From Acinetobacter pittii (lineage in GTDB: Bacteria > Pseudomonadota > Gammaproteobacteria > Pseudomonadales > Moraxellaceae): a stretch of DNA of 64,000 nt. Position numbers and translations under genes: made by a program. Shown here one piece after another: positions 1-64,000 of this stretch. How positions within the stretch are numbered: the first letter of the stretch is position 1; every line of letters starts with the position of its first letter. The stretch spans positions 3,100,001 to 3,164,000 of the forward strand of contig NZ_CP139249.1 in NCBI RefSeq assembly GCF_034064985.1, given 5' to 3'. The notes beneath the pieces were generated by a model, which did no database searches, was not told the origin of the DNA, and saw only the letters and a list, made by a program, of their open reading frames with translations.

Positions 1-114
1 AGCAATATTTTGCATCTCTTGAGTCGTAAGATGGTCCGCATCTAGAACAACCCCTGCTCGATTTCCTGTATTTGGTTTAGTGGTAAATGCATCAACTACA
101 TAAATGGTCGTCAT
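1..114 (-). CDS. PhzF family isomerase/epimerase, N-terminal fragment
   Basis: Only the first 38 codons are in the window; the gene runs off the left edge. The ATG at 112-114 follows a strong AGAGGAG-type ribosome binding site. The visible peptide begins MTTIYVVDAFT and continues to a GNRAGVVLD stretch, which is the PhzF family N-terminus (usual form VDAFTxxPFxGNPAGVVL). Family members are diaminopimelate-epimerase-like enzymes named after phenazine biosynthesis; most, probably including this one, have unknown substrates. It is divergent from a LysR-type gene about 220 bp away, which may regulate it (inference). Confidence 0.8.
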   Translation of the reverse strand, partial: MTTIYVVDAFTTKPNTGNRAGVVLDADHLTTQEMQNIA

Positions 115-338
115 GGCAGAACTCCTCTGTTGTTAATATTGTGATCTCAGAAATAGCTCCTGCCATAACCAGAAAATCTTATTTAATTGCAGCAATGCAT
201 GTCGCAGCTCTAAAAGGTTTATAGTCGCCTCATATAATGAATTTTGATTCTTTGTAGTAGTTATTTGAATTGTATAAATCTAGACAGCGGGGATACTATA
301 GTTTTTATTGCAAACGCATTTTCTAAATATGGAAAGGT

Positions 339-1202
339 ATGAACTGGGACGATACTAAAATTTTGTTAGCTATTGGGCGAACTGGCGGATTAAGCCGCAG
401 TGCAAAATTGCTTGGTATTAGTGTTTCTACCGTACATCGCAGAGCTGTTGAACTAGAAAAAAGTCTCAATGCGATTCTTTTTTCTCGAGATAGTGATGGC
501 TATACACTCACCCACGTTGGAAAACATTTTTTTGCTTTGGCTGAAAAAGCAGAAGAGCATTTAATAGCGATGGAACGGTACAACGATCAAGGGCAACAAT
601 CATTGTTCCGCATTGCTTTACCTGAATTAATCGGACAACAGTTGCTTCAGTCAAAGCTAACAGCATTGCAACTGAAGCATCCAGATTTACAATTAGAAAT
701 CTCAACGAGTGTCGTTCCTGTTGATTTTTCCCGACGGGAAGCTGACATTATTCTCCGACTTGTTCGACCAGAAAGTGGGCGTTACATTATTCGGCGACTT
801 GGCCAACTGGAATATGGACTTTATGGTAGTAAGGATTATCTTGCCAGTTTCAAAGAGCATGCTGAAACGGCTGATGATTTACTGAATCATCGTATAATCG
901 GTTGGGACAGAAGCCTTCAATATACGTTCTTAGCACAATGGATGCGTGAACTCACCCAAGATACAGCCCCTGCTTTATCTTTTGATAACATGCACTCGCA
1001 ACTACGAGCAGTCATTGAAGGACAAGGAATTACAGCCCTGCCTTGTTTTGTTGCAAAGGCTTCGGGTTTAGTACCCAAACTACCTGAGCAAACTTTAAAA
1101 CAAGAGGTGTGGTTAATGCGTCATTTAGATACTAAGGATAGTGACTATTCAACGTTGATTAGCGAGACGATTGAAAAAGAACTACAAGAATATCTGTTGT
1201 AA
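339..1202 (+). CDS. LysR family transcriptional regulator
   Basis: 287 residues, the usual LysR length. The N-terminal winged helix-turn-helix covers about residues 1-60 (GGLSRSAKLLGISVSTVHRR), followed by a LysR effector-binding domain with the PELIGQQLL and QGITALPCFVA stretches typical of the fold. The start is supported by a GGAAAGG ribosome binding site just upstream. It is divergent from the truncated PhzF gene, a common arrangement for a LysR regulator and its target, so control of that gene is a reasonable inference. The inducer cannot be read from the sequence. Confidence 0.9.
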   Translation: MNWDDTKILLAIGRTGGLSRSAKLLGISVSTVHRRAVELEKSLNAILFSRDSDGYTLTHVGKHFFALAEKAEEHLIAMERYNDQGQQSLFRIALPELIGQQLLQSKLTALQLKHPDLQLEISTSVVPVDFSRREADIILRLVRPESGRYIIRRLGQLEYGLYGSKDYLASFKEHAETADDLLNHRIIGWDRSLQYTFLAQWMRELTQDTAPALSFDNMHSQLRAVIEGQGITALPCFVAKASGLVPKLPEQTLKQEVWLMRHLDTKDSDYSTLISETIEKELQEYLL

Positions 1203-1333
1203 TAAAAATTAGCTTTTATTTTAATTTTGAATTCGAAAAAGAAATTATATGCTAAACCGAGTTATGTCTCGCTCAAGTTGTACAGAGTGATTTGTAGTCA
1301 AAATAATTGGCGAGAACTATCAAATCTGCTCAT

Positions 1334-1361
1334 AAAAAATCCGACTTGCGTCAAAATCGGA
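1334..1361 (-). terminator. Rho-independent terminator downstream of the 1536-2207 gene
   Basis: On the minus strand TCCGA...TCGGA arms, with an inner TTG/CAA pairing, form a hairpin followed directly by six T. It sits in the 333-bp gap 1203-1535, which otherwise shows no gene, and is correctly oriented to end transcription of the membrane protein gene to its right. Confidence 0.65.
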
Positions 1362-1535
1362 ATTTTGCTTTCTTTATAGTAGATAAAAATTCTTAACACT
1401 ATGATTTTAATAATTTTTTAAATATGGTTTCAGGTAACGCCCATTATGTTAAATGAACCATTATTCATAATTTTATTAGCTTATTAAATCTAAATCCAAG
1501 TCACAAAATTACGATTATGCTTTCAGCTATTTCCG

Positions 1536-2207
1536 TTATGGAGTAGGAGATTTTTTATCTAAGTTTGAAATTATTCTATTCAATTCATTTTTTATATCTT
1601 CTGTTGAATTCTGAATAGATTTATATTTCTGCAAACAATTATTTCTTTTTGTCTGATCCGTAATAACAATGTTGCTAGGAATGTTACTGCAAAATAATAA
1701 ATCCGAATGCCAGTTGCTAAATTTTTCTAACTCCATTTCATGCTCTAATCTTTCAATATGCACAAGAACGGTATAACTTAATTTTGAACATTTAACCATG
1801 AGAGGTAATAACTCAGATGCGTTAAAATTTTTATATATTTCTGAAGAATAACTAGAATTTGAGTTTTGTTCTTTAAAAGATATTAGCTTAAAGTATTGAT
1901 TTAATTCTTTTAAACTTATATCTAACTCTAGGAGGTAGAGGTATGTAGCATTTGCAAATGAAAATGTATTTTCATATGTTCGCTGATCTTTCCAATTATC
2001 ATAGAAAAAGTATGCTGCTATCGGTGTAAAAAGAGTCGCGTTAAAAACAAGTAAATTTGTATATGCACCAATAAGTCCTGAATCTACTGCAATACCTAGT
2101 AATACATTGACTGCTATAAAAATTATCGTAGTAACAAATATAAGAGAGCTTAATATGACTATAAGTTTTCTAACTAGATTATTTAGTCTACTAATCTTGA
2201 TATTCAT
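1536..2207 (-). CDS. Hypothetical membrane protein with two N-terminal transmembrane segments
   Basis: 223 residues, not recognised as a named family. Residues about 13-35 and 43-65 are strongly hydrophobic and look like a transmembrane hairpin. The following 150 residues are polar, rich in Asn, Ser, Lys and Glu, and probably helical and cytoplasmic. The start has a good GGGAG ribosome binding site 5 bases before ATG. The gene stands alone between a terminator-like hairpin and two further hairpins and is more AT-rich than typical core genes, which hints at accessory origin. No function can be assigned. Confidence 0.7.
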   Translation of the reverse strand: MNIKISRLNNLVRKLIVILSSLIFVTTIIFIAVNVLLGIAVDSGLIGAYTNLLVFNATLFTPIAAYFFYDNWKDQRTYENTFSFANATYLYLLELDISLKELNQYFKLISFKEQNSNSSYSSEIYKNFNASELLPLMVKCSKLSYTVLVHIERLEHEMELEKFSNWHSDLLFCSNIPSNIVITDQTKRNNCLQKYKSIQNSTEDIKNELNRIISNLDKKSPTP

Positions 2208-2370
2208 ACAGACTCCCTAAATCGGATAAGCAAATAAAGAAATTATCAATTACACAGAATAATTCGATACGGTTCACATTGAAAAATTAAGATTTCCTAA
2301 AATTAACATAATACAGCTTATGTGAAAGGTATTTTTTATCTAATATAAATCATAGTTTTATTTTTTAACC

Positions 2371-2402
2371 AAAGCCCAACTCATAGTACTTGGGCTTTTT
2401 TA
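2371..2402 (+). terminator. Rho-independent terminator hairpin
   Basis: Perfect AAGCCCAA/TTGGGCTT arms with a 10-base loop are followed by a T run on the plus strand. It lies in the gene-free stretch 2208-2644. No plus-strand gene precedes it closely, so it may be a relic of a rearranged locus or act on antisense transcripts. Confidence 0.6.
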
Positions 2403-2579
2403 ATGATTTGTCACCTTTCACGATTACTTATTGATCAACTATCCACAATTTCATGTAATCTCTCTTAGCCTAAAACTGATAAATATCTAATCTAAATCCT
2501 TCATATTTCGTAAGAGTCACTAAACTTTTGAATTACTGAAATAGGAAATGACAACTTATGTATCACATTACGAACAGAA

Positions 2580-2615
2580 TAAAAAAAAGCCGCTTTACTA
2601 GAGTGGCTTTTTTAT
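2580..2615. terminator. Bidirectional terminator hairpin
   Basis: An A-run, AAAGCCGCT arm, short loop, AGTGGCTTT arm and T-run form a hairpin with one wobble pair. It is oriented to terminate the small membrane protein gene on the minus strand and could also work in the other direction. The rest of 2208-2644 shows no gene. Confidence 0.65.
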
Positions 2616-2644
2616 TTTTATACAAATAATATTTTAAAGAGAAA

Positions 2645-2914
2645 TTATTTAAATCTATAAATTTCAAAATTCAATCGATATGTCATAAAATTTATTAAGC
2701 ATGTTTCTCGAATTCTTTTTCTAAACAGTTCTTGAAAATAGGAATTTGTTAAAAAAACACCCAAGGCAAAAATTAAATATACGATAGGCTTATTTTCGAT
2801 CTGAAGTATCTTTAAAAGCTTAGAAAAGAACTCATCTACCAAATTAAAATAAGCTGAAGTTATTAAAAGAACAAAGAAAGAAAAGAAATATTTATAAAAA
2901 TACACTTTAAACAT
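2645..2914 (-). CDS. Small hypothetical membrane protein
   Basis: About 89 residues from an ATG preceded by GGAGAA; an upstream TTG would add 17 residues but has no comparable binding site. Two hydrophobic segments (around FFSFFVLLITSAYF and IVYLIFALGVFL) suggest a two-pass membrane protein. It is very AT-rich and not recognised. A chance reading frame cannot be excluded, but the ribosome binding site and the terminator just downstream favour a real gene. Confidence 0.45.
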   Translation of the reverse strand: MFKVYFYKYFFSFFVLLITSAYFNLVDEFFSKLLKILQIENKPIVYLIFALGVFLTNSYFQELFRKRIRETCLINFMTYRLNFEIYRFK

Positions 2915-3006
2915 AATAAATTCTCCAGCAACAATTAAAAAACCTACAATAAAAATATAACACAAAAAAATTAAACAGCAACAACATTTTAAACACTTTT
3001 TAAACC

Positions 3007-3080
3007 TTATTATTTATTATTTATTATTTATTATTTATTATTTATTATTTATTATTTATCACAAAAATAAATAATAAATA
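3007..3080. repeat. Heptanucleotide tandem repeat (TTATTAT)n with an inverted flank
   Basis: Positions 3007-3059 hold about 7.5 perfect copies of a 7-bp AT unit. Positions 3063-3080 carry the reverse complement of two units, so the array can also fold into hairpins. It lies between a small membrane gene and the 3' end of a TetR gene. It is a simple-sequence array prone to slippage and not a CRISPR. Confidence 0.95.
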
Positions 3081-3130
3081 CAAGTGGTTGAAAAATAATT
3101 AAAATTCACTAGTAATTGTGTTTATGTATA

Positions 3131-3736
3131 TTAACTTAAACTTATTTTCAAATAACCAAATACAGCTTTTTCAACTCGCTGCTGTAAATGATTTAAATCA
3201 CTTTCCCCTGCTATGCCTGCCGCGTTAATTATTCCTTTGCTTAAAGCAATCACATCTTGTGCGACTGTTTGTGCACCAGAAATATCTGAGCGTATAAACA
3301 GATCAGAAATTATGGTTTCAAGTTCATGTTGAAGCTCACTTTCCTCAATGTCTTTTCCAATAATTTCAGAAGCAAATTCTAAAGTTCGTGCCAACTGCGG
3401 ACGGCTCAATTGATGTTGCACAGCGGCTTGTATGACGCGTTTTAATTTTTCTTTTAAGTCTGCGGCATCGTGTTGCTGTATGGCTTCAACAATATGATTT
3501 GAAAGCTTGGCGCGCTCGCGTCGAACTAACTCAACAATTAAAGCATCTTTAGATGGAAAGTATTGATATAGGCTACCAATGCTTACACCAGCAAGTTCTG
3601 CCACGGCATTTGTATTAAATCCAGCAAAGCCTAAAGACTCTAAAATGCGAGCAGCCGCCTCTAAAATAGCTTCAAATGTAGCCACTGAGCGTGCTTGACG
3701 CGGGCGTTTGCGTGGGTCTGGAAGTGTTTCTGACAT
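3131..3736 (-). CDS. TetR/AcrR family transcriptional regulator
   Basis: 201 residues. The TetR_N helix-turn-helix is at about residues 17-63, with AVAELAGVSIGSLYQYFPSK as the recognition region, followed by an all-helical ligand-binding domain. It is divergent from the darcynin gene with a 121-bp intergenic region containing TGAGT/ACTCA inverted repeats. Autoregulation and control of the neighbour are therefore likely (inference). The ligand is unknown. Confidence 0.92.
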   Translation of the reverse strand: MSETLPDPRKRPRQARSVATFEAILEAAARILESLGFAGFNTNAVAELAGVSIGSLYQYFPSKDALIVELVRRERAKLSNHIVEAIQQHDAADLKEKLKRVIQAAVQHQLSRPQLARTLEFASEIIGKDIEESELQHELETIISDLFIRSDISGAQTVAQDVIALSKGIINAAGIAGESDLNHLQQRVEKAVFGYLKISLS

Positions 3737-3760
3737 GGCCCGAAATGCGAGTATTTAATG

Positions 3761-3790
3761 TGAGTAATCACTCATATACTGACTGAGTCA
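3761..3790. promoter_or_regulatory. Candidate TetR operator between the regulator and darcynin gene
   Basis: TGAGTAATCACTCA (3761-3774) has perfect 5-bp TGAGT/ACTCA arms, and a further GACTGAGTCA half-site cluster follows at 3781-3790. Related CTCAGTCAT bases recur near 3842, just before the darcynin ribosome binding site. Position and symmetry suit a TetR dimer site; binding is inferred. Confidence 0.5.
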
Positions 3791-3857
3791 TATTGATATG
3801 ACAAGTAAATGCTGTCTTTTTAGTTGAACTACAACTCGGCTCAGTCATGGAGTGGTT

Positions 3858-4187
3858 ATGTCTAGAACCTATACTTTTTTTATTCATTTAAGAGCTTTGC
3901 CTGCTTGGCTGGCTTTAGCTCGTGAAAAGCGTGCTGAGTTTAGTACACAGAAGCTTGAACCTATTTTTGAGAAGTACCCAACTGTAAAAGTCCGTTGGTA
4001 TGACGTTGAAGCTTTTAGCACTAAAGCGAGTGATATTGCTATGTTTGAAACGACATCTTTGCAAGATTATTATTTTGTGATTGATGCGATTCGAGACTCT
4101 GAGTTTTGTACAGTGCCCTACTTTGAGTTTGTAGACATTATTCCTGCAATTGAAGATGGGTATGTGGAGTATGAGAGTTCTTTATGA
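3858..4187 (+). CDS. Darcynin family protein
   Basis: 109 residues from the ATG at 3858, which has GGAG five bases upstream; the GTG at 3852 is a less likely start. The opening [19 protein letters not shown], and the ending [21 protein letters not shown], match my recollection of darcynin proteins, small single-domain proteins of unknown biochemical role described in Acinetobacter. It is probably controlled by the divergent TetR regulator. A 111-bp AT-rich gap separates it from the convergent deaminase gene and marks the left border of the defence island. Confidence 0.75.
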
Positions 4188-4298
4188 AATTTTTAAGTAA
4201 TATTGTTTTTATAAAAAAATTAAAAATACTGTTAAGGTAATTCAGATAAATTACCTTAACTAAAAATTTTATTTTTATTAAAAACTTACAGATAAAAC

Positions 4299-6095
4299 TT
4301 AACTTATACTTTGTAAATAACCTAGCTCATCTTTATAAGGCATAAGAGGTTCATATAACTGGTGATAAGCACGACCGACTGCACCTCTAAATTGAGTTAA
4401 GGTTGGCGGATTTACGCCAATAGCAAGAATATGGGTCATAGCAATTCCAGGATATGGATCAATATATACTATTTCTTTTATACCTAACTGATAGGCCTTT
4501 TTAGCACATAATTCACATGGACTTGCTGTCGTAAAAAGTTTTCCACCATTAATACCTATTCCACCATATTTAGCTAACTGTAAGAAGGCATTTTCTTCAG
4601 CATGTAATGATCTGGTATGAACTTGGTTCTTTTCCCCTTCCACTTTATTCTGAATAGATTTAAAGCAATAAGCTAAATTCCTACCATTGTTACCTATATC
4701 TTTTAATTTTATTAATTGTTTACCAGCTTCTTCTCTAAATTTTTCACTTGTTCGTTCATATAAACTGTAATCAGTTTCACTAGAGAATTCATCTAGCTCT
4801 TGCAAAGATCTTAAACCGCATGGGACTTGACCTTTAGCTACATCATTCCATCCAACAGCTTTAATAGAATAATCTTCATCCGTTACAACAGCACCAACTT
4901 GACGAGAAATACAGCCTGAATTCATTTTTGCGGTGTATGCAATTTGCATAACACGTTCTAATGAAGTTGGCGTTGTAAGCCCTGGATGTTTCATTAAGCT
5001 TATATACCAAGCTAATTGTGCTTTGAGCACATTATGGTTGGTCGGTTCATTTCTGGGATTAAAAATATGAATATCAGAAATTTCAATACAATGCTTAACA
5101 TTTGAAGTTATTAATTCATGATATTCATCTTTCGGCTCAGCTTTCTTTGAACCACAAGCGTCACACTTAGCTTCAGCTTCTTTAAGATCTTTTACCAACT
5201 CTCCCGATTCTTTCCTATCCATAAGTTCAATTTGATCAATTGTAAACTTAAATTTCTCTTGTAAATATTTTCGTCTATCGTCATTTGGTGCATTGATTGA
5301 AATAAGATAAAAGGCTGAGTACCTATCTTTAAAATACTTTGCTTCATAAGGGTTACGAATAGCATCAATAACAATATAAGTTTTTTCCCTAACTTTTTTA
5401 TCAACCCATCGATAATATTTAATAATTTTATTAATCATTCCTGGTAAAACGTGAAGTCCTCCCAGATTAAAATCTGCAGTACCTGGATTTGGTATAACTC
5501 TACCAGTACGTCGTATTGAGTCTCCAGCCGCTTGATAGATCTCAACATAACTATTTCTAAGAGTCTTTTTAAATATATCTTTGATTTCCTCTGTAAATGT
5601 TTTTACAAGGATCAACCATTCTTCATATGAACTTTCATCTTTAATTAATTCAGAATCTTCTTTCAAAAAATAATCATTGGCTGGTAATGTTTTTATCTTT
5701 TCGTGCAATTCTAAAAAGCGCGAAGCCTCTAAAACTCCTTCAATTTGATTTTCTAGATCTTTACTTACAATACTTTTGATGAAATTAGCAAAAGTTTCAG
5801 CTTCTGTATTAAGCAATTGAGCACTAATTAATTCACTAACTTTAAGCAACCGAAAAGGTGTATGATTAGCGCTAGCATAATTACGAAGAATAGAATATCT
5901 TTTTTTATCTAATCCACTAAAGTAATTTTCTTTATTATAGTTAACTTCATAATCTTGAGGAAAACTAATTTCGTCTTTACTTGCTAATATTTTGGCTGTT
6001 GTAGAGCAACCAGAACCTGTTCTTCCCGTCAAACCAATAACAATAAAATTATCTCGCTCACTTAGTAAACTTGATATTAATGTATCATTACCCAT
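4299..6095 (-). CDS. avcD: AvcD-type anti-phage dCTP/dCMP deaminase
   Basis: 598 residues with a two-part design. The N-terminus carries a P-loop (GLTGRTGSGCSTT, about residues 21-33) in a nucleotide-kinase-like domain. The C-terminus is a zinc cytidine/deoxycytidylate deaminase with HAEEN at about residue 498 and PCELC at 526-530, the His and two Cys zinc ligands and catalytic Glu. This matches the AvcD family, which deaminates dC nucleotides during infection and starves phage of dNTPs. An additional C-x2-C (C311, C314) in the linker may bind another metal. In known AvcID systems an upstream RNA, AvcI, restrains the enzyme; here a 181-bp non-annotated gap precedes the gene. The very AT-rich coding sequence and nuclease neighbours support acquisition as part of a defence island. 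Confidence 0.88.
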   Translation of the reverse strand: MGNDTLISSLLSERDNFIVIGLTGRTGSGCSTTAKILASKDEISFPQDYEVNYNKENYFSGLDKKRYSILRNYASANHTPFRLLKVSELISAQLLNTEAETFANFIKSIVSKDLENQIEGVLEASRFLELHEKIKTLPANDYFLKEDSELIKDESSYEEWLILVKTFTEEIKDIFKKTLRNSYVEIYQAAGDSIRRTGRVIPNPGTADFNLGGLHVLPGMINKIIKYYRWVDKKVREKTYIVIDAIRNPYEAKYFKDRYSAFYLISINAPNDDRRKYLQEKFKFTIDQIELMDRKESGELVKDLKEAEAKCDACGSKKAEPKDEYHELITSNVKHCIEISDIHIFNPRNEPTNHNVLKAQLAWYISLMKHPGLTTPTSLERVMQIAYTAKMNSGCISRQVGAVVTDEDYSIKAVGWNDVAKGQVPCGLRSLQELDEFSSETDYSLYERTSEKFREEAGKQLIKLKDIGNNGRNLAYCFKSIQNKVEGEKNQVHTRSLHAEENAFLQLAKYGGIGINGGKLFTTASPCELCAKKAYQLGIKEIVYIDPYPGIAMTHILAIGVNPPTLTQFRGAVGRAYHQLYEPLMPYKDELGYLQSIS

Positions 6096-6276
6096 CTTTT
6101 AAACTCCATTTTAAATATTTTTATGTAAAATTAATAAGATCATATCTTGCTGACAAAATAAATTTATTTGACCATCTAGTTAATTGATCATCTTCCATAC
6201 ATTTTACAGATGAAATACTAAATAATAAACTGATAAATAAAATATTATTACAACCAAAGTATAATATTTTATAAAA
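6096..6276 (-). other. Leader region of avcD; candidate place for an AvcI-like RNA or a small frame
   Basis: 181 bp between the HNH stop codon and the deaminase start, on the same strand. In characterised AvcID systems the inhibitory RNA is encoded next to the 5' end of avcD, so this is the natural place to look. The sequence contains AT-rich inverted segments but no strong hairpin obvious by eye. It also holds an unusually long open frame that continues in phase with the HNH gene after its TAA. RNA gene status is inference only. Confidence 0.3.
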
Positions 6277-7146
6277 TTACTTATATCCTTTAGAGTAACA
6301 ATACTGTTTAAAAGCCATACCTTCACATAACTCTAACTTCAGTACATTCTCATAATGATTAAAACCTAATCGTATCCTTTCAAGATCTATAGTTGTTTTA
6401 GAACACTCTAATGCATCATTAAGAGACAATTTAGTTAAACTACCAATAATTGAGTTCTCAAACTCAGAAATTATTTCGTTTGATTTATTATTAAATCTTT
6501 CTATCAACTTAAGGTTAGTATAATGATTTTCAATTATATTAAATAATATAGAATCTATTCCATTTTTATTTTTCAAATAAAATTTTACATCAAAAGTAAA
6601 GCTGTTATATTTAATATCAACAAATAAGAATTGTTGAATTGGCAATATATGTAAATATAAATTTAAGAATTCAAAACCACCATGTTTTATCCACTTATCT
6701 GACTTAAAACTATTACATTGGGAGCAAACAGGAATTAAATTTTTAGGATGGACAACAAATTCAGGAAAACTCTCCTTTGGTATAATATGATCCAAAGTGT
6801 TTACATCATTAATAGTACAATATTGACAAGTATTAAGCTCACGATTATTAGGTAGAGAAATTATAGCATTCTTTAAATTTACAAAAGGCTTTGAACTATA
6901 ATTATATAACTTTAATAAATCTTCTTTTTCATGTGGATCAATATTAGGTATAGCAGATAAATTATATAATTTATTCTCAATAAAAGCTGCATCATATATT
7001 TGATATGACCTTTCCAAAAAAGGAACTAATAATTTAATACGATCTTTATAATAAGGTACACTTTCATTCCTACCCTTTTTTTTAGACTTAATTACTAGTT
7101 CTAAGAAAGATATACTAGAATTTTTATATACATTTAAATTAATCAT
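6277..7146 (-). CDS. HNH endonuclease, component of a three-gene defence operon
   Basis: 289 residues. A treble-clef HNH core is clear: CQYC (C107, C110), LDHIIPKE with the catalytic D119-H120, then NLIPVCSQCNSFKSDKW with C141, C144. The pattern CxxC-DH-P-N-CxxCN-K is like PtuB of Septu and other phage-defence HNH nucleases. The N-terminal 100 residues are helical and charged; the C-terminal third has no recognised domain. It starts 8 nt inside the end of the ATPase gene, showing translational coupling. It probably serves as the DNA- or RNA-cleaving effector (inference). Confidence 0.85.
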   Translation of the reverse strand: MINLNVYKNSSISFLELVIKSKKKGRNESVPYYKDRIKLLVPFLERSYQIYDAAFIENKLYNLSAIPNIDPHEKEDLLKLYNYSSKPFVNLKNAIISLPNNRELNTCQYCTINDVNTLDHIIPKESFPEFVVHPKNLIPVCSQCNSFKSDKWIKHGGFEFLNLYLHILPIQQFLFVDIKYNSFTFDVKFYLKNKNGIDSILFNIIENHYTNLKLIERFNNKSNEIISEFENSIIGSLTKLSLNDALECSKTTIDLERIRLGFNHYENVLKLELCEGMAFKQYCYSKGYK

Positions 7147-8095
7147 AACGATTAGCTACCATACTCTTTAATAAAACAGTAAGATTTAAGCTAAGAGGCA
7201 CATCTTTTGATTGTAAAATTTCAATTATTTGATCGAAAGAGTACCCTTTATTTATTAGCAACTGTAACTCTTTCTTAAATTGAGAGGGTGTTTCTCGGGC
7301 TCCAAAAATATCTTCTGTTATTTTCGTTAGATTTTCTCCAAAAGTCTCTATAGCAGGATGTTTTGCACTTAAAACGTTATTTTCATTTCTAATAACATAT
7401 ACATTTTTAGATAAAATTCCTTGGACAATAATAGGTGAATGTGTAGCTATGATACAAAAGGATTGAAATTTTTTTACAAGAAGATGAATACTATTAATTA
7501 ATTGTGAAATAGCATTCGGGTGAAGATGGGTCTCCGGCTCATCAAATATGATCAGAGAGTCATATCTGATATTTGCTAATATCTCAGTAAGAATATATAT
7601 AAATATTGCTTGACCAGAGCTAAAAGTTTTTAGAGTTTTATTAAACTCAACTATATTGAGTCTACCTTCAAAAACTTCTTTATCCCACTCTATCCAACTT
7701 TCCACAAAGTCTTTGGAAAAAAAAGTTTCACATATTTCACACCAACTTTGAAATCTTTTACTACGTTGTACTTTCTGTATAGATGAGAAGAAGCGATTAT
7801 TTAACTCACTTTCAGATAAAATAGATTCTTTTTGATTGCTTTTTTGACGAAGTCCACAGTAAACATAATTAATTTTAGAAGAGTTTTCAGGAATAATAAA
7901 TTTATCAAACACACTGTATGATACAGCTATCACTTTACTAAAAATAGGAATTTTGGGTGAAAATAAATCTGTATTAGATTTTGCTATATCGACTGGAAGT
8001 TTAGATACTAATTGAGTTTTACCAACTCCATTTTTACCAATAAGAGTATATATTCTACTGGGAACAATAGAATTATCATCAAAGTTAAATGGCAC
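7139..8095 (-). CDS. ABC/OLD-type AAA ATPase of a three-gene defence operon
   Basis: 318 residues. Walker A is LIGKNGVGKT (about 18-27), an ABC-signature-like FSSGQ is at 158-162, Walker B LIIFDEPETHLHP at 181-193 and the switch motif ATHSP around 217-221. This is the AAA_21/OLD-like ABC ATPase group used in Septu, retron Eco7 and similar systems; no TOPRIM nuclease domain is present. The start is GTG with GAAGG seven bases upstream. The protein begins only about 17 residues before the P-loop, and the upstream frame stays open for some 15 codons without another start. It is 20 bp from the AbiJ-like gene and overlaps the HNH gene. Confidence 0.87.
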   Translation of the reverse strand: MPFNFDDNSIVPSRIYTLIGKNGVGKTQLVSKLPVDIAKSNTDLFSPKIPIFSKVIAVSYSVFDKFIIPENSSKINYVYCGLRQKSNQKESILSESELNNRFFSSIQKVQRSKRFQSWCEICETFFSKDFVESWIEWDKEVFEGRLNIVEFNKTLKTFSSGQAIFIYILTEILANIRYDSLIIFDEPETHLHPNAISQLINSIHLLVKKFQSFCIIATHSPIIVQGILSKNVYVIRNENNVLSAKHPAIETFGENLTKITEDIFGARETPSQFKKELQLLINKGYSFDQIIEILQSKDVPLSLNLTVLLKSMVANRYD

Positions 8096-8115
8096 TCTTA
8101 AGCCTTCACTATCTT

Positions 8116-9063
8116 CTATATAACTAGGTTTAAAAAATAATCAAAAGAATAAAGATTACTTAAATCATAGTTATCAATACGATATTTTGCTTGTCTTAAT
8201 AACTGTTCTTGCTCATCATACCGTATAATACTATTTTTAAAATCTGTATTATCTTCAAATTCTTCAGAAATCTGAGGAAAAAAGGCAATATCATTTAGAG
8301 CTTTCAATACTGATAAATAATTTTGTTCAAATATATTTTTTAAATTTTGATAAAAACTAAAACTTTGTCCTAATGAACAATATTCACTATCCAGCATAAA
8401 AAAATTAGTAACTATTTCTTTTGTTGTACTTTTAGAGTTTTTTGAAATTATTTTTAACTTCCCAATTACCCAATGCTGATTATTAGAGTAGTAATAAAGT
8501 ACAAATTCATTCTTTTTCCCATAATCATCCCATGTGGTTGGTGAGAGGATAAAAAAAGTATCATATTGACTGCTATGATTATTTACAATAAAAGGAATTT
8601 TATTATCAACAATATCTTTAAATTTATTATTTTTATCTAGAATGTCAATTTCAAAAATTGACAACCCCTCATTATTGATATTTTTTAGGCGGTATTCAAT
8701 CGATGAATTATTTAATATCGGATTTAAAGTATGATAGAAAAACTTAATTTCATCTTCGCTATCATTAACAGTAGGAGAAATAACTAGATTAAGAAGTTTA
8801 AAGAAATTTTCGTCAGAACTGATAAAATTAAATCTATCAATCAAGATATACTCAAGTTCCCAATCAGAATTGTTTACATAGTGTTGATTTAAGTCACCCC
8901 TAGCATCACTGTATCTTGAATCAGTTGATGGTAAGCTTCTTAAATCTAAAATTAAATCGAAGAAACTTACCTCATCAATTTTCTGAAATAATTTTCCTTC
9001 TTGTTTAGCAAGAATTTTCAAAATTTCTAATTTTATATTTTTTGGCAGTTGTAAGTTTAACAT
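8116..9063 (-). CDS. AbiJ-NTD3-like protein, first gene of the defence operon
   Basis: 315 residues. Residues about 34-100 contain LRSLPSTDSRYSDARGDLNQH followed by VNNSDWELEYILIDRFNF, which fits my recollection of the AbiJ N-terminal domain 3 pattern (LPSTDSRF-DA-GDI-QH-NNDDW-D-RF). That domain occurs in abortive-infection and other conflict proteins. The C-terminal 200 residues are rich in Asn, Phe and Tyr and not recognised. As first gene in a coupled ATPase/HNH operon it may be the sensor or the specificity component (inference). An unrelated accessory protein is the alternative. Confidence 0.72.
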   Translation of the reverse strand: MLNLQLPKNIKLEILKILAKQEGKLFQKIDEVSFFDLILDLRSLPSTDSRYSDARGDLNQHYVNNSDWELEYILIDRFNFISSDENFFKLLNLVISPTVNDSEDEIKFFYHTLNPILNNSSIEYRLKNINNEGLSIFEIDILDKNNKFKDIVDNKIPFIVNNHSSQYDTFFILSPTTWDDYGKKNEFVLYYYSNNQHWVIGKLKIISKNSKSTTKEIVTNFFMLDSEYCSLGQSFSFYQNLKNIFEQNYLSVLKALNDIAFFPQISEEFEDNTDFKNSIIRYDEQEQLLRQAKYRIDNYDLSNLYSFDYFLNLVI

Positions 9064-9288
9064 CGCTTTTTAAAAGAAAAAATTTTTACTATTATTTCAA
9101 TAAAGTATAGCAATATCAATATTTTCTTATAAATCTCAAATGATAAGTAGATGTCGAAGTAAAAATAAAAACTTATTTTTTGTTTGGTATATTTTTACCT
9201 TATAAGAACTATATGTTAATTTGATTGTGTGCAATTATAAAGCTAAACCATTGTTTTATTATAAACTATATGAAACTTGAGTAATAAT

Positions 9289-10248
9289 ATGGCCGAGTCT
9301 TTTCAATACCCACCAGAACTATTCAAACTACTTGTGGATACAATCCCTCTACTCTGCAAAAGTAAAAGAGATGTAATCTTATTTTTTCGGGGTGCCGGAG
9401 TAATACAGTCAGATCTTATACACGTTGAAACAGCTCTTAGAACAGATCAAGCATCAATTAATAAATTTGAAATTGCACGTGATGTTTTAACAAAAGTGAA
9501 TATACGTGGTGACAATGGACTTGCTGTTCGTCGTGAAATTCTTAAACGTGTTGTTGAGTTTGAAAGCTTTGAAACATGTTGGGAAAATGATCAGTTCAAA
9601 GCTAAAGGATTAGTATCAAGTATACGCGAAGTTGTAAATAAAAAAGACTCATTTACTCGGATGAAACAGGAAAGAGATCTTGAGCATCAACAAAATCTTG
9701 CTAAACGAGAACTTGAACGCAATCAAATATTAAAAAAACAGAAAAGTCTTGAAGAAATAAGTCAAAGATTAAACACTTTATTTACTATGGATGATAAACC
9801 ACATGAACGCGGTAAATTATTGGAAAGTATTTTAAATGATTTATTTCGTACATACGATATTCACATTCATGAGGATTTTAGACGTAGAGATCCTGAAACG
9901 GGAGTAGTAGTTGAGCAAATTGATGGTGTAATAGAACTTAATGGCCAATTACATCTGGTTGAAATGAAATGGCTTAAATCTCCAGTTGGAGTTCCAGAGT
10001 TTACCCAACATATAGGGAGACTTTTCTTTCGTGCAAATGCTCATGGAATTTTAATAGCAACTAATGGTTATACTGAGGCTGTAATTTCTCAATGTAGAGA
10101 TGCTCTTAGCCAAAAAACCTTATTTCTTTGCTCTCTTCAAGAAATAGTAATGCTCTTATATCGTCAAGATGATCTAGTAGAATTTTTGAAAAAAAAGTCA
10201 CGAGCAGCTATTCTCGATAAAAATCCTTTCTTAGAAATCTTATCTTAA
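9289..10248 (+). CDS. Mrr-type restriction endonuclease-like protein with N-terminal effector-associated-like domain
   Basis: About 319 residues from the ATG at 9289 (GAG seven bases upstream); a TTG at 9277 would add four residues. Residues 1-115 (ELFKLLVDTIPLLCKSKRDV, FFRGAGV) resemble effector-associated adaptor domains. A charged, probably coiled-coil segment (QERDLEHQQNLAKRELERN) links to a PD-(D/E)xK fold with GKLLESILNDLF, then QIDGVIE and HLVEMKW giving the D-ExK active site, and ILIATNGYTEAVI as in Mrr_cat. It is likely a modified-DNA-specific or abortive nuclease. It is divergent from the three-gene operon across 225 bp, which must hold both promoters. Confidence 0.8.
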   Translation: MAESFQYPPELFKLLVDTIPLLCKSKRDVILFFRGAGVIQSDLIHVETALRTDQASINKFEIARDVLTKVNIRGDNGLAVRREILKRVVEFESFETCWENDQFKAKGLVSSIREVVNKKDSFTRMKQERDLEHQQNLAKRELERNQILKKQKSLEEISQRLNTLFTMDDKPHERGKLLESILNDLFRTYDIHIHEDFRRRDPETGVVVEQIDGVIELNGQLHLVEMKWLKSPVGVPEFTQHIGRLFFRANAHGILIATNGYTEAVISQCRDALSQKTLFLCSLQEIVMLLYRQDDLVEFLKKKSRAAILDKNPFLEILS

Positions 10249-10366
10249 AAGGATTAAAGTTTAAAAATAGAAATTAATACTTTTCATGATTACTCAAATC
10301 CAATTTATCTTCTTTCAACTTTCCTAACTTTATAAGACTTTCCGCAAAATATAGAGTTAAAGTTAA

Positions 10367-10930
10367 CTAAATAACTTTAACTCTATTCCCCCAAAACCTC
10401 TCTAACACCACATCCCGTTCATCCACACGATTAGAGCTTAAAACCTGTAGCATCAAGCCATCAATTAAGTTTAAAACCATGTTGGCATCGGGTTTGAGTT
10501 TGTTGGTTTCCAGACAAAAGACCAAATCAAAAATTTCTTTCAGTAACCATTTTCGATATTCAACTGCCATGCGGTAAGCCCGTGGATAAAGCAGTTTTAA
10601 TTCAAAAATAGCTTTAAACAAAAGATGGTAAAGGCTATTCACATCGACATGTAAGCAAACAATTTCTTTAAGTTTATCGGCTGCGGTTGGGTAGCGGTGT
10701 GAATAAACAATTGCCAGAACTTCTTCTTTGAGTCGACTTTTTTGAAAGATTAGGCACATTTCAACAAGCCGTTCTTTTGAGTGAAAGTAATTATAAAACG
10801 TCGCTTTTTGAATTTTGGATTTTTTGATAATCAAGTCTACGCCTGCATTATGAAATCCATGTGTGGTAAAGAGTTGGATGGCGGTTTGAACCACCTGTAA
10901 TTTTTTGGAAGATATTTCTAAAGTTGGCAT
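10367..10930 (-). CDS. TetR family transcriptional regulator
   Basis: 187 residues from the ATG at 10930. The upstream 35 codons of the open frame run through a terminator hairpin and do not look like TetR sequence. The DNA-binding domain starts at SSKKLQVVQTAIQLFTTHGF, with the recognition region around SKIQKATFYNYFHSKERLVE. The C-terminal domain is all-helical and unassigned. It lies at the right border of the defence island, convergent with the Mrr-type gene. Its target is not evident. Confidence 0.85.
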   Translation of the reverse strand: MPTLEISSKKLQVVQTAIQLFTTHGFHNAGVDLIIKKSKIQKATFYNYFHSKERLVEMCLIFQKSRLKEEVLAIVYSHRYPTAADKLKEIVCLHVDVNSLYHLLFKAIFELKLLYPRAYRMAVEYRKWLLKEIFDLVFCLETNKLKPDANMVLNLIDGLMLQVLSSNRVDERDVVLERFWGNRVKVI

Positions 10931-10970
10931 AATTTTACCGTTATAAATTCTTGTTGTTTCTAAATGAGAT

Positions 10971-11009
10971 AAAAAGCCTGTGCCCTTTCTGGGAGAAAAA
11001 AAGGCACAG
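10971..11009 (-). terminator. Terminator or attenuator hairpin upstream of the TetR gene
   Basis: On the minus strand perfect CTGTGCC/GGCACAG arms with inner TTT/AAA pairing are followed by GCTTTTT. It lies just upstream of the TetR start, so it would either end a transcript arriving from the right or attenuate the TetR transcript. Confidence 0.55.
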
Positions 11010-11035
11010 CAAAGCCGTAAGACGGTGCTTGGCAC

Positions 11036-11613
11036 ATCTCAAGTTTTATTGTTGATATGAGTTTTTAGCCGTAATGACTTAAGGTCTGAAAAGCGGTTAA
11101 GCCTTCAAACTGTTTAAAGATGAATTAAGTGGTATCGTTATAGCTTTTGGCGCTCAAGGCCAAGAAATGATGGATGTGCATAGCCAACTCCTGATTTTGG
11201 GAGTTCTGCCAAAGCATTCATTTGGAATTATGGTGGCAGAACGAAAGAGGGTTAGCAGACTGGCTTCGAGAACCCAGCACACCCGAAGGTGTCCCCCTTC
11301 CGTCCTACCGCTACAAAAAGGGAGACGAGTGGGTCTACATCAAAAAAACGTGTTTTTTCAATGTCCTCAAAGAACGGTCTGCTAAAACCGACTGGCAATG
11401 TGGCCAGCACGCAAAGCATAATCTGAGAATTTAGAGGTGTCAATGTAGCTTTTATGCCAAGTATTTAAATTTCTTATTGTTTTTCATTAGATTAACTTAA
11501 TTATTATTTTAGATATTATATTTAATTGTATTTTTAAATTAAGTGAAGCAATCCATGCTTATTTATTTCTATCTTTTAACTTTTAAGATGAGACAACAAA
11601 ACGGAAAGTGGGA
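11036..11613. other. Gene-free stretch with a GC-rich islet and inverted repeats, possible element remnant
   Basis: 578 bp without a convincing gene. Positions about 11140-11440 are clearly GC-richer than their surroundings and contain nested inverted repeats: AACTCC/GGAGTT near 11184-11206 and GTTCTGCC/GGCAGAAC near 11206-11242. Overlapping short frames here encode peptides with EGVPLPSYRYKKGDEW and RRCPPSVLPLQKGRR in different phases, reminiscent of the small Icd-like/Ash-type frames of P4-like satellites and prophages. The flanks 11041-11140 and 11440-11613 are plain AT-rich sequence. A relic of a mobile element is the most likely reading, at low confidence. Confidence 0.35.
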
Positions 11614-12105
11614 TTAGACAATCTCGGTCTGCCCCACTTGGTGATAAGCACGGTTAAAATAAACCAAACTTTGGTCATGTTGGCTTTGTTTAATCGCCAC
11701 AATCGGACATATAAAAATCGTGTGTGTACCGACTTGTTGAATTTGCTCAATCTCACAATCAAAACTCACCAAAGCATCGTCTAACACAGGTGAACCCGTT
11801 TCTAACTCAATCCATGCGCCATGTTTAAAGCGCTCTTCTGGTGTGAGTTTAGATGAAAATGCTTTTGAAATATGTTCGTGGTGTGCACCTAAAACGTTCA
11901 CCGTTAAAATTTTATTATCTAGGAAATGTGCATGTGAACTCGCAGATTGGTTCATACACACCAATAATGTCGGAGGTGTGTCAGTCACACTACAAACAGC
12001 AGAGGCAGTAAATCCAAAACGGCCAGACATGCCTGCCGTGGTCACAACACTAACCGCACTTGTGAGTAAAGACATTGCATTTCTAAAGTCTGTTGCTTGA
12101 ACCAT
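11614..12105 (-). CDS. Flavin reductase family protein
   Basis: 163 residues, the typical length of the short-chain flavin reductase (HpaC/RutF-like) family. FRNAMSLLTSAVSVVTTAG, FTASAVCSVTDTPPTLLVC and the later VLDDALVSFDCEIE segment are family features for FMN binding. Such enzymes pass NAD(P)H electrons to free flavin used by a partner monooxygenase. The gene lies downstream of mesX and mesD on the same strand, so it may supply reduced flavin to MesX (inference from neighbourhood). The start has an AGGAAT ribosome binding site. A gap of about 185 bp from mesD contains inverted repeats. Confidence 0.85.
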   Translation of the reverse strand: MVQATDFRNAMSLLTSAVSVVTTAGMSGRFGFTASAVCSVTDTPPTLLVCMNQSASSHAHFLDNKILTVNVLGAHHEHISKAFSSKLTPEERFKHGAWIELETGSPVLDDALVSFDCEIEQIQQVGTHTIFICPIVAIKQSQHDQSLVYFNRAYHQVGQTEIV

Positions 12106-12230
12106 GACATTATTCCTAAATTGAACCGTACCTTGTCCTGTGTGTTTGCTATACCGCCCAACTCCATCAGGAAGGTACTATCGACATGCGATCTGATTAG
12201 AGCGACATGTAGTAAGTAAAATGAGGGTTA

Positions 12231-12271
12231 CTTGTTTGATTATCAACTGCCATCAAAAAAGTAACCCTTTA
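12231..12271. terminator. Inverted repeat downstream of mesD
   Basis: AGGGTTACTT and AAGTAACCCT arms about 25 bases apart lie between the mesD stop and the flavin reductase gene. There is no long T run immediately after the stem on the minus strand, so a partial terminator or mRNA-stabilising hairpin is as likely as a full terminator. Confidence 0.4.
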
Positions 12272-12290
12272 TACCACTTATTGGTAAATA

Positions 12291-13334
12291 TTAAGCAGTA
12301 AGATCATAACCCGTCAGTTCTCGGCGAACGATTTCTGCACCTGCACTTAAAGCATTTAACTTGCCACGTGCCACTTCACGAGAAAGAGGCGCCATACCGC
12401 AGTTTGTGCAAGGGTAAAGCTTGTCAGAGTCTACAAACTGAAGCGCTTTACGAAGTGTATTGGCAACTTCTTCTGGTGTTTCGATCTGGTTAGATGCCAC
12501 ATCAATTGCACCGACCATCACTTTTTTACCACGAATGAGTTCGAGTAAATCGATAGGCACATGTGAGTTGTGACATTCTAACGAGATGATATCAATGTTA
12601 GATTTTTGCAGTTTCGGGAAAGCTTCTTCGTACTGGCGCCATTCTGAACCGAGTGTCTTTTTCCAGTCAGTGTTGGCTTTAATGCCGTAACCGTAGCAAA
12701 TGTGCACCGCAGTTTCACATTTTAGACCTTCAATTGCACGCTCTAAAGTCGCGATACCCCAGTCATTTACTTCGTCAAAGAATACGTTAAATGCAGGTTC
12801 GTCAAACTGAATAATGTCTACACCAGCAGCTTCTAACTCACGCGCTTCTTGGTTCAAGATTTTTGCAAATTCCCAAGCCAGTTTTTCACGGCTCTTGTAG
12901 TGACCATCGTAAAGCGTATCAATCATAGTCATTGGGCCAGGTAATGCCCATTTAATTGGTTGATTGGTTTGCTGACGTAAAAACTTCGCATCTTCAACAA
13001 ACACAGGCTTTTGACGAGACACCGCACCAACTACAGACGGTACGCTTGCATCGTAACGGTCACGAATACGAACTGTTTCGCGCTTCTCAAAATCTACGCC
13101 ATTTAAGTGTTCAATAAACGTGGTCACAAAGTGTTGGCGGGTTTGTTCGCCATCGCTCACAATGTCGATGCCAGCAAGTTGTTGTTCGTGCAATGCCAAA
13201 CGTAACGCGTCTTTTTTACCTTCAACTAAGCCTTCGTTTTCAAGTTTCCAAGGCGACCAAAGCTTTTCAGGTTCTGCAAGCCAAGACGGTTTTGGTAAGC
13301 TGCCAGCAGTTGAAGTTGGTAATAATTTTTTCAT
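12291..13334 (-). CDS. mesD: MesD-type core methionine synthase (MetE C-terminal-like)
   Basis: About 347 residues from the ATG at 13334; the frame could begin two codons earlier at TTG. The protein corresponds only to the catalytic C-terminal half of MetE. It has the MetE-like opening STAGSLPKP, IQFDEPAFN, HICYGYG and the C-terminal CTNCGMAPLSREVA, giving the His, Cys, Glu and Cys zinc-site pattern. Core enzymes of this kind are folate-independent methionine synthases. Pairing with a DUF1852 gene identifies the MesD family, which in Acinetobacter baylyi needs MesX and oxygen. Homocysteine is the methyl acceptor; the physiological methyl donor is not settled to my knowledge. It is the second gene of a mesX-mesD operon with a 21-bp gap. 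Confidence 0.85.
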   Translation of the reverse strand: MKKLLPTSTAGSLPKPSWLAEPEKLWSPWKLENEGLVEGKKDALRLALHEQQLAGIDIVSDGEQTRQHFVTTFIEHLNGVDFEKRETVRIRDRYDASVPSVVGAVSRQKPVFVEDAKFLRQQTNQPIKWALPGPMTMIDTLYDGHYKSREKLAWEFAKILNQEARELEAAGVDIIQFDEPAFNVFFDEVNDWGIATLERAIEGLKCETAVHICYGYGIKANTDWKKTLGSEWRQYEEAFPKLQKSNIDIISLECHNSHVPIDLLELIRGKKVMVGAIDVASNQIETPEEVANTLRKALQFVDSDKLYPCTNCGMAPLSREVARGKLNALSAGAEIVRRELTGYDLTA

Positions 13335-13355
13335 GATCAATGACCCGTATGTTGA

Positions 13356-14342
13356 TTAATTAGGAGCGTAATTAGCAGACCACTGCTCAAGAATCGCTTG
13401 GTATGGTTTGATAAATTGCTCTTCAACAAACTTCCCCTGCTCAATAGCCAAACGGCTACGTTCTTCACGGTCATACACAATTCGAGTAAGTGAATAATCT
13501 TCGTGTTTCAAACTTGGTTGATAAGATTTTCCAGCCACTGAGTTTGCGTTGTAAATTTCAGGACGGTAAATCTTTTGGAATGTTTCCATCGTACTAATGG
13601 TACTGATCAACTCAAGGTTGGTGTAATCACTCAACAAATCGCCTGTAAAATAGAACGCTAACGGCGCAACGCTATTTGGCGGCATGAAATAGCGAACTTT
13701 TAAGCCCATTTTTTGGAAATATTCATCAGTGAGTGAATAGTCTTCTTGCTTGTATTCAACACCTAAAACTGGATGTTCGTTTTCAGTACGGTGGTACTCT
13801 TTCGTGGTCGAAACGCTTAAGCAAATCACAGGCGCCTTTTTAAAATTGGCTTTGTAAGTTTCAGAGTTAATAAAGCTCTTAAACAAGTTGCCGTGCAATT
13901 CACCAAACTTTTCTGGCGTGCTAAAAGTCGACTTGTTTTTGTTGTGATCTAACAACAGCACACTAAAGTCATAGTCACGTACATAAGACGAGAAGTTGTT
14001 GCCTACAATACCTTCGATGCGTTCATTGGTTTTCTTATCAACAATATTGGTTTTCAATATTTCGATGAGAGGAAGCCCGCTAGTACGATTTTCGGCATCA
14101 ATATTCATTTCAACTGAAATGATTTCAAGTTCAACGCCATAGCGGTCGCCTTTAGGGTTGTCCCAATGAGCTAAGGCATTGAAACGATTGTCGATCATCT
14201 GCAATGTATTGCGCAAATTTTCTTCGCGGCTCATCCCTCTTGCCAAGTTAGCAAAGTTGGTTGTAATACGTGTATTGTCTGCTGGACGATAGTTCTCATC
14301 GAAACAAATACTCTTAATCGTAAATGTAAATTCTTTACTCAT
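13356..14342 (-). CDS. mesX: MesX (DUF1852) partner of MesD
   Basis: 328 residues of DUF1852 type: the opening SKEFTFTIKSICFDENYRPAD and GVEYKQEDYSLTDEYFQKMG are characteristic. In published genetics of folate-independent methionine synthases, MesX is required together with MesD and oxygen. A flavin reductase gene downstream fits a flavin-dependent oxygenase role (inference). The ribosome binding site is AGGGT. The gene is first in the operon and follows a 368-bp leader with a perfect 10-bp inverted repeat that could be the operator. Confidence 0.82.
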   Translation of the reverse strand: MSKEFTFTIKSICFDENYRPADNTRITTNFANLARGMSREENLRNTLQMIDNRFNALAHWDNPKGDRYGVELEIISVEMNIDAENRTSGLPLIEILKTNIVDKKTNERIEGIVGNNFSSYVRDYDFSVLLLDHNKNKSTFSTPEKFGELHGNLFKSFINSETYKANFKKAPVICLSVSTTKEYHRTENEHPVLGVEYKQEDYSLTDEYFQKMGLKVRYFMPPNSVAPLAFYFTGDLLSDYTNLELISTISTMETFQKIYRPEIYNANSVAGKSYQPSLKHEDYSLTRIVYDREERSRLAIEQGKFVEEQFIKPYQAILEQWSANYAPN

Positions 14343-14710
14343 TGTGATCAGTACCCTAATTTCTGAGATAAAACCTAAATAAAAACTTTTTGCTCTTTTT
14401 AAACTTTCCAGACTTGTCAGTTTTGCGCCTTATGGTCTTATCAAAGTGAATTACTGGAGCGCTTCAGAGCATGAATAGATTTATACCGCAATCAAAACAT
14501 GAATAAAAATGATTTAGTCTCATTCAAAACTGAGCAAAATTCATGTTTAAGGTTTAATAAATAAGTATGAAGTTAAATATTTTTCATCTTTGGGAATTTT
14601 AGACAGCAGAAATTCAATATACGGCGCTCACACTGCACCTTAATAATTTTAAATATTAACTATTACTTTCAAATACTTAATAAGAAAAATTTAAGTTAAA
14701 AAGAATCAAC
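14343..14710. promoter_or_regulatory. mesX upstream region with inverted repeat AAACATGAAT / ATTCATGTTT
   Basis: 368 bp without a gene. Perfect 10-bp arms occur at 14495-14504 and 14539-14548, and a related ATGAATA is at 14471. The TGAA/TTCA cores recall the MetR consensus TGAA-N5-TTCA, although spacing differs. The region must contain the mesX promoter, as the LysR gene to its right is transcribed towards it. Regulation is inferred. Confidence 0.45.
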
Positions 14711-15583
14711 CTAAAGTAATGGGTGCTGACTCTCATTCATCTCTGCTTTTAGCCATTCTAAAAATATGGTTTTACGTGAATCTTCCTCAAAAGCGCTATG
14801 AGAAAGTAAAAAATAGGCTGAACCATCTTGCACAACAGGTGAAATTTTTTTCAGTAAGTTCCACTCTAGCTCTTTTTCAATCATATAAATTGAGATGACC
14901 GTCGCGCCGAGTCCCGCCAAACAACCTTCTAAACATAGATAAAAATGTTCGAGTTCAACTTTGGCATAGCCTTTTAAACTCTGCTTTAACTCAGCAATGC
15001 GACTCATGCTTTTGAAAAAATTTGGTCTAGAAGTCGAAATGAGTAAGTCGTTTGTTTCCGATGGCTTGATTGCTTGAACTAGAGCGATATATTCATCGGC
15101 AATCTTTTCGCTATAAATATGCTCTCCCCAATCAAAGTCATTTCTGCGAATCGCGATATCAATATTATCTTTTTCAAAATCGACCACGCCGCCTGCTGTG
15201 AGTAGCACAACCTCAAAATCATGACCGAGCTTTTTAAATTTTGATAACCGAGGAATGAGCCATTTCATGGAAAGAGTTGGTTCACACGACAAAACTAGTT
15301 GTTTATTGTGGGTTTTAGGCTGGCTGAGTTCTATTAAACATTCATCGAGTTGACCAAAAACTTGATGGCAACAACCCAATAAAATTTCACCCTGCTCGGT
15401 CATCACAAGTGTTTTATTTTTTCGATCAAACAAAGTCGTATTTAAAGCTTCTTCTAAATTATAAATCTGTTTACTGACCGCACTTTGCGTCACAAATAAT
15501 TTCTTTGCAGCTAAAGTGACGCTGCCATACTTCGCCACAAAATAGAAAAATTTTAGTGAATTCAGCGATATTCTCTCAATCAT
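14711..15583 (-). CDS. LysR family transcriptional regulator
   Basis: 290 residues. The N-terminal helix-turn-helix is at about 1-62 (GSVTLAAKKLFVTQSAVSKQ), followed by a substrate-binding domain of GcvA/ArgP-like size. It is divergent from a LysE-type exporter 255 bp away, the classical lysR/lysE arrangement, and upstream in the same direction as mesX-mesD. It could control either; the exporter is the more usual partner. Confidence 0.9.
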   Translation of the reverse strand: MIERISLNSLKFFYFVAKYGSVTLAAKKLFVTQSAVSKQIYNLEEALNTTLFDRKNKTLVMTEQGEILLGCCHQVFGQLDECLIELSQPKTHNKQLVLSCEPTLSMKWLIPRLSKFKKLGHDFEVVLLTAGGVVDFEKDNIDIAIRRNDFDWGEHIYSEKIADEYIALVQAIKPSETNDLLISTSRPNFFKSMSRIAELKQSLKGYAKVELEHFYLCLEGCLAGLGATVISIYMIEKELEWNLLKKISPVVQDGSAYFLLSHSAFEEDSRKTIFLEWLKAEMNESQHPLL

Positions 15584-15838
15584 TCCAAAAACTCATAGAT
15601 ATATAGTCGTTTTTATCGATTTTTATTTTTATATTTCTGTTCAAAATAAAAATCATCTTTATTAAACCCCATTTTAGATGATGAAAAACATATTGAATAT
15701 CGATATCTATCTTCCGAAATGTAAAGCCCCAATCTTTCTCACGAAAAGAATAACTGCTTTAAGCAAAACAGTTTTCCTCTCAAATACATTCCAAAAAGTA
15801 CAGATTAATTACCTCGTTTTCAATGAGGGTGCAAGATA

Positions 15839-16447
15839 ATGGCAGAGTTTATTGCGGTTATTCTCATTACGATTTTGGCGGTGGTTAGCCCCGGTGCTGA
15901 CTTCGCCATCGTTACAAAAAATAGTTATCTGTACGGCAGAAAAATAGGTGTGTTCACTTCACTCGGAATATCGCTTGGCGTGTTGATACATGTAACCTAT
16001 ACACTTGTAGCCGTTGCCTTTGTGATGACGTATACGCCTCAAATTTTGAATATTGTTAAGTATATTGGCGCGCTTTATTTGATTTATATTGGCTATAAAA
16101 CTTTTACTCAAAAACCTGTTTTAGACACTGCTGCTTTAACTTCTATAGGTACTTTGCAAGCCATAAAATACGGCTTTTTTACCAATGCCCTGAACCCTAA
16201 AACCACGCTATTTGTGATTAGTACCTATACACAAATTGTGAGTTTAACCACGCCTAAAACCATACTTCTGGCTTATGGCTTTTTTATGTCTTTTGCTCAT
16301 TTTGTATGGTTTTCACTGGTGGCTGTACTGTTTTCATCCATGCTACTGAGACAAAAAATGTTAGCCAAGCAAGTACAGATTAATAAGGTGATTGGTTCAA
16401 TTTTATGTGTCTTAGGTGTGATTCTGCTTTTTACTAAGATTCAGTAA
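15839..16447 (+). CDS. LysE family amino acid exporter
   Basis: 202 residues with six predicted transmembrane segments. The N-terminal VVSPGADFAIVTKNSYLYGRK is a LysE/RhtB signature, and FFTNALNPKTTLFV is the conserved central motif. Members export amino acids such as lysine, arginine, threonine or homoserine lactones; the substrate is not determinable here. The ribosome binding site is GAGGGTGCAAGATA-like. A strong hairpin follows the gene, so it is monocistronic. Confidence 0.9.
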   Translation: MAEFIAVILITILAVVSPGADFAIVTKNSYLYGRKIGVFTSLGISLGVLIHVTYTLVAVAFVMTYTPQILNIVKYIGALYLIYIGYKTFTQKPVLDTAALTSIGTLQAIKYGFFTNALNPKTTLFVISTYTQIVSLTTPKTILLAYGFFMSFAHFVWFSLVAVLFSSMLLRQKMLAKQVQINKVIGSILCVLGVILLFTKIQ

Positions 16448-16459
16448 AGACATTTGTTT

Positions 16460-16498
16460 GCTAAAGCGATAATAAATACAGAGCATCGCTTTAGCTTA
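16460..16498 (+). terminator. Rho-independent terminator of the LysE gene
   Basis: Perfect 11-bp GCTAAAGCGAT/ATCGCTTTAGC arms with a 14-base loop are followed by a T-rich tail, 12 bases after the stop codon. Confidence 0.75.
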
Positions 16499-16596
16499 TT
16501 TTGTTCAATAGATTAAGACATTACATGACTTAACCATGTAAGCACTAACCGTAGATATTCCCCACCTAAACATCCTCTTCAGCCGCCTAGGAGGTC

Positions 16597-17643
16597 TTAC
16601 TTTTTAGATTTAAAAAACAATTGCAGACTGTATTGATAAAAAAAGCGTGTAGTAAGAATTACAAAAATTAATCTTGAGAGCTGAAAGGAAACAACGATGG
16701 GTACTGCGAGTCCGAGAGCTTTAGCCATCAGTGACATTTCTGCGATGCCTCCGGGTGAAAGCCCTAAAATCAAGATTTGTTTTTCTGTATGACTTAAATT
16801 GACCAGTAATAAAGCAACGCTTATTGATAGCACTAAAGCCAGTAAATTGAATATTAGTGTGATTCCAATAAACTTTTTATTTTTCCTTAAAAAGCTAAAT
16901 GGAAATTTGCTACCTAGTGACCAACCAATACAGATTTGACCAAAGGCAGTAAACCATTCAGGCAATTTCATCTGAAGTATTCCACAAAATGATAATAACC
17001 CGATAATGGCGAGTGGCCCCAAAATCCAAGCATTCAAAAGATTAAAAAATTGAAAAACCTGACCAACAAACAGAGCCAGACAAAACAGTAAGACGACTTG
17101 AAAAAAGTTAAATTGATCTGACACTGGTATCTTTAAACCAGTCCATTCGACATGAAAATAAAGTTCCATAAAAATTGGAACCAGCACAACTAAAATCACA
17201 ATTCTTAGGCTATGGGCAGCAACGACTTTATCGACTTGAGCTTGGTACCGCTCTGCAATATTCACCATTTCACTGGCACTGCCAATGGCCGAAGAAAACC
17301 ATGCAGTTGCCCAATCCAAGGCATTAACTCGATATTGCAATCCAGCCAGCAACGTCCCCAACACAAGTGACCATGCCAAACCTATGAGGATAAAGCCCCA
17401 ATATGCTGCCACTGCCTGTACTAAAGCTGGTGAAAAGTATAGGCCTAAAGCCATACCAATAATGACCTGCCCTATGCGTCGCCACTGGGGATCACAGGCA
17501 AGTGGATGACCAACACTACCGAACAATAAGGCCGTCAATAAAGGGCCAAGCAACCAAGGCAAGGGAATATGCAAATATTTGGCAATTAAAGCTCCGACCA
17601 GAGCAATTGCTAATCCTTTGAGATTTGAGCTTATTTTTTCCAT
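16597..17643 (-). CDS. AbrB family membrane protein
   Basis: 348 residues with about ten hydrophobic segments in two repeated halves, each holding a GxxxGLxLGP-type helix (PLPWLLGPLLTALLFGS; QICIGWSLGSKF; GLSPGGIAEMSLMAKALG). This is the AbrB/ammonia-monooxygenase-like membrane family, often next to tripartite tricarboxylate transporters. It is the last gene of the tctCBA-abrB run, 49 bp after tctA. Its transport role is not established. Confidence 0.85.
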   Translation of the reverse strand: MEKISSNLKGLAIALVGALIAKYLHIPLPWLLGPLLTALLFGSVGHPLACDPQWRRIGQVIIGMALGLYFSPALVQAVAAYWGFILIGLAWSLVLGTLLAGLQYRVNALDWATAWFSSAIGSASEMVNIAERYQAQVDKVVAAHSLRIVILVVLVPIFMELYFHVEWTGLKIPVSDQFNFFQVVLLFCLALFVGQVFQFFNLLNAWILGPLAIIGLLSFCGILQMKLPEWFTAFGQICIGWSLGSKFPFSFLRKNKKFIGITLIFNLLALVLSISVALLLVNLSHTEKQILILGLSPGGIAEMSLMAKALGLAVPIVVSFQLSRLIFVILTTRFFYQYSLQLFFKSKK

Positions 17644-17692
17644 AATTCAGAGCAATAATAGCCAACCAAGGGTGACTATTATTGCTGTCCTA

Positions 17693-19192
17693 TTAAGCTT
17701 GCTGTTTTTTGATAAACAAGTACTTACGAACAATTGGCAAGATCAATAATAATCCTGACATGATCCAAAGTCCTATACTAATATTACTGCTCCATAAGAC
17801 ATCAAGTTCCCCTTGAGAAATTGAAAGTGCACGGCGCAGATTCGATTCCATTAATTCGCCAAGTACAAAACCAAGAATCAGTGGAGCTAAAGGAAAATCA
17901 AATTTTCTGAGAATATATCCACATACACCTAAGCCCATACATAACAGCAAGTCAAAGATATTGCTATGAATAGCATACACACCAACAAAACTCACGCTTG
18001 CGATGATCGGAATCAGAATGTAATTAGGAATACTCAGCATGCGGGCAAAGAAGCCTACTAATGGCAAGTTCAAGACCAACAGAATGATATTACCCACCAT
18101 AAGCGATGCAATCAGTGACCACACCAATACAGGTTGCTGAACAAATAACTGTGGACCTGGTGCAATGTTGTACATAAGCAAGGCACCCATCATGACTGCA
18201 GTCGTCCCCGAACCCGGTACACCTAGTGTCAACATGGGTACAAATGAACCACAAGCCGCTGCATTATTCGCACTTTCTGGTGCAGCAAGCCCACGTAAGT
18301 CACCTTTACCAAACTTGCTACTATCCTTTGCCATCTTCCGTTCAGTGGTATAGGCCATGGCACTTGCAACGGTTGCACCTGCTCCAGGAAGAATGCCCAA
18401 GAAGAAACCAATCAGTGAACTGCGGATAATAGTTAATAACGAGAAAATGAACTCTTTAAGATTAAAAAGAGAACGCTTTCCTTGTTTTAAGGCAACTTGA
18501 CCAATTGTCGTGCGTTCGAGCATTAATAGGATTTCGCTTACACTAAATAAGCCAATAACCAAAGTTGTGAATGCAATTCCGTCACTTAAACCCACACTGT
18601 TAAAGGTAAAGCGATAGACACCTGTAATTGCATCCATTCCCACAGTTGAAAGTGCTAGGCCCATGAGTGCCATAATTAAGGTTTTAAAAGGCTGCGTACT
18701 GACCAGACCAGTTAAACAAACAATTGCAAAGACCATCAGCGCAAAATATTCAGCAGGACCAAATGCGATTGCCCATTTCGCCAATATAGGTGCAAACAAT
18801 ACAATCCCAATAAAGGCGACCGTACTCCCAACAAAGGAACTGACCGATGACAAAGACAATGCAACTCCTGCCTTTCCTTGCTGTGCCAATGGATAACCAT
18901 CTAGCGTGGTCATAATGGCTCCAGCATCTCCGGGTACGTTTAATAGAATCGCTGAAATACGTCCGCCATATTCACAGCCCAAATAAACTGCTGCCAATAA
19001 AATCAAGGCACTATCTACGGGTAAACCTAAGGCGTAAGCAAACGGCAATAAAATTGCCACCCCATTAATTGGACCTAAACCCGGTAATAAGCCAACAATC
19101 GTTCCAATAAATGCGCCAATCAAAGCAATTAAAAGATTCTGCGGTTGCAAGGCAACCTCAAACCCCATCATTAAAAAACTTAATACATCCAT
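17693..19192 (-). CDS. tctA: Tripartite tricarboxylate transporter, large permease TctA
   Basis: 499 residues with about twelve transmembrane segments. The GLLPGLGPINGVAILLPF segment near residues 33-50 and the second-half GILPGAGATVASAMAYTTE are the duplicated TctA signature motifs. It forms the inner-membrane channel with TctB and receives substrate from TctC. AAGGATG precedes the ATG; it starts 12 bp after tctB. The likely substrate is citrate or another tricarboxylate, given the tcu genes to the right (inference). Confidence 0.93.
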   Translation of the reverse strand: MDVLSFLMMGFEVALQPQNLLIALIGAFIGTIVGLLPGLGPINGVAILLPFAYALGLPVDSALILLAAVYLGCEYGGRISAILLNVPGDAGAIMTTLDGYPLAQQGKAGVALSLSSVSSFVGSTVAFIGIVLFAPILAKWAIAFGPAEYFALMVFAIVCLTGLVSTQPFKTLIMALMGLALSTVGMDAITGVYRFTFNSVGLSDGIAFTTLVIGLFSVSEILLMLERTTIGQVALKQGKRSLFNLKEFIFSLLTIIRSSLIGFFLGILPGAGATVASAMAYTTERKMAKDSSKFGKGDLRGLAAPESANNAAACGSFVPMLTLGVPGSGTTAVMMGALLMYNIAPGPQLFVQQPVLVWSLIASLMVGNIILLVLNLPLVGFFARMLSIPNYILIPIIASVSFVGVYAIHSNIFDLLLCMGLGVCGYILRKFDFPLAPLILGFVLGELMESNLRRALSISQGELDVLWSSNISIGLWIMSGLLLILPIVRKYLFIKKQQA

Positions 19193-19204
19193 ATCGGGTC
19201 ATCC

Positions 19205-19651
19205 TTAACCAAGAAATCCAAGTGGTAATGGCACATCCAAGAAACGGTCAAACATATAGTAGGTACTGATGCTAAGTACTAAACCTGTCACCAAAACCGG
19301 TATGGTTTTGCCATGGAAAAGTTTGCCCACTGCAATGGTCATTAATAGGGTTGCAACAATAAAGCCGAGCCATTCAAAAACTAATGCATATAGCGTTAAA
19401 GCCACCGCGCACAACGCTAACTTAACGATTAAATGTTTTGTCCATCCCAACTCAACGGGTTCAAACATAATGGCTGGTCGAATAGTGAGATATGCTGCAC
19501 TCGCTGTAATTAAGCCCATTAATAAAATAGGAAAAGCTTTAGGGCCCACTGGATCGTAGGAAATTGGGGCTTCAAAATTGCTCGCATAAATCAGCAAAAA
19601 TAACCCGCAAACCGTAATAATGGCGGTAAGAATCCGTTCAGATTTCATCAT
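19205..19651 (-). CDS. tctB: Tripartite tricarboxylate transporter, small permease TctB
   Basis: 148 residues with four hydrophobic segments, the size and topology of TctB. ISYDPVGPKAFPILLMGLI near the N-terminus and the YALVFEWLGFIVATLLM helix are family features. The start is preceded by GAGGATAG. It is between tctC (53-bp gap) and tctA (12-bp gap) in one transcription unit. Confidence 0.9.
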   Translation of the reverse strand: MMKSERILTAIITVCGLFLLIYASNFEAPISYDPVGPKAFPILLMGLITASAAYLTIRPAIMFEPVELGWTKHLIVKLALCAVALTLYALVFEWLGFIVATLLMTIAVGKLFHGKTIPVLVTGLVLSISTYYMFDRFLDVPLPLGFLG

Positions 19652-19704
19652 CTATCCTCAGAAAAAACTGAGCTGAAAAATAGCTTCTCAACCCAGTCGA
19701 TTTG

Positions 19705-20697
19705 TTATTGTGATAATTTATATTCTTGCGATAACTGCCGCATTTCCGCGGTCTGTTTATAAACATAAGCTTTGAGTTCTTCACCTGTCAGCTGAAATGG
19801 GAGTAGATCCTGATTTTCACGGACTGCATCAAATTTCTGGTTAGCCATCATTTTATCGAAGGCATTTTTCCACCAACCATAGGCTTCGTCACTCACCTTT
19901 GGTCCCATATAGAAACCACGGATGACTGGCCACTCAATGTCATAGCCTTGCTCTTTTGCAGTAGGTAATTTTGAGAACTTCCCGTCTAAACGCTTGTTAG
20001 CAAAAACCGCTAAGACCCGAATATCACCAGACTCTAGGTATGAACTGACTTCACTAATATTGCCTACCCCAACTTGAATATGCTGACCCAGTAATGAAGT
20101 CAGCACTTCCCCACCGCCTTCAAGTGCAACAAATCTTAAATCGGCAGGACTAATACCTGCTTTTTTTGCCAACATTGCTGTTTGCATCCAGTCTTGGCCC
20201 CCCACACTTCCAGCGCCACCAAAGCTCAGAGCTTTTGGGTTTTCTCGGAGTGCTTTCATCAAGTCATCAAGGTTTTTCAATGGTGAGTTTTTATGTACCG
20301 AAACCAGACCATAATCGACAGCGACCCCAGACAACCATTTCACATCTTTTTCAGTGAAGTGTCCGAATTTTCCTTGTGCTAAGTTCAAAAGTGAACCAGT
20401 GGAAAATGCAACCACGGCATTATTATTCGCAGGATCACTGTTTACGATCTTGTTATAGGCTACGGCACCTACCCCACCCGGCATATAGGTTACGCGTATT
20501 GGATCTTTGAGCTGGTCTGTTTGTTTAAAGCCAGATTGAATCAATTTACAGGTCATATCAAACCCGCCACCCGGCTTAGCTGGGGCTATACATTCCGGAC
20601 GTTTTGGCTGACCCGCCTCTTTAGAAGCATTTCCTGAACCACACCCAGCCATTGTCACACTGACGCATGTTAATGCGAGTAAAGTTAAATTTTTCAT
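19705..20697 (-). CDS. tctC: Tripartite tricarboxylate transporter substrate-binding lipoprotein TctC
   Basis: 330 residues. The signal sequence has a lipobox, SVTMAGC, so the mature protein is anchored as a periplasmic lipoprotein. The Bug/TctC fold is indicated by PAKPGGGFDMTCKLIQSGF, YMPGGVGAVAYNKI, LSFGGAGSVGGQDWMQT and the VGVGNISEV ligand-loop region. It captures the tricarboxylate for TctAB and is first gene of the operon. The long upstream region contains a decayed-looking reading frame and a short leader frame. Confidence 0.93.
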   Translation of the reverse strand: MKNLTLLALTCVSVTMAGCGSGNASKEAGQPKRPECIAPAKPGGGFDMTCKLIQSGFKQTDQLKDPIRVTYMPGGVGAVAYNKIVNSDPANNNAVVAFSTGSLLNLAQGKFGHFTEKDVKWLSGVAVDYGLVSVHKNSPLKNLDDLMKALRENPKALSFGGAGSVGGQDWMQTAMLAKKAGISPADLRFVALEGGGEVLTSLLGQHIQVGVGNISEVSSYLESGDIRVLAVFANKRLDGKFSKLPTAKEQGYDIEWPVIRGFYMGPKVSDEAYGWWKNAFDKMMANQKFDAVRENQDLLPFQLTGEELKAYVYKQTAEMRQLSQEYKLSQ

Positions 20698-21546
20698 GTT
20701 ACATACATCCTAATAACGTTTTGCTCTATTCATATTTTGATTTTTACCAATCTCCATAATCGACCTCCTTGGCACGATCATGCTTATCGGTTTTTAGTTT
20801 TGGTCTTATGTTTTGAAATACGCTTTTCACAGGGAATTTCAGTAATGCAGCGTTACTATAAAAATTACGAATCAATCGACTGAAAGAAATAGCTAAGTAG
20901 AGAGAAGTTAGGACAATCACCAGATCTATAATGAGAATTAAAACCTTTGCAAAAATATCTAAAAATGCTTCGGTTAAATAATACTGATGAATAACAACAA
21001 GATAGTAAAAACGTAATCTATTGAGTTGTCTTTTGCATATCCATGCTATGGGTAACGTTAATATTTAAATAAATAAACCTGTTTACCCAATCTTCCCTTC
21101 TGATCAAATGAGCTAAATACTCATATATTTTTCCAATAGTTATTTAATCAGGTAGCTTCTTCATAATTTGAAAATCCACCATATTTTTTAATGCATCATG
21201 CATTTAATGTGCTCCTTTTTTCATTTGAAAAGATTAAAGCACAGATCAAGAAAACATCGTGATACCAATAAATTAAAGGGGGCATTAGTAAAATTAAATA
21301 GGTTAAAATTCTAAGAAAAGGGAAGTGAAAGACTGAAAATTTACAGGTAAATTTATCGTAATAATAAATAAAAGTTAGAGGATAAATTTTAATATTAAAG
21401 TTGAAAAAGATCGTTTTATTATTTTTAGAATATCAAAGTAAAGATCTTTTTTATGGATTGCTGTTAATATTAAAGCACATGATAGATTTCCCAATCCTTC
21501 ATATCTGTACAAATTAAATCAAGGATGATGAGCGAACACATTTATT
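20698..21546. other. 849-bp region between tctC and a divergent LysR gene, with an unassigned open frame on the minus strand
   Basis: No confident gene. On the minus strand a frame stays open from 21064 to the TAA at 20744-20746 (106 codons). It encodes a hydrophobic stretch (FAKVLILIIDLVIVLTSLYLA) followed by a basic tail ending KEVDYGDW, but has no ATG, GTG or TTG near its beginning; it may be the 3' remnant of a membrane protein gene. Just inside its end an AAGGAGGT site precedes a 15-codon frame (starting MEIGKNQN) upstream of tctC. Positions 21070-21546 are AT-rich and must contain the tctC and LysR promoters. Confidence 0.35.
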
Positions 21547-22476
21547 ATGGAAATCAAACAAATAAAGTATTTTTTGACTGTGGTTGAAGCAGGTAGTATT
21601 GGTAAAGCTGCCCAAAAACTCGATGTGGGTGCTTCTGCAATTAGCCAGCAAATTAGTAAATTAGAACAAGAGCTAAGCATTCGCCTATTACAGCGTAATG
21701 CTTTTGGTGTTACCCCTACTCCCGCAGGTCTCGCCTTTTTAAAACATTCTCAACTTATTTTACGTCAAGTGAACTTCGCGGTAGATGCTGCTCATTCTGC
21801 ACGACTGTCTGGACATGTCAGCCTTGGCTTTCCACCGACGATTACTGCTTTGATTGGTATCCCTTTAATGAAACTAATGTCTGAACGTTACCCAGATATT
21901 CGTTTAGAGATTGTGGAAACGCTATCGGGTAATCTAATTCAATCCATTAACTCGCGTCAGCTCGATATCGCGATTATTTTTACCAATGAAATTGATAAAC
22001 AGTGGTCGATTCAACCCTTGGTACGCGAGCAAATGTATTTAATGGCACGCAAGGAAGTGCTTGAAAAATACGGTCTTGCCGACTGCATCAAAAGTGGCGT
22101 TATTCAGTCTCAACAAATTGGAGATCTTCCTTTAGTATTACCACGCCAGCGCCATAGTTTAAGAAAGTTGCTTGAGCACAAGATTGGTCAGCTTAACGTC
22201 GTCTATGAAATTGATGGCCTACACTTACTCATGGATAGTCTAATTCATCTCGACCTTGCCAGTGTCCGCCCAGGTAGCGCTTGTTTACAAGAGTACAAAC
22301 ATAAACTTCAATTACTCAAGTTAGTAGACCCTGAAGTTGAACGAATCAATTACTTGGTAAGCCTTGCCGAAGAAGAATTATCACCTGCCGCACTTGCCGC
22401 AAAGTCAGCCATTAAGGCCTGTGTGAAAGATTTGATTCAAAACCAGATTTGGCCATGTTCTGAAATTATTTTATAA
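21547..22476 (+). CDS. LysR family regulator, TcuR-like (paralogue 1)
   Basis: 309 residues. The helix-turn-helix is at about 1-60 (GSIGKAAQKLDVGASAISQQ), followed by a Nac/Cbl-type effector domain (LSGHVSLGFPPTITALIGIP). It is collinear and visibly homologous with the second LysR gene at 25083-26012 along its whole length, down to the EEELSPA-LA-K C-terminus. It is divergent from tctCBA and upstream of the symporter gene, so it may control one or both. Tricarboxylates are plausible co-inducers (inference). Confidence 0.88.
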   Translation: MEIKQIKYFLTVVEAGSIGKAAQKLDVGASAISQQISKLEQELSIRLLQRNAFGVTPTPAGLAFLKHSQLILRQVNFAVDAAHSARLSGHVSLGFPPTITALIGIPLMKLMSERYPDIRLEIVETLSGNLIQSINSRQLDIAIIFTNEIDKQWSIQPLVREQMYLMARKEVLEKYGLADCIKSGVIQSQQIGDLPLVLPRQRHSLRKLLEHKIGQLNVVYEIDGLHLLMDSLIHLDLASVRPGSACLQEYKHKLQLLKLVDPEVERINYLVSLAEEELSPAALAAKSAIKACVKDLIQNQIWPCSEIIL

Positions 22477-22559
22477 AGAGTCATTAATTTTATTAAATAC
22501 CTAATTAATTTTGCCCTCTCACTCCCTCCTGCTTTTTGAGATTACATTTTCGTCCGAAT

Positions 22560-22581
22560 GATAAGTGGTTTTCCGCTTATC
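22560..22581. promoter_or_regulatory. Imperfect palindrome upstream of the tricarboxylate symporter gene
   Basis: GATAAGTGG and CCGCTTATC arms separated by four T, with one mismatch, lie about 175 bp before the symporter start. Such a dyad suits a LysR-type binding site; TcuR-like paralogues on both sides are the candidates. Confidence 0.4.
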
Positions 22582-22753
22582 GAAATATAGATGTGTAGTT
22601 TGAACTGGAAACAAGGCATCACATTTTCTGCAAAGGACCTCACTAAATCTCATCTCTAACCCATTTGCTCTTTAGATTTATTGATTGAATCAATTTAGGT
22701 CCAGCCTCGAAAATCGTGAATGTTTCCATTTTGTCAGGCCAAGGAGGTCTCCA

Positions 22754-24064
22754 ATGGATGTCGTGAATAACCGTAGGGCTACTTTTAAAAAAATATTAAA
22801 TGTAACGAGTGGCAACTTTTTAGAGCAGTACGACTTTTTTCTTTTTGGTTTCTATGCCACTTATATCGCGGCAAAATTTTTCCACTCTGAAAATGAATAT
22901 GTCTCTTTAATGATGACATTTACCGTATTTGCTGCGGGTTTTCTTATGCGTCCTCTCGGCGCTATTTTCTTGGGCGCTTATGTCGACAGAGTTGGTCGAC
23001 GCAAGGGTCTTATTGTTACTTTAAGTCTTATGGCCATCGGAACCATCTTAATTACCTTTGTACCGGGTTATGAAACTATAGGTATTATTGCTCCGATTTT
23101 GGTGGTGATTGGACGTCTATTACAAGGCTTCTCGGCAGGCGTTGAATCTGGCGGTGTTTCTATTTATTTAGCAGAAATTGCAACGGATAAAAACCGCGGA
23201 TTTATCACAAGCTGGCAATCTGGCAGCCAACAAGTTGCTGTTGTGTTTGCCGCATTACTTGGCTACTGGCTCAATACCATCTTAACTACTGCTCAAGTGG
23301 GTGAATGGGGCTGGCGTATTCCGTTCTTAATTGGTTGTTTGATTATTCCGTTAATCTTCTTGTTCCGTCGTACTTTAGAGGAAACTGAAGACTTTAAATC
23401 GCAAAAGACTCATCCTTCAACAAAAGAAATTTTCAGCACACTGGCGAACAACTGGCGCATCGTACTTGCAGGTATGATGATGAGTGCGATGACTACGACC
23501 ACTTTCTACTTTATTACGGTTTACACCACGGTGTATGCAAAACGTACTTTAGAAATGTCAGTAACAGACAGTCTTTTAGCAACCGTGTTTGTTGGTTTGT
23601 CTAATTTCTTCTGGTTACCAATGGGTGGTTTGCTTTCAGACAAAATTGGTCGCCGTCCAGTACTAGTCGGCATTACCACACTTGCTCTCTTTACAAGTTA
23701 TCCGGTTTTAAGTTGGTTAGTGAGCAACATTAGCTTCTCAAACCTTCTAATTACGCTTGCTTACTTCTCGTTCTTCTTTGGTATGTACAACGGAACCATG
23801 GTTGCAACCCTTGCCGAAGTGATGCCAAAACGTGTACGTACAGTTGGTTTCTCTTTAGCGTTCAGCCTTGCAGCCGCTATTTTTGGTGGTATGACACCAA
23901 TGGCTTGTACCTTCCTTGTCGAAAACACAGGCAACCCAAGCACCCCTGCTTTCTGGCTCATGCTTGCTGCGGTTTGTAGCTTAATCTCAAGCTTGTATCT
24001 ATGCCGCGGTTCTAAACAGAAAAATACTGATGCGATTGCTGAACCTGCAAAAATTAGCGCTTAA
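22754..24064 (+). CDS. tcuC: MFS tricarballylate/citrate:proton symporter, TcuC-like
   Basis: 436 residues from the ATG at 22754, which follows a perfect AAGGAGG; an upstream in-frame start at 22685 has no such site. There are twelve hydrophobic segments. [21 protein letters not shown] at the N-terminus, DRVGRRKG between helices 2 and 3 and the matching DKIGRRPVL place it in the metabolite:H+ symporter (CitA/TcuC) family. The adjacent tcuA and tcuB genes favour tricarballylate or citrate as substrate. Confidence 0.82.
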
Positions 24065-24155
24065 AACAACAACTATTTGACCTGAAATTTTAATGAACAG
24101 TACGGCAGATCTTACGTCTCCGTACTGTGTTCTCCTGTCATTAAAGCGAGATATT

Positions 24156-24950
24156 ATGAAAAAGTCCCCTATCTTCATGACCATTTGCCTAGCTGGTGCT
24201 AGCTTAGGCTCAACTCTTGCTAACGCAGATACAATCGAAGTGATTAGCTCAGGTGGTTTTTATTCATCTATGGAAAAACTCATTCCATTATTTGAAAAAC
24301 AAACTGGTCACACGGTTCACCTCTCGTCTGGTTCATCAATGGGTGCATCACTAACTGCAATTCCAAATCGACTCGATCGTGGTGAACGTTTTGACGTGGT
24401 GGTCTTAGCTGCTCCTGAACTCAACAAGCTCGCAGAAAAGGGTTATGTAGACCCAAATTCACAAAGTACTTTAGTGAATTCAAGCATTGGCATGGCTGTG
24501 CCTAAAGGTGCACCAAAGCCAGATATCAGCTCTGCAGAAAAATTTGAAAAAGTTTTATTAAATGCCAAGCACATAGGCTATTCAGCAAGTGCGAGTGGTA
24601 CGCATCTTGAAAAAGATATTTTCCCAAGCTTCCCGCCTGTCGAGTACAAAGTGATTTCGAGTAAGGCAGAAAAAGTGGTAGGCGACCGCGTTGCAAAACG
24701 TATCGCTGAAGGCCAGTTTGATATTGGTTTCCAGCAAATTAGTGAAATCAAACCTTTTACAGGCACATATGGTCAAGTTGAATTAGTCGGCCCAATCCCT
24801 GTACCTTATCAAAAAGTGACGGTATTTGCGGCAGGCATTGGTAAAAACTCGGAACATGCAAAAGTCGCAAAAGAGTTAATCAAATTTGTGAAATCGCCAC
24901 AAGCAACACAAATTATTGAAGAACAGGGTCTTGAGCAGGTTAAAGAATAA
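24156..24950 (+). CDS. Orphan periplasmic substrate-binding protein (ModA-like type 2)
   Basis: 264 residues from the ATG at 24156. A Sec signal peptide is followed by cleavage near LANA-DTIEV. The mature part (VISSGGFYSSMEKLIPLFEK, HLSSGSSMGASLTAI, GERFDVVVLAAPELNKL) is the SBP_bac_11/ModA-type fold. No ABC permease or ATPase is nearby, so it is unlikely to work as a normal ABC importer component. Lying between the TcuC-like symporter and TcuR-like regulator, it may sense or shuttle the tricarboxylate (inference). A strong terminator follows. Confidence 0.8.
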   Translation: MKKSPIFMTICLAGASLGSTLANADTIEVISSGGFYSSMEKLIPLFEKQTGHTVHLSSGSSMGASLTAIPNRLDRGERFDVVVLAAPELNKLAEKGYVDPNSQSTLVNSSIGMAVPKGAPKPDISSAEKFEKVLLNAKHIGYSASASGTHLEKDIFPSFPPVEYKVISSKAEKVVGDRVAKRIAEGQFDIGFQQISEIKPFTGTYGQVELVGPIPVPYQKVTVFAAGIGKNSEHAKVAKELIKFVKSPQATQIIEEQGLEQVKE

Positions 24951-24958
24951 AAGCTCTA

Positions 24959-24992
24959 AAAGGCAACATCTTGAGGTGATGTTGCCTTTACT
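24959..24992 (+). terminator. Rho-independent terminator after the symporter/binding-protein pair
   Basis: Perfect 12-bp AAAGGCAACATC/GATGTTGCCTTT arms around a 7-base loop, starting 9 bases after the stop codon. Confidence 0.85.
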
Positions 24993-25082
24993 CTATTGCC
25001 AGTTTACTCAAAGCAATAGAGTAAAAACTATAGCGATAAACCAGTGTAGAATTAATCCATAAAGGTTAATGTAGTATTTGCC

Positions 25083-26012
25083 GTGGAACTCAAACAATTA
25101 AAGTATTTTATTGCAGTGATCGAGTCAGGAAGCTTGGGTAAAGCTGCAAAAAATCTCGATATTGGAACTTCTGCATTAAGCCAGCAAATCTCAAAATTAG
25201 AAAGCGAACTTTCTATTCGCCTTTTACAACGTACCGCTTTGGGTACGGTTCCCACCCCTGCGGGCTTAGCTTTTTTTCAACAAGTGCAACTGGCACTTAG
25301 ACACCTAGACCATGCCGTAGACTCTGCGCATTCTTCACGTTTAAGTGGCCACGTCACCGTCGGTTTTTCGCCGAGTGTGGCAGCTGTTATAGGCACGCAT
25401 TTTTTAAAACTCATGAGAAATCGTTATCCCGATATTAAAGTCCGTTTAATTGAAGGGTTATCGGGTGACCTCAAAGCCTTAGTGAATGCAAGGCAGCTCG
25501 ATGTCGCGATCATCTTTAGTGACGATGTCGACCCACAGTGGGCCATACAGCCTTTAGTCAAAGAACAGATGTTTTTAATCTCACCTAAAGAAGTGTTGAG
25601 TCAGTACCACCTTGAAAGCTGTATCGACACTCAGACCATTAATCATTCACAGCTTAAAGAACTCCCTCTGATTTTACCAAGTCAACGACATGGGCTGCGC
25701 TTGTTGCTCGAACAGAAAATTCATCAACTTAAAGTGGCCTATGAAATTGATGGGCTGCATTTGTTAATGGAAAGCATTAGTCAACTCGAAATGGCAACCA
25801 TTCAACCTGCGGGTGCATCGTTAAACTCAAGGCAAGACTTGTGTTTGCTACGCGTTGTAGAACCTGCCATTGAGCGTATTAACTATTTAATTAGTCTCTC
25901 TGAAGAAGAACTCTCGCCAGCCACTTTAGCCACGAAAGTAGTGATTCGCGCCTGTGTGGCCAACCTGATTAATGAAAAGCGCTGGCCCGGTGCGGAACTC
26001 ATAAATACTTAA
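25083..26012 (+). CDS. tcuR: LysR family regulator, TcuR-like (paralogue 2)
   Basis: 309 residues, starting at GTG. It has the LysR helix-turn-helix (GSLGKAAKNLDIGTSALSQQ) and an effector domain. It aligns end to end with the LysR protein encoded at 21547-22476, with roughly three of five positions identical by eye, so the two arose by duplication. It lies 103 bp upstream of tcuA in the same direction, the position of the known tricarballylate regulator TcuR. Confidence 0.83.
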   Translation: MELKQLKYFIAVIESGSLGKAAKNLDIGTSALSQQISKLESELSIRLLQRTALGTVPTPAGLAFFQQVQLALRHLDHAVDSAHSSRLSGHVTVGFSPSVAAVIGTHFLKLMRNRYPDIKVRLIEGLSGDLKALVNARQLDVAIIFSDDVDPQWAIQPLVKEQMFLISPKEVLSQYHLESCIDTQTINHSQLKELPLILPSQRHGLRLLLEQKIHQLKVAYEIDGLHLLMESISQLEMATIQPAGASLNSRQDLCLLRVVEPAIERINYLISLSEEELSPATLATKVVIRACVANLINEKRWPGAELINT

Positions 26013-26115
26013 GCGATTAGTGTTTATTTTTACTAAACACCCATTCAAGCCCAGCCTCTCACTTCATATTCCCTTTTAAAGCTACATTAGCCCTAGCTGA
26101 GAAAGGGAGAAATCC

Positions 26116-27522
26116 ATGCATGATGTAATTGTGATTGGTGGTGGGAATGCCGCACTGTGTGCCGCGCTCACGGCAAAAGAAAGTGGTGCTTCTGTGCTTG
26201 TGCTAGAAGCAGCACCTAAAGAATGGCGTGGTGGTAACTCACAACACACTCGTAACCTTCGCTGCATGCATGACGCTCCTCAAGACGTATTAGTTGATGC
26301 CTATCCCGAAGAAGAATATTGGCAAGACCTACTTAAAGTGACTGCGGGGAAAACCAATGAACATTTAGCCCGTCTAGTGATTCGTAGCACAGCCACCTGC
26401 CGCGACTGGATGCGTAAACATGGTGTGAATTTTCAGCCGCCACTATCGGGTGCTTTGCATGTTGCACGTACCAATGCCTTTTTTATGGGTGGTGGTAAAG
26501 CCCTCATTAATGCGTATTACCGTAGTGCCCAAGAACTTGGTATTGAGATTTTATACAACACAAAAATTAAAGATCTAAAGTTAAATCAAGGACATTTTGA
26601 AGCTGCAATTGCTGAAGATGGACGTGTATTTAAAGCAAAAAGCTGTGTCTTGGCCGCAGGTGGTTTTGAGTCAAATTTAGAATGGTTAAGAGAAGCATGG
26701 GGACAAAATGAAAACGGCGAATGGCCTGCCGATAATTTCATTATTCGCGGAACCCGCTTTAATCAAGGCAACTTACTCAAATTTATGATAGATCAAGGCG
26801 CCGATATTATTGGTGATCCATCACAATCGCATTGCGTCGCTGTAGATGCAAGAGCACCGTTATATGACGGCGGCATCTGCACCCGTATTGACTGCGTTTC
26901 ACTGGGAATTGTGGTCAATAACAAAGCCGAACGTTTTTACGATGAAGGCGAAGACTTCTGGCCAAAACGTTATGCGATTTGGGGCCGCCTTGTTGCCAAA
27001 CAACCGCAGCAAATTGCCTATTCGATTATTGATTCAAAAGCCATTGGCCGCTTTATGCCACCTGTGTTTGCAGGTGTAAAAGCAAATAGCATTCAAGAGT
27101 TAGCCGAAAAAATCGGGCTGGATGCCAAAACCTTATGCCATACCGTAAAAGAATTTAATCAAGCCTGTGTGCAAGGCACCTTTAACCATACCGTTTTAGA
27201 TGACTGCACCACCGAAAATATTATTCCCAACAAAACCCACTGGGCCGTTCCTCTCGACCAGCCACCCTTCTATGCCTATGCACTTAAACCCGGCATTACC
27301 TTTACCTATTTAGGTTTAAAAGTCGAAGACGATGCTGCTGTGCGTTTTAACAATAAAGCCAGCCGCAACCTATTTGTCGCAGGTGAAATGATGGCAGGTA
27401 ACGTACTTGGTCAGGGTTATACCGCAGGCGTTGGGATGTCGATTGGCACAACCTTTGGACGCATTGCCGGAAAAAATGCAGCCCACTACGCACTTTCACA
27501 AGGAGTTGAACATGAATGCTAG
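26116..27522 (+). CDS. tcuA: FAD-dependent tricarballylate dehydrogenase TcuA
   Basis: 468 residues. The N-terminal FAD Rossmann motif is [21 protein letters not shown], with [14 protein letters not shown] next, then succinate-dehydrogenase-flavoprotein-like segments including AAGGFESN and the C-terminal [21 protein letters not shown]. TcuA oxidises tricarballylate to cis-aconitate, feeding the TCA cycle. The ribosome binding site is AAAGGGAG. Its 3' end overlaps the tcuB start by 11 nt, indicating co-translation. Confidence 0.9.
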
Positions 27523-28645
27523 TACTAAAGCCCTAATTCCAGTTGTTCAGCTCTCTGACCATGAGCAGGAAGTTCAAAGAGCCCTACAGATTTGTAATGC
27601 TTGTCGTTACTGTGAATCGTTTTGTGCTGTATTTGCGGCTATGACCAAGCGTCTTGAGTTTAACCAAGCCGATATTCATTACCTCGCAAACCTGTGCCAT
27701 AACTGTGGTGCTTGTTTACACGCTTGCCAATATGCCCCACCGCATGAGTTTGGTGTAAATATTCCGAAAGCGATGGCGCAAGTACGTTTGGAAACTTACC
27801 AAGAGTTTGCGACACCTCAACCACTAGGCAGACTTTATAAATCGGTGGGCATTCCTTTTGTCTCGGCGTTATCAGTTATTTTCTTTTTATGCATGTTAGC
27901 CGTGGTGTGGTGGAAAGGCACTGACTTATTTGCAGGTTACCAAGGTAATTTCTATGCGATTTTCCCGCATAACTTTTTAGCACTATTGTTTGGAGCGACC
28001 TTTACAGTTGCGATTGTTTTACTCGGTATTGGAATTAGCAAATTCTGGCGACAAACTTCTAAAGTCATTCATGGCAAAGTTGAGAAACCAGATCTGGTCC
28101 AAGCTACCCAAAATGTATTAACCCTTAAATATTTAGATGGTGGACATGGCAAAGGCTGTAATGAGCAAGATGACCGTTACACACAAATCCGCCGTGTGTT
28201 CCATCATCTAACTTTTTACGGCTTTATGCTCTGCTTCGCAGCTACGGGTGTAGCGACTTTATATCATTATTTTCTTGACCTACATGCACCTTATCCTTAC
28301 CTAAGCTTGCCTGTGATTTTAGGCACTTTAGGTGGAATTGGCTTAGTTGTCGGGCCTGCTGGCTTACTCTATTTAAATCTTAAGCGTCATCCGTTGCATG
28401 GTGACCGTGAGCAAAAACCTGTAGATCGAGGCTTTATTTTCCTTCTACTTATCGTTAGTGCTTCAGGGCTAGCACTTATGGCATTTCGCAATACCCCTTA
28501 CATGGCACTTTTACTGATTTTCCATTTAGCCACAGTCATGACTTTCTTTATTACCATGCCATTTGGAAAGTTCGCGCATGGTTTTTACCGCAGTGCTTCT
28601 TTACTCAAATTTGCTATCGAAGAACGTATTTCGAAGAAGTCATAA
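27512..28645 (+). CDS. tcuB: Tricarballylate utilisation Fe-S/haem membrane protein TcuB
   Basis: 377 residues from the ATG at 27512 (AAGGAG upstream, inside tcuA). Two ferredoxin-type cysteine clusters, [11 protein letters not shown] and [13 protein letters not shown], are followed by about six transmembrane helices with several His residues suited to haem ligation ([24 protein letters not shown]). TcuB re-oxidises the TcuA flavin by passing electrons to the quinone pool. An upstream in-frame start at 27407 lies within tcuA and is not credible. Confidence 0.9.
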
Positions 28646-28723
28646 TTTCATTCAAAAGTATTCACTATCTTGGCGTAGTGAATATTTTCATTATTTTTAA
28701 GCTCAAAACATTTCATACCGTCC

Positions 28724-29257
28724 CTACTTTTTACTATTTAAAATTCCTAAGCCATACATCGGCCACTTCGTACTCGCTTTAATATTATTAATGAGCATCG
28801 CCACTAAAACTAAAGACACTGCACCGACCAAAACAGGAAAAATTAAGAAATTCCACTCATAATGTATGCTGCTTGCGGTGAGCAAAATAACCAAAGGATT
28901 AGCTCCAGCAGGTGGATGAACGCATTTAAAAACCTGCATGAGCGCAATTGCACAGCCCACTGAAAAAGCAATTGTAAAAATTGAAACACCGACAAATTTT
29001 AGAAAAAACAAACCCACAAAAGCTGAGATAAGATGCCCAAATATAATATTTCTGGGCTGTGCCAAAGGTGACTGTGACACGGTATACAGCAATACACAGG
29101 TTGCACCAAACGGCGCCATGATAAAGATATTATGTGTGACCTTACTCAGCCACAGAAGTATAAAAATACTGACCGTCCCCCCAACAAGGCTTCTTAAAAT
29201 ATCAAATTTAGTGGGCGATGGAGCCAATTTTTCTTTGCCATAAAAGATCGAGAACAT
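28724..29257 (-). CDS. HPP family membrane protein
   Basis: 177 residues from the ATG at 29257 with GAGGAA upstream; a TTG six codons earlier is a poorer start. There are four to five hydrophobic segments and the family-defining CVHPPAGANPLVILL motif, with the second family pattern MAPFGATCVLLY. HPP proteins are integral membrane proteins; some plant and cyanobacterial members move nitrite, but the function of this one is unknown. It is divergent from a TetR gene with a 24-bp palindrome between them. Confidence 0.87.
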   Translation of the reverse strand: MFSIFYGKEKLAPSPTKFDILRSLVGGTVSIFILLWLSKVTHNIFIMAPFGATCVLLYTVSQSPLAQPRNIIFGHLISAFVGLFFLKFVGVSIFTIAFSVGCAIALMQVFKCVHPPAGANPLVILLTASSIHYEWNFLIFPVLVGAVSLVLVAMLINNIKASTKWPMYGLGILNSKK

Positions 29258-29311
29258 GGTTTTTTCCTCAAACAAAAATTTGCTTTTTAAAAAGCATATA
29301 GATAAAATTCC

Positions 29312-29335
29312 AAATAGTACAGATCTGTACTATTT
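29312..29335. promoter_or_regulatory. Perfect 24-bp palindromic operator between the HPP and TetR genes
   Basis: AAATAGTACAGA and its exact reverse complement TCTGTACTATTT abut with no spacer. It lies 20 bp upstream of the TetR start and about 55 bp upstream of the HPP start. Length and symmetry are typical of TetR operators, so the adjacent regulator probably represses both genes. Confidence 0.7.
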
Positions 29336-29354
29336 TATTTTTTGGAAAATTTTT

Positions 29355-29906
29355 ATGTCAAAATCTGCCTTAAAAATATTAGATACAGCCGAGAAGCTAT
29401 TTAATGAAAATAGTTTTGTCGGGGTTGGCGTTGACCTGATTCGCGATGAATCTGGCTGTTCCAAAACCACCATGTACACGTACTATAAAAATAAAAATCA
29501 ACTGGTTAAGTCTGTGCTCGTTGCACGTGATGAACGGTTTAAGCAAAGTCTTTTGGGCTATGTAGGAGATGCAACAGGGTTAGAGGCCATCAATAAAATT
29601 CTGGATTGGCACACCAACTGGTTTAGGCAAGATTTTTTTAAAGGCTGTTTATTTGTAAGAGCAGTTGCTGAATCTAATCAAGATGACCAAGATATTATTT
29701 TAATTTCTAAAGCCCATAAACAATGGATTAAAGTACTGATTGCACAGAACTGCAATGTACCAAATGGTGAAGCCTTATCTGAGCTGATCTATACGGTGAT
29801 TGAAGGGCTCATTAGCCGCTTTTTGGTCGATGGTTTCGATGAAACACTTGCGATAAATATGAAAAATTCGATTAATCAATTATTTAATATTAACCAAAAT
29901 TTATAA
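29355..29906 (+). CDS. TetR family transcriptional regulator
   Basis: 183 residues from the ATG at 29355; upstream in-frame codons run through the palindromic operator and are not coding. The helix-turn-helix region is LIRDESGCSKTTMYTYYKNK. The C-terminal domain with FFKGCLFVRAVAE resembles TetR_C regulators of the AcnR/YbjK type. It is divergent from the HPP gene and likely autoregulated through the 24-bp palindrome. Confidence 0.9.
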   Translation: MSKSALKILDTAEKLFNENSFVGVGVDLIRDESGCSKTTMYTYYKNKNQLVKSVLVARDERFKQSLLGYVGDATGLEAINKILDWHTNWFRQDFFKGCLFVRAVAESNQDDQDIILISKAHKQWIKVLIAQNCNVPNGEALSELIYTVIEGLISRFLVDGFDETLAINMKNSINQLFNINQNL

Positions 29907-29928
29907 TTGCAGCCCTAGAGCTGCAATT
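29905..29928. terminator. Hairpin between the convergent TetR and CoA-transferase genes
   Basis: AATTGCAGC/GCTGCAATT arms with a 6-base loop overlap the TetR stop codon. There is no long T run on either side, so termination is probable but not certain. Confidence 0.5.
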
Positions 29929-29946
29929 GAATATATGAGATTTTGA

Positions 29947-31176
29947 TTAAGCAATTTTCCCATCAATAATGCCCTTATCTTTTAATGCAGCCAGTTCTTC
30001 TGCTGTTTTAAATCTCGATAAGATTTGAGCGGTATGTTCACCAAGTTCTGGCGGCGCATGATGATATTCAACTGGAGTATCAGACATTTTGATTGGTGAA
30101 CCAATCGTTTGAAAGTTTTCATTTAAACGATGAGGAATATTGACCACCAAATTGCGATGGACGATTTGTGGTTCAGCCAAAGCATCTTCAATAGAGTTGA
30201 TAACACCTACAGGTACTTTAAGTGCATGAATCATGTCGACCCATTCTTTAGCAGTTTTCTGTAAAAAGTGCTCGGACAATAAAGGAATCAGTTCATTTCG
30301 ATATTTGACGCGGTCCTGATTACGCACAAACTTTTCATTTTCGAGTAGCTCTGGAGAACCAATCGCAATACACAAATCTTTAAACTGCTTGTCGTTACCG
30401 CAAGCAATAATAAATTCTTTATCTTTAGCCTTAAAAGTTTGATACGGCACAATACTTGGGTGTTGATTACCCATGCGCTGCGGGGCTTTCCCTGAAGCTA
30501 AATAATTCATTCCCTGATTTGCCAGTGCCGCGACCTGTACATCAAGGAGTGACATATCAATATACTGACCGCGTCCTGTGTGTGAGCGTGCAATCAAGGC
30601 AGCTTGAATGGCTATGGTGGAATACAATCCCGTTTGAATATCTACTACAGCCACACCAACCTTTTGCGCCCCACCACCTGCCACATCATCAGGCTCGCCA
30701 GTAATGCTCATTAAGCCAGACATACCCTGAATAATAAAATCATAACCGGGTTCTTCTGCACGTGGGCCATCTTGCCCAAAACCGGTAATCGAGCAATAAA
30801 CAATATTTGGGTTCAACTCACTTAATGACGCGTAGTCCAAACCATATTTAGCCAAAGACCCTGTCTTATAATTTTCAATCACGACATCGGCAGTCTTGGC
30901 AATTTCATAAATTAAGGCCTGACCTTCGGGTGTGGTTATGTCTACCGCAACCGAATATTTATTGCGATTGGTACACTGGAAATAACCAGATTCACGGGTC
31001 ATGTTTCCGTCTTGATCGGGCATCCATGGTGGGCCCCACATACGGGTGTCATCACCGACTCGAGGACGTTCAATTTTAATCACTTCTGCGCCAAGGTCTG
31101 CCAAGATTTGCCCACACCATGGCCCAGCAAGCACACGACTTAAATCTAAAACCCGAATTCCTTGTAATGCACCCAT
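29947..31176 (-). CDS. CaiB/BaiF family CoA-transferase, probable succinyl-CoA:glutarate CoA-transferase
   Basis: 409 residues, class III CoA-transferase. The opening GALQGIRVLDLSRVLAGPWC, GADVVIENYKTGSLAKYGLD-type segment and the SLLDVQVAALANQ stretch with the catalytic Asp are family marks. Together with gcdH and a GcvA-like regulator nearby it fits activation of glutarate to glutaryl-CoA, as with GcdG/SUGCT enzymes. Other dicarboxylates remain possible. A hairpin (GAAGGT/ACCTTC, 31198-31218) sits between it and the MFS gene upstream. Confidence 0.82.
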   Translation of the reverse strand: MGALQGIRVLDLSRVLAGPWCGQILADLGAEVIKIERPRVGDDTRMWGPPWMPDQDGNMTRESGYFQCTNRNKYSVAVDITTPEGQALIYEIAKTADVVIENYKTGSLAKYGLDYASLSELNPNIVYCSITGFGQDGPRAEEPGYDFIIQGMSGLMSITGEPDDVAGGGAQKVGVAVVDIQTGLYSTIAIQAALIARSHTGRGQYIDMSLLDVQVAALANQGMNYLASGKAPQRMGNQHPSIVPYQTFKAKDKEFIIACGNDKQFKDLCIAIGSPELLENEKFVRNQDRVKYRNELIPLLSEHFLQKTAKEWVDMIHALKVPVGVINSIEDALAEPQIVHRNLVVNIPHRLNENFQTIGSPIKMSDTPVEYHHAPPELGEHTAQILSRFKTAEELAALKDKGIIDGKIA

Positions 31177-31228
31177 AACGATACCCTTATCTTTTTGGAA
31201 GGTACTCAGAGCACCTTCTTGTCATTGT

Positions 31229-32551
31229 TTATGATTGTCTTTGTGGATCGTACTGACGATCTTTAATAAATAGACCTGGCAATACACCCGCAACAAAATA
31301 CGCAGCGCCCATCACAATAAAGGCCATAGTAAACGTACCGCCCGATGCCAAGAATCCAATGGTGGCTGGTGCAATAGCAGCCCCGACACGACCAATGTTA
31401 TAAGCACCGCCAATGGCTGTTCCGCGCACATCGGTTGAAAAACTTTCAGCCATATAAGTCGCGTTTACACCATATGGAATGCCATATAAGAAACCAAAGG
31501 TGATCAATGAATACAAAATATTGTCAGGGGTATTGAAGAAAATAATGATTGGCAAGAACACAGCACTGGCTATTGTTCCAAACACAAAAACGGCACGGCG
31601 GTTAAATTTGTCAGCAAGATACCCTGCTAAAATTTTACCTAGAATCATTGCGGTATATGAACCCACCATATAACTGGTTAAGTTTTTAAAGTTCATATGC
31701 ACTTCTGTTTCTAAATAACTTGGCATCCAGTTGTTAATGCCGTAATAACCGAACTGCAAGAAGAATGCTGTGGTCATCCACAACAAAAACATCTTGCGGT
31801 GCTTAAAGTTATTAAAAATTTGCTTATAAATACTGCCACTTTTCGGCTTTTCAGCCACCACCATTTCTTTAGGTTGTCTATTGCCTTGCAAGCTTTCAAT
31901 TTTGGTGAGCTGCCAAGATTTTGGCTCTGGCACAAAGCGTTGCAGGAAAATATTAACGAAAGCAGGTACTACGGTCAGGAAGAATAAAACGCGCCAGCCA
32001 TGATCTGGAATAATTGCGCCAGCTAATAACGTCGCAGCAATATAACCTACGGTTTGACCTGTCTGTAATGTACCCAAGACCGTTGTACGGTAAGTAGTCG
32101 GTACATATTCAGCCATTAAGGTATTACAAGCCATATAGAGTGCTCCAATACCCAAAGCACCAATAAAACGTAAGGCCATAAATTGTTCGAAGCTTTGCGT
32201 AAAGCCCAATAAACAGGTCGCTACCGAAAAGAAAGTCACCGAGTTGGCAATGGTTCGTACACGACCAAACTTGTCACATGCCCAGCCACCCAAAATACCA
32301 CCAATACCCATACCTGCCAAAGAAGCACTGCCTAAGGCACCCGCTTGAAAGGTACTTAAACCAAACTCTGCCTTTAAACTGGTCAAGCTATAAGACAACA
32401 GCATAATATCTATGCCATCGACCACCATCGCAAAATAGGCAAATAACAACGCCCATTTCCATGTTTGAGGTCCAATCTTTTCATATGTTCCAAGGTTACT
32501 TGGAAATGTAGTTTTTAACTCTTTCGATATTACTTGAACGTCATTGTTCAT
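31229..32551 (-). CDS. MFS transporter, AAHS-like acid:proton symporter
   Basis: 440 residues and twelve hydrophobic segments. The helix-1 motif AYFAMVVDGIDIMLLSYSL, with its D-G-x-D, and the loop-2/3 motif GGWACDKFGRVRT, repeated as GYLADKFNRRAVF, are typical of aromatic-acid:H+ symporters. Being sandwiched between the CoA-transferase and gcdH genes on one strand suggests uptake of glutarate or a related acid (inference). Confidence 0.82.
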   Translation of the reverse strand: MNNDVQVISKELKTTFPSNLGTYEKIGPQTWKWALLFAYFAMVVDGIDIMLLSYSLTSLKAEFGLSTFQAGALGSASLAGMGIGGILGGWACDKFGRVRTIANSVTFFSVATCLLGFTQSFEQFMALRFIGALGIGALYMACNTLMAEYVPTTYRTTVLGTLQTGQTVGYIAATLLAGAIIPDHGWRVLFFLTVVPAFVNIFLQRFVPEPKSWQLTKIESLQGNRQPKEMVVAEKPKSGSIYKQIFNNFKHRKMFLLWMTTAFFLQFGYYGINNWMPSYLETEVHMNFKNLTSYMVGSYTAMILGKILAGYLADKFNRRAVFVFGTIASAVFLPIIIFFNTPDNILYSLITFGFLYGIPYGVNATYMAESFSTDVRGTAIGGAYNIGRVGAAIAPATIGFLASGGTFTMAFIVMGAAYFVAGVLPGLFIKDRQYDPQRQS

Positions 32552-32721
32552 CTTTAGTTCCTCATTTTCCCAAATGAGTCATCGGTAGCCTACTTATGTT
32601 TTCTGTATGACTTAATCTTCTATATTTTCATCATCTTACGTTTAGCTTTAAGTACACAGAGGCACATCTTTACATGAGTATCCTTACGATGAATCTTGTC
32701 ATTATCCATAAATTTTTGCGT

Positions 32722-32755
32722 AAAAATCCCTAAAGGTGCTCCCGAAAGAACACCT
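32722..32755 (-). terminator. Terminator downstream of gcdH
   Basis: On the minus strand AGGTGTTC and GGAGCACCT-type arms around a short loop are followed closely by a T run. It separates gcdH from the MFS gene, although some readthrough would keep the locus co-expressed. Confidence 0.5.
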
Positions 32756-32777
32756 CTATCTTTTAAAAAATAATGAG

Positions 32778-33998
32778 TTAGTTACTAAATGCTGCGATAC
32801 CTGTTTGTGCACGACCTAAAATTAAGGCATGAACGTCATGTGTACCCTCGTAGGTATTCACAACTTCAAGATTGACCAAATGGCGTGCCACACCAAACTC
32901 GTCACTAATACCGTTTCCACCCATCATGTCACGCGCCATACGGGCAATATCAAGCGCCTTCCCACAGTTATTGCGCTTGATTAAAGATGTGCCTTCAACT
33001 GAAGCAATGCCTTCATCTTTCATACGACCAAAACGTAAAGCTACCTGTAAACCCAAAGCAATTTCAGTTTGCATATCTGCCAGTTTCTTTTGAATCAACT
33101 GATTTGCAGCCAACGGGCGACCAAATTGTTTACGGTCCATGGTGTATTGATGTGCGGTATGCCAACAGAACTCGGCAGCACCCATCGCACCCCATGCAAT
33201 GCCATAACGGGCGCTATTTAGACAGGTAAATGGACCTTTTAAACCTCGAACTTCAGGGAACGCATTCTCCTCAGGTACAAAAACGTTGTCCATCACGATT
33301 TCACCCGTAATCGATGCACGTAAACCAACCTTGCCATGAATGGCTGGTGCAGATAGACCTTCCCAGCCCTTTTCTAAAATGAAGCCACGAATATCACCCA
33401 CGTTACCTTCAGCAGAAACTTCTTTTGCCCAGACGACAAATACATCGGCAATTGGACTATTGGTAATCCACATTTTTGCGCCACTTAAACGGTAACCACC
33501 GTCAACTTTTTTAGCACGTGTAATCATACTGCCCGGGTCTGAGCCATGGTCAGGTTCTGTCAAACCAAAACAGCCAATGTATTCACCAGTAGCAAGTTTA
33601 GGTAAGTACTTCTGCTTTTGCTCTTCGGTACCAAATTCATAAATCGGAACCATCACCAATGAGCTTTGCACGCTCGCCATAGAGCGATAACCCGAATCGA
33701 CATATTCAATTTCACGCGCAACCAAACCATAACTCACATAGTTCAAACCTGCGCCGCCATATTGCTCAGGAATGGTTGGACCAAGTAAACCAAGCTCTCC
33801 CATTTCACGAAAAATAGATGGATCTGTTGTTTCATGACGGAATTGTTCAAGTACACGGGGTTGCAAGCGTTCTTGGCAATAGGCATGAGCTGCATCACGA
33901 ATCATGCGCTCATCTTCGGTAAGCTGTTGCTCAATTAAAAATGGGTCTTGCCAGTTAAATTGAACTTTTGCTTTTTTTGTTGTCACCATGTGATTCAT
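32778..33998 (-). CDS. gcdH: Glutaryl-CoA dehydrogenase
   Basis: 406 residues. Acyl-CoA dehydrogenase domains are in order: N-terminal helical ([20 protein letters not shown]), beta domain ([16 protein letters not shown]) and C-terminal helical with [20 protein letters not shown], whose Glu is the catalytic base. The sequence matches GcdH more closely than short-chain enzymes ([14 protein letters not shown]). It converts glutaryl-CoA to crotonyl-CoA with FAD and electron-transfer flavoprotein. The start is preceded by AGAGGA. It is divergent from a GcvA-like LysR gene. Confidence 0.93.
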
Positions 33999-34085
33999 CG
34001 CATCCTCTGCTTGATTTGATCTTCTTTATTTAACTCGATGTTATGCGTGAAAAATGCAGTAATCAAACGATAAATGTTCATGCAG

Positions 34086-34104
34086 ATATGCGCTTTACGC
34101 ATAT
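34086..34104. promoter_or_regulatory. Candidate LysR operator between gcdH and its regulator
   Basis: ATATGCG and CGCATAT arms flank CTTTA, giving a T-N11-A type dyad in the middle of the 245-bp divergent region. A further ATATGC-like element occurs at 34201-34206. Binding by the adjacent LysR protein is inferred. Confidence 0.55.
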
Positions 34105-34243
34105 TTAAAATAAGAGGCATTAAATTTATATATTTAATTCGTTGTATTTCATTAAAAATGACTTATTTTTATACTAAACTCAGATATCTGCATTTAGGTC
34201 ATATGCTGTTTTGAAATATGATGACAAATAAAAGGATTTATTT

Positions 34244-35191
34244 ATGCGAAGAAGTATCCCGTCCATTCAGGGTCTAATTTGCTTTGAAAGTGCAGCAAAA
34301 CATCTAAGCTATACCTATGCTGCGCAAGAGCTATGCATTACTCAAAGTGCAGTTTCGCGCCAAATTCAGCAGTTAGAAGATTTCTTGGGCGTTGAACTCT
34401 TTATACGTACTCGGCATGGCGTCGAACTCACCATTGCTGGTCATCAGTATTTTAAAAGCATTAAACCCTACTTGTTAGGGCTAGAGAAATGTACGGCCGA
34501 TGTGATTTCTCATAAGGGTTTAGGTGGCACACTAAAATTAGGTGTGGTTCCTACCTTTGCAACGCGATGGTTATTACCCAAGCTCCATCTTTTAAATCAA
34601 AAACACCCTGAAATTACGGTTCACTTAGAAACCAGCACCAAGCCCTTTTTATTTAATGACAATATTTTTGACGCTGCGATTTTTGCAGGTACGCAGCAGC
34701 AAATTGACCATTGGCCCGGTATACAAGCGCATTATTTAATGGATGAAGAAATTGTACCTGTATGCTCGCCAAGGCTAATCGAAAAGTATTTTCCAGATGC
34801 GGTCATGATTAATGAAAATACCTATGATTTAAGTTGCGAGTATTTGCTAAAAATCCCCCTACTTCAACAAACCACTCGACCTAGCATTTGGCAAGAATGG
34901 TTTCTCACTCATCATATACAGCACCCAAAGCCTTTTGATGGACAGCGCCATGAGTTATTTTCGATGCTTGCCGTTGCTGCCAGTCATGACATGGGAATGG
35001 CTTTAATTCCACAAATGTTGATTGAGTCTGAACTACAAAAAAAAGAACTGGTGATTGTTTCTAATAAAAAATTAAAAGGCAGCCGGAAGTACTATCTCAT
35101 TCATTCGAGCCAAGACATCTCACCGACTATTCAAAAATTTGTTGAGTGGATTTACCAAGAACTAGAACAACTAAAGAGCAATACAAATTAG
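34244..35191 (+). CDS. gcdR: LysR family regulator, probable glutarate regulator GcdR
   Basis: 315 residues of the GcvA subfamily: RRSIPSIQGLICFESAAKHL, then the helix-turn-helix YAAQELCITQSAVSRQ, and GVVPTFATRWLLPKL opening the effector domain. It is divergent from gcdH across a region with a clear dyad, the same arrangement as in Pseudomonas gcdR-gcdHG. Function by context is activation of the glutarate genes. Confidence 0.82.
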   Translation: MRRSIPSIQGLICFESAAKHLSYTYAAQELCITQSAVSRQIQQLEDFLGVELFIRTRHGVELTIAGHQYFKSIKPYLLGLEKCTADVISHKGLGGTLKLGVVPTFATRWLLPKLHLLNQKHPEITVHLETSTKPFLFNDNIFDAAIFAGTQQQIDHWPGIQAHYLMDEEIVPVCSPRLIEKYFPDAVMINENTYDLSCEYLLKIPLLQQTTRPSIWQEWFLTHHIQHPKPFDGQRHELFSMLAVAASHDMGMALIPQMLIESELQKKELVIVSNKKLKGSRKYYLIHSSQDISPTIQKFVEWIYQELEQLKSNTN

Positions 35192-35235
35192 CTCAATAGC
35201 CTTTATTTATAACCAATATCGCGAACTATACCCAT

Positions 35236-35273
35236 AAAAAAAAGATTGTGATTGATAAGATCACAACCTTTTT
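35236..35273. terminator. Bidirectional terminator between convergent genes
   Basis: A-run, GATTGTGAT arm, short loop, ATCACAACC arm and T-run, with one wobble pair; it sits between the regulator stop and the convergent dehydrogenase stop. Confidence 0.8.
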
Positions 35274-35296
35274 AATTGAGCATAAATGACTTTGAA

Positions 35297-36472
35297 TTAA
35301 TGACTCATCAATTGAATATCTGAACCGCTACGTTTAGGGTCAATCAAGATTTTGGCGTGCTGTTCAGGATCACGTAATGCTTCAAATGCACTGGTAACAC
35401 CTTCTAGGCCAACAACACCAGTAATGAGCGGTGAGCAATTCACTTTACCTTCTGCAATCATGTGTAGCGCATCTCGGAACTCAAGCGGTGTATAACCCAA
35501 TACGAACTGAATTTCTAACTCTTTATTAATTGCAAGTGCGGGTTCGATTTTGTCGCTTTGCATGCATACACCCACTCCAACAATTCGAGAAAACAAAGGT
35601 GCACCTTCAATAATTTGCTGTAAAACACCTGGTACGCCCACACACTCAAAAATAACAGGACGTTTTGGCAGAGCACCTAACTTATCAATCATGCGCCATC
35701 CATGCCACCAAGGTAAGCGTGTCGCTTGCAACTTATCAAACAATCCCATGCCCATGTTAATTGCATCAGAAACATTACCAAGCAAACCAAATTCTTTCCA
35801 GTTAGCAAATGGCGATGTCTCTTTAGGATCTACCACAATATCTGCACCACATTGCTCGGCAAGCTTACGACGGTTTGGTGAAAAGTCACTGGCAACTACG
35901 GTTTTAACCCCAGCTGCTTTAAGCATTAATATGACACCTAGCCCAACGGGACCACAGCCAATCACAATCGCAGGTTCACCAGTTTTCACACGGCTACGGC
36001 GAACAGCATGCAATGCAACTGCCATCGGTTCAGTCATGGCAGCACTATCGGCATCTAGACCGTTGGGTACTTCAAACATCAAGCTCGATTGAGCCAATAC
36101 TTGCTCGGCATAGCCACCCGAAGCATTTGGAGAAAGCCCTGTAGATAAATAACCATGCTGATCTACATTTAAAAGAGGCATTGCACAGACAAGTGTATCG
36201 GCTTTAAATTTATGACGTGTTTTTGGGCCGTAGTCTAAAACCTTACCGCAAAACTCATGTCCCAATACAAACGGGTCTGTGGACTTCGCTAAACCATTAA
36301 ACCCGACACGTGCAGCCAAATCATGCATGTGGTCGCAGTGGTGCTGCATATGTAAATCTGAACCACAGATCCCACATCGCACCACTTCCAATAAAACCTG
36401 CCCTTTTGCAGGCGTTAATTTCGGTTGGTCCACCACTTGTAATTTTGCTTGATGACATAGTACCGACTTCAT
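35297..36472 (-). CDS. Zinc-binding medium-chain alcohol dehydrogenase
   Basis: 391 residues. The catalytic zinc residues are in RCGICGSDLHM and VLGHEFCGKV; the NAD-binding Rossmann motif is VIGCGPVGLG. The usual four-cysteine structural-zinc loop of MDR alcohol dehydrogenases is absent: the corresponding part reads VCAMPLLNVDQHGYLSTG. The protein resembles threonine/butanediol dehydrogenase relatives in general layout, but the substrate is not determinable. It is monocistronic, bounded by a terminator on its 3' side and divergent from the adenosine deaminase gene. Confidence 0.85.
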   Translation of the reverse strand: MKSVLCHQAKLQVVDQPKLTPAKGQVLLEVVRCGICGSDLHMQHHCDHMHDLAARVGFNGLAKSTDPFVLGHEFCGKVLDYGPKTRHKFKADTLVCAMPLLNVDQHGYLSTGLSPNASGGYAEQVLAQSSLMFEVPNGLDADSAAMTEPMAVALHAVRRSRVKTGEPAIVIGCGPVGLGVILMLKAAGVKTVVASDFSPNRRKLAEQCGADIVVDPKETSPFANWKEFGLLGNVSDAINMGMGLFDKLQATRLPWWHGWRMIDKLGALPKRPVIFECVGVPGVLQQIIEGAPLFSRIVGVGVCMQSDKIEPALAINKELEIQFVLGYTPLEFRDALHMIAEGKVNCSPLITGVVGLEGVTSAFEALRDPEQHAKILIDPKRSGSDIQLMSH

Positions 36473-36874
36473 TTGAGCGCTTCCTATTTCTTCTTTTTCA
36501 TTTACTTGCCAGAAATAGATTTCTACAGATAAATTAATCGCTTTATCAGTTTGAACTTTAGCAAGCCTTTATTCATCTTTACAAGTAAAAGGCAAAATAC
36601 CAATGACCATTCTTCAGCCAATCCACTCTTGAAGAGTCAACAAAAAACAGGCTCAGCGAAATTAAAAACAATAAAAATCTTGGTGCTCGTATCTTACACA
36701 GACTGTGTTGTCTTCTTAGGCCAGAACAATGTCATCAAAATTAAAACTTATACAAATATAGTAAGTTCAAAAAACTCAACTCAACGCTTTTCACAAAAAC
36801 ATAGCAAATCCAAACTTTTATCAGCAGTCTTAAACAGGCATGATGAACTGATACGAACAGATAAGAAGAAGTCT
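36473..36874. other. 402-bp region between the dehydrogenase and adenosine deaminase genes
   Basis: An open frame runs through it in phase with the deaminase gene, but it lacks any family resemblance and a start with a binding site. It contains a small CTCTTGAAGAG hairpin at about 36629 and must hold both divergent promoters. No riboswitch was recognised. Confidence 0.5.
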
Positions 36875-37870
36875 ATGATTACAAAAACGCTCCCGCTTAC
36901 AGATATACACCGTCATCTTGATGGCAACATCCGCATTCAAACCATTTTAGAGTTGGGGCAAAAATACAATTTGGATTTACCTGCCTATGACATTGAATCT
37001 TTACGGCCACACGTACAAGTAATGGATAACCAACCTGACTTATTAAGTTTTTTATCTAAGCTAGATTGGGGCGTAAAAGTATTAGCCAGTTTAGATGCCT
37101 GTAAGCGTATTGCATTTGAAAACATGCAAGATGCAGCACAACAAGGGCTAGACTATGTAGAGCTACGTTTTTCACCGGGTTATATGGGAATGACACATCA
37201 ACTCCCCCTCGAAGGTGTGGTTGAAGCTGTGATTGCTGGTGTAAAAGAAGGCAGTCAAGCTTACGGGGTAAAAGCGAATTTAATCGGCATTATGAGTCGT
37301 ACTTTTGGTCAAGAAGCCTGCGAAAAAGAATTAAATGCCCTACTTGCCCATAAAAATGATATTAAAGCGTTGGATCTCGCTGGAGATGAGCTTGGTTATC
37401 CGGGCAATTTATTTGTTGAGCACTTTAAAAAAGCGCGTGATGCAGGTTGGCACATTACGGTACATGCAGGTGAAGCTGCCGGCCCAGAAAGTATTTGGCA
37501 AGCTATTGAAGAATTAGGTGCCGAACGAATTGGACATGGTGTTAAAGCAGTTCAAGATTTAAAACTTTTAGATTATTTAGCGAAACATGAGATTGGTATT
37601 GAATCTTGCCTTACCTCAAATATTCAAACCAACACAGTACCTTCTTTACCAGAGCATCCATTAAAGACTTTTTTAGAACATGGTGTGCTTGCCACTATTA
37701 ATACAGATGACCCAGCAGTTGAAGGCATTGAAATACAGCATGAATATTTAACTGCTGCCCCATTAGCAGGTCTAAGTCCTGAGCAGATTTATACAGCTCA
37801 AGAAAATGGACTAAAAGTCGCATTTTTATCACATCAAGAAAAGGATGAGTTAAGGCAAAAATATCAATAA
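36875..37870 (+). CDS. Adenosine deaminase
   Basis: 331 residues from the ATG at 36875 (AAGAAGAAG upstream), the usual length. Zinc and catalytic motifs are present in order: [25 protein letters not shown] and [10 protein letters not shown]. It hydrolyses adenosine or deoxyadenosine to inosine in purine salvage; the close relative adenine deaminase cannot be excluded, though [12 protein letters not shown] is typical of adenosine deaminases. The stop codon is followed immediately by a 103-bp heptanucleotide array. Confidence 0.9.
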
Positions 37871-37973
37871 CAGAGAACAGAGAACAGAGAACAGAGAACA
37901 GAGAACAGAGAACAGAGAACAGAGAACAGAGAACAGAGAACAGAGAACAGAGAACAGAGAACAGAGAACAGAG
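37871..37973. repeat. Heptanucleotide tandem repeat (CAGAGAA)n
   Basis: About 14.7 perfect copies of CAGAGAA start on the base after the adenosine deaminase stop codon. There are no interruptions, suggesting recent expansion by slipped-strand pairing. It lies outside coding sequence in the mRNA 3' region. Confidence 0.97.
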
Positions 37974-38117
37974 CTTATATAAAGAAGTTCAAAGATTGGA
38001 GTGTTTATGAATTAAAATTTAAATATATAAAAACAAAAAAATTCCTTCTACCTGTAAGACTAGAAGAAATTCTTTTCAATATTTGGGATATTTTCAAAGC
38101 TTGAACGCTTTTAAATA

Positions 38118-38194
38118 TGGTCGGAGCAGTAGGATTCGAACCTACGACCCCCTGGTCCCAAACCAGGTGCACTACCAGGCTGTGCTATGCTCCG
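38118..38194 (-). tRNA. tRNA-Pro (anticodon TGG), copy 2 of the operon
   Basis: 77 nt with encoded CCA. The acceptor stem CGGAGCA/TGCTCCG, anticodon loop TTTGGGA and T-loop GTTCGAATC are all present. It is identical to the tRNA-Pro at 38441-38517 and is last in the four-tRNA transcript. Confidence 0.95.
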
Positions 38195-38198
38195 AAAT

Positions 38199-38275
38199 TG
38201 GGGTGAATGACGGGATTCGAACCCGCGACAACTGGAATCACAATCCAGGGCTCTACCAACTGAGCTACATCCACC
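38199..38275 (-). tRNA. tRNA-His (anticodon GTG)
   Basis: 77 nt counting the encoded extra 5' G(-1) typical of tRNA-His, opposite C73. The anticodon stem-loop CTGGATTGTGATTCCAG and encoded CCA are clear. Confidence 0.95.
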
Positions 38276-38307
38276 ATCAAATAAGTTCTATGTACCAAGC
38301 TACCGAA

Positions 38308-38384
38308 TGGCGCGCCTGACAGGATTCGAACCTGTGACCATCCGCTTAGAAGGCGGATGCTCTATCCAACTGAGCTACAGGCGC
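38308..38384 (-). tRNA. tRNA-Arg (anticodon TCT)
   Basis: 77 nt. The acceptor stem GCGCCTG/CAGGCGC, anticodon arm ATCCGCCTTCTAAGCGGAT and encoded CCA are visible. Confidence 0.95.
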
Positions 38385-38440
38385 TTAACCGATGATGCTT
38401 ATCATGCGATACTTCGCCGATCTTAAAATATTATTTTAAG

Positions 38441-38517
38441 TGGTCGGAGCAGTAGGATTCGAACCTACGACCCCCTGGTCCCAAACCAGGTGCACTACCA
38501 GGCTGTGCTATGCTCCG
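38441..38517 (-). tRNA. tRNA-Pro (anticodon TGG), first gene of the operon
   Basis: Same sequence as the tRNA at 38118-38194, with encoded CCA. It is the first gene after the promoter at 38565-38593. Confidence 0.95.
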
Positions 38518-38564
38518 ATCTATCTCAGCTTTTGCTGTATCGCACATCGTGCGGTACGGTGTGC

Positions 38565-38593
38565 ATTCTAGGCGCGACGCCCTCAGACGTCAA
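38565..38593 (-). promoter_or_regulatory. Sigma-70 promoter of the tRNA operon
   Basis: On the minus strand TTGACG (38588-38593) and TAGAAT (38565-38570) are separated by exactly 17 bp, followed by a GC-rich discriminator. That layout is the hallmark of stringently controlled stable-RNA promoters. It reads into the four-tRNA cluster. Confidence 0.88.
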
Positions 38594-38659
38594 CACCTAT
38601 TCTCAAAAAAAGTTAAAAATCCTTATCAAATGTATATTTAACAAGCATTTTGAGGTTTT

Positions 38660-39724
38660 TTAACGTTTTAACGATGCACTAAAGGCTAACATTCGATCTA
38701 AAGGCATTTTGGCACGTTCAGCAAGCGCTGGATCAACGTGTATTTCCTGACCACCTTTTTGTAAAACTTCTAAAATTCCGTCGAGTTCATTCATTGCCAT
38801 CCACGGACAGTGAGCACATGAACGACAAGTTGCTCCCTCACCCGCTGTTGGTGCTTCAACTAAAATCTTATTTGGTACCGCTTGCTGCATTTTGTAGAAA
38901 ATACCACGGTCAGTTGCCACAATGAGTCTTTCATTTGGCAGAGTCTGCGCAGCTTTAATGAGTTGAGAAGTACTACCTACCGCATCGGCAATTTCTACAA
39001 CCGACTCAGGCGACTCCGGATGTACCAATACAGCAGCGTCTGGGTATAGTGCCTTCATGTTAGCAATACCACGTGCACGGAATTCTTCATGCACAATACA
39101 TGCGCCATCCCAAAGCAACATATCTGCACCAGTTTTCTTTTGAATATAGCGACCTAAGTGCTGATCTGGTGCCCAAATAATTTTTTCGCCTAAGCTGTCT
39201 AAATGCTCAACAATTTCGACCGCACAGCTTGAAGTCACGACCCAATCTGCACGTGCTTTAACAGCCGCCGATGTATTGGCATAAACAACTACAGTATGGT
39301 CAGGGTGCTGATCACAAAATGCCGTAAACTCATCAACAGGACAGCCCAAGTCAAGTGAGCAGGTTGCTTCGAGTGTCGGCATTAAAATTGTTTTTTCAGG
39401 AGACAGAATTTTTGCTGTTTCTCCCATAAATTTTACACCCGCAACTACTAGTGTTGAGGCAGTATGATCTCGTCCGAAACGGGCCATTTCTAAAGAGTCA
39501 GAAACGCATCCACCTGTTTTTTCGGCAAGTTCTTGTACTTCAGGATCACAATAGTAATGAGCAACAAGGACAGCATCACGTTTTTTGAGCTCTGCTTCGA
39601 TCTGTGCAAACTTTTGTTGTTTTGCTTCTTCACTTAAGCGATTGTCTTTTGGCTCACCTAAACGGTCTAAATGCGCTTGTACAATGTTTTTTGCATCGTT
39701 GGCAATTAAAGTCGCATCACTCAT
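38660..39724 (-). CDS. nadA: Quinolinate synthase
   Basis: 354 residues. It makes quinolinate from iminoaspartate and dihydroxyacetone phosphate in NAD synthesis, using a 4Fe-4S cluster. Conserved segments include [43 protein letters not shown] and the C-terminal [13 protein letters not shown]. Cluster ligand cysteines lie in the CSLDLGC, SSCAV and CAHCPW parts. The ribosome binding site is AGAAGACG. A 10-bp inverted repeat 57 bp upstream may be an operator. Confidence 0.96.
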
Positions 39725-39780
39725 AAAACGTCTTCTCTATCCTTCATGCTGGCATACCTGCTCGCATATAACGTTACTGC

Positions 39781-39809
39781 TTAAATGATTTATGGATTGA
39801 ATCATTTAA
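39781..39809. promoter_or_regulatory. Inverted repeat upstream of nadA
   Basis: Perfect TTAAATGATT/AATCATTTAA arms with a 9-base spacer lie in the nadA promoter region, between the argJ terminator and the nadA start. It may be a site for an NAD-responsive repressor; no regulator is visible in the window. Confidence 0.45.
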
Positions 39810-39828
39810 TATCAAAAGATGGGGCTAA

Positions 39829-39852
39829 TAAAAAAGCCTCTTTGTCGAGGCT
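39829..39852 (-). terminator. Rho-independent terminator of argJ
   Basis: On the minus strand AGCCTC/GAGGCT arms with a 6-base loop are followed by six T, 16 bp after the argJ stop. Confidence 0.85.
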
Positions 39853-39868
39853 AGATTATAACTGATAT

Positions 39869-41089
39869 TTAAGAACGGTAATCAGCATTAATTTTGACAT
39901 AGTCGTAAGATAAGTCACAGGTATATACCGTGTCTTTGGCCTGACCACGTCCTAAATCAACACGAATGGTAATTTCGGTTTGAGCCATAACACGCGCGCC
40001 CGCTTCTTCGGTATAGTCCTCAGCTGCGCCGCCATCTTTACAGATTTGCACGTCGTCTAACCACACTTGAATTTTAGAAACATCTAAGTCTTTAACGCCT
40101 GCATAGCCAATCGCAGCTAAAATACGTCCCCAGTTCGGGTCCGATGCAAAAAGTGCAGTTTTGACAAGTGGTGAATGCGCAATGCTATAAGCAATGTCAC
40201 AACATTCTTGAGTATTCGCGCCGCCTTCTACAGCAACAGTAATAAATTTTGTCGCACCTTCACCATCACGGACAATTAACTGGGCTAAACGATTCATTAC
40301 ACGAGCAAGTACTTCTAACACTTTAGTGTAGCGTGCATCGTTGTCTGATGTGATTTTAGCGCCACCCGCCTGACCTGTTGCTACGAAAATACAAGAGTCA
40401 TTTGTTGAGGTATCGCCATCAATCGTAATACGGTTAAATGAATGCTCAACCGTGGTTTTCAGTAGCTTTTGTACTAAATCACGGCTAATAGGTGCGTCTG
40501 TTGCCACAAAGCTCAACATTGTTGCCATATTCGGGCGAATCATTCCAGCGCCTTTACTAATACCTGTCATGGTATAAGTAATGCCATCAAGCTCAAATTG
40601 TTCAGATGCGCCTTTAGGCACAGTGTCTGTCGTCATAATGCCAGTTGCAGCATCATTCCAAGCCGCATCTTGTACGCTATTTAATGCAGGCTGAAGTCCA
40701 GCAAGTAAACGCTCCATTGGAAGCTGCTCGCCAATCACACCTGTAGAAAAGGGAAGTACTTCAGAGCTATTTACTCCAGTAAGCTCCGCTAACTTCGCAC
40801 AAGTATCCTGAGCGTTTTTCAAACCCGTAGGTCCGGTTCCCGCATTGGCATTACCCGTATTAATCACTAAATAACGAGGGTTACCTTCGGCAAGATGGGC
40901 TTTAGAGACATGAACAGGCGCTGCACAAAATGCATTTTGCGTAAATACACCAGCAACATTTGAGCCTTCTGCAAACTCAAAAATGACTAAATCTCGTCGG
41001 TTTTGGTAACGTACATATGCTTCTGTTGAGCCAATTTTTACACCTTTTACCACATGCATTTGTGGCATTGTTACGTCACCGACAGCCAT
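39869..41089 (-). CDS. argJ: Bifunctional ornithine acetyltransferase/N-acetylglutamate synthase
   Basis: 406 residues from the ATG at 41089; the frame extends five codons further to TTG. The self-cleavage site [12 protein letters not shown], where the alpha and beta chains separate before Thr, is intact. NTGNANAGTG near the N-terminus and [12 protein letters not shown] in the beta chain are conserved. It recycles the acetyl group in arginine biosynthesis in the cytoplasm. Confidence 0.95.
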
Positions 41090-41224
41090 TTTTAGAACAT
41101 CCAAAGTTTGTTATGAATAAGATCAATATTTCAAAAAAAGCGATGCAATGAAACACTTTCTTCATGAAATATCATAGAGGACAGCTTAGTAGAAAAGTCT
41201 AAAAAAATCGAGCGCAAAAACGGC

Positions 41225-41704
41225 TCATTGTTGCTCTAGTTTTAATAAAATATCTTTCTTATCAAGACCACCAGCAAAACCAACTAAAGCTCCACCCGCA
41301 CCAATGACTCTGTGACAAGGTGCAATAATTGAAATCGGGTTTTTACCGTTTGCCGCGCCAACTGCTCTCACCGCTTTTTCATTGCCAATTTGAACAGCAA
41401 TATCTTTATAACTTCTTGTTTCACCAAAAGGGATGGTCAGTAAGGCAGACCAGACCTGCTTTTGAAATGCAGTTCCTTCGAAATCTAGTGGCAATGTAAA
41501 TTCACGGCGTTTGCCTTCAAAATATTCTTGTAATTGTTGTTCGGTCTTTAATAAAACTGGATGCTCAAGTTGTTCGACCAGCTCAGCCAGTCGAACACGT
41601 TTTGGATTTTCATTGTCCCAGAGTACTGCCACCAAAGCATTTTCATTCGCAACTAGCTTTAATTGCCCAACAGGCGAATTGATATACTTATAAGACAGCA
41701 ACAT
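41225..41704 (-). CDS. ogt: Methylated-DNA-protein cysteine methyltransferase
   Basis: 159 residues. The active-site motif IIAPCHRVIGAGG with the acceptor Cys and the helix-turn-helix GETRSYKDIAVQIGNEKAVRAVG are intact; the short N-terminal domain fits Ogt rather than Ada. It repairs O6-alkylguanine by stoichiometric methyl transfer. It starts 11 bp after the stop of the guanidinium exporter gene and probably shares its transcript. Confidence 0.93.
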   Translation of the reverse strand: MLLSYKYINSPVGQLKLVANENALVAVLWDNENPKRVRLAELVEQLEHPVLLKTEQQLQEYFEGKRREFTLPLDFEGTAFQKQVWSALLTIPFGETRSYKDIAVQIGNEKAVRAVGAANGKNPISIIAPCHRVIGAGGALVGFAGGLDKKDILLKLEQQ

Positions 41705-41715
41705 AATTTATTCTC

Positions 41716-42036
41716 TTAGGACGGCGATGAAATTTTCATTAAAACCAAACCTGACACAATTAAGACAGCGGCAATCATTCGCATAGCTCCAATAGGCTCA
41801 TGAAGAAAAAATATACCTACAAGAAATGACCCAATCGCGCCAATGCCTGTCCAAACCGTATAGGCAGTGCCAAGAGGTAAAGTTTTCATTGCAATTGAAA
41901 GTAGAACCACACTCAAAATCATAAAAACTACGGTAATAATACTAGGGGTTAAACGGGTAAAACCTTCGGACATTTTCATAGAATATGCCCAAATGATTTC
42001 AAATACACCTGCTAAAATTAAAATAGCCCAAGCCAT
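41716..42036 (-). CDS. gdx: SMR family guanidinium exporter (Gdx/SugE)
   Basis: 106 residues with four transmembrane helices. The ATG at 42036 matches the SugE N-terminus (MAWAILILAGVFEIIWAYSMK); a GTG three codons earlier is also open. The conserved helix-1 Glu, GFTRLTPS, LPLGTAYTVWTGIGAIGS and the SugE-specific tail assign it to the Gdx branch, which exchanges guanidinium for protons, rather than the EmrE branch. A two-hairpin guanidine riboswitch lies just upstream, which strongly supports this substrate. Confidence 0.93.
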   Translation of the reverse strand: MAWAILILAGVFEIIWAYSMKMSEGFTRLTPSIITVVFMILSVVLLSIAMKTLPLGTAYTVWTGIGAIGSFLVGIFFLHEPIGAMRMIAAVLIVSGLVLMKISSPS

Positions 42037-42058
42037 AACATTCACTGATTTTTATAGT

Positions 42059-42107
42059 GTCAGGTCGTCCCGACATGATTACCCATTATGGGGGAGGTCG
42101 TTCCTCC
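42059..42107 (-). promoter_or_regulatory. Guanidine-II (mini-ykkC) riboswitch
   Basis: Read on the minus strand, two small hairpins carry ACGA in their loops: GGAGG-AACGA-CCTCC (42093-42107) and GTCGGG-ACGA-CCTGAC (42059-42074), separated by 18 nt. Paired short stems with ACGR loops are the defining architecture of the guanidine-II class. The first loop has one additional A compared with the textbook tetraloop. The element ends 22 nt before the gdx start, so translational control is likely. Confidence 0.82.
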
Positions 42108-42185
42108 TTTATGTGAGGACTCAGTTTACTTTAAAATAAAAAATGAAGGCAAACCCTATCTAAAGCTTGCCTGTCTTAGAGAAAC

Positions 42186-43127
42186 TTATTCACTTTTTAA
42201 TTGTAAAATTTTTCGTGCGCCATTTAAAACGAACAAAACAATAATTAATCCAATAATCAAATCAGGATAACGCGAACCAGTAATGACAACCAATATTCCC
42301 GCGACAATGACACCCAAGTTAACGATGACATCATTTGCAGAAAAGATATAACTCGCCTTCATGTGTGCCCCGCTCTCCTTATGGTCTCTCATTAAATAAA
42401 GACAACTAATGTTGGCCGCAAGAGCTAATCCACCAATTAAAATCATGAGAATTGAAACAGGTTCACTGCCATAAATAAAACGACGCAATACATCGATTAA
42501 CACAATCATGGCTAAGCCAAACTGCAACCACCCCGAAAGATGCGCAGCCTTTAATTGTGTATTTAGATTTTTACCCACCACAAATAAAGCAATGCCATAA
42601 ATTGCAGCATCGGCAAACATATCGAGCGAATCGGCAATTAATCCTGTAGAGGAAGCAATGATGCCTGCCATTAACTCAATAACAAACATGACCCCATTAA
42701 TCAGTAACAACCATTGTAAAACTTGTTTTTGTGCTGCATTCGTTGAAGTACTTGGTCGAACCTTTTTAGGTTTTTCAACAGGTTCATAATGTGGCTGTGT
42801 TTGTTGTAACTCGGCCCCTAGTCCCAAACGCTGTAAACTTTGAGTAATCCTTTCAGCTTGAAGACTGTGATAAATCGCTAAATGGCGTGTAGGCAAATCA
42901 AAATGAAGCTCTTGAATATCATCAGTGTAAGAGGCCAAAGCCATCCGTACCATTTGCTCTTCGGCTGCACAGTCCATGCGGGGAATATGATAATAACTTA
43001 CCCATTGACTCTTTTTAGTCACAGGTTCACTAGGTGTGAAACACTCCTGAGACGATATGCTTGAGCATCCGCAGTTAGAGCTATTTTTACTTAAATGTAT
43101 TTGATTCTCTTGTTTTTCTAAAGCCAT
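42186..43127 (-). CDS. Cation diffusion facilitator with N-terminal metal-binding domain
   Basis: 313 residues from the ATG at 43127; a longer frame to 43181 runs through a palindrome. A Cys-rich start (NCGCSSISSQEC) is followed by an HMA-like domain around residues 35-100 with IPRMDCAAEEQMVRMAL. Then come six transmembrane helices with the CDF metal-site pattern SLDMFADAAIYGIALF (D...D) and SANDVIVNLGV (N...D). It probably exports Zn, Co, Cd or a similar divalent cation. Proximity to the copper genes and a shared upstream motif point to a metal-responsive locus. Confidence 0.83.
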   Translation of the reverse strand: MALEKQENQIHLSKNSSNCGCSSISSQECFTPSEPVTKKSQWVSYYHIPRMDCAAEEQMVRMALASYTDDIQELHFDLPTRHLAIYHSLQAERITQSLQRLGLGAELQQTQPHYEPVEKPKKVRPSTSTNAAQKQVLQWLLLINGVMFVIELMAGIIASSTGLIADSLDMFADAAIYGIALFVVGKNLNTQLKAAHLSGWLQFGLAMIVLIDVLRRFIYGSEPVSILMILIGGLALAANISCLYLMRDHKESGAHMKASYIFSANDVIVNLGVIVAGILVVITGSRYPDLIIGLIIVLFVLNGARKILQLKSE

Positions 43128-43154
43128 CTTTGCACCATAACTGACACAAAAAAC

Positions 43155-43181
43155 AATGCCATTAGTATAAACCAATGGCAT
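43155..43181. promoter_or_regulatory. Palindromic element upstream of the CDF gene
   Basis: ATGCCATT (43156-43163) and AATGGCAT (43174-43181) arms flank AGTATAAACC. The 16-mer AATGCCATTAGTATAA at its left side recurs with one change upstream of the copper-protein gene at 46350. On the minus strand it contains TATACT, a good -10 element. It may be a metal-regulator site overlapping the promoter. Confidence 0.5.
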
Positions 43182-43209
43182 CTGTTTAAGCTTACTTTTT
43201 GTTCGGCAA

Positions 43210-43965
43210 TTAGAATTTTAGTGTTAACCCAGCTCCATAATACCAACCATGTTCGGAGTCGGTTCCAGTTTGCCAAGCAGTTTGTTTTAAACCTTTTTCA
43301 TAGCCATAACCAACATCAACAAATGGCATGACCTTTTTGTTGATTTCATAACGGGTTTGAAAACCAGCTTGTAAACTTGATAAACCTGTTTTACTTGCAT
43401 AGCGAGATTCATCTTGCAAAACGACATCTGCTTTTAAATAAGGTTTACCAATTAACTTTTGGGTAAAGAGTAAGTCCCGTTCCGTTTCTAAACTTAACTT
43501 CCATAGCTGGTCTTCACCTGCATAAAGATATGCATCGGTTTCAAAAAAGTAAGGTGCCATGCCATGTAAGCCCACTACACCAGCCCAGCGATCTTGCTTT
43601 TCATCTTCCCGTTGCAAAAGTTCGTAGTTTACACCGGCCTGTAAATCCCAATAGTCAGCTACATTTCGACTATAAAGTACTGAACCGCCATAATTGGCAT
43701 CTTCTGACTCTGCTTTTTCAACGTGGGCTTTAATGAACAATTTATTTTCATCCGTTCCCACCCAAATTTCTAATTCAGAAGAAAAACTACCTTCTCCTTC
43801 TTCATTTTGAGTCCAGCCAGTATCAATTTTTGTTGCTTGATAAACCTGTCCGCCATGTTCACGTAAATGATCATGAGTTAAAGGCTCTTGAGCAAAAGTA
43901 AATACTGATATGCTCGAGAAAGCACCGCAATATAACATTTGAGAAAATAACTTAGTGATGCGCAT
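43210..43965 (-). CDS. copB: Copper resistance outer membrane protein CopB
   Basis: 251 residues from the ATG at 43965, preceded by AAGGAG and overlapping the end of copA by 14 nt. A signal peptide (SVFTFAQ) precedes the mature protein. The body has amphipathic beta strands with alternating aromatic residues and ends in YGAGLTLKF, as expected for an outer-membrane barrel. KIDTGWTQNEEGEGSFSSELEIWVGTDENKLFIKA-like text is the CopB/PcoB core (first 20 residues shown in family form). It works with CopA in periplasmic copper handling. Confidence 0.9.
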   Translation of the reverse strand: MRITKLFSQMLYCGAFSSISVFTFAQEPLTHDHLREHGGQVYQATKIDTGWTQNEEGEGSFSSELEIWVGTDENKLFIKAHVEKAESEDANYGGSVLYSRNVADYWDLQAGVNYELLQREDEKQDRWAGVVGLHGMAPYFFETDAYLYAGEDQLWKLSLETERDLLFTQKLIGKPYLKADVVLQDESRYASKTGLSSLQAGFQTRYEINKKVMPFVDVGYGYEKGLKQTAWQTGTDSEHGWYYGAGLTLKF

Positions 43966-45880
43966 GACTAGCTCCTTTCTCATTTTCAGATTGAACAGGT
44001 GATTGAGCTTGAGCAGGTTGTTGTCCATCATTCACTTGAGCCACAATCAACTTATTCATCATTCCAGCACTCATGTGATAAAGCAGATGGCAATGAATGG
44101 CCCATTCGCCTAATGCATCGGCTGTCAATAACGCAGTAACGGTTTTTCCAGGTGGAACAATAAGAGTATGTTTATTTGGTAAGTTTTCAGCTTGTTGGCC
44201 ATTTTCTAATTGCATAAACATGCCATGTAAATGCATTGGGTGGGCCATCATGCTGTCATTCACAAACTTCAAGCGAATACGTTCGCCATACTTAACTTGT
44301 AATGGCTCAGCTTCGCTAAATTTCTTGCCATTAATGGTCCAGATATAACGCTCCATGTTGCCGCCTAAACGAATAACAAGCTCTCGTTCTGGCACACGTG
44401 TGTCTGGCTGAGGTGTTAAAGATTGCAAATCACTATATTGCAGCGCTTTCATACCCGCTGGCGTCGAAGCATTTGCCCAGCCATAAACGGGCTCCTCCTT
44501 TTTAGGCTTATTCTCAGATTGAGTCGGCATCTCATGATTCATATTCATCATTATAGAATCATGATTAGCATGGTTCGCTTCTTTTTTCATTTCAGGCATC
44601 GCTGACATGTCATGCTTCATATGCATCATGGAATGATCATGTTCGCCAGATGACATATTTTTCATGTCATGATCCATTTTCATCATTGTGTGATCATGAT
44701 TAGCATGGCTCGACTCTTTTTTCATTTCAGGCATGGCCGACATGTCATGTTGCATGTTCATTTGATGGCCAGCATGTTCATTACTTGCCCCATTGCCATG
44801 ACTCATACCCATATCTTCCATGGTTAATAAAGCACGTGGACGTGGCTGCGGTATTTGAATTGGCCCTACAGCCTGCGCATTTTCATTGTGCAAATTCCCA
44901 ATGGCAAAACCACTGCGGTCAATAGACTCTGCTTCAATCTGATAATTTGGCTGTTTAGGTTCTACAATGACATCGTAGGTTTCGGCTGTACCAATACGAA
45001 ACTCATCAATTGCAACAGGTTTGACTGGCTGCCCATCTGCACTTACAACTGTCATTTTTAAATTTGGGATTCTAACGTCAAAGAATGACATAGCCGATGC
45101 GTTAATAAATCGTAATCGAACCTTCTCGCCAGCTTTAAAATTACCTGTCCAGTTTTGCTGTGGTGTTTTACCATTGACTAAGAAGGTATAGCCCGTCACA
45201 TCAGACATATCGGTTTTTAACATCCGCATCTGATTCCACATCGAACGATCTTGCCAAGTTGCTTTTAAACCTTGTGTTTTAACTTGCTTCAAAACATCAG
45301 ATACGGTTTCACGGCGGTTTTGATAATACTCAGCAGATTTCTTCAAATTCTTCATAATGCTATCGCTAGAAGAATTATGAAAATCTGAAAGCATCACTAC
45401 ATAATCACGATCAGTTTTTTCATGAGCAGCAACAGGTATCTTACCTTTTGGGTAAATCACAAGTGGACCATATAAACCATCTTGCTCTTGGCCTTTACTA
45501 TGCGCGTGATACCAATACGTGCCGTTTTGTTTCACCTTAAAGCGGTAAACAAAATCTCCATTTGGAGCGATTCCTTTAAAACCATTGAAACCCGGTACAC
45601 CATCCATTAACCCTGGCAGTAATAACCCATGCCAGTGCAAAGAGGTATCTTGATTCTTTAACTGATTATGAACATGAATAACAGCGTCATCCCCCTCCTC
45701 AAACTCAAGGAGTGGTGCTGTAAACTTGCCATTTACGGTAATTCGTTTTAAAGGTTGGCCCGTAACATTGACCTGTTGTTCATTAATATTAAGGTGATAT
45801 TCCTTAATTGCCGCGAGGGTCCATGGTGAAACCAATAGACCAAATACAGCGACGAGGCTGCTAATTGTTTTATGAGACAT
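43952..45880 (-). CDS. copA: Periplasmic multicopper oxidase CopA with Met/His-rich repeats
   Basis: 642 residues. A signal peptide (VSPWTLA) is followed by cupredoxin domains with the copper sites HWHGLLLPG, GTYWYHAHSKGQ, HPMHLHGMF and the T1/T3 motif WAIHCHLLYHMSAGM. A central Met/His-rich insert (about residues 365-455) contains a duplicated unit around HDMSAMPEMKKE. Such inserts bind Cu(I). It oxidises Cu(I) and lowers copper toxicity. The gene is translationally coupled to copB and follows a His/Met-rich protein gene. Confidence 0.95.
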   Translation of the reverse strand: MSHKTISSLVAVFGLLVSPWTLAAIKEYHLNINEQQVNVTGQPLKRITVNGKFTAPLLEFEEGDDAVIHVHNQLKNQDTSLHWHGLLLPGLMDGVPGFNGFKGIAPNGDFVYRFKVKQNGTYWYHAHSKGQEQDGLYGPLVIYPKGKIPVAAHEKTDRDYVVMLSDFHNSSSDSIMKNLKKSAEYYQNRRETVSDVLKQVKTQGLKATWQDRSMWNQMRMLKTDMSDVTGYTFLVNGKTPQQNWTGNFKAGEKVRLRFINASAMSFFDVRIPNLKMTVVSADGQPVKPVAIDEFRIGTAETYDVIVEPKQPNYQIEAESIDRSGFAIGNLHNENAQAVGPIQIPQPRPRALLTMEDMGMSHGNGASNEHAGHQMNMQHDMSAMPEMKKESSHANHDHTMMKMDHDMKNMSSGEHDHSMMHMKHDMSAMPEMKKEANHANHDSIMMNMNHEMPTQSENKPKKEEPVYGWANASTPAGMKALQYSDLQSLTPQPDTRVPERELVIRLGGNMERYIWTINGKKFSEAEPLQVKYGERIRLKFVNDSMMAHPMHLHGMFMQLENGQQAENLPNKHTLIVPPGKTVTALLTADALGEWAIHCHLLYHMSAGMMNKLIVAQVNDGQQPAQAQSPVQSENEKGASHAHH

Positions 45881-45919
45881 TGCTGTAATCCTTTGAACTA
45901 AAAAATAAGTAAGAAAGGA

Positions 45920-46315
45920 TTAAGCTTTTGGAGGACGTAAAATTTCTTGCCAGTATCCGGCTAAATGCTGAGCCTGATAAATACTGCTAAATTGAGACGA
46001 GATGGGAATGAACTGCGAGTCAATATCTGGTACAGCTTGCTGTAATGCCAAATTCACAATTTGACAATGAACTGGGTTACAGTCCTGACAATGCTCACCA
46101 TGCGAGTGAACAGTCTGTGTCATATTTTGATGACATACAGTCTGATCATCTGTTTGAACATGCATATTCTTATGCGAAGTTTTTTCACTATGACACGGCA
46201 TCGTATGAAGATCATGCTGCATAGGCGTCTGTGCAATAGACACACCACTCCACCCAATGACGAAAGCCATTAGGAACACAAACCAAGCATACTTGCGTAA
46301 GTGTTGTAGAGCCAT
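45920..46315 (-). CDS. His/Met/Cys-rich periplasmic protein upstream of copA
   Basis: 131 residues. The hydrophobic N-terminus (FVFLMAFVIGWSGVSIAQ) looks like a signal peptide. The mature part has many His, Met and Cys residues (MQHDLHTMPCHSEKTSHKNM, HSHGEHCQDCNPVHC), suited to copper binding. I do not recognise a named family; it is similar in size and style to small copper-binding proteins found before cop operons. It is 39 bp upstream of copA and probably the first gene of the operon. Confidence 0.75.
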   Translation of the reverse strand: MALQHLRKYAWFVFLMAFVIGWSGVSIAQTPMQHDLHTMPCHSEKTSHKNMHVQTDDQTVCHQNMTQTVHSHGEHCQDCNPVHCQIVNLALQQAVPDIDSQFIPISSQFSSIYQAQHLAGYWQEILRPPKA

Positions 46316-46349
46316 TGTGATTTATCACCTAGAGCCGATGAGTGATCTT

Positions 46350-46365
46350 AATGCCATTAGCATAA
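46350..46365. promoter_or_regulatory. Element shared with the CDF gene promoter
   Basis: AATGCCATTAGCATAA differs by one base from the sequence at 43155-43170. Both lie about 30 bp upstream of a metal-related gene in the same orientation. On the minus strand it reads TTATGCTAATGGCATT, including a -10-like TATGCT. Confidence 0.45.
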
Positions 46366-46418
46366 CGAAGTTTTAAAAGAGATACAATTTTCTATCTTAA
46401 ATGCTTGTTATAGAGCAA

Positions 46419-47240
46419 TTAAGCAAATGGAGGTTGATGCTGAAGGACTAAATCAATCACCTCTAATGCACCTTCTTGTTCATTACTTACAGTGGTATAA
46501 GGCGCCACTGCTTTTAAGGCTTCTACTGCATTTTCAACTGCAAACCCATAACCCACAGCTTTAATCATCTGCATATCATTGTTGTTATCACCAATCGCAA
46601 CCACTTGATTAGGTTCAACCTGCCATTTTTGTAGTAATAACTTCAAACCATGTGCTTTATGCTGGTCGGGAAGAATCAAATCAATAAAATTAAAACCACT
46701 TGAAACAGGTACCAAAACTTTATCTGCTACAAAACTTTGCTTCTGAAAATGCTCAAAAATCGCAAAGCTTTCGTTTTCCTGAGCGGTAAAAGTAATTTTG
46801 CACACCAAGTCATCTAGTGCATAAAAGTCATCTACAACTGTCAGTTTTTCAAAATATCGGGCAACTTTGGCATAGTCTTCTGCGTTCATACTTCTATGCA
46901 CGTAAGCACTTTGTTTTCCACAGATCACCATGGTTGAGGTATACGCTGGGCCAATCGCTTTTAAAATCTCAACGTATTGTTGCTGACTTAAATGAGCAAA
47001 AGCTAATTCTTGCCCCGCATCTACAACATGTGCGCCATTTTCTGCAATAAAAGCAATCTCATGATTAATTTCTGGAAAATAGGTAACAAGTTTTGCAAGT
47101 TGATTACCGCTAGCTACCACAAAATGAATATTATTTTGTTTTAGTTGTTCATATTGTTTTAAAAAACGTGCTTTGTTGTACTGCTTTTTGGAATTAAGAA
47201 AAGTCCCATCCATATCTACCGCTAAAATTTTTACTGTCAT
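46419..47240 (-). CDS. Cof-type HAD-IIB family phosphatase
   Basis: 273 residues. HAD motif I is VDMDGTFLNSKK, motif II VASGNQLAKL, motif III the KAHGLKLLL lysine and motif IV VAIGDNNNDMQMI, with a type IIB cap between. Members dephosphorylate sugar phosphates or cofactor intermediates such as FMN and pyridoxal phosphate; the substrate is not apparent. It follows the DnaA-box array on the minus strand. Confidence 0.9.
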   Translation of the reverse strand: MTVKILAVDMDGTFLNSKKQYNKARFLKQYEQLKQNNIHFVVASGNQLAKLVTYFPEINHEIAFIAENGAHVVDAGQELAFAHLSQQQYVEILKAIGPAYTSTMVICGKQSAYVHRSMNAEDYAKVARYFEKLTVVDDFYALDDLVCKITFTAQENESFAIFEHFQKQSFVADKVLVPVSSGFNFIDLILPDQHKAHGLKLLLQKWQVEPNQVVAIGDNNNDMQMIKAVGYGFAVENAVEALKAVAPYTTVSNEQEGALEVIDLVLQHQPPFA

Positions 47241-47425
47241 TAATGATCAAAGTCTCTTACTAAAAACTTATTAAACCAAATTTAGCTTTATTTTTCATGA
47301 CACTTTTACAGTTTTATACGTATGTATGCACAAAAAGTTTTACACAGAGCTGCATCGTTTTTTGCACAGGTTATTTTTTAGCAAAGCTTAATAAAAAGCC
47401 AGCTAATAAATTACTCAACACGCAT

Positions 47426-47454
47426 AAAAAAAGAACGCCAAAACGTTCTTTTTT
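47426..47454. terminator. Bidirectional terminator hairpin downstream of rpe
   Basis: A-run, AAGAACG arm, six-base loop, CGTTCTT arm and T-run. It lies 60 bp left of the DnaA-box array in the 355-bp gap between rpe and the HAD gene and would terminate rpe transcription. Confidence 0.85.
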
Positions 47455-47512
47455 CATCGTTTTTGTCTACATAATAAACGGTTGATCTAATTTTGTTTAT
47501 TTTACCAACATC

Positions 47513-47581
47513 TTATCCATACGGTTATCAACACAGTTATCCATACAGTTATAAACAAAGTTATCCACAAGCTTATTCTCA
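47513..47581 (+). promoter_or_regulatory. Array of DnaA-box-like 9-mers with 12-bp period
   Basis: Six TTAT-starting 9-mers begin at 47513, 47525, 47537, 47549, 47561 and 47573, exactly 12 bp apart on the same strand. They read TTATCCATA, TTATCAACA, TTATCCATA, TTATAAACA, TTATCCACA and TTATTCTCA. The fifth is the perfect E. coli R1 box and the others are one or more changes away. The placement just after the rpe stop codon, outside any gene, suggests a DnaA-binding site such as a titration or reactivation locus. No dnaA gene is in the window. Confidence 0.6.
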
Positions 47582-47595
47582 GTTCAACAAACTTT

Positions 47596-48282
47596 TTAAG
47601 CGTCTACACTGCCTACTTTCGCAAGCTCTGCACGCATTTGATCAATCACAACTTTATAATCTGGTTGACCAAAAATAGCTGAACCAGCAACAAACATATC
47701 TGCACCCGCTTCTGCAATTTCACGAATATTTGCAGGGCCAACGCCACCATCAACTTCTAAACGAATATCACGACCACTTGCATCGATAATTTTGCGCGCT
47801 TCACGTAATTTTTCTAAAGTCATTGGAATGAACTTTTGTCCACCAAAACCAGGGTTTACACTCATTAATAAAATTTGGTCAACTTTATCAAGTACATAAT
47901 CTAGATAATGCAATGGCGTTGCTGGGTTGAAAACTAAACCTGCTTTAGCACCACCAGATTTAATCAGCTGTAATGAACGATCAATGTGATGAGATGCTTC
48001 TGGGTGGAATGTAATAATATCTGCGCCTGCTTCTAGGAAATCGCCAATAATTCGATCAACTGGAGATACCATTAAATGCACATCAACAGGAGCTGTAATC
48101 CCATAGTTTTTTAAAGCCTTACATACACCTGCACCAAAAGTTAAATTTGGAACATAGTGGTTATCCATCACGTCAAAATGCACTACATCTGCACCTGCGG
48201 CTAACACTTTGTCTACATCTTCGCCTAAACGAGCAAAATCGGCAGATAAAATAGAAGGAGCAATCAAATAAGGCTTAGACAT
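47596..48282 (-). CDS. rpe: Ribulose-phosphate 3-epimerase
   Basis: 228 residues, TIM barrel. [17 protein letters not shown] at the start, [25 protein letters not shown] and [16 protein letters not shown] carry the metal and catalytic residues, and DGGVGPANI the phosphate site. It interconverts ribulose 5-phosphate and xylulose 5-phosphate in the pentose phosphate pathway. Confidence 0.96.
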
Positions 48283-48384
48283 AGGTGGATGACCTGGCTA
48301 GAAGTTTAAGGAGAGACTAAAAATTATAACAAAAAAGAACCTACTTGGCCCGCCCTTCCTTGCTTAAATGACAACATTTCAAAC

Positions 48385-48403
48385 TTGCAACGTAACGTTG
48401 CAA
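48385..48403. promoter_or_regulatory. Perfect 19-bp palindrome upstream of a DUF2218 gene
   Basis: TTGCAACGT-A-ACGTTGCAA, an uninterrupted dyad with nine-base arms, lies 63 bp before the DUF2218 start and about 100 bp before rpe on the other strand. It has the form of a LacI- or TetR-type operator. No regulator gene is adjacent. Confidence 0.5.
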
Positions 48404-48466
48404 CAATAGAATGCTAACGGCGAAACGAATTTGTTAAGGTACATTAAACCAATGTGAGGATTGATA

Positions 48467-48739
48467 ATGAAAAGCACAACTCATCTATTAACAAACGATG
48501 GAAAACGCATTGCAAAACGTCTAGTTAATCATTGGAAACACAAATTTGAAGTACAAGAAACTGAACAGGATTTTAAAATCTTAATGCCTACAGCAACGAT
48601 TACACTTGCACCAGAAACAGAACAGTTAAACGTTGCTATTGATAGTCAGTTAGATGACCACAACCACTTAGAAAAAGTTGTTCTTGATCATCTAAACCGT
48701 ATGGCTCAACAAGAATTTCAAGTTGAATGGCAACACTAA
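48467..48739 (+). CDS. DUF2218 domain-containing protein
   Basis: 90 residues from the ATG at 48467 (GAGGA upstream); a TTG two codons earlier is also in frame. The sequence KSTTHLLTNDGKRIAKRLVNHW and the later LDHLNRMAQQEFQVEW match my recollection of DUF2218, a small soluble family of unknown function often linked to iron or metal regulation in other bacteria. It is monocistronic, with a palindromic operator candidate upstream. Confidence 0.75.
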   Translation: MKSTTHLLTNDGKRIAKRLVNHWKHKFEVQETEQDFKILMPTATITLAPETEQLNVAIDSQLDDHNHLEKVVLDHLNRMAQQEFQVEWQH

Positions 48740-48744
48740 ACTAA

Positions 48745-49590
48745 TTAGCCAGATACTTTTTCTAACTGGATTGCATGAAACTGTAAGTGCTCATCCATAA
48801 AGGTTTGAATAAAGTAATAACCATGATCATAGCCAGCATGTTGTCTTAAAGTTAAAGGCTGTCCTGCTTTTAAACATGCTTGCTTAAATTTTTCAGGGTG
48901 AAGCTGTTCATAAAATTGGTCATCCAAGCCCTGATCAACCAAAATTTCACTGAATACTGCACCATTTTTTGAGACCAAAGCTGTAGCATCATGAGCTAAC
49001 CAACTATTGCGATCTGCACCTAAATAATGGCTAAACGCTTTGTCTCCCCATGCACATTCAGTTGGTGCACAGATCGGAGCAAAAGCAGATACCGACTTAA
49101 ACTTTTCTGGATATTTAAACGCTAAAGTTAATGCACCATGACCACCCATTGAGTGCCCAAAGATACCGACTTGTTGAGCGTTTACAGAAAAGCTTTTTAA
49201 AATGAGTGGATATAACTCATCAATTAAATAACTTTCCATTTGATAATGCTCAGACCACGGCGCTTGTGTTGCATTAATATAAAAGCCTGCGCCTTGACCT
49301 ATATCCCAATGATCCCCTGCCGCAACCTGTTCGCCACGTGGAGAAGTGTCTGGGGTAATCAGTATGAGGCTCAGTTGTGCTGCCATATGTTGCGCATGTG
49401 CTTTAATGGCAAAGGTTTCTTCAGTACACGTTAACCCAGCTAAGTAAAACAAAGTTGAGCAAGCTTTACCTTCTAAAGCTGCTGGTGGTAAATAAACACC
49501 AAACTTCGCTGGTCCTTTTAAATAAGAAGATTCAAATTGGTATATACGCTGCTCACCCTCAAAGCAGCGGTTTTTTTGCAGGAGTTGCAT
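48745..49590 (-). CDS. fghA: S-formylglutathione hydrolase
   Basis: 281 residues from the ATG at 49590 (GAGGCT upstream), which places the start within the last codons of the C13 peptidase gene. The alpha/beta hydrolase nucleophile is GHSMGGHGAL, the catalytic His lies in AGYDHGYYF, and LSGLTCT-like YLAGLTCTEETF is the oxyanion region. It hydrolyses S-formylglutathione in formaldehyde detoxification. No formaldehyde dehydrogenase gene is adjacent. Confidence 0.93.
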   Translation of the reverse strand: MQLLQKNRCFEGEQRIYQFESSYLKGPAKFGVYLPPAALEGKACSTLFYLAGLTCTEETFAIKAHAQHMAAQLSLILITPDTSPRGEQVAAGDHWDIGQGAGFYINATQAPWSEHYQMESYLIDELYPLILKSFSVNAQQVGIFGHSMGGHGALTLAFKYPEKFKSVSAFAPICAPTECAWGDKAFSHYLGADRNSWLAHDATALVSKNGAVFSEILVDQGLDDQFYEQLHPEKFKQACLKAGQPLTLRQHAGYDHGYYFIQTFMDEHLQFHAIQLEKVSG

Positions 49591-51010
49591 CGTTTTTAGC
49601 CTCTGTTTTTGTTTGAGCAATATCTACACTACCTGTATTTTGCTGAGGAAATAGATACTTTTCCAATTGAGGTAGCATAAGTTCCATATTTTTACCGATC
49701 ATCCACTGAGGCTCAGAAGGTTCAACACCTTGAGCTACTTCCCATTTGGTTACTGTTTGCTTAGCTGTGTTAAACGAGTCTTTCATTGACGATTGCTCTC
49801 GCATAGCCAAATCAAAGAAAGCTCGACCAAAATAGGTATAGTCAGCTTCGTTATTACATCCAAAAGAAGTTTTATCAGCGGCAGATGCGGTAATAATTAA
49901 AGTATCAGGAGACTGTAAAGCAGGAATAAAGCTTCCTGAATAACATGCTGAGATAACAATCACACGCCAGCGAATACCGGATTTATCAAGTGTTTCACGC
50001 AACCATTTAGGGTCTACTTGCCTTAAATCTAATGGTGCATTTTCAATTTCAAAGTGATTCTGTTCACCGTGTGAAGTCATATATAGGAATAGCACATCAC
50101 TATCACGGTTCATTTGCTGGCCCATACGGCGTAGGGCTAACTCGATACTGGTTTTAGAGGCAATTGGAATTTCTGTACGGGTATCTGGATTATTGACCAG
50201 CATCATTGAGCGACCAATCGTTCCGAAACGTGTATCAAACTGTTCTTTAATACGGACCACTTCCGATTTAAAAACATCTTGATAACTATCGCCAGCAACA
50301 CCTAAAAAGTACCAATGGCTTTTGGCGAGCTCACCATATTGAACTTGCTCTAGAGAATCATTTAACAGTTTACTTTGCGCATAAAAAGCATCTTCAGCAA
50401 ACGTTGGCGCCGAATCTTCCACCTTCCAAATCGGTTGATCTTTTACAGAAAGTTGCCAAACCACCATCGTTGCAATAGTCGCAACCATAACCAGTGCACG
50501 TTCCCACCATGGCCACTTAAGCTCACGTGAGAAAACCCAAATTACTGCTAAACTTTGCCAAACGAATAAAGCTACAAATAAGCTCGGTAAAATTCCGTTA
50601 TAAATAGCATCGGGAATAAAGTTGAGATAACCATTAGACCCCAAATACTGAATTAAACATTGAATTAATAAGATATTTGTATCTAGAACCAGCCAAAGTA
50701 AAGCAGGAACTAGCATTAAACGAGGTTGGTTAGTTCGCTGTGATAAGAAAATACCAACAATTAAGGCAATGAATGGCCAAAGCGCATAACCAATTAAACC
50801 TTGAGAATTAAAATCACCGATTTGACCAGCTACAAGCCAGCTATAAAGAGAGTTGGTACATCCTCCTAAGATTCCCCAAACAATAAGCTGAAGAATAGAT
50901 GGATGTACAATCTGTAAAGAACGTCTTGACCCCAAAAACAGCCACATTCCGGCAATTTGGTTGCTTTTAAAATCATGCCAAAAGTTAATGGAGGGTTTAA
51001 GATCAATCAT
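49559..51010 (-). CDS. Membrane-bound C13 family (caspase-like) peptidase
   Basis: 483 residues. About five hydrophobic segments occupy the first 190 residues, followed by a soluble caspase-fold domain with the His-Cys dyad FLYMTSHGEQN and VVISACYSGSFIPAL, the arrangement of legumain-clan C13 peptidases. It is anchored in the inner membrane with the peptidase part on one side. Bacterial members are poorly characterised. Its 3' end overlaps the fghA start by 32 nt, implying co-expression. Confidence 0.88.
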   Translation of the reverse strand: MIDLKPSINFWHDFKSNQIAGMWLFLGSRRSLQIVHPSILQLIVWGILGGCTNSLYSWLVAGQIGDFNSQGLIGYALWPFIALIVGIFLSQRTNQPRLMLVPALLWLVLDTNILLIQCLIQYLGSNGYLNFIPDAIYNGILPSLFVALFVWQSLAVIWVFSRELKWPWWERALVMVATIATMVVWQLSVKDQPIWKVEDSAPTFAEDAFYAQSKLLNDSLEQVQYGELAKSHWYFLGVAGDSYQDVFKSEVVRIKEQFDTRFGTIGRSMMLVNNPDTRTEIPIASKTSIELALRRMGQQMNRDSDVLFLYMTSHGEQNHFEIENAPLDLRQVDPKWLRETLDKSGIRWRVIVISACYSGSFIPALQSPDTLIITASAADKTSFGCNNEADYTYFGRAFFDLAMREQSSMKDSFNTAKQTVTKWEVAQGVEPSEPQWMIGKNMELMLPQLEKYLFPQQNTGSVDIAQTKTEAKNDATPAKKPLL

Positions 51011-51146
51011 AAAAGGTTTTCAAAAATTTCGTTTTTGACAGGCATCTTAAGTGTATGCCTGCTAAGAATTTTAGCAATCATGCTTTTGAACTATATCACA
51101 TATATTTGTGCATTATTCAAGCAATAAAACCTAACCTTACATAAGC

Positions 51147-51938
51147 CTACTGAAAATACGCATCAAAACGACAAGCATCCCCTTGCCATTGATGAGCTGG
51201 CTCTTGATTTGCCAAGAAAATAGCATGGCGTGGCCGCTTAACGACTACACGTTTAGCAACTCTCTGTGCCAAAACTAGCAAATTATCCCCCAAATCCATC
51301 TCACCATCTTCAGGTAAAAGAAGATGTAAAAGCTGCATTTGTTTTTTGACTTGAGCTTGTTTTTTAATTGCTTGTTGATTTTGATCGCGCTGTGGGAACA
51401 TCGGGTCAAGATAGACTACATCAACCGTTTTTGCTTCTTGATGTAATTGCTGTAAATAGCTCCCAGAGTCAGCAAAGATCAGTTGAATACAATCCATAAA
51501 TTGACTTAAGAATGGATCACGTTCCGCCTGAGCTTTTGAATCTTCAAGTAAAGTAAATAAAATCGGATGGCGCTCAACAAGCTGGATTTGGGCACCTAAA
51601 TAAGCCATAAGTAAGCTGTCATGGCCTAAACCCGCTGTAGCATCGAGCAGTACTGGCTTTTCACCTAACTGACAAGCACGGGCAATCATTTCCGATTTAA
51701 GACTTGCACGTTTTAAACGTGGAATTTCAGCTTTCCAGTCGGGTTGCATTTTCATGCCATTAGCAGATAACCAAAGTCCGTTTTCATCTACACAAAGGGC
51801 AATTTCAGGATTGAAGCGTAAAAACCGTGCATTCAGCTTTTCAATTGGCTTTAAATCGACAGTCACACCTCTAGAACAAAGCACAGCTTGGTAGTGCTGT
51901 GCTTGTTCTTGAAAATCTTGTTCAAAATATATATGCAT
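51147..51938 (-). CDS. rsmJ: 16S rRNA (guanine1516-N2)-methyltransferase RsmJ
   Basis: 263 residues. The SAM-binding motif is [19 protein letters not shown] and the catalytic-loop motif [13 protein letters not shown], both characteristic of RsmJ (YhiQ). It methylates 16S rRNA. It starts 11 bp downstream of tsaB in the same direction. Confidence 0.93.
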
Positions 51939-51949
51939 GAGTACTGCCT

Positions 51950-52615
51950 TTACTTTGCTTTACCCTGATCCGCTATCTTTTTCCACGCATCATCACGTAA
52001 ATAAACTGGCAAAGCATGCTCGGCATCCACCCATTGCTTTTGTGCAGCATAGACACGTGCAATAGAAGCAATATCCTGTGCAGTTGCAGTGATTGTTTGA
52101 TGCTCTGCATCAACTTGAAGTAGCTTGGCGCCCGAACCAATTAAGCAATGTTTTGCATAAGCTGCTGCTGGCTCATAGCCCATTAATTTTTCTTCATCAA
52201 TACACTGCATAATTCCTTGTTCATCTAAAACATAACTTGCAATGTAAACTTCGTTCATACGTGCATCGAGCACCGCAGTCACCTGCTCCAAACCTTCAAG
52301 TCGGTAAGCAGCTTGTGCTAAAGCTTGCAATGTAGAAACGGGAATTACTGGTAAATCTTGTGACCAAGCTAAAGCCTGAGCAACAGCAGCATTAATTCGA
52401 ACACCACTAAAAGAACCTGGCCCCCGGCTAAAGGCAATCGCATCCAGAACTGCAACCTCAAGACCTGTTTGTTGTAGCCCTTGCTCAATCATAGGCAAAA
52501 TGGTCTGGGTTTGTGCTTTCGCCCGCGTATCGAGTTGAAAAAACAGTTCTTGGGTTTCATCGACTAATGAAATAGAACACTGCTCATTTGCAGTTTCCAA
52601 CGCCAGCAATTTCAT
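51950..52615 (-). CDS. tsaB: tRNA threonylcarbamoyladenosine biosynthesis protein TsaB
   Basis: 221 residues from the ATG at 52615 with AAGG upstream; a TTG two codons earlier is in frame. [32 protein letters not shown] and [15 protein letters not shown] are the conserved ASKHA-fold segments. It partners TsaD and TsaE in making t6A37 of tRNA. Confidence 0.95.
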
Positions 52616-52747
52616 GCACAACCTTAGTATTAAATCAGATTAAAAACGAAGGTTATGATACCCCACTCGGCTCTGATAGGCGAGTTGTTCTCTCTAAATA
52701 AAAATGCCAAGCTTGTGCTCGGCATAGAAAATAACTTATTAAAAATT

Positions 52748-53278
52748 TTAAAAGTTGAACTCTTTCAAATCTGCATAGTTCTTAAAGTGTTCAGCATAAT
52801 GCAGTGCACTCAATCGTATTTTGGCTGCCCCATCTTCATCTAAAGTTTTGACAATTTTGCCTGGTGAACCCATCACCACTGAATTATCTGGAATCACTTT
52901 CCCTTCAGGAATTAAGGCATTCGCACCAATAATACAGTTTTTACCAATCACAGCCCGATTTAAAATTACGGCGTTCATACCAATCAAACTATTATCACCA
53001 ATCGTACAACCATGCAGCATGACTTTATGCCCGACTGTAACGTATTCACCAATATTTAGCTCAAGTCCAGCATCGGTATGTAAGACAGAATTTTCTTGAA
53101 TATTAGAAAAATCACCAATTCGAACTACACAGTTATCAGCACGCACCACTGCACCAAACCAAATACTGACCTGACGGCCTAGTTCTACCTGCCCAATAAG
53201 CGTTGCAGTTGGAGCAACCCAACCATCCCATGGCTCATGTAAGGCTTTTGGGTGCTGTCCTTGATAGCTATACATCAT
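52748..53278 (-). CDS. Gamma carbonic anhydrase family protein
   Basis: 176 residues forming a left-handed beta helix of hexapeptide repeats (ATLIGQVELGRQVSIWFGAVV, first part only diagnostic). Metal-ligand His residues are in VLHTDAGLE and VTVGHKVMLHGCTIGD. Proteins of this YrdA/PaaY type bind zinc and may be thioesterases or carbonic anhydrases. Either of two adjacent ATG codons may be the start. Confidence 0.9.
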   Translation of the reverse strand: MMYSYQGQHPKALHEPWDGWVAPTATLIGQVELGRQVSIWFGAVVRADNCVVRIGDFSNIQENSVLHTDAGLELNIGEYVTVGHKVMLHGCTIGDNSLIGMNAVILNRAVIGKNCIIGANALIPEGKVIPDNSVVMGSPGKIVKTLDEDGAAKIRLSALHYAEHFKNYADLKEFNF

Positions 53279-53297
53279 AATTTATCAATCCTGATCT

Positions 53298-53915
53298 TTA
53301 TTTTTTATGAGAAAACTTTGGCATTCCAAAGGTTGGTGAGTTAAGTAAAAATGGCCAATCTTTTTGATAACCCAATCCATATTTAAACAGAGCAACTAAC
53401 ATACGAGCAGTTAAGCCCCAAATAATTTCATTATCAATCTGTAAGCTTGGGAAATATAAAGACTGATGAGCATACCGAACTTCATAGGGTGTTGGACGCG
53501 TCTCGATAAGTTGCTGTAAGGGCACAAAGAAAATTCGATCAATTTCGGTAGGCTGAGGTATTAAAGTCACCTCTGGAGGAATAAGTCCAACGATCGGTTT
53601 TACAGACAAACCACTTCTTGCACGCTGCATCGGCAAATCACCGAGCAACTGTACATCAAACGGATTTAAAGCTGTCTCTTCTTGAGCTTCTCTTAACGCT
53701 ACAACAATATTACTGGTATCACTAGGATCACGCTTTCCACCCGGAAAAGAGACTTCCCCCGCATGGTTGTTCATATGTATTGAACGGCGTGTAAGCAGTA
53801 CCTTTGGATTATTCTCATTCGTAATTGCAATCAGGACTGCAGCTTGTGCTTCTTGTATGCGGGTGGAAAAGCGCAATCTTTGCTGTAACTTTTGTGTTAG
53901 CAAGTGCTCTTCCAT
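53298..53915 (-). CDS. Nudix CoA pyrophosphatase-like hydrolase
   Basis: 205 residues from the ATG at 53915 (AGGTG upstream). The Nudix box is GGKRDPSDTSNIVVALREAQ followed by EETAL, and the SVKPIVGLIPPE segment and LTARMLVALF-type tail fit the NudL CoA diphosphatase family. It cleaves CoA or oxidised CoA derivatives. It lies 19 bp upstream of the gamma carbonic anhydrase gene in the same direction. Confidence 0.88.
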   Translation of the reverse strand: MEEHLLTQKLQQRLRFSTRIQEAQAAVLIAITNENNPKVLLTRRSIHMNNHAGEVSFPGGKRDPSDTSNIVVALREAQEETALNPFDVQLLGDLPMQRARSGLSVKPIVGLIPPEVTLIPQPTEIDRIFFVPLQQLIETRPTPYEVRYAHQSLYFPSLQIDNEIIWGLTARMLVALFKYGLGYQKDWPFLLNSPTFGMPKFSHKK

Positions 53916-54038
53916 ACCATTCACCTATTATTCTGTCTCTCTTTGCATCATATCTGAAAATCAAAGTTAGGGAATAGAGTTGATGCGTAAGTCTAAAAAT
54001 TCAGTTATGCTGAGGCATCTCTATACTCGATGATAATT

Positions 54039-54587
54039 ATGAGTTTCTGTGTAGCGTGTGGGCATAAAACCGAACAAAAAATTCCTTTAGGTGATCATAA
54101 AGTACGCCGTGTTTGTACTCATTGTGGAAATATTCACTATGAAAACCCCAAAGTAATCTGCGGTGCCTTAGCGTTATGGGAAGACAAAGTATTACTCTGT
54201 CGTCGTGCAATTGAACCCCGTTATGGATTGTGGACATTACCTGCTGGTTATATGGAATTGTTCGAAACCATGGAACAAGGTGCAGCACGTGAAACTCGTG
54301 AAGAAGCAGAAGCTGAGATAGAAATAGAGCAACTCTACTGCATGTACAATATTCCTCGTATTGGTCAAATTTATGTTCTTTTCAAAGCACAGCTGAAAGA
54401 TGGTATTTTTGGTGCAGGTGAAGAAAGTATCGAGAGTCGTCTGTTTGAAGAACATGAAATTCCATGGGGAGAACTCGCCTTCCCTAGTGTCGAACATACA
54501 CTAAGACACTATTTTGAAGATCGTAAAAAACAAGTATTCCCAACCCATCTTGAAACTTTGGGTACTCGTTTAGACCATACAGGTTAA
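54039..54587 (+). CDS. Nudix hydrolase with N-terminal zinc ribbon
   Basis: About 182 residues. A zinc ribbon (CVACGHKT, CTHCGN) precedes a Nudix domain whose box is GYMELFETMEQGAARETREE. This architecture is shared with NUDIX enzymes acting on NADH- or ADP-ribose-like substrates. An ATG three codons earlier (54030) is also possible; neither start has a strong binding site. A strong terminator follows. Confidence 0.88.
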   Translation: MSFCVACGHKTEQKIPLGDHKVRRVCTHCGNIHYENPKVICGALALWEDKVLLCRRAIEPRYGLWTLPAGYMELFETMEQGAARETREEAEAEIEIEQLYCMYNIPRIGQIYVLFKAQLKDGIFGAGEESIESRLFEEHEIPWGELAFPSVEHTLRHYFEDRKKQVFPTHLETLGTRLDHTG

Positions 54588-54600
54588 TCAATTAGATAAT

Positions 54601-54628
54601 AAAAAAGACCGCTTTTGCGGTCTTTTTT
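54601..54628. terminator. Bidirectional terminator between the Nudix gene and filF
   Basis: AAAAAAGACCGC and GCGGTCTTTTTT arms around a four-base loop serve the two convergent genes. Confidence 0.92.
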
Positions 54629-54642
54629 ATTTGTTTAATATG

Positions 54643-56577
54643 TTAAGACTTAGTTTTAATTGCTTTACAAGCTGGAATAGATTGATCGGCAAGTTTAATT
54701 GACACTGTTCCAGTAATACGTTGTGCTAATGCCTTTTCTTCATCAGTTGGAGTTACATTCTCAAGTGCATTATAACTCGCTTGTGTAGCAGCATGAGCGT
54801 TATACCAACTCGCCACTCCTTTTGCGCCATTATTAAGATTAATACTATTACTATCTACTTTATTTGCTAGTAAATTAAATAGATTCAGTTTTGCAGTTCC
54901 TGCTGATGGTCCGATAAATGTCAATCCAATAATTGCACCATCAATATTCGCAAATTTTTGATTTGCTAAAATCATACGTATATAGACTGAGCGATCAGAG
55001 TTTATCGGATTATTTAAAGTCGCAGCAGTTGTACCAATACGGTATTGTTGAACACCCAAACTATCAATCAAATTATTAGTAGTGACTGTAGCACATTGAC
55101 CCGACATATCAGTGTTTGTGGAATTTGGCTTAATATCAGTTCGGATATCGCCATGTTCATCAATAACGATACCTAAATTTACAGATTGGGCACCTGTTTG
55201 CTCAAAATTAAAAGTTAAAGTTGCATAGAGTGGAAAAATATAATTTTCTCCATTTTTAACATTACCTGCAGTTTTAAAAACACTACTTTCCAAGAAGCTA
55301 ATCTTATTTCCTTTATAAATATCTACTCCCCCATTATAGTTTTCTCCCCCCAGATTTTGCCTCCAACGGCCGTAATGTTGAGGATTTCCAGTAGTAAGAT
55401 TCGTCAAGCTTTTATATACAAACTCATTTCCGGCAATAGCATAGTCATTAAATAATTTGCCTTGATAAATTTGTAAATCTTCATTTGGATTATCCGATAA
55501 ACTTAAACGAAGAGGTGTAGTTGATTGAATTTCTCTGCTGATTGGATGAAGCCAAGTATTTTGTGCATTAACATTCATCTTGACTGGTTTAACATTTCGT
55601 AAAAGATTTAAAGGATCTGTTAAATCTTTTTTGACTCCATTCCATTGTAATCCATATCCTAATGTATAACCTTGACGGTCTGCCAATAAATACATTGAAT
55701 TTACGCTTTGCCGTAAGTTAGTAGAAGTACTTGCTTCGCAATTATCGTAAGAGTTGAGGTTACATCCCCTGAATAAAAAGGCTTTAAGAATATCTGTCGC
55801 TTCATAAGTACCCGCATTACTTAAATTAGTTGTTTGCACTAGTAATTTATATGCCTCATCATCTGAAATTGGGCTGACATCTAACCATGGTTTTAAAAGA
55901 CTCGCATAAGCCCCGCTTTGAAAATCTGCTGCCGTTATATTTTGTGAGAGCTTATTAAGTAGATCTTTTTTCTCATCTGTGATTTCTGTTGGTTGTATAT
56001 CTCCGATCAGATTATCACCTTTTTCAAAACCGATACTTTGAAAAATTTTCACTAAAGCAATTGCGACTTTAATTGTTTCATCATTTTTATCTAAAGTCGC
56101 CGGAGTTTTACCTGTGATCCCACTGGCCAAATCTAATAGCCTTAAGTACACGGGTAGTGAAGTTTTTTGAGTTCCATTATTCACAAAAGCTGTATATTTT
56201 CCTATTGTATCAAGCTTTACACTGCCTAAGAAAATCTGCTTATCACTTTTACCTTGTAAATAAAAACGTGCAGTATCACCAACTTTACATGAACCAGTAA
56301 CAGTATTTTCTGAAAGTGTTGTCGTAAAGTGCTGTCCCAAGGCAGTACTACAATCAAAATTAACTCCTGCAATTGGATAATCCAATGCAAACTCAAAACA
56401 ATTTGAATCTCTAGTCGAGTTACCACTTACACTTGGTTTGCAACTACCAGAAGTTAGGTTTCCATTATTACCCCCCGAATTCGGATCTTCATTAATGTTG
56501 GAACCACCACCACCACAACCATTTAATATTAATGCTAGAGTAGTCAGTGCAAATGGCCAGAAAACTTTTTTATTCAT
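54643..56577 (-). CDS. filF: Putative pilus system lipoprotein FilF
   Basis: 644 residues. The lipobox ALILNGC followed by a Gly-rich stretch marks an exported lipoprotein. The rest is a large Asn/Thr-rich, beta-type sequence with no catalytic motif. Position at the end of the filA-F run and overall character match the Acinetobacter FilF protein. It is probably the cell-surface or adhesive component of the putative pilus system; the mechanism is unknown. Confidence 0.82.
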   Translation of the reverse strand: MNKKVFWPFALTTLALILNGCGGGGSNINEDPNSGGNNGNLTSGSCKPSVSGNSTRDSNCFEFALDYPIAGVNFDCSTALGQHFTTTLSENTVTGSCKVGDTARFYLQGKSDKQIFLGSVKLDTIGKYTAFVNNGTQKTSLPVYLRLLDLASGITGKTPATLDKNDETIKVAIALVKIFQSIGFEKGDNLIGDIQPTEITDEKKDLLNKLSQNITAADFQSGAYASLLKPWLDVSPISDDEAYKLLVQTTNLSNAGTYEATDILKAFLFRGCNLNSYDNCEASTSTNLRQSVNSMYLLADRQGYTLGYGLQWNGVKKDLTDPLNLLRNVKPVKMNVNAQNTWLHPISREIQSTTPLRLSLSDNPNEDLQIYQGKLFNDYAIAGNEFVYKSLTNLTTGNPQHYGRWRQNLGGENYNGGVDIYKGNKISFLESSVFKTAGNVKNGENYIFPLYATLTFNFEQTGAQSVNLGIVIDEHGDIRTDIKPNSTNTDMSGQCATVTTNNLIDSLGVQQYRIGTTAATLNNPINSDRSVYIRMILANQKFANIDGAIIGLTFIGPSAGTAKLNLFNLLANKVDSNSINLNNGAKGVASWYNAHAATQASYNALENVTPTDEEKALAQRITGTVSIKLADQSIPACKAIKTKS

Positions 56578-56596
56578 TAGCTATCCTACTTATTTT

Positions 56597-57874
56597 TTAA
56601 CGTAATACCGAAATTTGAATTTGTCCTTGATTTGTTAACTCTTTTTCTTCAACATCCACCGCAGAGGATAAAGGTGTCATCATGATATATTTTGCTGAAG
56701 GTGGTACTTTTAATACACCTTGAATCGATGCATGCTGTAATATGGTAGAAGGATAAGATCTGCTTTTGAATCCACTTACACCCTCTAAGATACAGCCTTT
56801 ATCATTCAAAAAGATGACTAAAGGCCAGTAATATAGGGGTTTTTCATTACTAGCAGCAAATGATAGAAACTTTAAATTTTGAACAGAAGGATCTAGTTGT
56901 ACGATCTCATATTCAAATTTTTCTTTTAATGGCTTCCGCGGCCACAAATTTACTTCTTTATTTACACTAAGGGTCTTAATTGATTTGGTATAACCTTTAA
57001 CAAAACATTTATCTTGTTCAAAAGCCCTCTCTAATTCTTCTGAGGATAAGCGCATATATGTTGAAGCTAATACAACAACGGTTTGCTCATCTTGAGAGTG
57101 TCGATTAAAAAGCTGATCTAATGTTGACCGACTAACACCTTTTTTCCGTTCTATTGATTCAGTTCGCCCTAGGCCATCCGGCATAAGATAAAACCGTTTT
57201 TTCCCCTCTATATTGAATTCTTGATCTTCAAGAAATTCATTATTTACATACTCTACACCATCAATAGTTGTAAACTTAGACTTATCTTTTAAAGAGTCTG
57301 ACGAGGATGGAGCTTGAGAAGAACTTCTTATTGGTGGTGGAACTAAAGTGAGCTTTTTCTTCCATTCATCATTAGGAGTTGATTGGGATTTTTCTGTTTC
57401 AAGAGATTTGGTTTTCTTCACACGGATACTTAATTCGCTAATACTTATAGCACTTTCGCTAGTATCTTTGGGTGCAGTCGGTGCAGTCGGTGCAGTCGGT
57501 GCAGTCGGTGCAGTCGGTGCAGTCGGTGCAGTCGGTGCAGTCGGTGCAGTCGGTGCAGTCGGTGCAGTATTTAATTTCTTTTGTGTTTGCTGTTCTATTT
57601 TTTTCGGTAAATCTCTGTACTCTTTCTCTTTAATAATTATTGGATCTGGGATAATCACAGCCTCATTAAGTGAATTTTGAGAATTTATTTCTATTTTAGA
57701 AGTAGACTCTTTTTTTTGCTCAATATTTTTACTAGGCACGATCATAGGACGACCATCAGGACCTATAATCGTATAAAAACCATCTGCATAAGATAAAGAA
57801 ATACTTGCCATCGCAATACTTAAAATTGAGACAGTAAGTTTAGGGCGAAACATCCATTTATATTGTCTTACCAT
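56597..57874 (-). CDS. filE: Putative pilus assembly protein FilE with a (Thr-Ala-Pro)n linker
   Basis: 425 residues. A signal peptide precedes ADGFYTIIGPDGRPMIVP, a short DUF4124-like opening; the centre contains about eleven Thr-Ala-Pro triplets encoded by a perfect 9-bp repeat; the C-terminal half contains a beta-rich globular region ending in QGQIQISVLR. The start overlaps the filD stop by 7 nt (ATGGTAA). It is likely periplasmic, with the Pro-rich linker acting as a spacer. Confidence 0.82.
   Translation of the reverse strand: MVRQYKWMFRPKLTVSILSIAMASISLSYADGFYTIIGPDGRPMIVPSKNIEQKKESTSKIEINSQNSLNEAVIIPDPIIIKEKEYRDLPKKIEQQTQKKLNTAPTAPTAPTAPTAPTAPTAPTAPTAPTAPTAPKDTSESAISISELSIRVKKTKSLETEKSQSTPNDEWKKKLTLVPPPIRSSSQAPSSSDSLKDKSKFTTIDGVEYVNNEFLEDQEFNIEGKKRFYLMPDGLGRTESIERKKGVSRSTLDQLFNRHSQDEQTVVVLASTYMRLSSEELERAFEQDKCFVKGYTKSIKTLSVNKEVNLWPRKPLKEKFEYEIVQLDPSVQNLKFLSFAASNEKPLYYWPLVIFLNDKGCILEGVSGFKSRSYPSTILQHASIQGVLKVPPSAKYIMMTPLSSAVDVEEKELTNQGQIQISVLR
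57471..57569. repeat. 9-bp coding minisatellite in filE
   Basis: Eleven tandem copies of GGTGCAGTC (last copy ends in A), in phase with filE on the minus strand as the Thr-Ala-Pro repeat. Copy-number changes keep the frame and only alter linker length. Confidence 0.97.
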
Positions 57875-59532
57875 TTTGTTCTATAACTCAAACCAAGTAC
57901 TGTGACTTTTGTATTCGTTTTTACATCTAAACCCGCATAAGGGTTTAACAAGATATTATCGACACCGCATTTATTAGACAAAGTACTTGTACAGGCTGGT
58001 ATGTTGTCTCGACTACGTAAGAAACCAACTGAAAGATCTAAATCCGTATCGGTATCGAAACGATATCCAACTCCCAGACCAAACAATTGTGCATTATTAA
58101 TCGGGACCATTGTATTACGTTTGTCATCAGGGATAGCACTAGCACGAGGTTCATAACCAGCACGCAACTTCAGCCGATCTGTGGCAGAATATTCTAGCCC
58201 AATCCCCCAACTCCAAGGTGAAGTAAACTTTAATGGCAATGCTAAAGACGCTGGTGTTACCTCATTAGATAGAATTCTCGCCACTTGAAGTAATGAAATC
58301 TGACGATCAAACTCAAATTTAAATTTATCCCATGCGGAATAATCTGTCCAACCTACATCAAAATTCACTTGTAAATCTGGCAATAATTTATATTTAATCC
58401 CTGCTTGAAAATGAGCAGGGTATTCCAAATCCATTGCTACTAAACCAGACTCCATATTTGGGATATATCCAGGTAACTGTAAGACTGCTGAGGCAACGCT
58501 ACCAGTAGTTGATGAATTAAGACCAGCAATAAGTTGTTGTGGAGCTTTAGCATTATCTATTAGATACTTACCTTTCAACCGCATTTTAGCTGAACTTTGA
58601 TAAACCATACCAAAACTAAAATCATCTGTTGGTTCCCAAAGCAATCCCAGATTATAACTAGGACTCAATGACTGCTCTAATGAAACCTGTAGTGCACCCA
58701 TTTTGTTAAATGGATTCATTCCTTCTTGAGTATTACAAATACCTAGTAATATTAGATCGGTAAAAAATTCCTTATTATTTTTAAATGGTCTACAAACTAC
58801 TTCATCAACCATCCTGAGTACACCAATCATTTCATTTGGGAAACGTAGATCAGTGTTTAGGGCTATCGCGTTATAGGACATACCCACTGAAGCACCAATT
58901 GATAAATGGTCATTTACCTGATAACCAAAAGACGGTGATAAGTATGTAATACGCTCTACAGCAACTTGTTGCCCCATATAATTACTTGGGTTACCATTTT
59001 CCGCACCAAAACCTGCAACTAATGGTGCATACATTGCTGTTGCATAAGTGACTTTTGAGCCTGGAGGTTTATAAGCTATACCAGCTGTAGGTGCAACCAA
59101 TGGGTAGCCGGCACCTAAATCAACCATTTTTTTAAGAATGGGTACATATAAGCTGGCATATTCCACATCACCACGTACAGGTCCTTTGAAATCGGTACAT
59201 ATACCAACGGAAACCTCTGGCCCATCATTACATACAATAGGGTCATCTGAATAACCAAAAACGTTATATCCAGGTGGTGCGGAATATTCTCTTTGAATAT
59301 CAAAGTTCGCTAAAATTCCTTGTACATCTGTCTGCAAGCCGTCAATTTTTGCTAAAGCCGCTGGGTTAAAGTGAACTGCACTAATCCCTGGAGGATCTGC
59401 TGTCACCGCATTTCCCATCGAGAGTGATCGAATATCAACAGCTAGGTTTTGTCCTAATTGAGCATTGGCAAAGCTAGAGAAACCAGAGATAACAATTGCC
59501 GCGGTTAAAGGACATAGTTTAGGATATTTCAC
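57868..59532 (-). CDS. filD: FadL-like outer membrane protein FilD
   Basis: 554 residues. A signal peptide (FSSFANA) is followed by LGQNLAVDIRSLSMGNAVTA and SAVHFNPAALAKIDG, the OmpP1/FadL/TodX N-terminal pattern. Many amphipathic strands follow, and the C-terminus GLSYRTKW ends in an aromatic residue as barrels do. It starts at GTG with AAGGAG upstream, 12 bp after filC. The four Cys between residues about 240 and 275 are unusual for FadL. It may be the outer-membrane conduit of the system. Confidence 0.85.
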   Translation of the reverse strand: MKYPKLCPLTAAIVISGFSSFANAQLGQNLAVDIRSLSMGNAVTADPPGISAVHFNPAALAKIDGLQTDVQGILANFDIQREYSAPPGYNVFGYSDDPIVCNDGPEVSVGICTDFKGPVRGDVEYASLYVPILKKMVDLGAGYPLVAPTAGIAYKPPGSKVTYATAMYAPLVAGFGAENGNPSNYMGQQVAVERITYLSPSFGYQVNDHLSIGASVGMSYNAIALNTDLRFPNEMIGVLRMVDEVVCRPFKNNKEFFTDLILLGICNTQEGMNPFNKMGALQVSLEQSLSPSYNLGLLWEPTDDFSFGMVYQSSAKMRLKGKYLIDNAKAPQQLIAGLNSSTTGSVASAVLQLPGYIPNMESGLVAMDLEYPAHFQAGIKYKLLPDLQVNFDVGWTDYSAWDKFKFEFDRQISLLQVARILSNEVTPASLALPLKFTSPWSWGIGLEYSATDRLKLRAGYEPRASAIPDDKRNTMVPINNAQLFGLGVGYRFDTDTDLDLSVGFLRSRDNIPACTSTLSNKCGVDNILLNPYAGLDVKTNTKVTVLGLSYRTKW

Positions 59533-59544
59533 CTTAATATCTCC

Positions 59545-60737
59545 TTATTTTTGCTTTTTGCCAAAACCTAAAATATCTAAAGGGAAAGATAGACCAAGCG
59601 AAATATCTGGTGCATCTTCTGTTAAACCAATACCCACCGTACCATTGACAATCGTTTCAGGTGATACACGTACACCTAGAGCAAATGAGAGCATCGCACT
59701 ACTTTGATCTGGTGAAGTGTAAGATTCGTTGCCATTATCAAATTCAAATTCAGCATTCATGTTAAAACTTTGCTGATAGGACATTGTTAATGAAACGTCA
59801 TAGTTAAATGAGTAAGCAAAACCGAAAGAAAAACCACCACTAATACCAGGGTCAAATGAGGTTAAAGTTCTCGTCCCATTTTTTCCTCCCCCTCGCTGTT
59901 GATCTAAACCAGATTCTTTAAAACCATAATTAGCAGATGCGGAAGCGAATAAAACGACGGGATCGATATACTTACGAGTACTTGCTCCTACTCCTACAGA
60001 GTAATAACCTTTACCCGTAGAGAGCTCATCTAAGCCTATTTCATACGGACTGTCACCCGTTTTAGTGGATAGGCTACCAAAAAGAACTAATGGTAAACGT
60101 CCTTGCTTTAAAGGAAATGGCTCCCAACGAGCACCCAAAGAAATATCACCCAAACCAGCAGTGGTTTTATCTTTAATAATTTCAGACTTTGCAACGAAAG
60201 GTAAAGTTGCTGAAAGAGTTAAGTTATCAAGAACACCATATTGAAAAGTAAAACTATTTGTTAAAGTATGGTTTGCATCTTCTTCTACACGTAAACGATT
60301 AAGTTGAGAAGAATTATCCGATAAAGCTAAGTCAATTCGAGTATCACGATAATATGTATAATCAAGGTCATAATAAGAAGAAATAACCCCTTTTTTAATT
60401 AATGAGTATTGACGCTCATTTGAAGTAAATACTTCTTGTAAATTTGTTTCTTGACTCGCATCACCTTCTTTTTTCTGTAAAGCAGTAGCTGCTTGATTTG
60501 CTTCTGGATTAGCTGATGTAGGTGCAGATTCAGTGCCCCCCCCTCTGTGGTCGGAGCTGTTTTCTGTTCTTGCACTGAATTTGTTGTTGGCATTACTTCT
60601 GGCGTTGTACTCACCTCAGGAACAGCTACACTATTTTGTGTACTTGCTTCTACAACTTGGTCATCTGCATAAAGTGTATCTGTAATGGCAATTAAACTTA
60701 ATGCCAACACGCTCATCTTCATCCATCGATTATTCAT
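59545..60737 (-). pseudogene. filC: filC, frameshifted at a run of eight G (possibly phase-variable OFF state)
   Basis: From the ATG at 60737 (GGAAGAA upstream) the frame encodes a signal peptide (IAITDTLYA) and a Thr/Glu-rich region, then reaches G8 at 60536-60543 and shifts. It ends prematurely at 60399. In the other phase the sequence stays open without a stop from the tract to 59545. It reads TESAPTSANPEAANQAAT, then YSLIKKGVISSYYDLDYTYY, NSFTFQYGVLDNLTLSATLP and a beta-barrel-like C-terminus. One additional G, or loss of two, restores about 397 residues. The full protein resembles outer-membrane transporters of the MetA-pathway type. A sequencing slip is the other explanation. Confidence 0.85.
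60536..60543. repeat. Homopolymer C8/G8 tract within filC
   Basis: Eight consecutive C on the plus strand (G on the coding strand) at the exact point where the filC frame breaks. It is the only such long G/C run noticed in the window. Confidence 0.95.
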
Positions 60738-60782
60738 ATTTCTTCCCACCCAATCTATTTATTTTACTAAATTAAAATTTGA

Positions 60783-61616
60783 CTATTTACGTTTGTAATA
60801 AAGACGCATATAAGTTTCTATCGGTTGATTATATGTTGGAGAATGATTATCATTATCCAAAACGCGACGCATCGTTGAAGCTTTGTTTGCTAAACGGTCA
60901 TAATTAAATGTTGGATATTGCACATCAACAAAAGCATAACGATTGACTGTTGCATCTTCTACATGACGCATATCAGCTTCTTTTAATGCTAATAGATCTT
61001 TACGTTGAGATTCAGGAACAGAAATAACAAATAATGTATTATTATCCCAAATTTCTTTAAAACGATTTTCATCGAAGCTAATATTTCCTAAAGCAGGATC
61101 AGCTACATATACTCTTCCATCTTTATAAGCTTTATATACGACAAAATGTTTAAAACCAGCATATGAAATAGGAACGATTGCAGGTTGTCCAAGTTTAACT
61201 AAATCAGAAAACTCACCCCGATAACCGCCACTCTCTAAACCAATTGCGGTAACGAAACGCTTCATATCAAGTAATGAGAAACTTCGACGTTCAATAATAC
61301 GCTGATATTCGCCGTACTGTAGTAGACCGCTCATTGTCTGCTGTTCAGTCAGACTCGTCCCCACATAACCATTTAAGAGTGTAGTAAGAGCGGCTGAACC
61401 ACAACTATAATCATAGGCTTGTCGAACAATTCCACGGAACTGATCTTCTACAGCAGGTTTGATCTTGACGGGTTCAATATGACTACGGCGAAAAGATAAA
61501 TTACGTGAGTCGGCGGTTTCTGTATAATAAACAGTTCCCGGTGGCTTTTTTTCTATTTCGAAGGCTTCTGTCGCAAAGTAATACATCAATGCCGAGCCTA
61601 AAGCAATCTCTAACAT
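60783..61616 (-). CDS. filB: Putative pilus system C39 family peptidase FilB
   Basis: About 277 residues from the ATG at 61616, a GTG two codons earlier being the alternative. An N-terminal hydrophobic segment (ALGSALMYYFA) is followed by a papain-like C39 domain: RQAYDYSCGSAALTTLL with the catalytic Cys, FKHFVVYKAYKDGRVYVADP with the His and Asp. C39 peptidases cleave double-glycine leaders, but here no ABC transporter domain is fused. It may process a Fil component (inference). Confidence 0.85.
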   Translation of the reverse strand: MLEIALGSALMYYFATEAFEIEKKPPGTVYYTETADSRNLSFRRSHIEPVKIKPAVEDQFRGIVRQAYDYSCGSAALTTLLNGYVGTSLTEQQTMSGLLQYGEYQRIIERRSFSLLDMKRFVTAIGLESGGYRGEFSDLVKLGQPAIVPISYAGFKHFVVYKAYKDGRVYVADPALGNISFDENRFKEIWDNNTLFVISVPESQRKDLLALKEADMRHVEDATVNRYAFVDVQYPTFNYDRLANKASTMRRVLDNDNHSPTYNQPIETYMRLYYKRK

Positions 61617-61877
61617 AAGCACTTGGTCTAAATGGTGGCCTAACTGGCCTTATTCATTTTATTCTTAGAGCAATAGCTCTACATCCCTGTGTGTTGAAGA
61701 TACCTTTTTTTTCTGTAAAAAACAGCTTTTTTTTAATCTTTTTGATGAATGTATAGTTTTACTTTATTTAAATTGTTAATTAATTCTCACTTCGATTAAT
61801 TTCTTATCTATACATATAATATTTATATGATAATTTTAACTTGAACACTTATATTAAAGCCTCTTTTTTCATTTAAT

Positions 61878-61906
61878 AAAAAAGCGCGTATTAAACGCGC
61901 TTTTTT
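61878..61906 (-). terminator. Terminator hairpin between filA and filB
   Basis: AAAAAAGCGCG and CGCGCTTTTTT arms with a short loop, 18 bp after the filA stop. The rest of 61623-61877 contains no gene. In the fil cluster it would make filA mRNA more abundant than the downstream genes, or isolate filB-F with their own promoter. Confidence 0.88.
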
Positions 61907-61923
61907 ATTTCTGACTTTTAAAA

Positions 61924-62763
61924 TTAGTGTCCAGAAATTGTAATTGTAGAGTTAGCAACATTTAAGCCTTGAACTTCAACATCGCCAATTGAAGCAGCTG
62001 TACCCAAATGTACACCTTGTAAATATACATTCATTGCTTGAGTACTGTTGTTTTTAATTTCTAGTCCTGTTGTTTTTACAGAAATACCAGCATTAACATC
62101 TAGATCACCCGTGGCATTAGCACCACGTACCATGATTTTGTCAAGTTTGATCGTACCACCGCCAGCAGCATCTTTAATACCAAGATTAGAGATATTTAAA
62201 CCACCCTGCAAACTTGAATTCACTTTAATCATTGCACCTTGAGGAGCTGCACCTAACTGAATATTTGCCGTAATTTTACCTAAAGATAAATCTAAACCAG
62301 TAATGATTTCTGTTGGTGCTGTTTCAGTGATACCACGAGTTGCTGTAGTTTCATTTACAGTACCAGAAGTACCAACACCAATTGAGCCAACATGCACATC
62401 AACAGCACCAACCGTTGCAGCAACGTTTAAGAAAGCACCATTAGTACCAGAAGCACCATTCGTATCAATTGCTAAATTTAAAAGTGGATCAGTACCAGTT
62501 TGCTTAAGAGTAATACCATTAATTGCGATCGCACCCGCAGTACCTGATGCACCTAAAATTCCTGTTGCAGTACCTAAACCATCATTATCATGTAAATATA
62601 GTTTACTGATATTAATACCGTCAGTACCTAAAGCAATACCGATGTTAATACCATCTTGACCAGTAGCAGCACTAAGCGCAGCATCGTCCATTGACTGCAT
62701 TGCCATTGCATTTGCGCTGATAGCTAAAGAAGAAACTAAAGCAAGTTTAGTAAACATTTTCAT
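61924..62763 (-). CDS. filA: Putative pilus system protein FilA
   Basis: 279 residues from the ATG at 62763 (GGGAGAG upstream). The signal peptide ends near ANAMA, then QSMDDAALSAATGQDGI, a motif seen in related Acinetobacter surface proteins. The mature protein is rich in Gly, Ala, Thr and Ile with repeating beta-strand patterns (GILGASGTAGAIAINGI) and ends TITISGH. It is probably the major subunit of the putative pilus or surface structure, being first in the cluster and separated by a terminator. Confidence 0.82.
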   Translation of the reverse strand: MKMFTKLALVSSLAISANAMAMQSMDDAALSAATGQDGINIGIALGTDGINISKLYLHDNDGLGTATGILGASGTAGAIAINGITLKQTGTDPLLNLAIDTNGASGTNGAFLNVAATVGAVDVHVGSIGVGTSGTVNETTATRGITETAPTEIITGLDLSLGKITANIQLGAAPQGAMIKVNSSLQGGLNISNLGIKDAAGGGTIKLDKIMVRGANATGDLDVNAGISVKTTGLEIKNNSTQAMNVYLQGVHLGTAASIGDVEVQGLNVANSTITISGH

Positions 62764-62784
62764 TGAGCACTCTCCCAAGAGCAT

Positions 62785-63119
62785 TTATTTTTTGACTTAA
62801 CCACTCTCATTGTCTCAAATTGCATTTTTCTTTATATGGCAACCGAAACTTCCAATCCTTGAGTAGTTTTGCTTAGCAATTACTAAATTACATCTACGTT
62901 AATTTTTGTTCAACTAGTGTTGTGCATTTTTTGCCAACTACCCGACAAACGGTACACTCAAGTTTTTCTATACAAACCTTGCTAAAAACAATAAATTTTA
63001 AGTTAAAATTTCGCTCACTTTATCAGCAAAAAAGTTTAGTACTTAAAAGACTTTCTCCTGATGAAGTACAACTTATAGTAAACTAACTACTCTCTCATTA
63101 AACACTCTTTTATTTAAAA
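62785..63119. promoter_or_regulatory. Divergent promoter region between filA and pabB
   Basis: 335 bp of AT-rich sequence without a gene. It must hold the filA and pabB promoters; TTGTTCAAC and other elements near 62907 look promoter-like, but I could not define a unique pair. Confidence 0.35.
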
Positions 63120-64000
63120 ATGTCTCAGTTAAAGAAAAAAATCTCTTTATATAGTAAAAATGCTGCCGATATTTTAAAAAAATTAGATGGTTTAACTGGG
63201 CTTATTTATTTAAATGACAACAACAACCCAACTATTGGATTTCTTCCACAAGATTATATTATTATTCAAAATGAAAATTATTTAGAGTTTGAGCGCCAAA
63301 ATTTCAACGAATATAAAAATAGATCAAAATCAAATCAACTTTTAAATTTCATTCAATTTAAAGGAAATAATTTAAATAAAGATATTGAATCAACAACAAG
63401 TTTTATGGGTGGTTATATTGGTTTTATCAGCTATGATTTCAGTGCACATCAATTTATTAATGGACAAAATCATATACAACCTTCTCTATTCCTAGGCCAA
63501 TATCGATCTTTTTTAAAATATATAGATAATGATTGGTATTTTTTTAGTGATGAAGAAAATGCAATTGATCTATTCTCATATATTGAAAATAAAATAGAGA
63601 ATTTTGGTTCCAACAACTCTAAAAATACATTTGAATTAAAAACCACTATTCAACCAAGATGGTCTAAAAAACAATATTTCGATGCTTTCTATAAAATACA
63701 AGAATATATTAAGGCTGGAGATTGCTATCAAATTAATTTAACCCAAGAGTTTAAAGCTAAATTTTCAGGATCCTTATTAAATAAAGCTAAAGATTTATGG
63801 CAACTTACAAATGCTCCATATGCAGGTTATTTAAAATTAGATGATTTTGAATTATTAAGTTGCTCTCCCGAGCTTTTCATCGAGTTCAATCAAAATAAAC
63901 AAATTAAAACTAGACCTATTAAAGGCACAATGCCTCGCTATGAGAATACAGAAAAAGATTTTATTTCTAAACAAACCTTAAAAAACTCTCAAAAAGACCA
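63120..64000 (+). CDS. pabB: Aminodeoxychorismate synthase component I, N-terminal part
   Basis: The frame opens at the ATG at 63120 and stays open for 293 codons to the right edge. SFMGGYIGFISYDFSAH, YIKAGDCYQINLTQEFKAKF and LSCSPELFIEF with KTRPIKGTMPR are the chorismate-binding family hallmarks; PIKGT distinguishes PabB-type enzymes. With PabA it converts chorismate to 4-amino-4-deoxychorismate for folate synthesis. The catalytic C-terminal part lies outside the window. Confidence 0.92.
   Translation, partial: MSQLKKKISLYSKNAADILKKLDGLTGLIYLNDNNNPTIGFLPQDYIIIQNENYLEFERQNFNEYKNRSKSNQLLNFIQFKGNNLNKDIESTTSFMGGYIGFISYDFSAHQFINGQNHIQPSLFLGQYRSFLKYIDNDWYFFSDEENAIDLFSYIENKIENFGSNNSKNTFELKTTIQPRWSKKQYFDAFYKIQEYIKAGDCYQINLTQEFKAKFSGSLLNKAKDLWQLTNAPYAGYLKLDDFELLSCSPELFIEFNQNKQIKTRPIKGTMPRYENTEKDFISKQTLKNSQKD

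Follow-up and report, generated by a model that had tools for sequence, protein, structure and literature searches.

Among described defence systems, the closest to the locus considered here are those built on an ATPase and an HNH protein of the PtuAB type. In the parts of two reports that bear on these pairs (PMC13096335, PMC11555353), tRNA-Tyr is given as the target of Septu EcB88 and of retron Eco7, while nicked DNA is cited there for another Septu, and in Eco7 growth is stopped neither by PtuA alone nor by PtuB alone. Fusions of the AbiJ-NTD3 domain to an ABC ATPase have been in print since 2013, in a section of Anantharaman et al. 2013 (PMC3710099). PDC-M01 is, according to the passages of PMC11811056 that deal with it, an unpublished candidate system, 41 calls of which were removed there as Septu duplicates. 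In this report, we focus on an operon of Acinetobacter pittii contained in a window of 64,000 nucleotides (contig NZ_CP139249.1, positions 3,100,001 to 3,164,000), which a first-pass annotation made from the letters alone had put forward as an undescribed three-gene defence system. The locus is very probably one broken two-gene system of Septu type, PDC-M01, comprising an A gene headed by AbiJ_NTD3 and an HNH B gene.

Three open reading frames follow one another on the minus strand. ORF1 (8116-9063, 315 aa) and ORF3 (6277-7146, 289 aa) start with ATG, and ORF2 (7139-8095) yields 318 aa when read from an internal GTG, its frame being open upstream to 8140; a gap of 20 nt separates ORF1 from ORF2, and ORF2 overlaps ORF3 by 8 nt, just as the first-pass annotation had it. 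Its reading of the operon as one of defence type, with an ABC/OLD-type ATPase and an HNH protein, is likewise upheld by Pfam and PADLOC profiles, and, judged from sequence, the Pfam matches of all three ORFs lie far beyond chance. The likeness of the first gene to AbiJ-NTD3 is confirmed by Pfam PF18860, which matches ORF1 residues 6-139 (8647-9048) with 94.5 bits (E 6e-27), above its gathering cut-off of 32.5 bits. Behind this domain lies a connecting region (8137-8553; ORF1 residues 171-309), which aligns with positions 20-162 of a PtuA profile (PADLOC PDLC00282, 6.4e-19) and which, in the structure model of an intact relative, is at first rich in strands and thereafter helical. ORF2 has the Pfam domains AAA_15/AAA_21 and contains every ATPase motif that had been listed, namely GKNGVGKT (Walker A, 8015-8038, with K26), FSSGQ, DEPETHLHP (Walker B region, 7517-7543) and ATHSP; in 30 aligned sequences, G342, N344, G345, G347, K348 and T349 of Walker A and E508, P509, E510 and H512-P515 of the Walker B region (A. 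gerneri numbering) are invariant. The HNH core, intact as claimed, is found in ORF3 (6697-6828; residues 107-150; Pfam PF01844, E 5.3e-07), where H120 is invariant across 16 aligned sequences, ORF3 among them. Membership of AbiJ, a HEPN RNase, was considered and rejected, as Pfam finds the C-terminal HEPN domain neither in ORF1 and ORF2 nor in the intact relative, the partner domain being an ABC ATPase.

What did not stand is the separation of the first two genes. ORF1 covers positions 35-313 and ORF2 positions 327-638 of the PADLOC profile PDC-M01A (PDLC04240, 639 positions), ORF3, an intact PtuB-like HNH protein, matches PDC-M01B (PDLC04266, 6.7e-58) across its whole length, and an intact Tenacibaculum plasmid protein covers positions 1-639 of the A profile. 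The A gene is a single ORF in A. gerneri (640 codons), A. lwoffii (637), Psychrobacter glacincola (647) and a further genome, G064 (640); in the first three, one ORF is matched by both ORF1 and ORF2, and for G064 the relation of its single A ORF to the window is shown by DNA alignment. Searches across the genus returned ORF2 matches at E<=1e-20 in 9 of 175 genomes, and in the eight other than that of the window, three close to ORF2 (63-81% identity) and five distant (28-35%), the open frames around the match extend over 521-648 codons, against 333 in the window. The window genome itself (3.89 Mb, two contigs, completeness score 100%) holds a single strong match to ORF2, besides which three other ATPases match weakly. 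When the A. gerneri protein served as query, and only proteins of 0.55-1.75 times its length were admitted, the 7999 best candidates included 365 homologues at E<=1e-10; among the 120 homologues listed, 115 are at least 600 aa long and five have 376-528 aa. Both ORF1 and ORF2 match all 121 A-type proteins compared (the sole unmatched protein of 122 is the HNH protein P0007), and a 638-aa intact protein of A. baumannii, which represents 134 sequences, shares 90.6% identity with ORF1 and 96.5% with ORF2. In addition, an ORF similar to ORF3 comes after the A gene in 14 of the 15 loci examined. An undescribed three-gene system is rejected on the coverage of the PDC-M01A profile, the single-ORF relatives, the frame break described below and the matching of both halves to all A-type proteins. 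A profile search assigns the three proteins to one already named candidate, the two-gene PDC-M01 of PADLOC, an outcome that the first-pass annotation had itself named as refuting its proposal. The ATPase looks short and devoid of extra domains, and the first gene looks separate, as a result of a frame break in one PDC-M01A gene of about 640 codons.

ORF1 and ORF2 read as two genes because of a one-nucleotide frame break in a T-run of gene A. The break (8131-8137) is in T TTT TTA, at its T-run (8132-8137); here the homology of ORF1 ends and the frame of ORF2 takes over, the last few codons of ORF1 past it being off-frame. By DNA alignment, a one-nucleotide indel in this run sets the window apart from all five relatives, and nothing else alters the frame in comparison with A. 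gerneri, A. lwoffii, Psychrobacter and L007; L016, the Proteus gene, carries a second frame-changing indel of its own. The frame of ORF2 is open for 15 codons upstream of its GTG, and the residues encoded there are nearly the same as those of the intact A. baumannii protein from residue 310. The GTG is represented by ATT, ATT, ATA, ATA and TTA in the five aligned relatives; read from this alignment, the codon at which ORF2 seems to start is internal to the gene. A structure predicted for the intact A. gerneri protein (mean pLDDT 83.5) places the break after the first strand of the ATPase sheet (307-311) and before the second (321-325). Residue 1 of E. coli PtuA aligns, in the structure comparison, with A. 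gerneri residue 304, which lies inside ORF1, and ORF2 by itself therefore lacks the beginning of the ATPase domain.

Apart from the break, the reading frames of the two halves are open and their sequences well conserved, which suggests that the break is recent or tolerated. Their openness, together with a GAAGG seven nucleotides upstream of the GTG that could plausibly serve as a ribosome-binding site, would also suit a true three-protein system, in which an adaptive split had turned ORF1, ORF2 and ORF3 into separate subunits; but the GTG is not conserved in relatives, the split falls within the ATPase sheet and not at a domain border, the PtuA fold beginning in ORF1, and of 12 homologues obtained with ORF1 as query (184-528 aa) none stops where ORF1 does, the short ones having their ends at other positions, so that such a system is extremely unlikely. 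The other explanations, namely sequencing error, slippage and switching, bear only on the cause or the effect of the break, and are compatible with the identification of the locus as a broken two-gene system. We consider a true mutation in gene A likelier than an error. A miscalled homopolymer, the gene being intact in the strain, would agree with the position of the break in a T-run, homopolymer runs being a common site of sequencing errors, and with the lack of any other frame-changing difference in gene A from four relatives. Against this, two split-ORF tests, both blind to breaks within a gene's outer tenth, do not support an error-rich assembly: across 164 kb, 0 of 168 ORFs of relatives are split (199 ORFs of at least 150 aa from two relatives, 31 of them dropped at the coverage and identity limits, with many genes counted twice), and across 364 kb compared with one relative (235 of 271 ORFs of at least 120 aa kept, 36 dropped) there is one clear frame break among 235 orthologues and 381 homopolymers of at least 6, the only other ORF flagged having merely an unmatched N-terminus. 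An error at this site is thus rather unlikely. Productive -1 frameshifting at U UUU UUA, by which some full-length A would be made besides a truncated AbiJ_NTD3 half, appears improbable. The T TTT TTA heptamer belongs to a known slippery type, has the correct phase (TTT TTA in the zero frame, TTT TTT AAA in the -1 frame) and leads into the conserved frame; however, it is missing at the break site in all five aligned relatives, which makes it a property of one allele at most, and the surrounding RNA shows no unusual degree of structure (z -1.47; 16 of 200 shuffled sequences fold equally well). An ancestral programmed frameshift was rejected on the same grounds, the heptamer not being common to the five aligned relatives and the surrounding structure not being strong.

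Interrupted A proteins are also found outside the window. In A. baumannii they include P0128, with 294 aa and 16 sequences, and P0131, with 198 aa; P0129, of 184 aa, shares 181 of 184 residues with ORF1, and A. defluvii has an interrupted protein of 376 aa (P0045). In Proteus mirabilis, the A gene (L016:5029-6968) is interrupted at an A-run, which leaves ORFs of 421 and 243 codons, the first of which agrees in 420 of 421 residues with P0133 (421 aa, a cluster of 106), and the length of the A-run differs in two other Proteus records (L029, L102). The A gene of the window has about 27% G+C and contains 11 runs of A or T of at least 6 nt, which, together with the interrupted proteins, fits the repeated loss of a costly gene, homopolymer switching being the weaker alternative. 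Such phase variation, with slippage in A or T runs turning members of the family on and off, is very unlikely. It would explain why breaks recur at different homopolymers, namely the T-run of the window, the A-run of L016/P0133 and the site in P0131, whose sequence diverges after residue 170, where the gene of the window has a T-run (nucleotides 507-513, residues 169-171); but in a gene of this composition ordinary loss-of-function indels would often land in such runs anyway, and the two Proteus records with another run length both carry further frame breaks and may be error-rich. That the frame break acts as a working control of the dose of full-length AbiJ_NTD3-PtuA, whether by -1 slippage or by changes of homopolymer length in the population, is decidedly improbable; were it true, the recurrent A/T-run breaks in A. 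baumannii and Proteus mirabilis would represent on/off switching of a costly Septu-like system.

With the locus read as a broken PDC-M01 system, the system is probably off, or nearly so, in the window strain, since no complete A protein would be made in quantity and the HNH protein would be left without a partner. The persistence of an orphan HNH gene beside a broken A gene fits the Eco7 result that growth is not stopped by PtuA or PtuB on its own. By analogy with PtuAB, an anti-phage role and a PtuA-type oligomer that binds the HNH partner are predicted for intact relatives. Gene A, with its AbiJ_NTD3 domain, connecting region and PtuA-like ABC ATPase, and gene B, encoding a PtuB-like HNH nuclease, would form an anti-phage pair, in which the ATPase oligomer may hold and gate the nuclease, and the AbiJ_NTD3 domain, or the region after it, may sense or relay infection. 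Release of the nuclease would then lead to the cutting of DNA or tRNA and to abortive infection, as reported for PtuAB.

The system is located in a variable interval (4190-10387) between conserved flanks, along with two other genes. One encodes an anti-phage dCTP deaminase (4299-6095, minus strand, 598 aa; NF041025, 416.6 bits against 400; PADLOC dCTPase, 1.5e-145). The other is a REase-like gene (9277-10248, plus strand), in which Mrr_cat stays under the Pfam cut-off (20.2 against 21 bits), PADLOC matches are weak and the N-terminal part has no match among Pfam and PADLOC profiles. Beside the interval is a C4 antisense RNA (11229-11315, minus strand; RF01695, 65.1 bits), and no other Rfam family reaches its gathering score in positions 1-16000 of the window; C4 is an immunity RNA of P1/P4-type phages. 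When 15 related stretches were compared with window positions 1-16500, none showed a DNA match (E<=1e-5) to 4205-10380, and 13 of them had both conserved flanks (3150-4190; from 10387) with 1.3-6.8 kb of other DNA in between. Some of the stretches share interval content, as L091 does with L099 and L092 with L095, each pair having one interval protein in common at 97.7-98.9% identity. When ten proteins from 6 of the 13 stretches were scanned, L093 yielded Gabija, L098 pAgo with its partner, L057 PDC-M60, L096 an nSTAND3 protein and L091 a Sel1-repeat protein, while nothing was recognised in L064 or for the third protein of L093. The interval is probably a defence hotspot.

These results remove a false new three-gene system, and illustrate that a two-gene system whose frame is shifted by one nucleotide can look like an operon made up of a sensor, a short ATPase and a nuclease. 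They also tie PDC-M01 structurally to PtuAB, and place it at an Acinetobacter chromosomal site where related species hold other defence systems. Three leads deserve to be kept, namely the AbiJ_NTD3-PtuA relatives that are intact, the hotspot and the possible slippage, and intact copies elsewhere are suited to testing what AbiJ_NTD3 contributes to a PtuA-like ATPase.

The link to PtuAB made in the first-pass annotation is supported by the PtuA and PtuB profiles of PADLOC as well as by structure matches of the ATPase and HNH models. Like Septu, the system has a PtuA-like ABC ATPase followed by a PtuB-like HNH protein, as seen from the folds of the models. The top Foldseek matches of the ATPase model are PtuA complexes, with low TM-scores of 0.20-0.42, and the VIA table places UvrA and the heads of ABC transporters within one Z unit of PtuA, so that the ATPase fold alone cannot separate PtuA from other ABC ATPases; the A profile matches solved PtuA chains weakly in sequence (E 1e-4 to 6e-3). 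The model of ORF3 matches PtuB in the VIA comparison at 11-16% identity; Foldseek alone gives it no match at E<=0.001, and against solved structures a direct sequence search gives none at E<=1 and a profile search only a weak one (best 0.012). In contrast to Septu, there are about 300 extra residues, with AbiJ_NTD3, before the E. coli PtuA fold, and the B protein has 289 aa, whereas the matched PtuB chains have 205-258 aa. The PtuAB effectors of retrons Eco7 (Ec78) and Ec83 have the same ATPase-HNH folds, but here the two adjoining genes (P0004, P0005) are without a reverse transcriptase domain by Pfam, Rfam gives for positions 1-16000 no match at gathering score but the C4 RNA, and a retron effector, or retron type I-A, was rejected.

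The ATPase-HNH pair of the lambda-like phage HK630 scores as PDC-M01A/B, and its ATPase, Ea59, is 29.6% identical over A. gerneri residues 173-638; it differs in being phage-borne and in its length of 525 aa, as it lacks the first ~170 residues, where AbiJ_NTD3 is found. In HK630 (L104:2435-4899), the ATPase and the HNH protein behind it match at 8e-202 and 5.8e-113, as a phage-borne Septu-like pair; the name Ea59 comes from another HK630 record, and records of lambda itself also match. Other PDC-M01A relatives (L019, L021, L022 and L024, ~690 aa) have, instead of AbiJ_NTD3, N-terminal stretches of ~200-250 residues without a Pfam match. In three Bacteroidota loci, hsdS and hsdM of a type I restriction-modification operon immediately flank the A and HNH pair (L022:3655-9292, L024:3351-9307, L025:3629-9263), and on the Tenacibaculum plasmid (L103:3841-8345) the pair comes after hsdS. 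The fusions of PMC3710099 have the same domain architecture as the intact relatives of ORF1 and ORF2; a difference is that the parts of that paper on the fusion mention no partner HNH gene. With PDC-M01, the locus agrees in that both proteins match, in that A precedes B with an overlap of a few nucleotides, and in that the best A profile of intact relatives (PDLC04240) includes the AbiJ_NTD3 part, and it differs in that its A gene lies in two frames, as a broken member. The kind of system is thus already known, PDC-M01 being named in PADLOC and the AbiJ-NTD3-ABC fusion being listed in the relevant section of the 2013 paper (PMC3710099).
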